Shown here: one piece after another, positions 1 to 64,000 of the stretch
How positions within the stretch are numbered: the first letter of the stretch is position 1
Layout: every line of letters starts with the position of its first letter
From: Aquanectria penicillioides
Taxonomy: Eukaryota; Ascomycota; Sordariomycetes; Hypocreales; Nectriaceae
Direction: 5' to 3'
Assembly (NCBI GenBank): GCA_003415625.1
Contig: PYIU01000010.1
Span: forward strand, 2,416,501 to 2,480,500
DNA length: 64,000 nt
Program-made: the position numbers and the translations under genes
Notes under the pieces: generated by a model
What the model was told of the DNA's origin: nothing
Databases searched by the model: none
The model's input: only the letters and a program-made list of their open reading frames with translations

Positions 1-2330
1 GGCTTTACTTTTAACTTATATTTTTATACTATCTTATTGAAAATAATATTTCCTTTCAACCTAAAATCCACTAAAGCTTTCCAAATTATCCCATTAAGGT
101 CACTTAACTTTACTTAAATTTTCAGTAGTTCTTAGCATTAAGCTAAAGTTCTTTAATACTATTAGTCTAAAACATTTATATAGACTATTAAATGCATTTA
201 ATTAAACATAAACTTTCCCCCTTTAGTTATTATATAGCTAATATTAACTTTATTAATACTTCTTTAATCCTTAATAAGGTATTCTTTAGGCAATAGTATA
301 TAATAAGGTTTAGATTCCTCCTTAATCAATACACTATTAATACTACACTATTTAGCAATACAGTTAAAGTACTCCTCTAAAAATATTGCTTTTAGATTAT
401 TAATTATAACTAAATTAGCAGCTTATTAAATCTATCTCTTTCTTAATAAGGGTCTAGATTTTACCTATCTAACTTCTTTTATTCCCTTTATATAATTAAA
501 AACTATCTTTAAAATATTATTACTTAAAGGAGGGTTAAGGGTAATTAAATCCTTAATAGTTATTTAAACTTTTAATCCTACTACCTTTTTACAAACTTAT
601 CTCCTTATTTAAATAACCTTAAGCATTTAATTAAAAGCATCCTAATCCTTTTCTTTAAGAATAATATTAGCAATCTCCCTATCCTTAATAAGTTCCCTAT
701 TTATAACCTAAATAAAAGACTAAGTTCCTTTTTCCTCTTCTTAACTAGCCAATTCCTTTTCTAATTCTACTTTTATGCATTTTGCAGCATTAGTTTCTAA
801 TATAATATTAGCAATAAAAGGGTTATTAATCAATTCTATAGCTTAATTATTAATAAAAATGCAATTAACTTTAGGTTTTTAGGTCTCCTTAAGGGAATTC
901 CTATTAAGCATTAAGGAGCTATACTTTAGTTGATTAATACACCTAAAAAAGTCTTTAATTAAACACTTCTCTTCCTTAGCAACCTACTATTTCTATACAT
1001 TTAGCTTATCTACTATTATAACCTTAACTTAGCTATAAATCTTAAAGATAAAGAATTTTAGGATCTATAAAACAACTATTTTTCTTACTCCTCCTTTAAT
1101 AGCAAGCTTATATATTAGTTTTAAGGGTAGTAAGAGTTCCTATTGCCCTATTTAAATAAAGCCAGCATCACTATTATAATCTATAAATCCCCTCCTTCTA
1201 TCTTCTATAAAAAGTAAGCAATAGTTTAAAAAATGCCTTACTTTTATACAATAAAAGCACTTTAGATCTCTATTATAACTTGCATTAATATAGAAGTTAT
1301 AATAAAGATGCATATAATTAGATTCTTCCACTTAATTAAAATTATTTCTAACCAATAATAACAATCCTATTCTTAATCGATTAATCTCTTAGTGTATAAT
1401 CCTCTCTAATTCCTATAATTTATTTATAATATCTTAGGCTATATTAATTTATAGCTTTTCTATTCCTTTAGTAAAAAGACTTAACTCCCCTTTTAAGCTT
1501 TAAATAGGGTTAAAAAACTTAAGCTCTTAATGCTAAAGCTAATTTTAATAAGCAAAAGGTTTTTTAGTTTTCCTAAAATATCTAAAGTTATTATCCTTCC
1601 TTTCTATTTAAAAGATCTAGATTCCTTTCTTAGCATTAAAAAAGTTCTTAATTAGCCTAATTATCTCCTTATACCTTATTATTCTTAAGGTATTTAAGTA
1701 TTTCCCTTTCTATTAGCAAACATTAATAATAATATTTTTCGGCATAGCATTATAAACAGCCTAAGCCTATACTATAAAAGCCTCCTAGCCAATAGGATCT
1801 ACTCTCCTACTAAATTAGGCATACTTTATAAGCTACTAAAGGATAACTTTATACTCTATAAACTAAATTAAAGTTATATTTATTTACTAAAGCTTATTCT
1901 TAAGTGAATTTAATTAATCTAAATCCTAATACTTAAAGGTTTCCAAAAGGTTCTACTTTATAGCAAGCCAATTATTGCCTTTTAATAAGTTCATAATATC
2001 TTAAGATACTTTAAAGGTCATATAATATATTAAAGCTTCGCCCTTTACACTATCTATAACTCCTTAACTAGTTATAAATCCATTATATAATCTAAGGAAA
2101 TATATAATATTCCTTCCATTAAAAATCATATTAAGCAATTAAATAAAAGTAATAGTTACTTCTATTATCTTAGCCAATATATTTAGTTTATTCTCTTTAG
2201 GAATATTAATATTAATAGTATTAATTAACTTAAAAAGGATAGTTAAAGATTATTGATTATATTAATCCCCTTTACTTTTAATAGGGCTTAAGGGATTTAA
2301 TTGCATTTAATTAAATATTCTCTTTATTTT
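1..2330 (-). mobile_element. Ty3/gypsy-like remnant (gag with CCHC knuckle), minus strand
   Basis: On the minus strand, positions 1,259-1,218 still encode a complete retroviral-type zinc knuckle: Cys, two residues, Cys, four, His, four, Cys (CFYCIKVRHFLNYC). Knuckles of this kind close the Gag of LTR retrotransposons. Gag would lie at higher coordinates, to about 2,330, and protease/pol at lower coordinates, running off the window start. Both flanks are too full of stops to place domain borders. The element family is inferred from the knuckle and the context; the left edge is unseen and the right edge is approximate. Confidence 0.6.
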
Positions 2331-3578
2331 CTTATCTAAAGGCACCAATAAATTATAGTTATTAGAATTCCTACAATAAGTATTCCAATATATATATATA
2401 AAGGAGTATAGGCTAGCTGCCCAACTCCTAGGGTTATAAGTTATAATAAAATAATATATATATATATAATAAAAGAATAAAATAATAAAATAAATTAAAA
2501 TATATATTAAAATAATTAAAAAAAATAAAGAAAAGGGATAGTAGTATTATATTTAATAAGGCTTTATCTTAATGAATTTAAACTAGCTTTTTAAAGTTAA
2601 TAATAATAGATAAAGTAGCTAATTAAAATAGTAGTAAGTATATATATACACCCTTTAGCTAAAGTCTAAAGACTAGCAAAAATAATAAAAATTTCCTATC
2701 CCCTATAATTAATTAAGAGTTAAGTAATCTTCTTCTTCCTCTTCCTTCTCCTTTTTTAATTCATAAACTAAGCTTTTAGCAGTCTTAAGTATACTCCAAT
2801 ATTTAAAAGTATTTAATTAAATACTTATATATTATTTGCACTATTATTTTGCCTTATACACCTTTATGCTAATATATTAGCACTATACTAGATTATTGAA
2901 TTTTTCTATACATTTGCCCTAACTATAGTAATAGGTTTTCTTTTTTTAAAATGCAAACTTATATTAGTATCTTTACTTACCTTTAGTATTATTTTCAATC
3001 TTAATGCCCCCTATTTTTATAAAAGTAATAGGTTTTCTAGTATCTAGGAATTCCTAAATCTTTACAATTAATTGTCTACCACTTCTTTAGATTCTTAATA
3101 ATAGCTTAAAAGTATTATTAAAGAGTCTAATTAAATACTTTAGTATCTTTTTAAATAACTTAAAGGCTTATCCCTACTATAACCTCTAAATGTATTAATA
3201 GATAAGAACACTAGCTAAAACATACACCCCACCCAAAAGGGTATAGAGTAAGCAGGTTCAATCAAAGACCAAATAGCCTTCTTAAGCAGCTACAAACAAC
3301 TTAAAAGAGTATTAAAGCATCTAATCGAATGCTTTAAAGTGTCCCTTAAAGAAAAGAAAGAAAGAAAATAGGGCAGAAAGTCATAAATAAAGTAATATTA
3401 TAAGGGGCTGCACCGGGACTTCAATAGGGTCTAAATGCAAGGAATTTAGAATTTCAAAAATAAAAATTAATTAAAGAAAACTGCCTATTCATTTCCTATA
3501 TCTCTAAAGTCCCTTTTATCTTTCTAACCAACCTAATAATAGATTGATCCACATTACCCTAAACCCTAACTCAATACT
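2331..3578. other. AT-rich spacer with simple TA tracts and a less mutated 400-bp patch
   Basis: The left part holds low-complexity TA/TAA tracts (about 2,385-2,530) and no coding signal. From about 3,190 to 3,575 base composition is closer to normal and CpA/TpG reappear, so this patch was mutated less or is younger than its surroundings. It abuts the outer edge of the palindrome and is not mirrored on the other side (18,609-18,751). It may be a remnant of a single-copy or solo element. I do not recognise it. Confidence 0.5.
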
Positions 3579-6500
3579 TTTATAAAGAATTTAAAATAAA
3601 GCTAAATAATGCAATAAAATAGCTAAAATTAGCTAAATATATTAAGATTAATATTATAAAAGATATTTCTATATAAGCATTTATTATAAAAGTCTTTATA
3701 AAAGAGTAAGCTTTTAGCTATATAGCTAATATTTAGCTCCTTTTTATAGTCTATATAAAACTAAATCTAAAGCTAAAAGTGCTTTATTTAGCATTAATAG
3801 TATAAAATATAAAATCTTTATTCTTAAGGGCAATTAATAAAAAGTAATATTAGCTTAAAGATAAGCTTTAAGCTATACCTTAAGGGGTTAATAGACCTAG
3901 CATAAAGAAGGCATTTATTGCTAATAAAAGCAATAGATTTAATAATGCAATTAAAAATAAAGAAGTGCATTAAGAATGCTAAAGTAAAGAAAACCATTTT
4001 AATAGATAGTACTAAACTATACCTTTAAAGCGCTTTAATAACTAAAAAACTTAATATAGAAACTTAACCTTAAAGAAGCCTAAAATGGATTAATAGAAGA
4101 TAAAACCTTAATAGAATAATTAATTATATAAATAATAAAGAAATAATAACTATAATATATATATATTTACTTAAAAGTAAAATAATAGGAATTAACTGTC
4201 TTTATAAAGATTTAATTAATATTAATATTAAAAGGAAGCCTTAAATAATAAAGCCAATCTTTTAGAGGTTTAGCTATACTATAATAATAAAGGATTCTAT
4301 TAAAGATATTAAGAACTATTAAATAGTAAATATATATTAATAGAAAAAGGGAATAATTTTAATAAATTATTAAAAGGTTCCTTTATTAAAGAGAATAAAA
4401 ATAATTTAGCTTTTATAAAAGTCTATTATATAAATAAAAAAAAAATAAAGAATATAAACTTTATACTAAAAATAGATTAAATTATTAAAGCTATAAATAA
4501 ACTTAACTTTTATTAATATTTAAAAAAAAGAGTAAATACTTACTTTAAGCTATTAATTAAGTTTAATAATAAAGGCAATTCCTATAATATTTATATTAAT
4601 ACTAAAACTTTAATAGTTTTAATTAATAAAAAATAGTTAAAAGCCTATATAATAAAAGTAATATAAAAGCAATAAGCCTTAAAGAGAGTAAATAGAGTTA
4701 ATACTAATATAAAAATCCTAAAATTAACTATTTTTAACTTCTATATACTTAAAATTACTAAAAATAAAAAAGTATTTATATATTTTATAATAACTATAAA
4801 TATTATAAAATAATTAAAACCTAAAATATTAATAAAAATAAACTTTCTATTTAAGTATAAAGCTAAAGTTAATTTTATTAACCCTAATATTATATTTTAT
4901 TTAGCCTATAATATAATCTTTAGGGTAAAAGTATTTTAAATGCATTAAAAGAACTTTATTAAAATAGTAATTAATATAAATATAATAGTAATTGCATTAA
5001 AGGAGATTGCTTTTATTTAAGCTAATTAAAAGAACCTTTTTAACTTTAGAGATACCTAAAGAAATTTAAAGGCCTATTACTTTTAATTCTTTTATAGTGC
5101 TATTTTTAATATTATAGTAAATAAAACTACTTTAAGACTAGTTTAAATTTATAATGCTAGTAATAAGAAGCTAGTTATAAAATAGTAATAATAAATAGAA
5201 TAAATTATTAATTATAATAAGAAAAAAAAGCTAATTATATTGGATTAAATAAAAGTATTTTTAGCCTATAGAAAAAGAAATTTAATTTTATAGAAGGATT
5301 TTTAGCTGCTATAAAAGGGAATAATCTATTAAAAGAAAATAAAGGATTCAATCTATTTAAGGTTAATACTAGCACTTTAAGCTATAGGATTTTTAGACCT
5401 AAAGATATCCTTAATATTAAGAATAAATATAGAGTATATATAGCCTATTTAAATTAAGCAATAGTAAAAAGGATCTATAATATAATAGATAAATATAATA
5501 TTTATAGGGATAAAGGGATTATTTCTATACTTAAGGAAATAAAGATATAAATAGATTTAATAGATAGATAGTAAAACTAAAAATATATAGTTAGGAAATA
5601 TCTATTAGGCATTAAAGACTATACCTTATTAAATAAAAAATATAATAAGCTATAAGCAAAAGGTAAAATAAAACTAATAGATTAATTGGCCTTAATAGTA
5701 TGCCTTACTTTTATTATTTAAAGAATAGTAAATAGTAAAAGGAAAGGGAGAGTTATAGTTAATTTATAATTGCTTAATTAACTAGCTATACCTAATGCCT
5801 ACCCTTTACCTAACTAATCTAATATTATAGCTAATATAAGGGGCAAGAAATTTTACTTTATAATAAATAGATTAGGGTTTTTTTACTAGCTATCTATCTT
5901 AAATGCCTATAGAAACTATATAGTTATTATATTTAATAGAGGACTTAAGGTTTCTAATATTATATTAATAGAATTTAAAAATGCATTAGTATTTATATAA
6001 AGGTTTATAAACTGACTTTTTAGGAAATATAGATATTTTATATAAGCCTATATTAATAATATAATTATTTTTTTAATACCTTAAATAACTATTTAAAGCA
6101 TTTAAAAATTATTTTAAGGTTAATATAGAATAATAGGCTATAAATTGCAATAAAGAAATCCTTCTTTAAATACCCTATAGTATAGCTATTAAGTTTTATT
6201 ATTAATAGTAAAGGAATTTATAAAATAAGCAATAGATTAAAGGCATTTATAAAAATAATCTTTTTAAAGAACCTATTAGCACTTAAAACCTTTATTAAAA
6301 TAGTAGAATATCTATAGTAAGGGATTCTATAGTATAACATTTAAATCTAAACTCTATAAATATAAAAAATAGCAATATTATAGTAAGTTAAAAAGTAGTA
6401 ATTAATTCTAACTAAACTATTAAAATTAACTTAAAGGAAAGAAGCAATAATTTAAATATTTAAACTAATAGAAAAAGAATTAAAAGCATTTTAAGACCTA

Positions 6501-9500
6501 AAAACCTTTTTAAGAATGCAATTCCTTCTCTATTATTACAATTTAATAAAGCCTTTATTTTTTAAGCTAAATACATATAAAAATGGATTTAAGTTATATA
6601 TCTTTTAGCTCTATAGGGATTAAAATAAAATTAGCATTTTAGGCAAAAATATTTTAGCTACTTAATTAAAACTAATACTATTCCTTTTAAGGTTAACTTT
6701 TTTAATAGAATAAGGCTATAGTTCTATTTAGGCAAAAGTAATAGTAATTACTTAAGCTATTAAAAAGCTATAGAAAATAGTTTAATTTAATTACAATTTA
6801 ATTAATATTATAATAGACTATATTGCTATAAAAAGGATTATAATGCATACTTCCCTTAATATAATAAACCTTAATAAAGCTAACCTAAAGCTTATTAAGA
6901 TCTTTAATTATCTCTTTAGATTTAACCTAAAAATATTCTATATTCTTAAAACCCTTAATATAGTTCTAAATGCTCTTTTAAAGCTATTAATAAAGAAATT
7001 ACTTTATTAGCAAGCTATAAATAGCTGTTTTAATAAGCTAAATACTAAAGCTAATATAGCAAAAGTTAATACAGTTAAAATTGCAATATTACCTAAATTC
7101 TATAAGGAAATACTTAAGGGATATAATAAGGATTTAAAACTTAATAAAATCTATATTTATATTTAAGGGATTTAATAAAATAATGCTTAAAACCTATAGA
7201 AAAAGTAATATATAAACCTATTTTGCCTATAGAAGCTAATAGAAAATAGATTGCTTTATTATATAGATTATAAAGGGTAAAAAAGACTTTATATTTTTAG
7301 GCTAATAATTAAAACTATTCTTATAACTATTTATAATAACTTATAGTATACTAAAATCTTTAAGATTTTATATAAATTAAGCTATATCTATTTTTATAGA
7401 ATAAGTAAAACAGTAAGGAAGTTTATTATATACTATTTAATATATAGAGAGAATTTAATAAATAAAAGACTATTAATAGATAAACTAAAGTTAATTTCTA
7501 TAGTTCTATAACTATTTTATACTATTGCATTAAACTTTATAACTAACCTTCCTAAAGTTATATTTATAGATATAGTATAGGCAATCCTAAACTATAATAA
7601 GCTAGATTAGCTATACTTAATAAACTATTTATTTTTAAAGAAAACTATTTTTATATTAAAGCATTTAATATATACTATATAGAATTAAGCATTTATTTTA
7701 CTAAAGGTATTGCTTTTATATAATTAGGGAATATCTATATATATTTTTAGCAATTAAAACTTAAAGTTTATAAGCAGTATATAAAGAGCTATATTAGCCT
7801 TTCTTAATATAAGGGTCCTTATATTTATTATATATTACTTTTAAACTAATAGTATATCTAAAAGAAAGAATTAAATAATAGAAATTATAATGCAATATTA
7901 TACTACTATAAAGCTAAATATACCTTAAATATAGGCACTTCTAGCAATTTAATATAACTTAAATAATATAATTGCCTTAGCTATAAATTGCTTATTAAAT
8001 AAACTACTATATAGTTTTAAACTAAAAATAGTTATTAAATTTACTACTAAAAGTAAGGTTATTAATTAAAAAGCTAATAGAATTGCACTAAAGATCTTAT
8101 ATAAATTATACTTATAGAAAGCATAACTTTTAATAGATATAGTAGCTATACTATTAAAAATTTAATATAATTAATATTATTAATTAATTAAAATTAATAA
8201 AAAAGATATTATTTACCTATAGCTATATAAAGAATATTACTTACTAAAAAAACTAAAGTATAAATAGTCTTTTACTAAAGCTAGACCCTATAAAGTAATC
8301 TATAAAATCTATAGTTAAGCTATTAAACTTAACTTTTTTTTATATTAGTAAATGCATTTAATAATCTTTATTACTTAAATATAGAAATTAAAGTAAAGGG
8401 ATAACCCTTTTAATTATATATTGCTATTACTATTAGCCATTAAAATTAATAGGAATAAAGCAATAAGCTAATAGAAAGTAAATAGAATTATTTAATAAAA
8501 GATCTAATAGTATAAATAGAGGCTAATGCATTACTTTTTATTGCAATAGAAAGAATATACTATTAAAGATAATAAATAAATAAATAAAATTAAATTAAAA
8601 GAAAATACTTTTAACTTTATTAATAAATACCTAACTATTAACTCTATACTATAAGAAAAAGAATATAAGAAAAAAGGTTAGAAATTGCTATAGGGTATAG
8701 TAAACCTAATATTTAAATAGCTAAAAGCTGCCTATTAATTTTTACTATTATAAGAAAATTCTCTTTTATATATTTACTATTTAATTTAAAAGGATTTAAT
8801 ATAAAAGTAGCTAAATTCTATAAAAAAGGGAATATTTAAAATAAATTAATAGTAATTTATAATTAGCTTATTTAATATATAATTAAAGTAATTAAATAAA
8901 GTAAATAACTAAGCATTTATATAGTATAAAGGCAATTACTATAGCTTAATATATCTCTTTTAACTTTTTTAATTTTATATAATCTTTATTTTCTATTTTT
9001 ATATATAGCCCTATATTTTATTAATTTTAATAGTATAAGTGCTAAAATCTATTGCCTATTAAACTTTTTAGCTTTTCTTCTTTATTTTATATAAATATTT
9101 AATTGCTATAAGAACTATTATCTATACTATTAAATTTAATATCTTTACTATTAGTTTTAGCCCCTTTACTATTAATTTCTATACTTTTTTTACCTCTCTT
9201 TTATAAATATTTATATAATAGCTAGCCTAATACTTACTATATTAAATCTAGCACCCTTACTGCTAATCTTAGCTTCTTTATTGCTAATTTTAGCATCCCT
9301 TTATAGCTTAAGCCCCTTTAGCTTTAGACCTTTTACTATTAGCTAATAGCAATATAGAACTTACTGCTATATATTAGTAAATTAAATAGTAAAATAATAT
9401 ATATAAAGCTTATTTTATTAAAAAAAAGTATAAATCTATTAATTAATTTATTAAAAACTATATTAATTAATCTTTCTTTAATAAATATAGAGTTTTCTAT

Positions 9501-10265
9501 AATAATATTTTATTTAAACTTTTAAATAAGCACTAAATATTATTTAATAGATACAATAGGCTTATTAATATTTATAATAATAGCAGCAATAAATCTAATA
9601 TTAATATTAATAATTCTAATACTATAATATTATTAACTATAGTATTTTTAGCAAAAGATAATAACTTAATAGAATCTATTTATAACTTTACTATTAATTG
9701 CAATTAAATTAATAATAATATTAGCCTTTTTAGTAAAGACTTAAATACTAATATATAATAACTATAGAATAATATAAATGCATTAATATAAATAAAGGAA
9801 AAAGGGGATTTAAATTAAAATTAAGAGTTTTTATCTTTAAATAATAAAATAGAGAATAAAAATAAAGAAAATAATAAAGAAATTATAGTAATTAATAAAG
9901 GATATACTAAATATAGTAAAAAGAGTATTAATAGAAAGACCTTAAAAGAAAAGACTTTTATTTAATATAGTAGAAGGGATTTAAATGCTTAAAATGCAAA
10001 TTAAAATCTTATTGCTTTAACTACTAGCACTTATAAAGGATTTAAATAAAAGGTAAATATTCCTATAAATAGAGATTTAGCCTATTATAAATATAATAAA
10101 TTAATAAAAATAGTAAAGTTAAAGAATAATAGAATTAATACTAAAGGCACTATAATCTATAGTAATTACTATCTTTTAAATAAACTAATTAATAGGCTAA
10201 AAAGCTAAAGGCAAAATAATGCATTTATTTGCCTTACTTATAACTTTTAGCTTTATGGCCTAAAG
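3579..10265 (+). mobile_element. Ty3/gypsy retrotransposon fossil, left palindrome arm
   Basis: Translating through the stops on the plus strand gives gypsy pol in the usual order. Reverse transcriptase spans roughly 5.6-6.6 kb; its YxDD box is decayed to Y-I-N-N at about 6,049-6,060. Integrase zinc-binding and core regions lie at about 7.3-8.1 kb, the His-His-Cys-Cys finger showing His and Cys codons changed to Tyr. Gag would occupy 3.6-5 kb. No usable start or frame remains. The whole segment is repeated in inverse orientation at 11,917-18,608 with almost constant coordinate sum (22,182-22,187), so few indels separate the copies. LTRs were not identified. Confidence 0.82.
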
Positions 10266-11916
10266 TATTATAGCTTATTTATTCTATTATAAGTAGTATT
10301 AAAAGTAACAGTCTTAATAATAAAACCATTATACTACTTATCTTATAGTTATACTAAAAGGTATATATATAAGCTTTATAGTTACATTAAAATTAATAGC
10401 TTAGCTATAGGTAATAATTAATTATATATTAAACTCTACTTAACTTATATCTTAAGACTATTATAATAATAGGTCCTAAAGTATAAATATACTTATAGAT
10501 TATTAACCTTTATTTAAGAGATATAAAGGCCAACTATTTAAAAGTACTATCTATTATATAATCTATATATATAATAAATGCCCTTAAATTAAAAAAAAGA
10601 CTACTATCTATAGTAATAAAAACTAAAGTTAAGTTCTTAATATTTGCCTTATATTTGCTCTATTTATTAATTATTTTTATTTATTCTATATAACTATAGT
10701 ATTTAGCTATTAGCTTTTAAATTTCTAATAAAGTTCTTAAATCCTTATATAAATCTATAGATTTCCCTATTATTTCCTTTTAATTCTATATAACCTTAAT
10801 AGAATCTAGCTAGCCTAATAGCTATTAGTATTAATATATAAAGTATTAAGAATACAATTAATTAAATAAATTATTAATATTAATAATAGTAAAAAGGGAT
10901 CCCTTTTTATTAGGAGCTAACTTTAATAGCCTAATTGCTAATTCCTTTATTGCACTATTAGACTTATAGCACTTAAAGGAGCTAGCTATTATAGCCTTAT
11001 TAAATTGCTTCTTTTCTAAAAGAAAGTTACTAATAGACTGCAAATTTATATATTAATATACTGCATTATTTGCCTAAAGTATTAATAAAAGCACCTATTT
11101 TAATAGACTAAAAGTAAATATATAAAATAGTTAATTGCCTTTAGCCAATCTACCTTAAGAGAGTTTAAATTTAACTTAAGCTATAATAGTTTTAATTAGC
11201 TTAGCCTTATTGGCTGCTAAAAGAGCTATTAACTTAAATTTCTTTACTTTTACTATTTAAACTATTAATTCCTTAATCTTATTGTTTTAGTTATTACTAA
11301 TAGTATTAAAATAAATAATTAAATTATTAAAAATAAAGATATTAATAGCTTATTTCTTAACTTTATTAGCAACTTTATAGAATTTAATATTAATAGATTT
11401 AGTATTAGCCTTAAGCTGCTCCTTAAGTTAAGTAACTTTATTCTTTAAAGTCTTAATTTTAATTATAGCTTAATAGGCACTAATAGCTATATTAGCTATA
11501 ATAGCTTCTATAATAAATAAATTATTTTTAATAAAATAGTTATATTAATTTAATATATTAATATCTATTAAATAACTATACCCTATAGTAATAAAGTATT
11601 TAGCAATTAAAGTATTAATTGCACTATAAGGATTAATAAAAACTATAGCTATTGCCTTCTCCTTTTTAAGCAGCTTAGCTATAAAGTATTAATAGTTCTT
11701 TTAAAATTTATTATACTTACTATTTTAGTAAAAGGTAAAGGCATTTATAATAGCGGTTTTAATGCATTAAATAAGGCTAAATTCTACCTTAAAAGGCTTA
11801 AACTTAATATTAGTCTTTTTATTAATTTAATTATAGTATTAATTAATAACTTTTTTATACTTAATAAAAAGGTCTATTAAAGGGTAGGATTTATTAGGTT
11901 TGCTGCTAAAAGCACC
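10266..11916 (-). repeat. Palindrome spacer, inverted copy of 21,131-22,785
   Basis: This segment separates the two gypsy arms. Its sequence matches the reverse complement of about 21,131-22,785, including shared landmarks such as the BamHI-like GGATCC at about 10,906 and 22,141. Its first ~310 bp also occur directly at 20,820-21,130. On the minus strand at 10,858-11,043 lies the only long frame in the AT-rich block (61 codons). The same peptide, with substitutions, is readable on the plus strand at about 22,020-22,190, so it is a retroelement coding remnant and not an independent gene. Function unknown; possibly a gag-like region. Confidence 0.75.
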
Positions 11917-14900
11917 CTTTAGGCTATAAAGCTAAAAGTTATAAATAAAGTAAATAAATATATTATCTTGCCTTTAGCTCCTTAGCCTATTAATTAATTT
12001 ACTTAAAAGATAGTAATTACTATAAGTTATAATGCCTTTAGTATTAATTCTATTATTTTTTAACTTTACTACCCCTATTAATTTATTGTATTTATAGTAG
12101 GCTAAACCCTTATTTATAGGAATGTCTACCTTTTATTTAAATTCTTTATAAATGCTAATAGTTAAAGCAATAAGATTTTAATCTATATTTTAAGCATTTA
12201 AATCTCTCTTGCTATATTAGGTAGAAGTCTTTCCTCCTAAGGTCTTTCTATTAATACTCTTCTTGCTATATTTAGTATATTCTCTATTAATTATTATAAC
12301 CTTTTTATTATTTTCTTTATCTTTATTCTTTATTCTATTATTTAAAGATAAAAACTCTTAATTTTAATTTAAATCTCCTTTCTTTTTTATTTATATTAAT
12401 GCATTTATATTATCCTAAAGTTATTATATACTAGCATTTAAATCTTTACTAAAAAGGCTAATATTATTATTAATATAATTGTAATTAATAATAGAATTAT
12501 AAATAGATTTTATTAAATTATTATCTTTTATTAAGAATACTATAGTTAATAATATTATAGTATTAAAATTATTAATATTAATATTAAATTTATTACTGCT
12601 ATTATTATAAGTATTAATAAGCCTATTGTATTTATTAAATAATATTTAATGCCTATCTAAAAGTTTAAATAAAATATTATTATAAAAGACTCTATACTTA
12701 TTAAAGAAAGACTAATTAATATAGTTTTTAATAAATTAATTAATAGATTTATACTTTTTTTTAATAAAATAAGCTTTATATATATTATTTTATTGCTTAA
12801 TTTACTAATATATAGCAATAAATTCTATATTGCTATTAGCTAATAGTAAAAAGTCTAAAGCTAAAAAGGCTTAAGCTATAAAGGGGTGCTAAAATTAATA
12901 GTAAAAGAGCTAAAATTAATAATAAAGGTACTAGATTTAATATAGCAAGTACTAAACTAGCTATTATATAAATATTTGCAAAAAAAAAGATAAAGAAAAG
13001 TATAGAAATTAATAGTAAAGAGGCTAAAACTAATAGTAAAAATATTAAATCTAATAGTATAGGTAATAGTTCTTATAGCAATTAAATATTTATATAAAAT
13101 AAAGAAAAAAAGCTAAAAAGTTTAATAGGCAATAAATTCTAGCACTTATACTATTAAAATTAATAAAATATAAAGCTATATATAAAAATAGAAAATAAAG
13201 ATTATATAAGATTAAAGAAGTTAAAAAAGGCATATTAAATTATAGCAATTGCCTTTATATTATATAGGCATTTAATTATTTACTTTACTTAATTACCTTA
13301 ATTATATATTAAGTAAGCTAATTGTAAATTACTATTAATCTATTTTAAATATTCCCTTTTTTATAGAATTTAGCTACTTTTATATTAAATCCTTTTAAAT
13401 TAAATAGTAAATATATAAAAGAGAATTTTCTTATAATAATAAAAGTTAATAAATAGCTTTTAGCTATTTAAATACTAAATTTATTATACTTTATAGCAAT
13501 TTTTAACCTTTTCTTTTATATTCTTTTTCCTATAATATAAGGTTAGCAATTAAGTATTTATTAATAAAGTTAAAAGTATTTTCTTTTAATTTAATTTTAT
13601 TTATTTATTTATTATTTTTAATAGTATATCCTTTCTATTATAATAAAAAGTAATATATTAGCCTTTATTTATACTATTAAATCTTTTATTAAATAATTCT
13701 ATTTACTTTCTATTAGCCTATTGCCTTATCCCTATTGATTTTAATAACTAATAGTAGTAGCAGCATATAATTAAAAGGGTTATTCCCTTACTTTAGTTTT
13801 TATATTTAGGCAATAAAGACTATTAAATATACCTATTAATATAAAGGGAAGTTAAGTTTAATAGCTTAATTATAGATCTTATAGATTACCTTATAGGGTC
13901 TAGCTTTAATAAAAGACTATTTGCACTTTAGTTTTTTTAATAAGTAATATTCTTTATATAGCTATAAATAAATAATATTTTCTTTATTAATCTTAATTAA
14001 TTAATAATATTAATTATATTAAATCTTTAATAATATAGCTACTATATTTATTAAAAGTTATACTTTCTATAAGTATAATTTATATAAAACCTTTAGTGCA
14101 GTTTTATTAACTTTTTAATTAATAATTTTACTTTTAGTAGTAAATTTAATAACTATTTTTAGTTTAAAACTATATAGTAGTTTATTTAGTAAGCAATTTA
14201 TAGTTAAGGCAATTATATTATTTAGGTTATATTGGATTGCTAAAAGTGCCTATATTTAGGGTATATTTAGCTTTATAGTAATATAATATTGCATTATAAT
14301 TTTTATTATTTAATTCTTTCTTTTAGATATACTATTAATTTAAAAGTAATATATAATAAATATAAAAACCTCTATATTAAAAAAGGCTAATATAGCTCTT
14401 TATATACTGCTTATAAACTTTAGGTCTTAATTGCTAAAAATATATATAAGTATTCCCTAATTATATAAAAGTAATGCCCTTAATAAAATAAATACTTAAT
14501 TCTATATAATATATATTAAATACTTTAATATAAAAATAGTTTTCTTTAAAAATAAATAGTTTATTAAGTATAGCTAATCTAGCTTATTATAGTTTAAAAT
14601 TGCCTATACTATATCTATAGATATAACTTTAGAAAGGTTAATTATAAAGTTTAATATAATAGTATAAAATAGTTATAGAACTATAGGAATTAACTTTAAT
14701 TTGCCTATTAACAGTCTTCTATTTATTAAATTCTCCTTATATATTAGGCAATATATAATAAACTTCCTTACTATTTTGCTTATTCTATAGAAATAGATAT
14801 AGCTTAATTTATATAAAATCTTAAAGATTTTAGTATACTATAAGTTATTATAGATAGTTATAAAAATAGTTTTAATTACTAGCTTAAGAATATAAAGTCT

Positions 14901-17900
14901 CTTCTACTCTTTATAATCTATATAATAAAGCAATCTATTTTTTACTAGCTTCTATAGGTAGAATAGGTTTATATACTGCTTTTTCTATAGGTTTTAAGCA
15001 TTATTCTATTAAATCCTTTAGATATAGATATAGATCCTATTAAGTTTTAGATTCTTACTATATCCTTTAAGCATTTTCTTATAGAATCTAAATAATATTG
15101 CAATTTTAATTGTATTAATTTCTACTATATTGGCTTTAGTATCTAGCTTATTAAAACAGCTATCTATAGCTTGCTAATAGAGTAGTTCCTTTATTAGTAG
15201 CCTTAAAAGAGCATTTAAAACTATATTAAGGGTTTTAAAAATATAAAATATTTTTAGGTTAAATTTAAAGAGATAATTAAAGATTTTAATAAGCTTTAGG
15301 TTAGCTTTATTAAGGTCTATTATATTAAGGGAAGTATGCATTATAATCCCTTTTATAGCAATATAGTCTATTATAATATTAACTAAATTGCAGTTAGATT
15401 AAACTATTTTTTATAGCTTTTTAATAGCTTAAGTAATTACTACTACTTTTACCTTAATAGAATTATAGCCCTATTCTATTAAGGAAGTTAACCTTAAAAG
15501 AAATAGTATTAATTTTAATTAAGTAGCTAAAATATCCTTACTTAAAATATTAATTCTATTCTAATCCCTATAGAGCTAAAAGATATATAACTTAAATCCA
15601 TTCTTATATGCATTTAGCTTAAAAAATAAAGGCTTTATTAAATTATAATAATAAAGAAGGAATTGCATTTTTAAGAAGGTTTTTAGGTTTTAGAATGCTT
15701 TTAATTCTTTTTTTATTAGTTTAAATATTTAGATTATTGCTTTCTTCCTTTAAGCCAGTTTTAATAGCCCAATTAAAATTAATTACTGCTCCTTAACTTA
15801 CTGTAATATTGCTGTTTTTTATATCTATAAAGGTTAAATTTAAATATTATACTATAGAATCCCTTATTGTAGGTATTCTACTATTTTAATAAAGGTTTTA
15901 AGCGCTAATAGGTTTTTTAAAAAGGTTATTTTTGCAAATGCCTTTAATCTATTGCTTATTTTATAGATTCCTTTACTATTAATAATAAAACTTAATAGCT
16001 ATACTATAGAGTATCTAAAGAAGGATTTCTTTATTGCAATTTATAGCCTATTATTCTATATTAACCTTAAGACAATTTTTAAGTGCTTTAAATAGTTATT
16101 TAAAGTATTAAAAAAGATAATTATATTATTAATATAGACTTATATAAAGTGTTTATATTCCCTAAAAAGTTAGTTTATAAACCTTTATATAAATGCTAGT
16201 GCATTTTTAAATCCTATTAATGCAATATTAAAAACCTTAAGTCTTTTATTAAATATAATAACTATATAGTTTCTATAAGCATTTAAAATAGGCAATTAAT
16301 AAAAAACCCTAATCTATCTATTATAAAGTAAAATTTCTTACCCTTTATATTAGCTATAATATTAAATTAATTAAGTAAAGGGTAGGCATTAAGTATAGCT
16401 AATTAATTAAGCAATTATAGATTAATTATAACTCTCCCTTTCCTTTTGCTATTTACTACCCTTTAAATAATAAAAGCAAGACATACTATTAGGGCCAATT
16501 AATCTATTAATCCTATTTTACCTTTTACTTATAGCTTATTATATTTTTTATTTAATAAAGTATAGTTTTTAGCATTTAATAGATATTTCCTAACTATATA
16601 TTTTTAGTTTTATTATCTATTTATTAAGTCTATTTATATCTTTATTTCTTTAGGCATAAAGATAATCCCTTTATTTTTATAAATATTATATCTATTTATT
16701 ATATTATAAATTCTTTTTATTACTATTTAATTTAAATAGGCTATATATACCCTATACTTATTCTTAATATTAAGGATATCTTTAGGTCTAAAAATCCTAT
16801 AGCTTAAAGTGCTAGTATTAACCCTAAATAGATTAGATCTCTTATTTTCTTTTAATAGATTATTCCCTTTTGCAGCAGGTAAAAATCTTTCTATAAAGTT
16901 AAATTCCTTTTTCTATAGGCTAAAAATACTTTTATTCAATTTAATATAATTAGCTTCCTTTTTTCTATTATAATTAGCAATTTATTCTATTTATTATTGC
17001 TATTTTATAACTAGCTTTTTATTGCTAATATTATAAATCTAAACCAATCTTAAAGTAGTTTTATTTACTATAATATTAAAAATAATACTATAAAAGGATT
17101 AAAAGTAATAGGCCTTTAGATTTCCTTAAGCATTTTTAAAGTTAAAAAAGTTCTTTTAATTAACTTAAATAAAAGCAATCTCCTTTAGTGCAATTATTAC
17201 TATACTTATATTAATTACCATTTTAATAAAGTTCTCTTAATATATTTAAAATACTTTTGCCCTAAAGATTATATTATAGGCTAAGCAAAATATAATATTA
17301 AAGTTAATAAAATTAATTTTAGCTTTATATTTAAATAAAAAGTTTATTTCTATTAATATCTTAAGTTTTAATTATTTTATAATATTTATAGTTACTATAA
17401 AATATATAAATACTTTTTTATTTTTAGTAATTTTAAGTATATAAAAGTTAAAGGTAGCTAATTTTAGGATTTCTATATTAATATTAACTCTATTTACTTT
17501 CTTTAGGGCTTATTGCTTTTATATTACTTTTATTATATAGGCTTTTAATTATTTCTTATTAACTAAAACTATTAAAGTTTTAGTATTAATATAAATATTA
17601 TAGGAATTGCCTTTATTATTAAACTTAATTAATAGCTTAAAGTAAGTATTTACTTTCTTTTTTAAATATTAATAAAAGTTAAATCTATTTATAGCTTTAA
17701 TAATTTAGCCTATTTTTAGTATAAAATTTATATTTTTTATTCTTTCTTTATTTATATAATAAATTTCTATAAAAGTTAAATTATTTTTATTCTTTTTAAT
17801 AAAAAAACCTTTTAATAACTTATTAAAATTATTCCCTTTTTCTATTAATATATATTTACTATTTAATAGTTTTTAATATCTTTAATAAAATCCTTTATTA

Positions 17901-18608
17901 TTATAGTATAGCTAAACCTTTAAAAGATTGACTTTACTATTTAAGGCTCCTTTTTAATATTAATATTAATTAAATCTTTATAAAGGCAGTTAATTTTTAC
18001 TATTTTACTTTTAAGTAAATATATATATATTATAGTTATTATTTCTTTATTATTTATATAATTAATTATTTTATTAAGGTTTTATTTTTTACTAATCTAT
18101 TTTAAGCTTCTTTAGGATTAAGTTTCTATATTAAGTTTCTTAATTATTAAAGCGCTTTAAAGGTATAGTTTAGTACTATCTATTAAAATAGTTTTCTTTA
18201 CCTTAATATCCCTAATGCACTTCTTTATTTTTAATTGCATTATTAGATCTATTGCTTTTATTAGCAATAAATGCCTTTTTTATATTAAGTCTATTAACCC
18301 CTTAAAGTGCAGCTTAAAGCTTATCTTTAAGCTAATATTACTTTTTATTAATTGCCTTTAAAAATAAAGATCTTATATTTTATACTATTAGTGCTAAATA
18401 AAGCACTTTTAGCTTTAAATCTAGTCTTATATAGACTATAAAAAGGAGCTAAATATTAGCTATATAGCTAAAAGCCTGCTCTTTTATAAAGACTTCTATA
18501 GTAAATGCTTATATAGAAATATCTTTTATAATATTAGTTTTAGTATATTTAGCTAATTTTAGCCACTTTATTGTATTATTTAGCTTTATTTTAAATTCTT
18601 TATAAAGA
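11917..18608 (-). mobile_element. Ty3/gypsy retrotransposon fossil, right palindrome arm
   Basis: This is the inverted partner of 3,579-10,265. The decayed catalytic box of reverse transcriptase appears on the minus strand at about 16,125-16,140, the mirror position of the left copy. Integrase-like sequence lies at about 14.1-14.9 kb and the gag side lies towards 18.6 kb. Sequence agreement with the left arm is visible at every point compared, and the differences are mostly transitions. All frames are destroyed. The two copies could be separate insertions or the product of an inverted duplication; sequence alone does not decide. Confidence 0.82.
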
Positions 18609-18746
18609 TATATATATAGTATATTAATTAATTGTTTCTATAGCTCTTCCCTTTTATTTTAGTTTAATTAATAGTAATATTAAATAAGTGTAAATCTATA
18701 AAATAAACTCTATAGATTTATATAGATATATTTTTAAGTGTTAGAA

Positions 18747-18751
18747 TTGGC
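18747..18751. repeat. Target-site duplication TTGGC, left copy
   Basis: The five bases directly before the left LTR are repeated exactly directly after the right LTR (19,389-19,393). Five-base duplications are usual for LTR-element integrases. This fixes the element ends to the base. Confidence 0.9.
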
Positions 18752-18896
18752 TGTAATAAATAGAGTGGCATGCCCACTTAGCCAATAGACTAAAAGATCA
18801 AGCAATTTAGGCACAATATGCCGGAATTATGCCACACAACTATATATAAAGGGCCTGATTGTTGCACATTTGTACGCACCCAGCGCTATCCTTACA
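18752..18896 (-). repeat. 145-bp LTR (3' LTR of the miniature element)
   Basis: Aligned without gaps to 19,244-19,388. I count 13 differences in 145 positions and all are transitions, many of them CpA/TpG to TpA, consistent with light RIP or related deamination after insertion. Confidence 0.92.
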
Positions 18897-19188
18897 ATTA
18901 TCCCCCCTCAATAGCAGCGCATCCCAAGCTATAATGCTGTATTATAGGGCCAAGCTACCCCTTCTATAACCTTTCCAGTGTGCACTTAAGGAAGCTAAGG
19001 TCTAAGATAAATGCCTATAGGCTAGCTTTATAGTATGCATCAACTTAAGTAGGCCGGTCCTCTATGCTTAGGGATATACAATAGATATTAACCCCTAAGG
19101 CTTAGTTGCAGCAGGCAATTGCACACCTGCCTTATAAGCCCAATGTAAGCATATAGTCGAACACTCCATTTATTCTGCCTTGCAGGTA

Positions 19189-19277
19189 GGATTCGAACCC
19201 ACAACCTCATACAGCCAAAAGACCTATATTGTGCCTAAATAATTGTAATAAATAGGGTAGCATGCCCACTCGGCCAA
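19189..19277 (-). promoter_or_regulatory. tRNA-like A and B box pair inside the miniature element
   Basis: On the minus strand an A-box-like TTGGCCGAGTGGGC (19,277-19,264, in the LTR) is followed 64 bases later by a B-box-like GGTTCGAATCC (19,199-19,189, in the interior). The GCC/GGC D-stem and the GTGGG/CCTAC T-stem can pair, as in type II tRNAs (Leu, Ser). No acceptor or anticodon stem can be formed, so this is not a working tRNA gene. It may be an internal RNA polymerase III promoter or a tRNA-derived segment. Confidence 0.5.
19226..19240 (-). other. Putative self-complementary primer-binding site
   Basis: Read on the minus strand this is ATTTAGGCACAATAT, beginning three bases after the 5' LTR. 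It is the exact complement of LTR positions 19,311-19,297 (repeated at 18,819-18,805), where the RNA is predicted to start. No match to a tRNA 3' end (which would begin TGG) is seen here. Confidence 0.75.
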
Positions 19278-19388
19278 TAGACTAAAAGATCAAGCAATTT
19301 AGGCACAATATGCCGGAATTATACCATACAATTATATATAAAGGGCCTGGTTGTTGCACATTTATATGCGCCTAGCGCTATCCTTATA
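19244..19388 (-). repeat. 145-bp LTR (5' LTR of the miniature element)
   Basis: Carries the TATA box at 19,340-19,331 and the predicted RNA start at about 19,311. It is followed by TTGGC at 19,389-19,393, the second copy of the target duplication. Confidence 0.92.
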
Positions 19389-19393
19389 TTGGC

Positions 19394-20819
19394 ATTTATT
19401 TAATAAGATTTAAATGCATTAATCTATAGTTTAATATTGCTAAAAATGATTTATTTTCTATTATAAAATGTGCCTTTACTATTAGTATTCCCTTCTTTTG
19501 TATTAAGCTAAAAAAGGCTTATATCTTAAAGTTAAATATTATCTTTATAAGACTTTAATGCAAAAGTTAATGCTTAATTAAGCGCTTTTATATTCTATTA
19601 AAGCAGTTCTAATATTATTAGTTCTAAAAATAATTAATATAGAAAACTATTTATATAGCTTAATATACCTCTATTTTTATGCTTTAAGTACTATAAGTTA
19701 TAAAGCTAGCTTTAATTATAGATCCTTAATTCCTAACTTTATTTAATTAATAAAGGCTTTTTAATAAATAAAACTAAAGGCTTAATATAGTAATTTTAAA
19801 CTATTACTAAAGTACTTACCTTTAGTGGCTAAACTTTAGCCTAAAATATAAGATTTATTAAAGTAATAGTAACTTTTTCTATAAATAGTGCTTAATTTAA
19901 TAGTTTTACTCTTTTTAATTGCTAGTAAATTGCTTGCATTACTGCTATTAAAGGGTTAAGTTCTATACTTTACTTAATAGTATTAAAAAATCTTAATAAT
20001 TCCCTTAAACTAAAGGTTTTTTAACTATTAATAGGATTTATCTCTATTAATATTAGGTTTAATAAAATTAAAGTTAATATTTAGCCCTTACTTAATAAAC
20101 CCTTTAATTCTTTAGGGTTTATTAAATTCCTTTTCCTTTATTAAAATAGGTCTTATAATAGTCTTTATAGAAATAGTAAATTGTTTATTAATTCTTTCCC
20201 TTTCTTTATTAAAAGTCTTTAATTAAAGGTATTAAAGATTATTGCCTTTTTTTTAATAGATCCTTTTTAATTAACTATAGATTCTTAATTGCAGTTAAAG
20301 TCCTTTAAGGAGCTTAAGTATTATGCCTTTAAGCGCTTTTTTAGTATTAATTTTACTATTTTAGCATTTAAAATAATACTTTTAACTATTTTTTAAGTAA
20401 ATATAACTATATATTAATTAATAATATTTTAATAAATAAAAAAGCTTTTTTTTAAAGTTAATTAATATTTTATAGTTTACTATTATTATTATATATTTAA
20501 TAGAATAGATCCTTTAATTTATTAAAAATAGAAAAATCTACTAAAGTAACTCCTTTTATAATATAAGTTAGATTTTATAGTAAAAAGGTCTAAAACCTTT
20601 AGATTGTAGCTAGATCTATTAGTTATAGCTTATTAATTGCAGTTTAATTTTAAAAAAGAAAGAATTCCTTTTTAAATTAGCTAGTTTTATTTATTTAGCT
20701 TTTACTATTAATTTTAATAGTTCTATTAATATTTCTATTATCCCTTTATAAATTATTAACTTTTAAATAATTAATAAAAACTATAGCTATATAATAGAAA
20801 AAAGTAATTACTATTATTT
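19394..20819. repeat. Unassigned RIP-mutated sequence
   Basis: Strongly AT-rich like its neighbours, with no readable domain. It probably belongs to the retroelement into which the miniature element inserted, since TTGGC plus AT-rich sequence continues on both sides. I see no gene, tRNA or clear terminal repeat in it. Confidence 0.6.
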
Positions 20820-21130
20820 ATTATAGCTTATTTATTTTATTATAAATAGTATTAAAAGTAATAATCTTAATAATAAAACTATTATACTATTTATCTTATA
20901 ATTATACTAAAAGGCATATATATAGGCTCTATAATTATATTAAAATTAATAGCTTAACTATAGATAATAATTAATTATATATTAAACTCTATTTAACTTA
21001 TATCTTAAGACTACTATAATAATAGGTCCTAAAGTATAAATATACTTATAGATTATTAACCTTTATTTAAAAGATATAAAGGCTAATTATTTAAAAGTAC
21101 TATTTATTATATAATTTATATATATAATAT
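20820..21130 (+). repeat. 310-bp repeat, one of three copies
   Basis: Matches 10,266-10,580 in direct orientation and about 22,480-22,785 in inverted orientation. The pair at 20,820 and 22,785 therefore forms long inverted repeats around a 1.35-kb core. All three copies differ mainly by transitions. Confidence 0.75.
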
Positions 21131-24100
21131 AAAGGGTGCTTTTAGCAATAAACTTAATAAATTTTATTCTTTAATAGACCTTTTTATTAAGTATAAAGAA
21201 ATTATTAATTAATATTATAATTAAATTAATAAAAAGACTAATATTAAGTTTAAGCCTTTTAAAGTAAAATTTAATTTTATTTAATGCATTAAAACTACTA
21301 CTATAAATGCCTTTACTTTCTATTAAAATAGTAAGTATAATAAGTTTTAAGGAAACTACTAGTACTTTATAGCTAAGCTGCTTAAAAAGAAGAAGGCAAT
21401 AGCTATAGTTTTTATTAATCCTTATAGTGCAATTAATACTTTAATTGCTAAATACTTTATTACTATAGGGTATAGTTATTTAATAAATATTAATATATTA
21501 AATTAATATAATTACTTTATTAAAAATAATTTATTTATTATAAAAGCTATTATAGCTAATATAGCTATTAATGCCTATTAAGCTATAATTAAAATTAAGA
21601 CTTTAAAGGATAAAGTTACCTAACTTAAAGAGCAGTTTAAGGCTAATACTAAATCTACTAATATTAAATTCTATAAAGTTGCTAATAAAGTTAAGAAATA
21701 AGCTATTAATATCTTTACTTTTAATAATTTAATTATTTATTTTAATACTATTAGTAATAGCTAAAATAATAAGATTAAGGAATTAATAGTTTAAATAATA
21801 AAAGCAAAAAAATCTAAATTAATAGCTCTTTTAATAGCTAATAAGGCTAAGCTAATTAAAACTATTATAGTTTAAGTTAAATTTAAACTTTTTTAAGGTA
21901 AATTAGCTAAAGGCAATTAACTATTTTATATACTTACTTTTAGCCTATTAAAATAGATGCCTTTATTAATACTTTAGGCAAATAATATAGTATATTAATA
22001 TATAAATTTATAGCCTATTAATAACTTTCTTTTAGAAAAGAAGCAATTTAATAAGGCTATAGTAGCTAGCTCCTTTAAGCATTATAAGCCTAATAGTATA
22101 ATAAAGAAATTAACAGCTAGACCATTAAAGTTAGCTCTTAATAAAAAGGGATCCCCTTTGCTATTATTAATATTAATAATTTATTTAATTAATTATATTT
22201 TTAATACTTTATATACTAATACTAATAGCCATTAGGCTAGCTAAATTCTATTAAGGTTATATAAAATTAAAAAAAAATAATAGGGAAATCTATAGGTTTA
22301 TATAAGGATTTAGGAACTTTATTAAGAATTTAAAAGCTAATAGCTAAATACTATAATTATATAAAATAAATAAAAGTAATTAATAAATAAAATAAATATA
22401 AAATAAATATTAAGGACTTAATTTTAGTTTTTATTACTATAAATAATAGTCTTTCTTTTAATTTAAGGGCACTTATTATATATATAGATTATATAATAGA
22501 TAGTACTTTTAAATAATTGGCCTCTATATCTTTTAAGTAAAGATTAATAATCTATAAGTATATTTATACTTTAGGACCTATTATTATAGTAGTCTTAAGA
22601 TATAAGTTAAGTAGAGTTTAATTTATAATTAATTATTACTTATAGCTAAACTATTAATTTTAATATAACTATAAAGCTTATATATATACCTTTTAGTATA
22701 ATTATAAGATAAGTAATATAATAGTTTTATTATTAAAACTATTACTTTTAATATTACTTATAATAGAATAAATAAATTATTATACTATAATTATTATACT
22801 ATTATATAGCTATAAATAGAATAGCTTTATTAAATAGGCAAACTATATAATTTAAAAGAAAGCAAAAAGTATAATAATAGCAATAAATATCCCTTTTAGG
22901 TTATAAAAAGAGATTATTTTTATAGTTATATATATTGCTAATATTATAGCAATAAAGTTACTAAACTAAAAGACCCTTTATAAAGTTTACTTTATAGATT
23001 TAATCCTAAAAAAGAAATATATATTAAGCATTAAGTATTTATAGATTTTAAGGTTAAAGGCATTTATTTATATTAAATAGAAAAAGCATAATAAATCTAA
23101 AAAGATACTGCCTTATAGTTAAAAAGAAATCCTTATAGAATTTTAAAGAATTAAAGTATATAGAATTTAAAACCTTAAAATAAAGAAAGTTATTATAATA
23201 ATATATATAGTATTTTATAAGCCTATTTTATTGCTTATAGCAAAAGGTAAAGAGATTATTTAATTATAGCTAAAAGAAGTATTTAATAACTTTAAGAAAT
23301 ACCTTATAATGCTAATAATAGCTATAAAGAAGTAGATTCTAGCCGCCTGCATTAATGCTAATCTAGCTATAGTTTATAATGCCCTTAACTAGCTAAATGC
23401 CAACCTTTAAAGAAAGGCATTCTTTAAGAAGATTTATGCCTTTATTAATAAAGGTATACTTAAATTTATTTTAAAGAAGGAATTATTAAAAGGCAAAAAA
23501 CTACTTATAGTAAAATAAATAAATTAATATAAAAAAGATAAAAACAATATAATAGTTATATATAAAGCTTAATTTATAGTATATAGCTTTATGCAAAAAA
23601 AAGGCATTAATTACTAAAAGACCTTTTTCTTTACTATAAGAGCTAATTCCTAAAGGATACTATTTATTTATACTATATAAACTAAAAAGAAGCTATTATA
23701 AAATAATATAATTATAGTATACCTAAATAAAGAGCTAAAAGAAAATATCTATATTATAACTTTCTCTTTATTTAATAAGTTCTTTAAGGATCTAAAGTAT
23801 AAACATTTAGCTAAAAAAGTAAGCTATAAATAAGGCATTAAATATATTATATAGTTACTTATAGCTTTATATAGCCTTAAGTAAAGTGCCTAATAGTAGC
23901 AAAAGAAACTAAAGAAAATACTTAATAAATTAAGCCTTAAAAGGCTATAAAGCAATACTATAGTCTATATAGATTAAATAAAAAAGATTATTATAGCTAT
24001 ATATATAGATAATATACTTATAGTTATTAATAATAATAAAAATATAAATACCTTTATTAATAAATTTATATAAAAAGTAAAAATAAAATTACTTAAATTT

Positions 24101-25321
24101 CTTAAGCTTTTTTTAAGTATAGCTATTATAATAAAAGAAAATAAATTGCTTATACTATTATAAAGAGACTATATAATAAATATCTTTAAGCAATTTAAAT
24201 ACTTTAATTATAAAGCTATAAATATATTAATAAAAATAGAAATCTATTATTTAATTAAAGTAATTAATATCCTTAATATAAAGGCTATTAGCAAAAAATA
24301 TATATTAATAATAAAAAAAGTTAATTATCTTTTATAATAAAGCTAGCCTAATCTAGCCTTTATATATAGTCTTTAGGCATACTTTTTAAATAGCTTAAAT
24401 AAGTAATAACTTAAGGCTATAAAAAGAATACTATAATATATTAAAGGAAGCCTTAATTACTCTATCTATTATTACTGCCTTAAAAAAGAGTTATATAGTA
24501 ACCTATTTAATCTTTATAGCTACTATAACTTTAATTATATTAGCTATTTAAAAATAATATAATTAATTAAAAAATATATATTTTTTATAAATAAAGGCTT
24601 AATTATATAATTTAATAAGCATTAAAAAACTATAATAAAATCCTTAATAAAAGCTAAATACTATATATTAATAAAAGCAGTATTATAAATTATATAAATA
24701 AAGAGCTTTATAAAGAAACTTAATAGCCTATTAACTGCCTTAATAGTAATCTTTATAAATAATTAAAGCACTATAAAGCTAATATATAACCTTAAATTCT
24801 ATATCTATATAAAGTATATTTAAATATAATATTACTTTATAAAAAAGGCTATTAAAAATAATATAATTAAACTATAATATATTCTTTTTATTAAAAATAT
24901 TATTAATATATTTATAAAGCTATTAATAGGCCTATTGCATTATTCTTTTATTAATGCTTTAAAATTAAAATTAAAATTAAAGAAAATACTATACTAAAAA
25001 TACTAAAGTAAATATAAATAATACTTATAAAAGCTTATAATAATACCTTTAGCTATAGTAAAAAAGTCCTATTTAAGTAAATAATTGCCTTAGCAATAAA
25101 AAAAGAATAACTCTATAATTATATAAAGAATATATATATATAAAAAAGGTTAAAATAGCCTTATAATAGCACTTAAGGACAAGCCTTTAGTTAGGCTTAA
25201 AGGGAGTATTAATAGATATAGCAGCTAAGCAAAGGTAGTTATCGCTATAGATATAGCGGCCGGCCATAAGCTAACCTTAGGGGCCTTATGGGCCTAGGTC
25301 TTAAGGCCATATATCCTTACA
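21131..25321 (+). mobile_element. Ty1/copia retrotransposon fossil with 3' LTR
   Basis: The plus strand reads as copia pol once stops are treated as mutated Gln or Trp codons. The reverse-transcriptase start region is at about 23,540-23,760, the catalytic YxDD box is decayed to Y-I-D-N at about 23,998-24,012, and RNase H with its closing His-rich segment is at about 24,640-24,940. A purine run (25,199-25,206) precedes a segment of about 115 bp (25,207-25,321) ending in CCTTACA, read as the 3' LTR. The integrase and gag portions upstream are too degraded to place, and the 1.65-kb piece 21,131-22,785 is shared with the palindrome spacer. The 5' LTR was not found. Confidence 0.75.
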
Positions 25322-26346
25322 AGGGAATCCCTGCACTGTAAATAGGTGACTGCATTCTGCGACTACTATCTAGCTGTTCCTTACGAATCCCAATTGATCT
25401 GGACCGACCTGTTGCGCATGTCGCCCGCTGTGACCGTCCCTGCGCGTGCCTGTATATTGTTTACAATTGTCTTGCAATAGATTTGCTAGATTGGTAGGGG
25501 TATATGGTAAATGCGGAGCTAGTAATTGTGGTGATTGTAACTATGAGCTATCATGACTATTTTTTGGTACGCTGTCCACTAAATATGCTGAAACGATGAT
25601 GTGATGCTATGTTGAGGAACTTGTTGTAGTTTTGGCTACAAAACAATGAACTTGTTTTATCATCGGAACTTTAAATCTACAGACTAAAAATACCAGATAT
25701 GAAAGAATAATAGTTCGTGATGACGGCGAAGGGTGAGAACCTGGACATTGGTCCATGCCGATGGTTCCGACCACAAGATCGCGATGACTGAGACTTTGCT
25801 GATCACAGCCCTCACAACCAATACTCCGATAATTACCACGGAGAACACCTTTACTTCAGCCGTGACAACTGTTTTTACGACCACTGAAATTGTCACCGTA
25901 GGCGCAACAACAACTGCGATGAATGGGGCCGAATATTGCGGAGTGGAAGCCTAGTTTAGTGGAAATATAGAGACTGGAACATTCATATCTCAGAATTCGC
26001 CTTCGGCGCAGCGCACATCCGGGCGGCCGGGCAGAAAAGCAATATTTGAGTGATCCATTCTCTTGTCGAACCATAAGGGAGCGGCGATACTATAAGCGAG
26101 CTCGGAACTTCTTTTGCAGAAGCTCTTGACCTTTCGTCATTTTCCAGTGTCATCAGTTCCATCGATTGCTATCTAAGAAGAATGTCACGAGACCAGGCTA
26201 GCCAAGAATAAGCGCCAACATTGATTCGCAGCCCAGGTTTGCGCAACTGCGCAGTTCAGCCTGATCTTAAATGCACAGCCCTCCGCCACTTGTGGATATT
26301 TGAGCTTGGAAATTTCATAGTTTCCTTGATCATCTAGACCATCATA
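25322..26346. other. Intergenic, first normal-composition sequence after the repeat block
   Basis: GC content is ordinary here and no frame resembles a known protein. Short frames on both strands overlap one another without splice logic. It probably contains the promoter of the gene starting near 26,347. Nothing else recognised. Confidence 0.6.
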
Positions 26347-29014
26347 ATGGACCTCAATGATGGATGTGATGCCATCGGTTTCCAAACCGGGGGTGCTCCC
26401 GAAACCGCTACGACGAGCCACATGAGTAAGTTTCCAAGTTCGCAGATCTCAATTCCCAGAGTGATTGACAGATTTCCAGCCCGTGACCGGATTGAGCCCA
26501 GAGAAGATATCAACTCCTGCTACAAGTGTGGTCAAGACGGCCACATTTCCCGCAACTGCCCTATCAATGGCGTCGCCGGCCTGGCTACCGAGTGCTACAA
26601 GGTTATTATTGCCCGCGTTTGCGCCACGGAAGATTTTCTCTAACCAAAGCAGTGCGGCGAGATGGGCCACATTGCTCGCAACTGCAACAACTCCTCTTAC
26701 TCCAATAACTACGGTGATGGTGTTGGCTTCAGCGGTGCTGGCAAGACCTGCTACTCCTGCGGCGGCTACGGCCACACTTCTGGTGGGTTGCATCAGCTTC
26801 ATTCAAATAAATCGGACTAACTATGGCAAAGCTGAGTGCGTCAACGGCATGAAGTGCTACAATTGCGGCGAGTCTGGCCACTACTCCCGTCATTGCCTCA
26901 AAATTGCTTCTGCAACCATGGATGCACCAGGCCATGCAAATATAGGCTCCATACCTCTACCGAATCCATCGTCAGCGGCAAGCAATTCGTTGCAACTTGT
27001 TCGAATAAGCACCATGGCTGCAAATGTTGGACCCAATCCACGCCCCAGCTTCAACAAAGCATCATTACGCATAGCTGGAAACCTGAAAACAATGACTGAA
27101 GATTGGTCTCGGGAGGAATGGGACAATCGACGTCGTATTGTTCACTTCACAAGGATGAAAAGTAATTCTGCAATTTTTGCAAAATTCAAGGCTATTTCTA
27201 TCAATGAAATTCCAGTGAACGGTATATGCATCTCTTGCATTTGGTGGGCTGAGAGATCAGAATGCTGCGTTACTTCAGTCGACTTACTACGCCTAATCGA
27301 AAAGCTTATTGATCCAACTAATCGACTTGGTGTCGAGGAGAAGAACCGCATCCGCCGGAATCTAGAAGGATTCCGTCCATCGATTGTGTCCAAGCAAAAG
27401 GCCGAGACTGAGGAGTTCATGAAGCTGATCATTGATTTCCCACACCCAAAGCCCAGAAATATTGAGAAAGACATCAAAATATTTCCTTGGAATGTCCTTG
27501 AGCAAGCACTCAAAAAGATCATAGCGAAATACTCTGCAGTCCCTGCAAATTTTGGTTATGAATCAGGACAGTTCTTACCCCCAAACAATCGCTTCGAAGA
27601 TGTAGCCGAGGATCATACCAATTTACGCCATGAAGTTACTAGACAAGTTCCGGCCACGGATGCCAAAGATGCACAGCCTTTACCGATACGGACGCCGCCG
27701 ACGTCTGGTGTCGTGCCCCGGTCGGAGCGTGCAGGCTCTGTGAACTCCTCTGTGAGCGATACTGAATCATCGAGTACAGACACATTCGGTTCTCCGAACG
27801 AAATTAAATGCGCGAAAACGGATGAGATGCTTGAAAGATTGTTATCGGCCCTGCAACATTGGCTTTATAAAAGGATTGCCGAATGGCGGCATCAACAAAT
27901 CTCTTGTGCCTCAGGCTCTGAAACGAAATCTACCGAGACCAATTCTGGGCTATTACAAAGGAGCCCCCAAAAGCAAACTATCGGCAAGAGAGAGAGGAGT
28001 CAGCGGGATGAGGGAATGGACGAGGATGGTGTTGGGGGAAACAAGCGTGGCAGCCAAGGTCAAGACAGTTGTGTCGACTATACGGCGTTGAGATTTGCAT
28101 GTCCGTTCTTCAAGCACAACCCGCAGAGTTACCAAACCACTGAGTGGCGGAGCTGCTGCTGGCCAGGGTGGCCTACAGTTCACCGCGTAAAGTTTGTAAC
28201 CCCGTCTGTTATTCATTTATGCAATAGGCTCCAGCCTCAGCACTAACATGTATCTACTCAGAGAGCATCTTTACAGGCGACACACTCTGCCTGCATTTCG
28301 TTGCAGTCGGTGTTGGCAAGATCTCAAGTCTGAAGAACTCCTAGCCGAACACGCCCGAGCCGAGATTGTTTGCGAGATCCAGCCTTTGGAGCAACAGGAA
28401 GGCATAACCCGAGCACAGGAGATGTCTTTACGATCAAGAAAAAAACGATGCGGTGTTGTGTCGGAGGAACAAAAGTGGATCGATGTCTATAAAATTTTAT
28501 TTCCCACCGATGAGAAAATCCCTTCCCCATGTATGAGCTCAAGTCTATTTGATTGGTAGTTGTCTAACTCTTGATAGATCCCGAGCTTTGCCCAATAGAC
28601 TCAAGTGGTAGTGTAGAGTCAGGAGATCCTCTTGCACGATTTGAGGAATTTGCGAGGAATGAGTTCCCACGACGAATCCGCCCGGAGTTGGAGGGTTTAG
28701 TCACACGCACTATTGAGCAGACCGTCACTCCTGAAGCAATTACTACAATTGTTCAGACAGCGCTTCAAGGAATAATCAGGACGTTTCGTGAGGCAAGCGG
28801 AGTACAGGGTAATGGGACCGAGGTGACCTCCGACCAGGGTCCATGTGAACAAAATCACATAATTGGTGATGACTCTCTCCTCTCATTTGATGATTTAATC
28901 TCTAACCGGGAAATGGATGAGTTCTTGGAATTCGACTTCTCTGAGATCAGTACTTTAGTAGAGGACAAAAAAGAGACGGACTCGGGGTACGGTTCTGTAT
29001 TCAATCAATTTTAG
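26347..29014 (+). CDS. Chimeric regulator: CCHC zinc knuckles + DUF7082 (Medusa-type) + C2H2-type domain
   Basis: Five exons join in frame: 26347-26601, 26653-26782, 26832-28191, 28262-28530, 28578-29014 (816 aa). Introns are 47-70 nt. Residues ~60-190 carry three CCHC/CYSC knuckle units as in Gis2/CNBP-type RNA-binding proteins (CYKCGQDGHISRNC, CYKCGEMGHIARNC, CYNCGESGHYSRHC) plus a partial CYSCGGYGH unit. Residues ~235-380 match DUF7082, the conserved domain of Medusa-type developmental regulators (ICISCIWW, RRNLEGFRP, PKPRNIEKD). Residues ~560-680 are the ascomycete C2H2-like block (ACPFFKHNP, HRVKEHLYRRH, RCSRCW), followed by an acidic tail. The knuckle exon runs into DUF7082 without a stop. 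The start is uncertain; an ATG at 27,014 in CACCATGG context would give a shorter protein without knuckles. Likely nuclear. Confidence 0.72.
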
Positions 29015-29946
29015 GCATCTTACCTCTTATTCCTAAAAGGTTGTCGCTAGTGACTTGATAATTTTGATTGCATTATTAATATATATATTCATCATATGTG
29101 AAGCTTTCTTTCTTTGCTAAACTTTCGGCACACATCATCTTTATGGATCAGATCTTCACGAAAGCCGTAACACGAATCACGTAGATATAACAAACACTTC
29201 CTATGTCATTCTATATCACCCACGCTGCTACACCTAGTACAAGGGCCTACTTCGTTGGGAATTTCTTGTTTTGTCCTAAGGGCTAGCATTCCTGCATGGG
29301 TACTGTCTTACATACCCAATATCCCCTGCCAACCTCGCTGAGGCGAGTCAATATGTCAACATGATTTTAGAGAATACTAACGGTTATTCAATTTCGAAAT
29401 CGGCAGTTTGGATTGAGATTTTGAAATATTAGGATACACTCTTATCTTATGTACAACCCCTTTCATCAATTCGTTCAAGGATACGCTTTTTGTGGCCTGT
29501 AATGTGCACTACTTGTCTAAGTCGCCCCTGTCGAGGTCTGATCGAGAAACATCAACAACTCAAGCGATGTTAGTTGGCGATCATCGTCACAGTCAGGGAG
29601 TAAGACTCTTTTATTCGCAACCGCACTGGTAGCGTAGAAGTATCCAGAAATCTAACCTTAGAATCCACAAAAGGCGCACTTGTGATTCTGGGCTGGGATG
29701 ACCCCGAGATATTGCTTTTTGTTGCGATTTGCAGCGACGCGAAGGGTGGCGCAATTTCGGCACGTAATAACTCATGTATTCTTAGTAATCGTACTTTGCA
29801 GAATGTTTGTCACGTGTGTTTTGAATCAGTGAAGTATTTATGCCGATCAGGCTGCGGTGCAGCCTCCTCGTCGTTGTCTTTACAATTCCCCTCTTTACGA
29901 TGCAGATGTGACTAGGCTGATGTCGTAACGAATCTTGTTTGAGGCT
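29015..29946. other. Intergenic
   Basis: No convincing coding signal. A short frame at 29,682-29,915 has no recognisable features. The region should hold the terminator of the upstream gene and the promoter of the NLR. Confidence 0.6.
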
Positions 29947-32900
29947 ATGGGCTTTAAAAGCAAGAGGTCGGCTAGAGTGCTAGGTATTCCTGCAGGAACG
30001 ACGAAGGAGCAATACAATGAGTTTGTCAAATATCTACTTCTACTTACAATTCCCGCCGAGCAAACTCGCGTGTCGTCAATCGTCACTAAAGCTAAAGGAA
30101 TAATCAAGAAGCCTCGACTCGGCTTGCGAGCCACAAGACGACACTTGAGTTCTAAGGCTATCGTGAGTAAAGACGTCTCTGAGAGAACTAGCCAATCAGC
30201 ACACACCCAAAGCGACACAGACTTAGCAGAGGAAGAGGAAAAAAGGTTGGCGGGTTATCAAACACCACCCTCCCCCTCTTTGCCCCCGACGACTTTTGCT
30301 TCTCAGAGCGGCAACCTCATCGGCACGGTGTCATTTGAGTCTTCAGAATGCCAAGTTCGGGCCTTGAACAGATACAATAAGACGCACACGAATTCCCTGT
30401 CGCGCCCGCAGTGGCGGGACTGGGACGTGTCTGATGATTTTCCGGGCATCACTGTGCTTTATGAACATAACCAGCCAAAGATGGAGTACGTTGCCTTGTT
30501 GTTACTGCCTTATTCCATTGGGCCGAGTTTTTAATCTTCCTCGTTTAGCATCTGCCTTGTCCACGGACTTGGCGGCAATGCCATGGACACCTGGACGGCC
30601 AAGAACGGCCGGATGTGGCCAAGGGATTTTCTGCCAGTGTCAACAAGCTTTGCTCAAAGTCGAATCATGACGTTTGGCTATGATTCGGACCTGAGAGACA
30701 GACAGACTGTCATGTCGCTCGAAAATTGGGCAGAGAGTCTCCTCTCTGATCTAAACAATGTTAGAACTACCGATCAGGTATATCATCGAAGCGCTAGGTT
30801 TTGACACAGTGTATGGCCAGCTAACTGACTCTGCATGACAGGAAAAGGGGCGACCGCTTCTGCTGGTATGCCACTCACTTGGAGGTCTCATTGCTCGCAA
30901 GGTAATGCCCATTACATACCCTACAACGTTATACAAGTCTTACAGATCGAGAACCAAATAACAACATTCTAGGCCATGGTACAACTGCCCAAAACCCGTG
31001 ATATCCAGGGTATTTCTCTGGCAAACTGTGGGCTCTTATTTCTAGCTACTCCACACTCCGGATCCACACAAGCTGACTGGAACAACTTCGCGGTGGCTGT
31101 CGCCAGCTTGATGGCTGGTGTGCGGACTGGGGTCTTGGATATGCTCCAGTCGTTCAACCCGACATCGGTGTGGGATAAGAGGGACTTTTTGGCTCTCAAG
31201 CCCCTTCCGCCCTTTCGATGCTTTGCCGAGGGCGAGAAGATGAAGATTGGGCATACAAATCAGCTGGTATGTTACCTTCTTCGCAAAGACTCCATTTCCC
31301 CAGCCACATTTTCTAATATTTGTCTGTTTCTGAACAGATCGTGACCCAGGACTCGGCAACCTTGGACGCGGCGCATCAAGCCGATACTATTATGGGCACG
31401 AACCACATCACCATTGCCAAATATGAGTCGGCCTTCCAAAATTTCGGGAAGATTACTGGAGGGTTAAGCTTGGTGTTGAGGGAGGTGACTGGCGCTGGCA
31501 GTGCTCCAACAGCGGCAGCATTGAACAATCGCCGCGTATGGTCAATCCTAACTCCAATTGATGAAGTTTATGTCTCTGATTTCTACGTATCAGCTTTTCG
31601 GTCACCCTCGATTCATCGCTCACGCGTATCCACCCCATAAGGGCCATTGGTGGGAAGGGGACCGAACACGCGAGGGGCCATCCCGGCTTATGAATGAGAC
31701 CCCATTCTTCGGGCGGACGCAAGACCTACAGCTTTTGAGAGACAGGTTTTCTCTGCCGCTAGACAAGCAAAACATGACAGTTATCAAGGGAATCGGTGGG
31801 GTTGGGTGAGTTGAAACTTAGACCGTCTTTCCAATATTAGTGACTCAATTCGCTGAGAAACAATGAACAGCAAAACCGAATTGTTGCACCGCTTTGTACA
31901 ATCCCAGAGAGGCACCAGAAATGTCTTCTTTCTGTCTTTTCATTCAGAAAAGTCACTGGAGCATGTACTTGGGGAGATCGCAATGTCAATAGGATTCGAA
32001 ATGCTCGAGAATTCGCAAAGCTGGGAACACTGGAGGAATATTCCGATTCCGGAAAGGGTTAAAACGTTTGTTGAGTGGCTTGGCAACGATTGCAACAAGG
32101 AATCAATCCTGGTTGTCGATGACATTGACCTGTTTGGACGTTCCAACCTCCAGAAAATCCTGAGATATCCGGCGTGGAACATTGTCATTTCTACCAGGGA
32201 CTCAGAGTTGTATGGGGGAAACCGAACGGTCATTGAGACGCGTTTGAGACCACTAAGTGACGGAGAGACGATCCCCCTGCTCCGGAGCATACTGAACACT
32301 GTAGCACCGGAGATGGCAAGCAGATTTAGCCATCGCCAGCTACTGTCCATAGCGCAACTAATCCACGGACACCCACTTGCGGCACGCCTAGCTATCCTCT
32401 TCATCATCTACCACTTTCCGACGTACAACGACCCCGCTCGAGCGTTCGCGGATCTCCTGCAGACTCCAGACTTGGACGAGCGGCGAACATTTCTCAACTT
32501 CGAACTAGACGGTGTTTCATTGCAGAAAACATTCTCCATATCCATAGAGAGATTAGTGGAGAGGCAAAAAGGCAAAGCGTTAAATAGTGCTGACGACGAT
32601 AAAGAACTTGGACCGCTAAGGCTTTTGCGGATGCTCCCCTACCTCCGCGTAGACCATGATTGTATTGACGACTTTATCAAGCACTCGAAGAGATGGCTCA
32701 AGGACCGCAGAGATGATTTTCCAGACCTGTATATTCTCCAAGCTGGCCCTACAGTGGTCTTTAATTGGCTCTTGCAACTACGCCAGGTGTCGCTATATCT
32801 CCACGATGACAGGTTGGGCGGCGCTAGGGCGCTCGGGTTTCACCCGCTCGTGATACAGTATGCAGTGCTACTCGTTGACGATGAGAAGAGAAAGAGTATT

Positions 32901-33539
32901 ATTCGTCAGGTATTTCAGCTCCTACATGAGATGGAAAGTCAGGGGGCACAGAAAGAACGGCTCGTCTCACCTCATTGTCTTCACTGCCTAAAAACATGCA
33001 TGACTCTTGACATCTCACTTCACAGTTTAGGGCTCCCTGATGGGGTTCTTGAATGGCTTGGAGAATTTCCACTCCAAGATGTCTTGAAAAACCGCAGCGA
33101 AGAAGTGACCGCTACCATTGTAGCCGATAATCCGTTTGACGACACTCAAGAGCAAGACCTCAGCGATGATGAGAGCCTGGCTCCGGGCTCTGAGAACGAA
33201 GTGAGGATTAACGAAGTCATAAGTAAATTGGCCCCCTTGAAAAATCGATTAAGTGATGAAACTAGCTTAAGAAATATTCAGAGCAGCGATGTGAAGACAA
33301 TCATGAGCTGTATCGAGATATGTGAAGAAGTGGGGAATTCGATTTTTGCCTATGAGATAGACCAGGAGGAGGAGGAGAAGGAGGAAGTAGAGGAAAGGGA
33401 AGCAGTTGGTCAAGTCAGGATGTACAAGTGGTACAAGAAGTTCCAAGAGTCAGTTGAAGACCTGTGCCAAATAATCCGGGCGACGAACCAGTATCCCGAT
33501 CTTGCGCGGAGGATGGAGATATTTAGAGCAAAGGCTTAA
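29947..33539 (+). CDS. NLR-type STAND protein: alpha/beta-hydrolase (SesB-like) + NB-ARC
   Basis: Seven exons join in frame: 29947-30485, 30549-30777, 30842-30901, 30973-31266, 31338-31535, 31594-31805, 31871-33539 (1066 aa). The N-terminal ~90 residues resemble the short leader of fungal hydrolase-NLRs. Residues ~180-420 form a SERAC1/SesB-like hydrolase: HGLGGN, nucleophile motif CHSLGG (Ser ~268), TPHSGS, and a late TNH likely bearing the catalytic His. The nucleotide-binding domain has P-loop GIGGVGKT (split by an intron, ~506-513), Walker B ILVVDDIDLF, a VISTRD sensor and a GLPL-like HPLAARL. The C-terminus is helical and acidic (EEEEKEE) with no ankyrin, TPR or WD repeats, which is unusual for the class. 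Such proteins act in non-self recognition and regulated cell death in fungi (family knowledge). The start ATG is the first in frame after an upstream TTG. Confidence 0.85.
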
Positions 33540-34217
33540 ACGCTAGTGGTCTGGACTTTCTCTTTGATATTGAAAATAGCTATCCAACTGTGGCGAATCT
33601 ACACTGTAAATTTGAACCGCTTTAGTTGTTAGTGCCTGTATTTGCAACGTGGACTTGCCAAAATCTCTCATTCGGCAAGCAGCCTTATCGGGCAACACGA
33701 GGCGTCAATCTACATATGGTAATATGTGCGACATTGCAATATCTACGGATAAACCAATACTACTGTCGCTCCCACAATATTTTGAAAGCCCATATAAGCA
33801 AAAGGCGGGCTGAGGGGATGTCTCATAATACCCGCACGATCATCAAGGGCCCGATCAGCACTCAACTTCAGCGACATCATTGGTGTTCAAGCCTTTATCG
33901 TTACGATGGGACATTGGGACCAATACAGTTGCAGCTAAGAAGGGAAATTGTCCACATTTCGCTTAATTAGGCCACAGATTTCCAGTCTATTATGAGATTC
34001 CTGCCGCATGTCCAACAAATTCTCCCAGTAAACAAGTTCAACAACAACATCAACACGAACGACAACAAGCGGACAGAGAATAGCAAGGTGTAGCACCCCA
34101 CTAAACGTGCCTTACAACGACGAACTTTGCTCATTCTCACCAACGAGACTCCGCTTGATTCTTTGATAGCGAACGAACGTGGGACACGCACCGAACTTCT
34201 GACGCGCGTTGCTCAAC
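33540..34217. other. Gap between NLR and PPIP5K fusion, with ankyrin-like debris
   Basis: No continuous frame. Around 34,090-34,215 two frames give pieces resembling an ankyrin unit (ETPLDSL, then AGANVEKLL in another frame). This looks like a broken repeat domain that once belonged to the NLR or to the next gene. A promoter for the next gene, if separate, must lie here. Confidence 0.4.
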
Positions 34218-37200
34218 ATGGCCAAGGCTGGAGCCAATGTTGAAAAATTGCTGCGGCTTTTTGCGTCGTTTCAGTGCAACAAAATCCCCATCGCTTTAAT
34301 CAGCCGAGCATGCCGCCCCAAACCGACCTGGTCTTTGGAGGGCGAGGTCGTTCTAAAAGACCCCCTGGAAGACAATGTTCCACAGTGGTTTATTGACTTC
34401 TACGTAAGCAACAAGCGTCTTTTTGACCATAAACTAAGCCATTTTGGCAACGACATTGATCATGAGGCAAATGGTAGTGATATCGCCCTGCTTCAGCTAG
34501 TCGAGATGATCAAGAAAGATAGGAGCAGCGACAACGATAATGATCAAGTCGATGTAGGACATCTTTCTACGGCAGGTCACCGTGAATCATTCTTCGACCT
34601 TCTCTCGATAGTCATCCATGCATTTCCATCGGAGAACGCCGAGATCATTGGCGAAGAAGTGGCAGCCCGGTTTCTGGGGGTAGCAACCTCATCTATTCTG
34701 CCAATATTGTCACTTCTTACGGATGAAGATATCAGGGGATGGCTGCACCGCGAGGATCCTAAGGTCCTCTCGCCCTACCCACTTGGAAACAAGCATCTGT
34801 AAGTCTTCCCACTAGCTGAAGGTGCATTGGTTTAATGATCTTGGAAGGAGCCCAGAAGCCCTTCCTTGCACGCACAGCAAAGATAATCTTTTGTACTCCA
34901 TGTTTGAGTTTCTTTTTGCTGTGTTTAGCGCACTAGGTCTCGATCACCACGAGATACCATGTTCTTTTCCAAAGAGGCTACTGGAACTTGTCGAGAGTGA
35001 GATTACGGTTGACTGCAAGAACTACTGCACCGTCTTGGTTGATACAATGGAGATCATTGTTACCATGGATGGCGAAGCATTCCATCACACCGTCCTGCCT
35101 CGCCTTTCGCACACTGGAAATAATCGGTGCAATGCCACAATTAGATTGTCCCTTGGCATTCTCGCATCAAACAAGGCCATCATAGAGAGCCCCCGCGCCC
35201 TCGCTGATGATGTAGCTAAGATGATCTCAGAGTGGAAGCCACTCTATGTCGACAGACCATCAACAATGGAATACCTCGCTGGTATAGGCCACTGGACAGA
35301 ATCAGAAGTAAAGAGAATCGGAAAGCCGCCGAAATGCACATCGCCCGACACGATTGCTTTACGTGGATTTCTGCAAGCTGGCAACGGGAGGTATCAGGCC
35401 GCCGTCGAGGACCTGGGAGAAGCCCTGAAGCTTGCAAAGGCTCAGTATACTATAGAGTCCATCGAGTACAGACTAATTGTATCTGAGCTTGCAGGCTGCC
35501 TCAATGCACTCCGCCGGGAAAACGAGGCACATAAGCTGGTAACGGACGCCCTGAGCCTAAAAGGAAGCCTGGAGGTCGGCGACGAGGCTGAAGATTGTTA
35601 CCTGGCCATGGCCCTCACCGACTCACTAATTGGCCAAGCAAGATATGAAGAAGCGATTGAGATCCTCGAGCGTGTGGTCAAAAACCCCAGTGCATCAGAC
35701 ACGGTTGTGATGCTGAGCGCCCTCCGGCTAGCGAAGTCTCAGCGTCGACTAGGTAACGTGCAAGCAAGCGAAGCATCGGAGCAACGATTTCACCCTTTCG
35801 GGGCAGACAGTCCCTTGTTGAAGGGCATCAATCTTCTGCACAACGTGCCGGCAAGGCTACGCGAGGATTACATCGAGGAGGTCGCCTGCAACCTCTCAGC
35901 TCTCTCTGTGGCAGAGACAGAGCAATCCAAGAATGAAAGAGAGGTTGTGAAAAAGATAAACGATTTTCTAGCTCCTGGGAGAGTACAGTCTTCTTTTAGT
36001 CCATCCATAAATTGGCTCAACGAAGTCGAACGCGTAAAATTCGAGCAGGGCGAACAGCAAGGAGCTCGGGACCTCCATAGGACTGCTAAAGACCATACCA
36101 GCCAAACTACCCCCATGCCATCGGATGTTCACACCAGCACCCCTTCGGACGGCGTCCATGGAAGACCCAAGAGGAGCAGGGTCCCCTATCCCAGCGAAAG
36201 ACCAGATAGTGAGTGCCACCCCTGTCTTAACGTTGAAGATGGAGAGAGTATTGTCACCATCCTTTAGTGGAAGGTTTGATTTCCTAACCTCATCGCAGTG
36301 AAACCTCCTCCGTCTCGTATCCTTGGGATTTGCGCTATGGATGTTAAAACGAGGAGCAAGCACTGTCGGGCCATTTTAAATCGACTTCGTGAAAAACTCC
36401 CGTTCGATGTTCTCGTCTTCGGTGACAAGGTGATTCTCGACGAAGGTAGGTTTTGTGTTCCGGCATTAAATGATTCAATACTGACATGTATAAAGGCATC
36501 GAAAACTGGCCCCTTTGGTAAGTTTTCTTTCATCTGATATTCTGAAACCAGCGTCTAGGGAAACCAGTTTTGTCTTTACCCTGGCATGAACCGTCGCTGG
36601 CCCGCGTCCCGTTGCCACCAAGCCCTCTTGCTGAGTTTAGAGCTAATACAATACTTGCTGTTGTAGTGACTATCTCATCTCTTTCTATTCAGATGGGTTC
36701 CCGTTGGAAAAGGCCATTGCCTATGTCAAGGCTCGGAAACCTTATTGCATCAACGACCCAGTCATGCAAAAAGTCATACGGGATCGACGCCTCGTCCTCG
36801 ACATCCTTGATCATATTGGAGTTCCAACCCCGAAGCGTCTCGAGGTAAACCGTGATAGTGGCCCTAGTATAATGACACGTGAAGTCGCAAAACATGTCAA
36901 AGACGCGTGCGGTCTAGAATTCACCCCCAACAACCCTCGTATTCTCAACAAGCCGTCCAGGGTCGAGCTGATCAACAACGGTGATACTTTAAGTGTGGAC
37001 GGGGCCTTGCTAGGAAAGCCCTTTGTTGAGAAGCCGGTGAGTGGTGAGGACCACGATATTATCATTTATTTCCCCCAATCCGCTGGCGGCGGTGCCAGGA
37101 AATTGTTCAAAAAAAGGGCAACAAGTCCTCGGAGTATGATGCTAGCTTCAACATACCCAGAGCCATCTCCGAGCCGGAGAAAAGCTATATTTATGAAGAA

Positions 37201-39624
37201 TTTCTACCTGCGGCAAACGCCGAGGACGTCAAGGTCTACGCCGTCGGTCCAAGCTACTCTCATGCGGAAGTCAGGAAATCACCAGCGGTCGACGGCATGG
37301 TCAGACGCAACGCGCATGCAAAGGAGCTCCGGTATGTGACTAGCCTCAGCTCGGAGGAGACAGCTATTGCGAGCAAGATTTCAACGGTGTTTAGCCAACA
37401 AGTATGCGGGTTCGACTTGCTTCGAGCCAGCGGCAAGAGCTTTGTCATTGACGTCAAAGGATGGAGCCTCGCAAAAGATAACGGAGAATACTCTGAGCAT
37501 TGTGCCGACATCCTTGAGCGGTTATTGGTATTTCCGAAAGAAGTGGCGGTCATCGATAAGGGTAAGGAGGAGGAATCACCTATTCCGCCGCCAAAGCGTT
37601 CCTGGAAGCTTAAGGGCATTTTGTGTGCAATCCGTCACGCGGACCGAACGCCAACACAGAAACAAACGTTTACCTTTGACACTCCTGCTTTTCTTGAATT
37701 ATTCAAGGATCACCGGGAACATGTCTTGGTCAAAGGGGATGCATTGGCAGGCGTCGTCCATGCTCTAGACGTAGCCAAAAGTCAAGGAATCGGGCCCCCA
37801 GGAAGGATCAACGCCCTAAGCAACATCTTCACCGATCGGAGTCGCTGGGATGGTATAAAAGTTCAAATCAAGCCAATTTTGCGTAAGATGACTAAAGATG
37901 GCATGCAGCGTGAGGAGATGACGCGAACCTCGGATGAGAATATGGAGCCAAATGCCTCCGAAAAGGATGCGACAGTCAATCTAACACCGAAGAAGTCTGA
38001 CTCTCTACCCGGTGCAGCCGAGTCTCATTCTGCAATGGCAGCGAGGAGTCGGGCGTTGGATAAGCTGCAACTTATTGTCGAATGGGGCGGCGATCCGACG
38101 CATTCTGCCCGATATCAGGCTCAAGAACTTGGAGAGAGCATGCGAAATGACTTTATGGTACTAAACCCCGACATCCTGGACGAGGTATATGTGTACAGCG
38201 GCTCGGAGCGGAGTGTGACAATAAGTGCTCAGATCTGGGCCTCTGCCTTCCTCCTGTGCAAGGACCTTCCTGAAGACTTTATAGAAATACGCGAGGGCCT
38301 GCTGGACGATTCAAATGCGGGCAATGTTGAGATGGAAAGGATCAAAAGGAAGCTGGATGGCTTTCTGCAAAATGCTCATGTGTCGCCCTCGCAGCTGGCC
38401 TGGCCTGATGAGAGGCTCTCCGAGAAACTTGGGCCGGTCCAGGCAGAGATGTGGATTATGAAACTGATGATGTTTTACAGGGAAGTCAAGCAATACAACT
38501 ACCGTAGGCTCCATGGTGATTTTATGGCATTCTTTAACACAATCACCCAATCAGCCGAGGCGGAGAGGTCGCGGGGCGGAGATGGCACCGGGTTTGTCCT
38601 TTCCACCCCCCTGGCTCTCGCTCACCGTGACATTGCCAACCCTATCCAGGCTCGCTGGTGCTGTGGTGAAGCTGAATGGTTCTTTCATGAGCGGTGGGAT
38701 AAATTGTTCCAGAAAATTGGTGGCGAGGGAAAAGTTGTCCGGAACATTTCCGAACTCTACGAGACCATGAAGTTTGACGCCCTACACAACCGCCCGTTTC
38801 TCAAGGGTATATTTCTTCCATCCATGGGTATGCTGTCCGAGTATGAAAGCATGTTGGAAACAGTAGGAGCTCTGTTTAAAAGTCCAAGCAAAAGCAATCC
38901 TAGCGATGGCAAGGGTAAAGATGAGGATAACGGTGGTGGAACGGCCTCGAGCGCGATACGTGGTCGTTTTTTTCAACCGTTTTTGCTCAACAATCTGCGG
39001 CAAACCAGAGAAGCCAACCCCCCGAAGCAGCAATTTCACCTATATGAGGCAAGTTCACTGAGCAAGACCCAGGCGAACATGAAGTTTGAGCCGCTGTGGG
39101 AATTGTATCAGCTGGTCAAGTTGGTGTTCGATGCTATCCATCCCCAGGAATACGGCATCACAGGCAGCGAGAAGCTTGAGATTGGCCTGCTAACATCGCT
39201 GCCCCTCCTCAAAAAGATTATCGAGGACCTTGAAGAGATACAGACTTCCAAAAGCCCCAAGTCTTTCTTCTACTTCACCGAAGAGTCGCACATGTACGCT
39301 TTACTTAACTGCATTCTTGAGAGCGGCCTCGAAACTGAGATGAAGAGGAGCTCTATCCCCGAGCTAGACCATCTCTCGCAAATTTGTTTCGAAGTGTACG
39401 AATCCGAGACCATTGACGCCGATGGGATGAGGGTTGGAGGTCAAGACCCAACAGTTATGCACAGCATCAGGATCACCATTAGCCCTGGATGTCACATAGC
39501 TGATCCGCTTACTGTCCAGCTGGACAGCAAGCACTCGATCAGCTGTGCCACTCGAAGAAACTTGACCTCGCACGCCGACTTCACACAAGTGGTTCGCGCT
39601 TTGAGAGCTTTGGTTAGCGACTAA
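34218..39624 (+). CDS. Helical/TPR-like region fused to PPIP5K (VIP1/Asp1-type), one-base frameshift
   Basis: Exons 34218-34798, 34848-36208, 36299-36445, 36496-36517 and 36667-39624 give about 1689 aa if one missing base near 37,109-37,118 is allowed for. The first ~645 residues are helical, with TPR-like units at ~355-490 (RYQAAVEDLGEALKL, RYEEAIEILERVV). A well-formed intron (36209-36298, GTGAGT...CTAAC...CAG) then leads directly into PPIP5K (ILGICAMD, FGDKVILDE, VPTPKRLEVNRD). PPIP5Ks make and break inositol pyrophosphates (IP7/IP8). The ATP-grasp kinase half carries the frameshift and DVKG where the family has DVNG. The histidine-phosphatase half keeps RHADRTP and the C-terminal SISPG-like block. 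No separate ATG for a normal VIP1 N-terminus is seen, supporting the fusion. A 775-residue frame from an ATG at 37,297 would give phosphatase alone. Probably a divergent second copy of VIP1. Confidence 0.75.
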
Positions 39625-40579
39625 ATCTTTGCACTTGTCCGCGGTCGTCTCCCGCCACGCAATAAGTGCTAGCTTATTACTTCACCTTCATGTCGATATT
39701 TGTCGATACTAGATGGTGCCGACTTAGCCCGAGCCCGAATGCGTTACGACTTAGTCGAGACTTCGACAGGTCAGGGCCGACATGAAGCGACTATTGTAGA
39801 AACTCAGAGGTCGGGCACCCGATCCTGTTCAACATCTTTATGTACATGGAAACAATCAGCCCGCATAAAGTCGCCCCATCAGAGACTTCCTTTGGTTGAA
39901 ATATTGGGAAGGTCTAGCTTGGGAAACCCTAGGAGACGGTGCTTCTTGTAGTAGCGTCTCTATTCAGTTACACGACTAAGTTGATGGCAGCTAGAGAAAT
40001 CCTGAGCCAGCAGTCTAGCGATTATGCGTTGTTGACAGCTCCATAGCCAATACAAAGCCGGAGCGAAGATATGATCAAGGTTCTATCGAGGAAGGTCACT
40101 TATGGTACGGATGATCCGACTGAAACAGAGCGCGCGCGTCTAGGGAAGCGGCGCCCACTGAAGCAAAGTGAGGTTTCAATTCAAGATGAAAACAACAATC
40201 TTGGCGTCAAAATCACCGGGTACCGATAACACGGATGAAGAATAGTCTCGGCCACAATCGTTCTCAGTTTCCCACGTAACTTTTGGTAGCAATTCCACAA
40301 CCAAGATGCACTTTACGGCTGTTAAAAGGAAAACCCTTAAAGCAAAGACCGAACAAAACCGTAGCTGGCAAATTCGATGGGGAGAAGTACAGGCGATAAG
40401 TGACGAAGATGTCATTCACATATGGCTGGCGTATGATCAAAAGCTATGGACGAGCTCAGCTTGTCCACATACAGTGGCTCGAGAAAACAAAGCGAGAAAT
40501 ATACCACTCTCCCTTTTGCATATTATCCAGTCCACCACGGCTTTCGATTTTCCTTTTCGCTTAGGTCATAGCATCACCA
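39625..40579. other. Intergenic
   Basis: Lies between two convergent genes. Short frames at 39,700-39,951 and 40,306-40,593 lack any recognisable feature. Nothing supported. Confidence 0.6.
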
Positions 40580-42243
40580 TCAGGGTTTCGTAGCGTACAC
40601 TGACCAACTAATTCGTGATTAGCTTGTTCATCATTTGCAGACGTCCGGACATTCGGATGAAGGACTTACATAGGCCAGTAGGAGTGGATGTTCAAATTGT
40701 TGATATCTTTACGCACGCTGGAAAGAAACACTTCCAGTTTACCATTACTCCAACCAAGTCCACCTTGATCCTTGGCCCGCGTGAAGACAGCTAGGCTTAA
40801 CGCCGACAACGCGTCCATCGTATTTTGGTGAGCCCACATTCCTGGATAGAAGAATTCTGAATTAGCATATGATTTGCCTCTGACAGTTATTATGCGCGTA
40901 ATATCAATAAATGATGCTTACCAATTTGCTTGCATGTCGGATCTTTAGGCCAACTGTTCAGCGGCCACTTGCGCTTCACGATTGCAACATCGACGAAGCC
41001 AGCCTCCTCAAGCTGCTCTTTGTATTTCAATGCACTGTTGAGGGGCGAGCCGATTGATGTGAAGGCTTCCAGCAGCAACTTTGCCCACTTGCACAACGGC
41101 GAGTCCTCGGCCATCGTGCCATCATCACACTCGAGTGGGTAGACGATATCAATCAACTCAATCGTTCCGCCAGGACTGAGGAATCTGTTACAGATCGTGC
41201 TCTTAGTGACATTCAGTGGAAAGACAGGAGAATACATAGATGGTACGTACTCAAAGCTCTGCTTGAAGAACTTGGGCCAGTCGCGAATCGATCCGGTGAG
41301 GAACCGCGCGAAAATGAAATCAAATTTGGTAGAGTAGTCCCAGGGCTCTTCCAAGTCGTCGACGTAAAAGGCAACATTTGGAGGGATTCTTGAAAGAGAG
41401 ATGTCAGTGATAACAAGTGGATTGTGGCTGCTCGTGAGCTTAGTGACCTACGCGGATGGCTGGATAGGGCTCAAATCAACGCCAATAACCTAGTATATAG
41501 GATCAGCATCAGTTGGTGCTCGATTGATGGCCATTTTATAACCCACTTCGCATTTAGGATGTTCATCCGCTACAAATTCATTAGTGCATGCATGCGTTTG
41601 GTCGTAGAAGGATGCGTTACCAAATTCAATGGCCCAGATTCCTGTGCCGCATCCGGCATCGAAAGCGCGGACGAGCGGCTTGTTCAAAGGGGCCACTTGC
41701 AGTCTCCCCTCGAACGTGAGAAGAAACAAGTGATGTTGAAGATCTGTAGCCCGTCAGATAATTTCGTGGAACAACTTCTGGAGCTTGGCCTACCCAGTCG
41801 TTCATTCTCTACCTACATCGCATAAAGTCAGGACATGGATTAAGCAAAGGGCGCGACTAGAAAAAACCTCATCGTTTGGGAGGACATATGCTGCATCATT
41901 CAGTCATTTTGACATTGCCTCAATGTACTGACCACACTCACCGCCATCTTTATACGCATGATATGTTCTGCCGTTTTCTTGCCGATATTTTAAAATGCTG
42001 GATCTCAAAGTCGTGGTGTCACTCGCAGTGCCCTTTGCACCTCTAGCCGTCAGACACAAGCACGATTTTATCACAGGTGACACTCACGAGTCCGAAAGCC
42101 GAGTCACCGTCGTCCACTATCTCATCGACCACCTACAGTGTTCAAAGCATATTAGCAAGTTATGTGGAGCAAAGTCCACGGAAATTTCGTACTTTATCGT
42201 CGGCAACAAGCGGTGCCAGGTCTAGATTCTCTTGGGCAGCCAT
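40580..42243 (-). CDS. LaeA-like SAM-dependent methyltransferase, 12 exons
   Basis: Twelve exons (high to low: 42243-42193, 42132-42088, 42032-41942, 41890-41868, 41812-41794, 41743-41621, 41569-41547, 41489-41452, 41388-41251, 41184-40922, 40856-40670, 40607-40580) join in frame to 342 aa, a normal length for fungal TAM/LaeA-like methyltransferases. Residues ~76-118 give DLQHHLFLLTFEG and SAM motif I (DAGCGTGIW), then EVIGVDLSPIQP, FLSPGGTIEL and the closing YWP segment. The acidic start (DEIVDDGDSAFG) is typical of the family. These enzymes are often tied to secondary-metabolite genes or their regulation; the substrate here is unknown. Four exons are 19-45 nt long, so automatic gene finders may miss it. 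No biosynthetic core gene lies nearby. Confidence 0.86.
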
Positions 42244-43024
42244 TCTCACGGCCGCCTCGTCCCGTGTCAATCTTGCAGTGAGCAGACAACGAGCCGCTAA
42301 GATTGACCTTGATTTGGGTTCCTGGGGCATAGGCTATTTAAATCAGAATCTACAACCCATGGATTAAGGAAACTACCCCTCACGTTATCGTTGCGGTAAT
42401 CTGCAACAAGTATAGTCGGCTGCACAGTGGCGTGTCCTCTGCACAGAAGACCAGGGTTGTGGCCTACGAACACAAATTGACGCCCCGCTGTCTGCTCCAT
42501 GTCGTATTCTTAGCGATCACATCATTCGCTCCGATATTCACATCGATGAAAGCCAGGACTCATATAAGGACCCCGAGGAAAAGTATACTTGTATAGCCCG
42601 GGATGAGGATAATTGAGATACTCCTCAACATCATTTCTAGCTAGTTGGGGACGAAATAGGACCTAAGATGAATATTTGTCGATACAGAGATCCATTGTAC
42701 TTCATAACAGTTAAAATTGGTCGTTGATAATAATATCGCGGTCTTGACACTTGTGTTTCGCAACGCTTGTGACATCCACGAGAGAAATTTGTATGGCATG
42801 TATAACTCCGTCCAGGCTTGTTTTATCGAGCGATCTTCAACGCCGTTCTCAGCCTCGACTGGCTTGTCTTCTTTATCTGTGAGATTAATCAGGATGCGAC
42901 TTTGCGACACGGATGATGAAGCGGCATGGCGCACATCCCTGTTGCGGGGACGTATAGAACGCATCGACAGGAGTAAGCATGGGAATGACTGGGACGGACC
43001 AATCCACAGGTATGGAGGCGATCT
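42244..43024. other. Intergenic
   Basis: Upstream region of the methyltransferase. Overlapping short frames on both strands (42,641-43,028) have no known features. Nothing supported. Confidence 0.6.
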
Positions 43025-43890
43025 CTAAAACTGATTAACCAATATCACCATGATTGACATGGCATTCTCTATTTTTATTATATAACGTTTCCTCAAGTAA
43101 AGAATTGATGGGGAAAAAAAAGGATAATGCTCCCAGGTGAGCTGATTCTCACTAACTCGCCTACGAAGATCGCTCCAGTCAATCCCCCTCCACTCAGCAG
43201 GATTCTCAGAGGCATCGATGAAATGTTGCATCGCCAACACAACCTGCGTAGCCCATTGCTCAGCGCTCACGCGACCTCGACCTACTCCTATGGCCAGCGG
43301 TGTCATCAGGATATTGCGGATCGGTTCGTCTTCCAGCTTTCCATTCCCTATATCACGATTATATTTTTCAATAGCGCACAGCAGGTTCCAGATGCATTCA
43401 TACACAATCACTCGGTCCCAGTGGGAATATGGATGCATTCGCATGGTTGGGCATAGGGCAACACGGCGAGTGCCCCAGGCATGGCGGGACTGTGTGTGGA
43501 AGTCTTCTGGAATTTCGATCAATGTGCAAGAACCTGGAGGCGCAAAGCCGCCCATTTACTGTATAGTTGCGATTGGGTGGTGTTGGTGAGGGCTAGATGA
43601 TCATCGGTAGGACTCAGAGCTTCGGAAATCGCCTTGGCAAAACTGCCGTTAAGCCCCCCGTATGTGTTGACTGAGGATATGACCGTGTCGAATTTGACAA
43701 GCGAAGGGAGCTGAGCGAGCGAACAGCTGTGAATCTGGATTGACACTGACGAAGAGAGCCGTCGAGCACCTGCGCAGTGGTAAGGAATGAATTTGACATC
43801 ATGGGAAAATTTGCCTTGGCGTGTAGGTTCACTGAAATAAGTCTTGCCCTGAGGGATAAGCCATAAGGCGAATGCAATTTTTTTAATCAA
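43025..43890 (-). pseudogene. Macro-domain-like protein, frameshifted
   Basis: Two overlapping minus-strand frames give consecutive parts of one protein. The upper part (43890-43519) ends in the macro-like stretch DTVISSVNTYGGLNGSF followed by LTNTTQSQLY. The lower part (43555-43025) continues with FAPPGSCTLIEI, an MTPLAIGVGRG loop and a C-terminal helix region. The switch falls at a G-rich spot (about 43,545-43,556) and is explained by one missing base. Macro domains bind ADP-ribose; this fungal subfamily is uncharacterised. No in-frame ATG opens the upper part, so the N-terminal exon is missing or lost. Either a recent pseudogene or a sequencing indel. Confidence 0.6.
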
Positions 43891-45714
43891 TTATAGAGAG
43901 TTGCATCGCCTAATTGTACTCGCCAAATAACCTAGTGTTATTTTGTGTCGCAGAATCAGGCGCATTCTATCTTAATTCATTTCGCTTTACATACTTGCGC
44001 TCCAAATCACCGGAGTCTCCTCGAGACGTGCTAAAGTACAGAAGCCCTACCGACAAAAAAGAAAAATAGACTAAGGTCCGAGAAAAGAATTATGCGTCCC
44101 GCTAATTCAAATTTGGGATTGATGTTTCCAAGGAGAAGCGAGCGCCGGCCAAAACAAATGCCCAGCCGAGAATGGTATAGGGTATGCGACCTAGACTAAG
44201 CTGCATGGAGCCGGTGTGGACAACACGACAAAGTTAGAGCAATCAATCAATTGCTGTAGGGTGTTTGGAGTAAATGATTAAAATAGAAAGGCCAAAAAAC
44301 GAAGAATAACGAGGTTATTGCGTCGTGACTTCACCGACCGACTGGATTTACGAAATTATAATCCGAGTGGTCGCGTGGTTGCAGTGCAGTGGTGAATCTC
44401 TGTCTCAAGTTGGGGAAGCTGCGTATTGTCGGTCATTCTCAGGTGTATAAAAACACATATTAGATTCTTTAATGAAATTGTTGATTGATACTTGACATAA
44501 AAATGTATCCAAGCCCCAAATAGTCTCTGTATTAAGGCGAGGGCTCTCACAGGATAACGAAGGCGCGTGAGTCTACTACATGTCATGCTGATGTTCACCC
44601 GAGGTGCCTGGCATATTTTCCCCGCAATTTGGCTCTAAATAACCAGTTCACAGCTGAGAGAGCTCTCTTTGAACCTTTATTCGAAACCCAGTATGGGGGT
44701 TTCCCTCGCTTTGTTCGCGTCTCGTCGTGATCCTCATCACTGTCCATTGTGGCACCTCGGTGGCATGTGGGGGAAAATGGGGGAAAGTGGATGAAGCGGG
44801 ATAGCGGGGGAAGGGGTAGGCCTAAAGATTGACTCGGGATCAAGTGAATCACACGAACCGTTGGAGAGGCGGGCATGGGACGACACCGGAAGAGTGGAGG
44901 GTCAGGATTGTCCCCAGGGATCGTCGCATGGACCACATGGCATACGCCAGGGCAATTCGGAGTTTAATCTTGCTCGGCAATCCCCCGAAATATCTTTGAT
45001 GGCGTCGGGGCACTGCCGATGCTATCGTGACCAGGCCGCATGGTGGAGTCTCCGCAGCGCCTCCGCTTCTCCTCACATAAAATGAGGCATCGGGGGCCTC
45101 CCCCGAGTGGCGTGTTCCACCACGAGAGATTAGGTCTAGTGGTTGGTCTCGCTGCGGCTTCGCTCCGTCCCTGATAACTGGACCATCGGGCCGACTTAGA
45201 AACCTCCACCGAGGATCCGGACTAGATACTGGATGCACAAGCGTATCATTTCATCTGCGCCAGCTGTTTGGCGCCGGCGGCCTATGGGATTTGAAATGTG
45301 CGAAGTCCTGTAAGACGAGAGGAAACCATAATTTCCAGATTAAACCCTTCCCCCGTGGGATCATATTATTTTGAGAAATTTAGATAAGCTATGCTTGAGT
45401 ATTCTTCAACTTCGATTCAACGGCTTACATAGAATTAATCCCACCTGTTCCCACATACTTGTATCTCCCATCTCTTGTATCTTGAAACTGTTGACCTCGG
45501 CTGCCGGAGTAGTTGGGGGCGATGGCCTGGTGGGAAACCCCAACGCGGATGATGTAAAGGCCATTTCTCCACCACCTATATACCGGGCTACCTACCAAAA
45601 TAGCCACAGTATTTCGTCTTTGTAAATCCAGTAACAAAGGATCATGGATAATATCCCACCCAAGGCGTAGGGATTCAGACCCGTGGACCCACGGACATCT
45701 CCGACTTGCTGACT
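43891..45714. other. Long intergenic stretch
   Basis: About 1.8 kb with no supported gene. It contains a GC-rich hairpin (TCGGGGG...CCCCCGA at about 45,090-45,106) and a GC-rich segment to 45,200 that could be a remnant of a DNA element. The right end should hold the esterase promoter. Confidence 0.5.
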
Positions 45715-46957
45715 ATGGACAGTCTTCTACTTCCTACCCTCGTGGACTTCACGGACCTGGGCAAGATATCGCCTGAATGGATAGAGTTCACCCAAAATAC
45801 ACCCCCAATGGACTTTGGCAAGATCGTTCCTGGTATGGATCCCAAGGCGGCCCGTGATTTAGTCGAATCAGCCCGAGCACATCCATCTGATAATGACCTC
45901 TCAGTCAGTAAGTAGTCTTAGACTATACTACCTTCACTCGCTGTCTAACTCCCAGTCTTAGATGGTCTAACCGTGCAAACTTTCACTTGGACCGATCCCA
46001 TCACGGTTCAAAACCTTCAGCTTCGCTTGTTTATCCCTCCTGAAGCAAATGCAAATCCGACGCACCGCTTCCCTCTATACCTTTACTTGCATGGCGGAGG
46101 ATTCCTGTTTGGCTCCATCGCATCAGATGCCGCCGAGTGCGCCCGTATCAGCACTTCCTCACGCGTCATCGTATTATCTGCAAACTATCGCCACACTGAC
46201 ACGCATCCCTTCCCAGCGCAACATGATGATGCCTGGTCGGCTTTGCAATTCGTCTTCTCCTCTCCGCCCGAGCTAGCCCAAGTTGATCCCACGCGTATAA
46301 TAATCGCTGGGGCAAGCGCTGGCGCCAACCTAGCCCTCGTGATGGCGTTACGTGCAAGCGCTACGGTGAAGCCCGCCTCTCGTCATGCTTGGTCTTGGTA
46401 AAACTAACCAATGATTCATAGAACCTTAGAATTAATGGGCTAGTTCTCCAATCGCCCTTTCTCGCCGACCCAACCCTGTTTCCCACTTCTTCATCAGCAT
46501 CTCAGCATGCAGCTGGGCCTGTCGTCACGGCAGCTGATCTGAGATGGTACATGGCGCTTCTTCAGGGTGACTCAAGCACCTCGCCTTTACTCGTTTCTGA
46601 TGAAGCTCTTGCGAAGCTGCCACGAACATATGTGCAAGTGTGCGGCATGGATCCGTTGCGAGATGATGGATTGGTGTTCTGTGCTCGCTTGAGAGAATTA
46701 GGGTGAGTTGACTGGCGATATTGCCTTCACGAGTATCCTTTGCAGCGATGATAATAATTTGATGCAGGGTTGAGGTGAGTCTAGATGTGTATCCCGGTCT
46801 ACCGCATGCGTTCAACAATATCCCCGATGCGCTACTACCGGCTTCTACGAGGTTTTGGCAGGATTGTGAAAGGGGAGTTGGTTGGCTGCTTGGCAAGAAT
46901 GCCGAGATGAAGGATAAATGGATTGGAATATTGAGGGAACGAGGACATGTGCAGTGA
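45715..46957 (+). CDS. Alpha/beta-hydrolase, HSL-type esterase/lipase
   Basis: Four exons (45715-45907, 45962-46365, 46422-46702, 46768-46957; introns 54, 56 and 65 nt) give 355 aa, the usual size for the hormone-sensitive-lipase family. LHGGGF is the oxyanion-hole motif, GASAG holds the nucleophilic Ser, CGMDPLRDD the acid and GLPHAF the catalytic His. There is no signal peptide, so it is probably cytosolic. The third exon start decides the frame: splicing from GTGAAG at 46,366 avoids a stop that other donors would create. The natural substrate is unknown; short acyl esters are typical for the family. Confidence 0.88.
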
Positions 46958-47325
46958 ATTTCATTGTCACTCAGAATAGGGCATAAATTGGATGTTTGGC
47001 TTGCCGTAAATATTCCAAAATGCTGTCATATTGTTAGCATCCTAAAAGAGATGTGATGATAATTTTCACTGTCACGAATCCTGCTGTTCGTGCATATTTG
47101 CTATGAGCTGCGGCAACTCTCATGATACTTCTCAATAGTGCAAAGTTTGATTCCTGCACGTCCTGAAGGCAATATTCTCTCAATTTGTGGCAATGGTATT
47201 TTGACATATAAGTATTAGACACGACATGAGCGGGTTAGGCCCGTCGCCATTCAACAACTAGCTTCAATTATGACCAACATTATATGTCGTCAACGGATGT
47301 CAAAAATCACCCATGAATCATCTTC
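46958..47325. other. Convergent intergenic gap
   Basis: Short 3'-to-3' spacer between the esterase and the transporter. No further feature recognised. Confidence 0.6.
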
Positions 47326-49108
47326 CTATGAATCCTTCAGATCTCCGTCCGTTCTTTCTTGCTCTTGGGTACAGACATAGGTGGCGAATTTCCGTGTTGC
47401 AAGGTGAAGCTCAAACATCTCGTCAACCTCGGCGTTGGTGCGGCCCTTGGTCTCCGGGATGCAGAAAAACGAAAAGGTAAAGCCAACGACGCAAAGACCG
47501 CTAAAGATGAAGCCACACATACCACCAAGGTTTCCTTGGTCGCTGTTGAACATGTACGGGACCACAAAGTTGAACAGCCATGAGGAGAATGCGGCGTTGA
47601 CAAACGTCACGCCCTGCGACAAGGCGCGCAGACGAGCTGACGAGATTTCGGCTGCGATAACGGGCGTGGCGCTACCGCCGCCGAGGCCAAAGAAGAATGT
47701 TATGATTTGTATCATGACGCCAATGTACATCAGTGCTGTAGTATTTGTGTGCCAAACTCCGGCGATACCAACACTGAACCACAAAAGACCAACGGAAGCG
47801 ATGCTCCACAGAAGGATGCTTCGACGGCCGAAGCGTGTCATGGTCCACCACGAGATGACAGTCGCGGGCAACGCAAGGGAGATGCCGACCTGAGAGATCT
47901 TGAGAGACTCGACAACGCCCATGCCGGCCATTTGAAGGAAGTATGGGCCGTTGGCGAGTAGAGTGACGCCAAGGCACTGCTGCAGCCAGAATGTCGAGGC
48001 GACGATGATGGTTCGTCGGGTGTTTGTGCCACGGAAGCATTCCAGGACGGAGGCTTGCCCAATCGCGTTGGCAGATTGTTTCTCGTGTTCTAGAGTTTCT
48101 TTGATGGCTTCAAACCCGGTGGCCAGGTCCATGCGTGAAGAGTTGAGACGGCTGTACATGACGAACCCGCGTTCTTCACGGCCGTGACTAACACACCAGA
48201 AAGGACTCTCGGGAATGACAAAAGACAAGAGGAATAGGGTGCCGCACCAAGCCCATTGAGAGGCAATGATGACCTTGTACGCAATTGGCGTGAAGATCAG
48301 GATGCGGGCGTTGACCGAGCTGATGGCGATGACTTGTCCGATAACCTAGGGCCAGATTAGAATTTCCTCCAGTCCATTGAGGGTTACATACCATGGAGAA
48401 CGTGAAAATTGATAGAAGAGGGCCACGGAGTTTGGGTGGTGCGACCTCAGATACATACGTCTGGCAGGTCGAGTTAAGCTGCCCCATGGCAACACCAAGA
48501 ATTATCTTGCCGACCAAGAAGACGATTCGACGAGTATTGACAGACGCAGACATGTCTGAAACATACATGGTAGAAACACCTAATGGAATATCAGTATGTT
48601 GTTTCTGAGCGCAATTCTTAAACAATATAACCGAGGGTCTGTACCAATAGCAGCAATGAAGCCACCGAGGCGGAATCCCCAGCGACGACCGAAGCGATCC
48701 TGGAACGGACTGTTGAGAATGGCCCCGATGATGATGCCGAGCTGAATAAGAGAGTTCCACAGCGACTGCCATAGCGCCGGAATGATGAAGTTGTGCTCGC
48801 CAACATTGGTGCCATATTCAATCCTGGAATACCCGGCGTCAGTCAACAAGGATACTTGGATGCGATACGGCTGAGCATGTGCGGGCTGTTGGTGTTTGAA
48901 CTCACTGGAAGGCGGGCATAGAGATGCAAGCACCGACAATGACCATGTCGAAGCCATACATGAGCGGTCCTACAGCAGCCGCGATACAGGACAAGATGGC
49001 GATGGGGCTACTCTTGATGGCTTGTAACGGTGTGACATGGTTGTCTGCCCGGCGTGTCTCTTCAACATGGGACACGTCGTCCTTCATGTCTTCAGCTGTG
49101 ATTGCCAT
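47326..49108 (-). CDS. MFS sugar transporter (sugar porter family, alpha-glucoside permease-like)
   Basis: Exons 49108-48906, 48823-48645, 48579-48392 and 48345-47326 give 529 aa, the normal size of a 12-helix sugar porter. Family marks are LMYGFDMVIVGA in helix 1, DRFGRRWGF in the loop after helix 2, RFGRRSILL in the second half, PESPFW at the end of helix 6 and PETKGRT after helix 12. The Mal-type N-terminus (MVIVGACISMPAFQ) suggests di- or oligosaccharide/proton symport at the plasma membrane. It is divergently arranged with the glycosidase at 50.5 kb, sharing a 1.4-kb promoter region, which would suit co-regulation by sugars (inference). Confidence 0.92.
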
Positions 49109-50517
49109 GTGTGCAACGTAGGAGTAGAACAGTGATGTAGTGGCAAAGAAAGATACTCTTGAAGCTTATTGCAGGAACAGAGCTGCCCGGAGAGGCCAAG
49201 TTGTTTCTTTGTGCAGAATACTTGATGAGGCTTGAGAAAACAGAAGTTGTTCTAAAGAGGCCACCGCCACCATGTTATAACTTCACACCGGACCCCAGAC
49301 TTGAGTCGTGGAATAGCGTGGCGTGTGACCGGATTGGCCCTCCCCCGCAGTTCACCCCCAGAACTAAAGACCATCTAGTATTTACTCCGCACCCAGACGC
49401 CATCTGTGTTTGCAGGTTCAATATTTCATCAATCCCACCCAGCGGGGAAGCGTGGTGACAAGTGTACCTCAAATTACTCACATGTAGTACACGGCCGGAA
49501 TCGCCCCGAGCTGTACCGAGTTTCGCGAAGTGTTTTATTGCTAAAGAATCCGAGGCTTTCTTCCCATACCACTGGTTGGTGGCAAGATTCAGAGAAAATT
49601 TACTCAAGTTGGCATGTCGAAGTCCAGCGTAGGCTGAACTCACTCATTCAAACAATGATTTTGCAGACTTTACTGCCATAGTTCGTGCCCAACGGCTTCA
49701 TACACGCGCAACTGCATGCGCATTCCTTGGGTAGATAGAAATACCTATCCCCTTATTCCTAGCGGAGAGGTGATGCAACAGCCTGCTATCGAACACGTAG
49801 ATGACAGGGGGGGTGAGCAGCAAGAGAATCAAGCATGGGGATGGAACATACTGAACATGATGAAATGAGAATTATTTGCTCGTCTAGCCCTTGAAGAACA
49901 TGGGCAAGGGGCCCTGAGGTCTTGATTGAGTCCAGACCAATTCCGGGGTAATGATGTTGATCGTGGAGGGTAGCAAACAGGCTTATGACTTGATGGAGTG
50001 GTCAAAATGTGGCTTGCAAATGCCTTTAGCGTTGTTTTCGCAGTTATCACATCACGAGATGGCCTTGCATTTGCGGATTTAGACGTGACGTGAGGAGGGA
50101 TCGCTCGATCCCCTCATCCCCTTGTTCGATTCCCTACTTACTCCACCTCCGCCTCCACCTCCACCTCCACATTCCGACGCTCGTCTGGAACAGGCATAGA
50201 CTGATTCAAGAGGATTGAAATCATGTCACTCGTCTGTCGTGGGGTTCTTCCTTCAAGGCACCCCCACAAGCTTGGAATAGTGTTCTATGCACCCCTACCC
50301 CCGCTCTCCTCTTGGAGAACGCGCCTCCATTAACCACACCCCATGGTTCGGTCTGAGAAATGCCGAGGCCACTGGGTCTAGAACATCCGGTCAAGCGTAC
50401 GCGACTACTTGGCGTTCGTGCAGAAATAGGCAATAAAGTTGTTCTCCTTTATGTCATATTCATTCTCAGTTCAATCTCTTCAATTTTCTGTTACTTGCTT
50501 CCACGTCTCTCGGCAAA
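49109..50517. promoter_or_regulatory. Divergent promoter region, transporter and glycosidase
   Basis: A 1.4-kb gap between two divergent carbohydrate-related genes. No gene is supported in it. It includes a short CTCCAC tandem repeat (50,141-50,170) and a pyrimidine-rich stretch before the glycosidase start. Specific operator sites cannot be assigned by eye. Confidence 0.45.
50141..50170. repeat. CTCCAC hexanucleotide microsatellite
   Basis: Five imperfect tandem copies of CTCCAC, one with CTCCGC, about 350 bp upstream of the glycosidase start. Confidence 0.85.
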
Positions 50518-52410
50518 ATGACAACAAGAACCCTCTCGGTAAATGCATCAGTGGTCAGCGGAGCTTTCAAGGCCCTGCAGAGCACAAACTATGTGCTCTC
50601 TGCCGATTTTGGCCCGACAAAGGAGGAGGTCTCTTTGACCAAAGACAGACTTGCAGAGCATTGGAAGGAAAGCTTTACCAAGATGGTGCTGGTCTATCAC
50701 CCTCCCGATATCTTCCAGGGTGAGTTTGACACCCAACAGCTTCGCCTCATTCTTCAAGTTAATGCATCGGCTAGGATACGCAAAAGAGGGACCCGACGGC
50801 GACGCGTTAGATCCAAGGAACTATAATTTTGGGCCTCTTGACGAAGAAATTTCTCGCATCGCCAACGTTGGTGCCGTGGCATGCCTCCAGTTTGAGGACT
50901 GTCTGCAGAGTTATCAAGACTTTGCAACTCCTGAGCTATTCTTCAAGGTAGTTTATGTCGTGCTTCATGGTTTATCCGACTAGAAACTGATCCTGTTCAA
51001 GATCGGTTACGTCCTGGCTGATCGTTACGGCAACGGCAACGGGTTCCCGCACAAGAACATGCTCTCCCTGGTGGAGCTTTACCCCGAACCTGACATGTAT
51101 ACGTCACACCTGGACAAGAGCTGGTACATGCCATACTTTGAGCTCATTGAAGCTTTTGCGAGAGGTTCCAAGAAGGCCAACGCAGGTGTGGGGGTGGGCG
51201 CTGTCGGAGCAAATCGCATGTACTACTGCCCGGGAAGAATGCCAGAGAGTCCGTTCCATTTTGAATTTTACAAGTATGACATGTCCTTTACTTAATCCAT
51301 GAGATAAAGCTGATGCTCAAATGTTAGATTCATCAAAGAGAAAGATGTCCCAATCAAGGCCATCACATTTCACTGGGTAACACCCTTCAGCCAGGTACGC
51401 TTTGAGTCTGGATTTCTTTATGTGGTCAAAGGCTAATTACCCCACGGAACCCGGAAGATCTCATCGTGACATGCAAGTCTGTAAGAGACGAGTTGGTTCG
51501 TGCAGGCCTTCCATATATGCCCATATGGGTTACAGAGTACAACCGCAATCCCGTAAATACTCTTCACACGCCTGTATCTCGTTTTCTAACGTCCTTGTAG
51601 GCCCCAATACTACCCAAAACTGCATCCATGTTGGAAGAATACAAATCATTGTCACTGGCGGCTTCGTTCATGCTCTCCACGCAGATCATCGCCCAAGACG
51701 CCGATGTTGAGCAGTGTCTTCCATGGGTAGGGGCCGGATATGGATTTTTTGGTGGAGGAAACGCATGGTTCGAAGCATACTATGAGAAGCATGCAGATCA
51801 CACGCAACCAGACGTCGTAAATCCACTAGGCGCAGCATGGCAAATATCTGGTAAATTTCTTAGCGACGTTATAAAGCGAGTGTCGCTTCAAGGCTGCGAT
51901 GGGAACTTCACCGGGCTTGCAGGTGTATCCGAGGATGGAAAGACAGTAGAAATACTGTTGTCCAACTACCAATTCTCAGACGGTTTGATAAGGGAGTTGA
52001 ATGCGGGCTATGTTGAGGCCATGGATGAGGATTGCTGCAAATGGAATAAGCTCGATGAGAGAGGGTTGATGGGTGGGGAATACTTCACCTTCAAGTCACC
52101 ACCGGCGCCTCCGGGACTATCCTTATCGGGACCTCGACCATCATTTTGTCAAAATGGAACCGACAACTACGGTACGAGAAATAGTTCCTTACTTGTGATA
52201 GTGGAAGTCAACTAACATCCCCTTCTAGATCTTTATATTACAGAGCTGCCATGGGCTGATAATGTGCCGTACTCGGGGGTGATCTATCGCGTAAACGAGA
52301 CCCAGAGCCTCCATGAGCATGTACACTTTAGTGGCATTGGGAGAAAGGTTACAATCTCTCAATCCTCACCAGCATTGACTATGGATTTGATCGTTATTAC
52401 CATTGTATAG
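50518..52410 (+). CDS. GH39-like glycoside hydrolase, one exon junction unresolved
   Basis: Exons 50518-50719, 50775-50947, 51002-51273, 51328-51394, about 51457-51552, 51601-52171 and 52229-52410. All junctions are clean except 51394 to 51457: the donor CAG/GTACGC is good but every AG acceptor leaves the downstream frame off by one base. The protein (~520 aa) has a TIM-barrel-like pattern: an acidic FEDCLQSY segment, the TFHWVTPF strand, and WVTEYNRNP, whose Glu would be the nucleophile by analogy with GH39. The C-terminus looks like a beta-sandwich. No signal peptide is obvious. The family assignment is from overall pattern only. Either a small indel has damaged the gene or a non-canonical splice is used. 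Confidence 0.6.
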
Positions 52411-53131
52411 GAATTCTTTTTATTCGGGTTGAAGCCCTCGCAAAGCTGAGCTGTGGAGTGGTCTTGAAATCCGTTGAGATTACCCTCAAACTCAAACCAC
52501 GCAATTCATTGCATGAGGGCAACCCCCTATAAAGAGGGCTTATTAGCTACATTAGTCGATGTTGGCTATGTGAGAGTGTGAGAACCATCTACTTTGACTG
52601 GGAAAGAGTTAAAACTATAGCCGGGGATCTGTTGTAAATGATGGTGCTTGGGTGTGAAATTGACTAGTTATATCAGTGAAGACTACTCTAGGGAGTCGCA
52701 AAATGATACAATAAAACGTGTGTACAGACACATTGTGCATTTATACTTAGCTGCTAATATTCCTCATGCATACACTGGTATATAATAAGTGATAACTTAA
52801 TAACATAATTTCTCACATACGTACTGATTTTAAATTATTAGATACAAGTTGGTTGGTGAATCCACCGCTTCCTCACCAGGTGGAACAGGTGTCTGTCTGA
52901 TCAAGGACGCCGACAACAACCAGACGCCATCTAGTGTAAAGGTGAGAATTCTTGTTGGAGTTCGCCCTCTGTCTCCAATGAGTGCAGGTGCTTGCCCGTG
53001 GCTGCATCGCAGATCTGCAAGGGCCCTCACGCATCTGCAAACGCAGGCCGCTTGCCATCAGGCGAAAATGCAAAATAGTTGATCAAACCATAACCATTCG
53101 CGTGTAAGACCTGCAGTCCCTCACTGTTCCG
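52411..53131. other. Intergenic
   Basis: Slightly AT-rich, without supported genes. Overlapping short frames at 52,830-53,082 have no recognisable features. Confidence 0.6.
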
Positions 53132-54086
53132 TCATACGAGCCAGAAACTAGGCGCAACGGATGTCGTCACCGATACGACGCTTCCGATGTTGCCTTTGAA
53201 TAGCCTTGGACAGTTGCCCGTATCTATCTCCCATATCCCTATTTTCTTGTCGACAGATCCAGACACCAGTCTCGTACCGTCGCGGGGGAAGGCAGCGAGA
53301 ATTTCGGTTGTAACGACTTGTATGGTTGGTTTGTACGCACTCCCCAATGGTCACGCTCCAAATCTTTATCAAACTGTAACTAGAATTCCAGTTGGGGTTC
53401 GACACGGACGCCAGTCGCTCGTCTTTTGGGGGCAAGAAAACCAGGGAGGGGGGTTTCGTCTCAAGGGTCTGCGAACGCTTGCTCCAGCCCTCGTCGAGCA
53501 CTGGTCTCTCTAAGATCAAAGTGGGAGATTCCTGATTTTCGTATGTCTGTCGCACAATGCTTCTAATGGGGCTGAATATCAGTGTTAAGGAATATACTTG
53601 TAGTGGGGCTGCTTCAATGCACGTCTTGAATGATGTTAGGAGTCGAATTTCATCTTGTGTGATTTGTCTGATCTCGCAGCCTTACTCTTAGCGTTCCAGA
53701 GCCATTGCATTCTGCAATCGTGGCATTGCTTGTAGGGCCTTGGACATATTGCCCGTAAGACTAAGCGCCTCTAGCCAATGTAAAAGCCTGCGTTGAAGAA
53801 AATTATGCACTTCCCTGCCGTCCAGGAGAACAGATTCGTATCTAGTAGAGTCACGTAGATGATCGACCAAAAAGACACAGGCGCAGTACACTGATACCAG
53901 AGGATCCATCTCAAGTGTCGGTATTTCCTTTGCGGTTGGTCCATTGCTAGTGAGTCCGTAAATATTGCGTTGGATCGTGTTGTTTAAGGCTTCCAGTGAC
54001 TTCAGCATGATGGCCAAGTGTTGGTGATGAGGACCTAGAGAGATAATCCGGTACAGTACATTTTTCGAGAGGAATTGCTTAGCCAA
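53132..54086 (-). pseudogene. Fossil of an NWD-type NLR (linker and first WD40 units)
   Basis: The minus strand reads, with frame changes, the segment that links NACHT to WD40 repeats in HET-E/NWD proteins. 54,086-53,688 gives MDPLVSVYCACVFLVDHL and LLHWLEALSLTGNM. 53,620-53,530 gives LTLIFSPIRSIVRQ. 53,347-53,132 gives a WD40 unit (RLVSGSVDKKIGIWE). The NACHT ATPase upstream and further WD units downstream are absent. Normal members exceed 1,000 aa. This is therefore a truncated, frameshifted remnant, the second NLR class in the window. Confidence 0.75.
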
Positions 54087-55046
54087 TTAGTGCATAAAAT
54101 ACATCACTCCATTCCGCAATGACAAAAAGGACTAGCATATACTAATAACCTATCTTGGCCCCTATTTATCTCTATAGATCAGAATTAGCTAAACACCAAG
54201 TTTACCTCTTACAGTTCAGTATATATTGACCTCTACATTTCCACCACTAGTAGCGAATATACTACCAATTGGCCCTAAAGGAACAGCATGCCATTATACC
54301 TAGGATTCACAGCTGAGGAAACTACGGAGGATCTCACGCTCCAGTCGCCGCCCAGGTTTATTCAAGAGCCGTAGGGCTAGGCTCTTACAGCCCCCCGCCT
54401 AGAGCCTTACTATCGCAGGTTGGGCCCGCCGGTATAACACTCTGGATGCTGCCAAGTTCTTTGCTACCAGCCGTGGGCTGGGCTGCTTTTAGGTTCCCCT
54501 TGCCCTGCCTGGAGAGACCAATCCCAAGCAGGTAAAAAGAGGCACCTCTGCTGCAATATGTTTGCATATCGTATTTCGATTTACCTTTGAGCTGACATAT
54601 CTCGGTAGTTGGCTTGCTCCTCGTAGTTATTTCATGCCCATGCACAGGGAATATAAGGATGGTAGGTCCCAGGTTCTTAGCTACTCAACTTGCGGTTACT
54701 CATTTGCTGTGTCGTCACAATCTGTTTAGGGAGACGAGCGGCTATGACTTGGCACAAACGCGTGATTTATGAATTGAAGGCTATATAGGCCTTTGTCGCC
54801 TCGACAAGAACCATCTCAGGAGTGTGAAAGAGGAGGCAAGGCGCGATGATACGAAACCTGGAATGGACCTAGGTGCAGCTATTCACGCTGCTTACATCAC
54901 CCCTTATGTGCATTGACGGTCCTCGGAATAATAAAGCCACGCTTTTTTCACATCCCCAAGTATCTGAGCGATGATAGAGAATTTAAAAAAGAATAGAAAG
55001 AATTCAGTATGTACAGGATACGCACGCGAGGTACGCCAATGCTCAA
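54087..55046. other. Intergenic
   Basis: No supported coding region. It contains C-rich and G-rich patches around 54,390-54,440 that could be old element debris. Nothing else recognised. Confidence 0.55.
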
Positions 55047-56567
55047 TCAAGCCCAGCCAGCGCTGATGACCCAGCTCACGTCATCGTTGAACGAAGTGGC
55101 AGAGTCGAATGTGTGAACACCGCCGTTGCTCGCGGCGTACATGACATTGCTGTAGTGGCGGAAATAGCGAGTAGGGTAGCTCCAGGATCGAATGGAGCTG
55201 CCTTGGCTGTTGAGCGAGGCCTGCGGGCAAAAGGTGGCGTCCTCGTAGAACTGCTTGGTGCCGTCGTTGGCGTTGAGGAGCAGTGCAAAGTCGTAGTGCC
55301 GGATGTAGCTCCCGGGGGTGTCGACAGACTCAAACGAGAAGCAAGCGCTGTTGCCGAGGCCGGTGCGGACGGTCCAGCTTGCTTGCTGCTTCAGAGTCGT
55401 AGTGCTGGACGAAGTGACGACCTGGGTGTTGATGGTGGTGCCGGTATGAGCGACGTAGCGTGTGGTGTAGCCAGAGGTTGTGACTCGCAGCGAGATGGAA
55501 GAACCAGCAGTCAGAGCAGTACCACTAGTCAACGACCCGGTGACGTACTTTGCGGCGACGATGTTGGCCTGAACCGAATTCTCGGTAGCGTCAGTTGGAT
55601 ATCCGGACGTCATGACTCCCTCGTAAAAGGTGCCCTGGGCGCTGACGCTGTTGTCGCCGCCGATGCCGAGGATGATGGCGCCCTCCTTGCTCATCGGGTT
55701 GTAGCCAGACGCCGTGGGACGCACGCCGCTGTAGTAAGTCGAGAGCGAGCCAGATGCTGAATTGCCACCGCGGATGGCCCACAGGTTTGGTCCGCCCTTG
55801 ATGACGGCCGTGACGAAGCGGTACGAGATGGACGGGTCGCCGGCGTTGTTTCCGGAGCTGACGCCGGAGAAGAGGCCGTTCTCGAGATCGGCCATGATCC
55901 ACGGCCCGTCACCGGCACCGGAGCCCCAGCTAGTGCTGTCGCCAAAGTAGATGGCCTCCATGTGGCCGTTGCCAGTGTCAGTGCTGCTGGTCTCGGCGTT
56001 GCCGTAGTCGAAGCAGCAGCCTCCGTTGTAGTGAGTTCCATCAAGGACCGCATACATGCCCTCGGCGGTATCTCCGGTGGCCGTGCCGGTGGCGGCGTTG
56101 TTGCGGTAACCCGTGCCGGGCGAGACAAAGACGCCGTACGCCTTCTGTCCGTTCAAGGTGACTGGGGCACCGATGGCACTCGCCAAGTTGTCGTAGCCGT
56201 TGGACTCCGGGCCGGAGAAGCCGCCGGGCGGAGCCTGAGTGAGATGGTTGCCGTTGCCGGACTGGTCGTAGATGATGGTGATGAGACACGTCGTGTTGGC
56301 ACAGAAGGTGTCTTGGGCGGCGGCATTAGCGACACCACCAGCAGTCAGCGGCGTGATGATGGTCGTGGTGCTATCGGAGCCGCGTTTGACCTGGTACAGC
56401 GACCCAGTGTAGGCGCCGTACAGCGCGCGAGTCGTGCTGTGCGCGGCAATGCAGGGCGTGCTGCCAGATGCGTAGATGTCACAGGGCCCGGCTGCGGCCA
56501 GGGAGCCCATGGCAACGAGGCCGAGGCAGAGCACGCGAGCGCGTTCGAGGTTTGGGTGTGAGAACAT
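55047..56567 (-). CDS. abfB: Secreted GH54 alpha-L-arabinofuranosidase with CBM42
   Basis: A single uninterrupted exon of 506 aa, full length for the family. A signal peptide covers about residues 1-26 (hydrophobic VLCLGLVAMGSLAAA, then GPCDIY). The catalytic GH54 domain follows to about residue 345 and the arabinose-binding CBM42 fills the rest (VSWVISAGWA at the end). Glu229 in DLENG and Asp305 in GGDNS fall at a constant offset of eight from the nucleophile and acid/base (E221, D297) known from the Aspergillus kawachii enzyme. It removes arabinose side chains from arabinoxylan and arabinan outside the cell. High GC, so many spurious frames overlap it on both strands. Expression in this family is typically induced by arabinose and repressed by glucose. 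Confidence 0.97.
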   Translation of the reverse strand: MFSHPNLERARVLCLGLVAMGSLAAAGPCDIYASGSTPCIAAHSTTRALYGAYTGSLYQVKRGSDSTTTIITPLTAGGVANAAAQDTFCANTTCLITIIYDQSGNGNHLTQAPPGGFSGPESNGYDNLASAIGAPVTLNGQKAYGVFVSPGTGYRNNAATGTATGDTAEGMYAVLDGTHYNGGCCFDYGNAETSSTDTGNGHMEAIYFGDSTSWGSGAGDGPWIMADLENGLFSGVSSGNNAGDPSISYRFVTAVIKGGPNLWAIRGGNSASGSLSTYYSGVRPTASGYNPMSKEGAIILGIGGDNSVSAQGTFYEGVMTSGYPTDATENSVQANIVAAKYVTGSLTSGTALTAGSSISLRVTTSGYTTRYVAHTGTTINTQVVTSSSTTTLKQQASWTVRTGLGNSACFSFESVDTPGSYIRHYDFALLLNANDGTKQFYEDATFCPQASLNSQGSSIRSWSYPTRYFRHYSNVMYAASNGGVHTFDSATSFNDDVSWVISAGWA

Positions 56568-57722
56568 ATCCAGTCACTGTTGCAGAGGAGCGGGAAGTGA
56601 AACAATCACGCCTTCATATCCCTCTCCATCTCCGTTTCGCTCATTCGACTATCACTTTATAGTTGTTCGCAGCTACGCATTGACTCCTTCAAATCCCTAC
56701 AATCCCCAGACTAGAACCAGTCTTTCGGGCATCACAGGGCCCTATCCGGACACAACCCCGAGAAAGAAGCCTGACATGTGTCACGAAGCAAAGCCCTATT
56801 CGCGCGCAACACCGGAGACAACCAGCCTTACGTCTCTCAAGAAGCCCTATTCGTGCGCAACAATGGAAAGCGACTATACGGGCGGGGTATAGGCTCATCA
56901 TGTTGACCGGCTAGCTCGGCCGGGGGTAGCGGTTCCGAAGCTGGATATAGTAGGTAGCACTACCAATTATACCTCGCCCCTCAATAGAGGTGGACCAAAA
57001 CCATCGACCCAAATGAGTAGTATTGCTGTTACCATCCGCTATATCCGTCAGACTAGGGCGAGAATCAGATTAGGCATTAATTGCAATAGCAGCAATTACT
57101 GGAGCGGTTATAGCTATTCTGGCACGTTGATCACTTGTATCAGCCTTCGTGATAGGTCGCAACACTTTGAGTTTTCAACCAAGTAAATATGCCGAGCCTA
57201 AATGAGAATCATAGCATGAGGGCGACGAGGTTGGATCATGCGGGGGGGTGATGTGGCATTGCACAGACGAAAACAGGCCTAATAATGAAACATGTGACTA
57301 CCGTTGATTTGAGGCTAAGAGGCCCGTCCTGTGAACATGGGTGCTATTTGACCATTATTGCCGTAGGGCTACGACCCTACAGGATAATAGTTAGTTGGCG
57401 ACAGGATTAGCCAGTAAATACTCGCAGTTGACAAGGATTGGTCGAGAGAAGACTCTTGTGGGAGGAATCCATCCATTCAAGACTTGGAAGTAGCAGGATC
57501 AACAAAATTCGAACGCATTGAATTGACAGAGACTGGATATAAATCTCTATACCCAATAGTCGATACAGGAATAAACCTACACACACCCGATTTGGCCGTG
57601 TTAATATTCGCCTTCTATGCACACAGGTTGACTTCTTGTTGCTGGTATGGAACACGAGCCAAAACCTACCTAACATAAGAGGGTATAGGGTAAGTTGGCC
57701 GACGAAGTTATCCTCTTTCATC
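56568..57722. other. Upstream region of abfB and spacer to the CoA ligase
   Basis: No gene supported. Contains the abfB promoter at its left end and three diverged tandem units beginning GCCCTAT at 56,739, 56,793 and 56,844 (spacing 51-54 bp). Short frames on both strands show no known features. Confidence 0.55.
56739..56890. repeat. Three diverged tandem units of 51-54 bp
   Basis: Units share GCCCTATTCGYGCGCAAC-like starts (second and third nearly identical over 20 bp, first weaker). Purpose unknown; lies 170-320 bp upstream of the abfB start. Confidence 0.55.
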
Positions 57723-59693
57723 CTAAAGCTTCGCTCGCTCAGCCTGTCTCCCTGCCCTTTCCTTTTCTCTCAATTTCCTTCTCAAGATCTTTCCAGTAGG
57801 ACTCTTTGGTATCGCATCGATAAACTCAATCCCGCCTTTGAGCCACTTGTGCTTTGCCTTGTGCTCTTCCACGTGTTTATGGATGCTTGCGATTATTTGC
57901 TCATCAGGCTTGTCCACTACACCATTCGACTTGACAACGTAAGCTTTTGGAGCCTCTCCTGCTCGCGCGTCTGGAACTTGAATGACGGCACAATCACCGA
58001 TATCAGGATGTGACAGAAGGTGCGCCTCCAGCTCAGCCGGTGCAACTTGATGACCCTACATCCTCGTCAAATCTATCTATATAGAACTGGAACAGGAAGG
58101 TCAAACTTACCTTGACTTTGATTAGCTCCTTGACTCGGTCGACAACCACAAAGTGTTCATTCCCGGATGGTGCTATCCTCACCAAGACTTCATCCCCTGT
58201 GCGGATCCAGCGTCCATCCTTATCCGTGAAGAACGTCTCCGACGTTGCCACGGGGTTGTTAAAGTACCCCAAGCTAACAGTCGGGCTCTGAATTAGCAAC
58301 TCTCCAGGAGTTTCGTAATCGGTTATTTCCTTCCCATTAGCATCGATAATTTTTGCTTTGGCGGCTGGAATTAAAGAGCCAGTGGATCCAACTAGGGTAT
58401 CCAGCTCACTGCTCTGAATGAAGACTGTCGCAGTCTCAGTCATGCCTTTAATCTATTAATCACCGAAACCCTCATCAGGTCTGCAAATTGGTCTTACCGT
58501 AGCCCTGGCCAAGATGCCATTTTGGATAAAGTCCTAAGAGTGCGTCCACAGTTTCTTTCCCTAGTGGAGCAGCTCCCGTGTATACGAATCGGACGCTGCT
58601 CAGATCATATTTTTGACAGACATCTTGCCTCTCTAGGATATGAATCACAATTGGCGGTACGATGCTTAGTTGGTTAATCTTGAATCGGCTCACCGCATTT
58701 AAAAACGACTCAAAGTTGTACCGCGGCAACACAATGATTTCATCTCCTCGAAAAGCGCCCAAGTGAGTGATGAGCATGAGCCCGAACACATGGCTGAATG
58801 GTAGCAGGCCAAGCATGGTCTGAGTCTCAACGTCTTGAGCTTTGCGCGCAACAGAGTCAAATGTGTAAGTCTGAAGGATGCCGGCAATGATGTTATAGTG
58901 GGATATCATCACTGGTTTCTAACCGATAAGTGACGATTCACTCGCATAAATACAGGCGGCTTACTGGTAGACCGGATGTGCCACTGGAGTACAACAAATA
59001 GGCAGCCTGGCGAACGCCTTGCCCCCGAGGCCATTGCAAAGACGGCAGTTCGGGAAGGTCACGGCCAGCATCAATCAAATCTTCAATCGTCCTAAAATCG
59101 ACTGCTCCATTTGTACCTGGCATGGGCAAGATGTAGATGCGGTCGCGTGAAATGCCAACTGAGGTAGCAGCTTTGACCGCGGTATCCAACAAGGGAACAC
59201 AAGTGAAAAGTGCCTTTGCACGACATAGCTGAAGCTGTTGTTCCAACTCTGATGATGAGAGTGCGGCACTAGACAGACTTACTACGCCGTTGAGCCGGTG
59301 AATCGAGTGAGTAAGAGGGATATAATCTATCTGTTCGCGAGGTCGGTTATTGTGTCTCATATGTAGTAGCCGCCAAGTACCAACTGTATTGAAAGAAAAA
59401 ATAGTGACAACTTGATCCCATTCTACTTCATGCAGAGGATTGAATCGGAGAGCTTGCCCAATACCACGGGCAAGCGAATCCTCGCGGGCGATGACCTCAG
59501 CAGTGTTGCGTGTTTTACCAGTAAGCCCACAAGTATACGGGTTTCGCGATTTAGCAAAAGGGTGACGGCCGTATTTTTCGTTTCTCATGAATTCAACCAC
59601 AGAAACCGACTCTGGTGGATCTATCTCGCTGGTAAGCACGGTACTGGGATGTGAGGCAATGGGCCGGCACCAATTGGGAGTCGTGGAACCCAT
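57723..59693 (-). CDS. 4-coumarate-CoA-ligase-like acyl-CoA synthetase, PTS1
   Basis: Five exons (59693-59385, 59330-58965, 58918-58498, 58445-58111, 58055-57723; introns 46-55 nt) join in frame to 587 aa, normal for the AMP-binding superfamily. Motifs in order: LLYSSGTSGLP-K (P-loop-like A3, spliced), LLPFSHVFG, GYGMTET, WIRTGDE, VVDRVKELIKVKG and SPTGKILRR with the catalytic Lys. It activates a carboxylic acid to its CoA thioester through an adenylate. The C-terminus AKL fits the peroxisomal targeting signal type 1. The substrate may be a phenylpropanoid or a medium-chain acid; the sequence does not say. Start chosen at the first ATG, with MGSTTPNW leading into family-like sequence. Confidence 0.92.
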
Positions 59694-60480
59694 GGCGGCG
59701 GTGTGAAAACCATGATTGAGACTGAGTGGATGATGTATTAACGGTGATAATTCCCGACCCGAGACTGATAATTCTGAATTGAATGCAAAGTAATTATTTA
59801 GTTGTTCTAGCTCGCGTGCGTCTTTTTCACTGCGAGCGACCCCGCGAATTGCTGAGGCTTGGCGATCAATGTGAACGGCAAGACGGTGAGAGCAAGTGTG
59901 AGACAGGGATTCAGTCCAATCATCATCGCCCCCACGGATGTAACGCTCTGTTCTCTCTTCCGGAAAAGCAGGTTCTGATCTCTCAAACTCGGAGGGTCTA
60001 ACTAAACTCGAGCCTGGTGGGGTGCATCACCTCCGATTGACCTCCGACTGGCTTCTCTTTGTCCGTACGCTTCTTGACCCACACCTACAGCAGCGAATAC
60101 ACCGAAGAGCCATTTGTGTGTAGAGTCAGTTGTGTTTTCGCTTCTCGTGACATGGCCAGTGAGCTGACTCTCAGTTGAACACATGGCTGGTAATAAAATC
60201 CAGACTGAATCGGCAATCCTTGTTGTATGGTAGTTGGAAATAATGCAGATAGAGGCCACAGAAGGCATCAAACCTGGATATGAACTTACGAATGGAAACT
60301 GTTGTTAAATTGTTGCCAGTTCACTCCACCACCATCGATAAGAACAGCCAACTGTTTGTTACCCCGGAGCGTCTCTTATAAAGCATAATCTACAGCTTAT
60401 TGGGGCCAGTGTTGATAGGCGTTACTTGGCCGCTCTTAGTGCTGTCTACCACCGCATTGCCCGCATGTCATCTTGCATGA
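59694..60480. other. Intergenic
   Basis: Upstream of the CoA ligase. Short frames on both strands without known features. Confidence 0.55.
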
Positions 60481-61230
60481 AGACGAGGTACAATGGCGGT
60501 TCGTCTCGAGTTGCTTCTCTGTACTTCAGACTATTAGGGTTTCGCCCAACAGCTCACAGACTTCCCTTTGGCAAGCAAATCCTCCCGATAAAGCCGAGGA
60601 ACCCTGGAATCGCTGCATGTGTTGGCCCGGTTGCAACAATAGCCCGGGATATGGGCTGTTCTTGCAAAACATCATTTGTCTGGAGCCTTGGAGGGTAGAG
60701 TGATCTACCTACGCACTTCCACGGCAGCATCTCGATACCGACTTCAAGAAGCTTTCCTTGGATGTATTCTGGAGGATCCTGCTTATCCTTTTAGCCCTCC
60801 TATCACTCGAACTTTGCGGACCGCAGTAGCGACGCTGGAGGCCAAAGGACATCGCGTATCCTTTTTTTCCAGCTTTCTTTCAATCGGGGTTGGATACGAG
60901 ATCGCATTGGATCTCTTCGATATCGATGAAGATAATACCAGTATCCAATACGTGTACGAGGGCAATGAGCTGTTGGTACAAATAGCGCACGATGTCGCTA
61001 CCTTTCTAGGGGAGTCGAAGAGAATGCGAAAATTTTCATAAATGTTTGACACAACCTCACGACGCGAGGAGCAAATGGAAGCACGGCACAAGGTTTTTAT
61101 AGATGGGGGGTATGATGTGCTAATTACGCCTAGTGCGGAGTACACGGCTCTCCCTCACCACCAATTTGGCATCACGCGGTATACAGCACTACAGAATCTA
61201 GTAGATGTGTGCTCAGTGTCCTTCATTTCT
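60481..61230 (+). pseudogene. Amidase (acetamidase/GmdA-like) C-terminal fragment
   Basis: The plus strand encodes pieces of a fungal amidase-signature protein in at least two frames: GFRPTAHRLP...PRNPGIAACVGPVATIARDM (60,535-60,660), then FLQNIICLEPW in another frame, then the C-terminal domain (60,676-61,041, stop) and, after the stop in the same frame, GGYDVLITPSAEYTALPHH (61,100-61,160). The N-terminal half with the catalytic Lys and the GGSSGGE serine motif is missing or destroyed. Full-length members are about 550 aa; only some 230 codons remain. A dead copy. Confidence 0.75.
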
Positions 61231-63415
61231 CAGATCTCAGAACTCACTGGTTCTCTAGTTTCCGGCCTGTGTGGTTCCTTTTTTTTTTACGCAAATCAAA
61301 ATATTGATCACGAAAGTAAAAAGACTCTATCTTGTAAGTCCCTTGTCCTTGCCATCTTCAGTGGATACAGTAGACAGGGGAATTATGATGAGGCTAGTTT
61401 TGTATAAACAAGCCCAATGACGAACGGAGCCCCCAGTTCCATGCAAATTGTCGGCCTGCGCATGATGGATAAAAAAGTGGCGAGTGAGGTTGAGATTATT
61501 GACAAGGACTTACCCGACCATCAAATCACGAAAGAGAAATCAATTTCTTGACCAAGTCACAGATTTGACTCTTTGAGGTGGTTTCCAATCCAATGATCCT
61601 TCTAGGAGTATACGACCAGAGGAGGTTGTGGTCTTGACGTCGATTCAAGTAAATACAGAACCCTTCGAATATCTCCCGATTTTAACCCCGAATGCCTTCG
61701 CTTGGGCTCATCCTGAAATATGCTTCGTACTTCACCGCTTAGATCACAAGCGTTGCTCAGGACTTGCAAAGCCCATGTGCCCAGATAACAGTTGGCGCTA
61801 GGGTTAGTCTTGTCCATGGACGTAACAAGTCGTGCATCATCGGTGAGCCGTGACTGGATATCATTACATCGTTGCCGCTGAAAAGTGCTACGCATTCCGT
61901 CAGGTGTGAAAGCAGCCATGACCTGTCTTAGTAAGACTGATGCCGCAAAAACGTATAGCAGAGTAATTTGAGCCTAGATGCCAACACCAGAACCCTTCGC
62001 GCCAACACAGGGATGTGTGCTAGCAACTCTATACTCCCAGTCATTCACCTCCAGTAGCATGCCTTTGGCTTTCTGTTTAAGGTGAATCAAATGAAGCTGA
62101 GTCATAGACTCATCCTGAAGCTGTGAGATCCGGAAGGCCAAGTAATAGAGATCCAATGGCATTCCCAACACCTAGATTTTATCCAGGCCTTGATCTAAGC
62201 CATATCCGCATGGATTTAATACCTGGACTGTCTCGGCGGAGAACACGTCGTCGGCACAAGGCCCCGGAGATGTATGTGAACACATTCGACATATCTATGA
62301 GGGCGGTGCTTGCATCGGGTACACCCTCTCTTTGTCCTTGAATGTGATTTTCAAATTGGGTCCATCTGCGGGCGGCGATAAAAAAAATGGGATGGAGAAC
62401 GATAACATTGATTAGGTTGGCAAGTAAGCGGTGGCATCTCAAATTTGAAAATATTGAGCAATGTTTAGCTTAGTTCAACTTGTGGCTTTCATTCTGTCTG
62501 GCTGGTGGGGTTGTGAGGCGATTGGTCTAGGTTAGCACGCCACTACGCTATTGCTGAAATTGGGAGATGGGAATATTGGCATTGAAGGGTTCCTGTTTTG
62601 TGCGCGAACTGAAGCCGTTGCTGTATTAATTTGAGTCAAGTGTTGGGATGTTTGTAGAAGTATCCATAACATCTCAATAATCGGAGCTTTGAAGTATATT
62701 TATGCTGAGTAGTATCCCAGCTTGCATGGCAAGCATCGTTGCCAGGATTATTCTCCACGTCCCTCGTTACTGAAGAGAGCCCGTGGCGGACTGATAATTT
62801 GGGTTGTACATGTGCATATCTGGGCACAAAGGAGATGCCCTCACCTCTTTGAAGAGTTTCCATTATCTATTCTTTCCTTTATCCGGCTTCCTGTCTATTG
62901 CCATCCAGAGTCTTATCCTGCACTTCAGCACTCGGCTGTTCCTCGGATTTTGTCTCTCCCTATTATTAGGTGCCACCCAAAGTCCCTCACCCTCCAGCTA
63001 GCTATATTTAGCAGCATGACATCAGGCCATGACTACCAACTCTAACTCGTTGGCCCAGGAGACACAGCTCCTACTCGACATCAGCCTCTCTCGTCTGGCT
63101 GTCATGATACCACACAAGTGCCAGCGCTTGCCATGGAACGTTTCAGACCTTGTTTATTGACGCCAATGCTTCTGTGCTATTTGCCAGAGCCATGCGTGAA
63201 TCTGCAATGACGTCAGGACCTCCTCAGCTGACATGCACCGACATCTCCAAACCCCGCAAACCTGGCAGCTCCATCACCGTCATCACTCATCAGTGAATCA
63301 CCTGTATCGAGACGTCGTTCCGGTCGCCTCTATTCTGCCCTCTTTTGAAGTCTTGGGCTTTCTTTCTGCATCCGTTTCTTAGTTCAGTCCATCAAACAGA
63401 CCACCCTCGCCCACC
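61231..63415. other. Long stretch without a supported gene
   Basis: Minus-strand frames at 62,442-62,179, 62,171-61,974 and 61,919-61,602 together have a faint, helix-rich look such as the middle domain of fungal Zn2Cys6 transcription factors, but no motif, start or splice set ties them together. The right end (about 63,050-63,415) is the pyrimidine-rich promoter of the next gene. Confidence 0.4.
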
Positions 63416-64000
63416 ATGGCCTCTCTCGTCGACACGCTGACCGCCTCTGGAGGCACCGAATCTGTTGGTTAGACGCCCCTCCTCCCGAGTCTGCGTTCAC
63501 GATGCATCCTCGATTCCTGACTAGGCAGAATCGTCTCGCTCACATTGCACAAGGCTTCCTCAACGATATCATCGCCCAGCTGTGGCCCAACATCAACGTC
63601 GCCGGCGGCAGAATCATCAAGCAGGTCGTCGAGCCCATGCTGGGTTCTATGCTCCCCGGCCCTCTCTCGACGCTGCGCTTTGTCAAGCTAGACTTTGGGC
63701 CCGTCCCAATCAAGGTTTCTCACGCAGACGTTCACAAAACCGATCTCCAAGGCATCAAGCTTGACATGGACTTGGAATGGGACGGCCGGTGCGATTTTGA
63801 GCTCGAAGGCACAATGGTGCCCAAAGTGGTAAACGCCCAACACCAGCTGCTGATGCCGGTTCTCTAGCTCTCGACCTCTAACTGGTATCCATTTAACAGG
63901 GAATCGAGCACGTCAAGCTGAAGGGAAGACTATCAATCTTGCTCTGTCCCTTGACAAACATCATCCCCTTGGTATGAGCTCCGGCTGGGTAAAAAAACAT
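63416..64000 (+). CDS. SMP/C2-domain lipid-transfer protein (tricalbin-like), 5' part
   Basis: Starts at an ATG in CCACCATGG context. Exons 63416-63467, 63554-63828 and 63900-63971 join in frame; the next intron begins at 63,972 (GTATGA) and the gene runs off the window. The 133 residues seen (FLNDIIAQLWPNINVAGG, VEPMLGSMLPGPL, KLDMDLEWDG, GIEHVKLKGR) are the start of an SMP domain as in tricalbins and extended synaptotagmins, which move lipid at endoplasmic reticulum contact sites. C2 domains would be expected downstream. Well conserved, so probably a core gene marking the end of the accessory region. Confidence 0.88.

What the first reader, a model, noticed from the sequence alone, without database searches (positions are those of the whole stretch)
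18752..19388. 637-bp miniature LTR element with a built-in self-primer
Two 145-bp LTRs, exact TTGGC target duplication, a polypurine tract and a TATA box are all directly visible. The 15 bases starting 29 nt after the TATA box (19,311-19,297) are the exact complement of the 15 bases starting 3 nt inside the 5' LTR (19,240-19,226). In Tf1/sushi elements the RNA 5' end folds back onto the primer site in just this way. I know of no described TRIM that uses self-priming, so this may be a new non-autonomous family.
Basis: partly seen in the sequence, partly recalled or inferred. Interest (0 to 1): 0.86.

Follow-up and report, generated by a model that had tools for sequence, protein, structure and literature searches.

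The report
Miniature retrotransposon that primes itself
A tiny, gene-free jumping element in a fungal genome appears to start its own DNA copying by folding the beginning of its RNA back onto itself instead of borrowing a transfer RNA, a trick known from full-size retrotransposons but not found in print here for miniature ones.

Summary
Window 18752-19388 (minus strand) is a 637-bp non-coding LTR element: 145-bp LTRs, TTGGC duplication, PPT, TATA box, and a 15-nt PBS exactly complementary to LTR bases that start 29 nt after the TATA box. It is one of 26 PBS-bearing copies in its 53.8-Mb ascomycete-like genome. The two copies with the most similar LTRs (99.3%) have a perfect 16-nt duplex. In 25 copies, 359 of 400 primer:PBS pairs are intact; all 41 mismatches are transitions. 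One divergent copy has a transversion on both sides of the same pair; swapping its primer or PBS with the others breaks pairing in 24 of 24 cases each way. The 40 host tRNAs sampled (of 62 hits) match at most 6 nt. Self-priming is the best reading, though no RNA was seen. Apparent 7-kb partners were copies split by nested Copia insertions; no partner was found, in searches that were partly capped, so Tf1/sushi kinship is not shown. A tRNA-Leu-like box A (in U5) and box B flank the PBS, unreported before. Seven full-text searches showed no self-primed TRIM in print. New variant of a known kind.

The parts
18747..18751 (.). target-site duplication TTGGC, copy next to the 3' LTR
   Evidence: read directly; script check
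18752..18896 (-). 3' LTR, 145 bp
   Evidence: 92% to the 5' LTR over 143 nt; 13 transitions, 0 transversions over 140 columns
18897..18900 (-). TAAT between PPT and 3' LTR; its last three bases AAT mirror the ATT spacer before the PBS
   Evidence: GGGGGATAAT|T(G/A)TAAG in 22 exact matches to a pattern that required ATAATT
18901..18909 (-). polypurine tract GAGGGGGGA
   Evidence: family matches
18897..19243 (-). non-coding internal region, 347 bp
   Evidence: 28 genome matches, 18 of them over positions 1-347; no frame of 75 aa or more here
19189..19199 (-). box B-like GGTTCGAATCC
   Evidence: the 21-nt form seen in L070 is 20/21 identical to tRNA-Leu(UAA) L121
19226..19240 (-). primer binding site ATTTAGGCACAATAT (16 nt ATTCAGGCACAACGTG in the least mutated copies)
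19241..19243 (-). 3-nt spacer ATT between 5' LTR and PBS
   Evidence: present in 24 of the 25 copies aligned (L074b has a rearranged 5' LTR)
19244..19388 (-). 5' LTR, 145 bp
19266..19276 (-). box A-like TGGCCGAGTGG in U5, identical to box A of tRNA-Leu(UAA) L121
19297..19311 (-). self-primer: predicted first 15 nt of the RNA, exact complement of the PBS
   Evidence: the RNA start itself is inferred
19332..19342 (-). TATA box (TTTATATATAA)
   Evidence: a TATATA-type box is kept in most aligned LTRs, not in L141 or the damaged L058 and L074b
19389..19393 (.). target-site duplication TTGGC, copy next to the 5' LTR

Best explanation
[quoted passage not shown] Pol II starts at the TATA-directed site at or next to 19311/19312 (inferred). 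The first 15-16 nt of the RNA pair with the PBS 3 nt after the 5' LTR (complementarity shown; RNA not seen). An RNase H-type cut after that duplex would free a primer that is extended into U5 and R (inferred from Tf1). Plus-strand synthesis from the PPT and integration with 5-bp TSDs follow the ordinary LTR route (LTRs, PPT and TSDs shown). Because the plus strand copies the primer, each new PBS would be written from the RNA 5' end, so primer and PBS stay matched while both drift (inferred; the matched change in the divergent copy is what this predicts).
For: Perfect 16-nt duplex in the copies with the most similar LTRs (L069, L070, 99.3%); 41 transition and 0 transversion mismatches in 400 pairs from 25 copies. 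Matched double transversion: family copies have G/A at primer position 4 and C/T at PBS position 13, the divergent copy has T and A. Cross-pairing it with the family gives a transversion mismatch in 24 of 24 combinations each way, against 0 of 552 among family copies and 0 of 25 own pairs. Of ten further LTRs compared (of 12 fetched; L137 and L138 left out), six have C at primer position 4; five of the six fit the divergent PBS without a transversion and the other four of the ten fit the family PBS. The duplex starts 29 nt after the TATA box. Folded leaders of L069, L070, L074a and L062 contain all 16 pairs, mean pair probability 0.97-0.98. Best run with 40 sampled tRNAs 6 nt. The PBS does not begin with TGG.
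Against: No transcript, 5' end or cDNA was seen. Covariation rests on one PBS-bearing divergent copy and one base pair; 6-10 transversions per about 120 other LTR sites separate it from three LTRs, and given one transversion on each side a matched pair would arise by accident about once in 32 (own estimate). L141 fits neither PBS fully (1 and 2 transversions). The two further helices of the Tf1 leader were not above chance. Folds of L066, and of L077 and L078 with the longer leader, keep only 9 of 16 pairs. No autonomous partner was found. The tRNA set was incomplete. Inverted matches of 15 or more occur somewhere in 25 of 2,000 shuffled elements.
Confidence: 0.83

Rival explanations
1. The PBS binds a tRNA (3' end or an internal, half-tRNA site) or another small RNA; the complementarity with the LTR is secondary.
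For: Two host Copia elements seem to use another kind of site: L144 and L145 share GGTTATGAGCCCGG right after the LTR, which by recollection resembles the complement of an initiator-tRNA anticodon arm. Only 40 of 62 tRNA hits, not all isotypes, were compared.
Against: Longest complementary run with the sampled tRNAs 6 nt; at most 7 of 12 bases at the 3' end. The PBS does not start with TGG. A tRNA primer gives no reason for a 16-nt match at the TATA-predicted start, nor for PBS and LTR differing together.
Confidence: 0.05
2. The duplex is a structural stem (packaging, dimerisation, protection) and not a primer.
For: A stable stem is predicted in most leaders folded, and structure alone would also favour matched changes. 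A palindromic GCATGC lies in the loop.
Against: Its place: where a PBS is expected and at the predicted RNA 5' end; no other PBS was recognised. The ATT spacer before the PBS mirrors AAT before the 3' LTR, as expected if cDNA starts at the edge of this duplex, though the PPT side has one more base.
Confidence: 0.08
3. The element is a Pol III element: box A in U5 and box B behind the PBS drive the RNA that is copied, as proposed for Helenus, Ajax and Cassandra.
For: Box A and box B 77-78 nt apart, against 66 in tRNA-Leu(UAA); in 8 low-mutation copies no run of four T lies between the one 11-12 nt upstream of box A and the one at the same place in the 3' LTR.
Against: A Pol III start next to box A would leave R and the self-primer out of the 5' end, so strong-stop DNA could not jump to the 3' LTR; a start further upstream would meet TTTT (inference). 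No tRNA match by Rfam in the window copy even at E 10. A TATA box at Pol II distance is kept in most LTRs.
Confidence: 0.04
4. A chance inverted repeat between decayed LTRs.
For: AT-rich region; 25 of 2,000 shuffled elements hold an inverted match of 15 or more somewhere.
Against: 26 PBS-bearing copies, perfect duplex in the youngest pairs, exact TSDs in 16 of 20; 0 of 20,000 LTR shuffles at the PBS itself.
Confidence: 0.01

Closest known systems
Tf1/sushi group and other self-primed fungal elements (Tf1, Tf2, Tj1, Tosmo1-3, Maggy, Skippy, Cft-1)
   Same: PBS complementary to the RNA 5' end: first 11 nt in Tf1 (PMC7175516, passages), PBS:5' LTR match in Tj1 (PMC4600332, passages), list of self-primed elements in PMC6934838 (passages).
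   Different: 637 bp without genes; duplex 15-16 nt rather than 11; the two further helices of the Tf1-type leader (PMC10085805, passages) not detected; no partner found.
TRIMs of plants and animals
   Same: Under 1 kb, LTRs of 100-250 bp, non-coding, PPT (PMC6934838, passages); 5-bp TSD in plant TRIMs (PMC3532108, passages).
   Different: Those have a tRNA-complementary PBS or, in biv-TRIM, none identified; here the PBS pairs with the element's own RNA.
TRIMs reported from fungi, e.g. nine in Cochliobolus heterostrophus
   Same: Miniature LTR elements in an ascomycete (PMC4112212, passages).
   Different: The passages read tie them to Copia and Gypsy families; the words 'PBS' and 'primer binding' do not occur in that text, so priming is not described.
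Helenus / Ajax / Cassandra (TRIMp3)
   Same: Promoter boxes of a small-RNA gene in a TRIM; 5-bp TSD in fungal Helenus (PMC10886601, passages).
   Different: There the tRNA-like sequence lies within the LTRs and the PBS matches tRNA; here box A is in U5, box B is internal and the PBS lies between them.
Plant TAR lineage Copia (Houba, Osr-1) and Tcn1
   Same: Predicted self-priming (PMC6317226, passages).
   Different: Elements with polyprotein domains, not miniature.
Fungal GalEa Copia
   Same: No tRNA PBS (PMC5445492, passages).
   Different: A local hairpin after the LTR, with no LTR complement found by its authors.

Membership tests
TRIM | under about 1 kb with LTRs of 100-250 bp | tested here: met
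   637 bp, LTR 145 bp
TRIM | no coding capacity | tested here: met
   no stop-to-stop frame of 75 aa or more overlaps 18752-19388
TRIM | TSD on insertion | tested here: met
   exact 5 bp in 16 of 20 copies
TRIM | PPT before the 3' LTR | tested here: met
   GAGGGGGGA in the window; 22 exact matches to a degenerate PPT + LTR-start pattern
TRIM | PBS complementary to a tRNA | tested here: not met
   best run 6 nt with 40 of 62 tRNA hits. biv-TRIM is also called a TRIM without an identified PBS (PMC6934838), so this is filed as a variant of the kind
Self-primed LTR element (mechanism) | RNA 5' end complementary to the PBS | tested here: met
   15-16 nt in 25 copies, with RIP-type mismatches; the RNA 5' end is inferred from TATA distance
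Self-primed LTR element (mechanism) | primer cleaved by RNase H and extended | not testable with these tools
   needs primer-cDNA junctions
Tf1/sushi chromovirus | gypsy RT and chromodomain integrase, in the element or a partner | tested here: inconclusive
   element non-coding; no partner with the same LTR/PBS/PPT found (lists capped). Integrase core search gave 3 places, all under the cut-off; two lie in L144 and L145, which hold RVT_2 matches. Gypsy RT (RVT_1) and chromodomain were not searched
Tf1/sushi chromovirus | three-helix 'pretzel' leader | tested here: inconclusive
   only the primer:PBS helix exceeds chance; P 0.07-0.98 for the others in three copies
Helenus / TRIMp3 | tRNA-like sequence inside the LTR | tested here: not met
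   box A in the LTR, box B internal; no tRNA by Rfam in the window copy
Helenus / TRIMp3 | Pol III transcription | not testable with these tools
   no expression data

The most novel reading that the evidence does not exclude
A self-primed TRIM that also carries a split tRNA-Leu-type Pol III promoter straddling its primer site. In 8 low-mutation copies the only T4 runs up to the 3' LTR's own lie at the same place in the two LTRs, so a Pol III RNA would span about one LTR-to-LTR unit and end just past a second copy of the self-primer, which could pair with the PBS of a Pol II genomic RNA in cis or in trans. The element would then use two polymerases, one for its genome and one for its primer.
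Probability: 0.1. Interest if true: 0.85.

Novelty: new variant of a known kind. Interest (0 to 1): 0.62.

Why it matters
TRIMs are usually described with a tRNA-complementary primer site. A self-primed TRIM would need no tRNA and could change primer and PBS together, so it would show which signals a parasite of a retrotransposon really needs. The small element with natural primer/PBS variants makes it directly testable whether self-priming works without the full Tf1-type leader, and whether a helper must itself be self-primed.

Tried and rejected
1. Three loci with LTRs about 7.2 kb apart (L057, L058, L059) first looked like autonomous partners. Rejected: each is a TRIM copy split at a different place by a ~6.7-kb insert with its own 215-226-bp terminal repeats and 5-bp duplications (read by eye at the junctions); the insert of L059 is in the opposite orientation and holds an RVT_2 (Copia) match. 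The inserts of L057 and L058 are called Copia because they align to it at 88-89%.

2. The divergent copy at C10:2828155 as a partner: rejected; from about 28-60 internal bases on it runs into another common AT-rich repeat, and no convincing 3' LTR was seen in the about 10.7 kb fetched beyond it.

3. C6:980651 and C8:3879388 as relatives: rejected as AT-rich chance matches; C13:28491 is a truncated LTR.

4. Host Copia elements L144 and L145 as self-primed relatives: no complement of 6 nt or more between the first 40 internal bases and the LTR. They are not intact: the RT matches hold stop codons.

5. A real tRNA in the leader: rejected, only boxes A and B match.

6. Further Tf1-like helices: not above chance.

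7. Places not followed: C10:446985 (two mismatches to the PPT pattern), C1:1307875 (one mismatch), and the 173 of 273 LTR-pattern places that one search did not list, with 67 expected from its control.

8. Organism: one protein search (residues 100-500 of one gene; 120 of 1406 hits listed) gave mostly ascomycete names at 42-51% identity; species not identified.

Full report
The element. On the minus strand of the window, 19388 to 18752 is an LTR element without coding capacity: 5' LTR 19388-19244, ATT, PBS 19240-19226, a 347-bp internal region, PPT GAGGGGGGA (18909-18901), TAAT, 3' LTR 18896-18752, with TTGGC on both sides. The PBS is the exact complement of 15 nt in the LTR that start 29 nt after the first T of TATATA. 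The PBS lies 3 nt beyond the 5' LTR, not inside it as written.

The family. The genome that holds the window has 53.8 Mb in 13 contigs. An LTR search scored 40 of 66 candidates and all 40 matched; the internal region has 28 matches, 18 of them over its full length. A PBS pattern that allows RIP changes gave 25 exact matches and one with one mismatch; nine places with three mismatches look like AT-rich noise by eye, and the reversed control pattern gave two. A pattern for LTR end plus PBS gave 25 exact matches (24 family copies and the divergent one) and one place with one mismatch that was not examined; its control gave one. PPT plus LTR start gave 22 exact matches, one with one mismatch and two with two mismatches, one of which (C10:446985) was not examined. 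Of 20 copies with two LTRs, 16 have exact 5-bp TSDs. Identity between the two LTRs of a copy runs from 76.4% to 99.3%; the differences are 275 transitions and 21 transversions, and all 21 fall in four copies with shorter LTRs (L060, L061, L073, L075), where the 140-nt slices compared may run past the LTR end. This fits repeat-induced point mutation (RIP; an inference) in an AT-rich region. Single LTRs were also fetched (L080-L086, L132-L143); by eye, exact 5-bp repeats flank 5 of the first 7 and 5 of the 12 others, so at least these ten look like solo LTRs. The LTR pattern search that found the twelve listed only 100 of 273 places.

Primer and PBS. In the least mutated copies the LTR has CACGTTGTGCCTGAAT and the PBS ATTCAGGCACAACGTG, a perfect 16-nt duplex; the bases on either side do not pair. 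Both were sought in 26 copies; one (L074b) was dropped because its 5' LTR is rearranged. In the remaining 25, 359 of 400 pairs are Watson-Crick and all 41 mismatches are transitions. The window copy has 15 of 16. The copy at C10:2828155 (L127) carries T where the family has G or A at primer position 4, and A where the family has C or T at the paired PBS position 13. Pairing its primer with family PBSs, or the reverse, gives a transversion mismatch in 24 of 24 cases each way; family primers with other family PBSs give 0 of 552. Ten of the twelve LTRs were compared (L137 and L138 left out): six have C at position 4, from which T could arise by RIP; five of the six fit the divergent PBS without a transversion, L141 does not; the other four fit the family PBS. 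So the two sides of the duplex appear to have changed together. The limits: one divergent PBS, one changed pair, and a background of 6-10 transversions per about 120 LTR sites.

Chance. At the PBS itself 0 of 20,000 shuffled LTRs gave a complementary run of 13 or more. Anywhere in the element, palindromes included, 25 of 2,000 shuffles held an inverted match of 15 or more. It is the place and the shared changes, more than the length, that carry the case.

tRNA alternative. Of 62 tRNA hits in the genome (63 of 2343 candidates were scored), 40 were fetched and ARAGORN found a tRNA in each. With CCA added, the longest complement to the 21 nt after the LTR is 6 nt, and at most 7 of 12 bases match at the 3' end. 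Isotypes are missing from this set. Two Copia elements of the host have GGTTATGAGCCCGG after the LTR and no LTR complement, so these two at least do not share the trait.

Folding. Nine leaders were folded at two lengths. In L069, L070, L074a and L062 all 16 pairs are in the predicted structure with mean pair probability 0.97-0.98; L065 and the window copy keep 15; L066 keeps 9; L077 and L078 keep 15 and 14 with the short leader but 9 with the longer one. Two further helices that Tf1-type leaders form (PMC10085805, passages) were not found above chance in three copies.

Partner. Three loci with these LTRs 7.2 kb apart turned out to be TRIM copies hit by Copia-type elements at three different places. 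No other element with the same LTR end and PBS, or PPT and LTR start, was found within the limits given above. The helper may be lost, heavily mutated, or alike only in protein. RVT_1 and chromodomain searches were not run.

Pol III boxes. U5 of the window copy holds TGGCCGAGTGG (box A) and the internal region GGTTCGAATCC (box B) 77 nt further on (78 in the eight other copies checked), with the PBS between them. Among 40 host tRNAs, tRNA-Leu(UAA) L121 has the same box A and matches 20 of 21 bases around box B; the next best is 18 of 21. Rfam reports no tRNA in the window copy. In those eight copies no run of four T lies between the one just upstream of box A in the 5' LTR and the equivalent one in the 3' LTR; the window copy has one more. 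The role is unknown; a Pol III RNA from here could not serve as template since it would lack R at its 5' end (inference).

Literature. Seven of ten allowed full-text searches were run; their listings were seen, and passages of eleven papers, no whole text. [quoted passage not shown] Most subscription papers are not in the library, so the claim of novelty reaches no further than these searches.

Noticed in passing
window 3579-10265 and 11917-18606: Two 6.7-kb, 91% identical AT-rich repeats in inverted orientation just before the TRIM; only four frames of 75 aa or more in 1-25000.
   Followed up: partly
window 10394-10576, 20947-21129, 22474-22656: A repeat whose 183-bp core recurs in the genome (42 matches, 40 of 100 candidates scored), in several cases about 9.9 kb apart; the spacing across this window (10.55 kb) and at C6:965568-976674 (11.1 kb) exceeds that by about the length of the one or two TRIMs lying between.
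   Followed up: partly
G000 C11:44017-45393 (L076): A TRIM copy lies between two parts of a Copia reverse-transcriptase match.
   Followed up: no
L077, L078, L060: A subfamily with a different box B arm (GGTTCGAAC-type, other flanks), as if that region had been exchanged.
   Followed up: partly
L144, L145 (C1:3.02 and 3.10 Mb): Copia elements in stretches of 49-50% GC, terminal repeats of 125 and 212 bp, RT matches with stops, sharing GGTTATGAGCCCGG after the LTR, perhaps an initiator-tRNA anticodon-arm site by recollection.
   Followed up: partly
L074 (C7:2018800-2020600): Two TRIM units in tandem, apparently sharing an LTR; the outer one has a rearranged 5' LTR with an inverted LTR piece.
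   Followed up: no
window 26465-28246, 37297-39624, 47326-48228, 55047-56567: Gene-rich part: DUF7082 with zinc knuckle, a His_Phos_2 protein about 50% identical to the best matches (VIP1-type names), a sugar transporter, an arabinofuranosidase B.
   Followed up: partly
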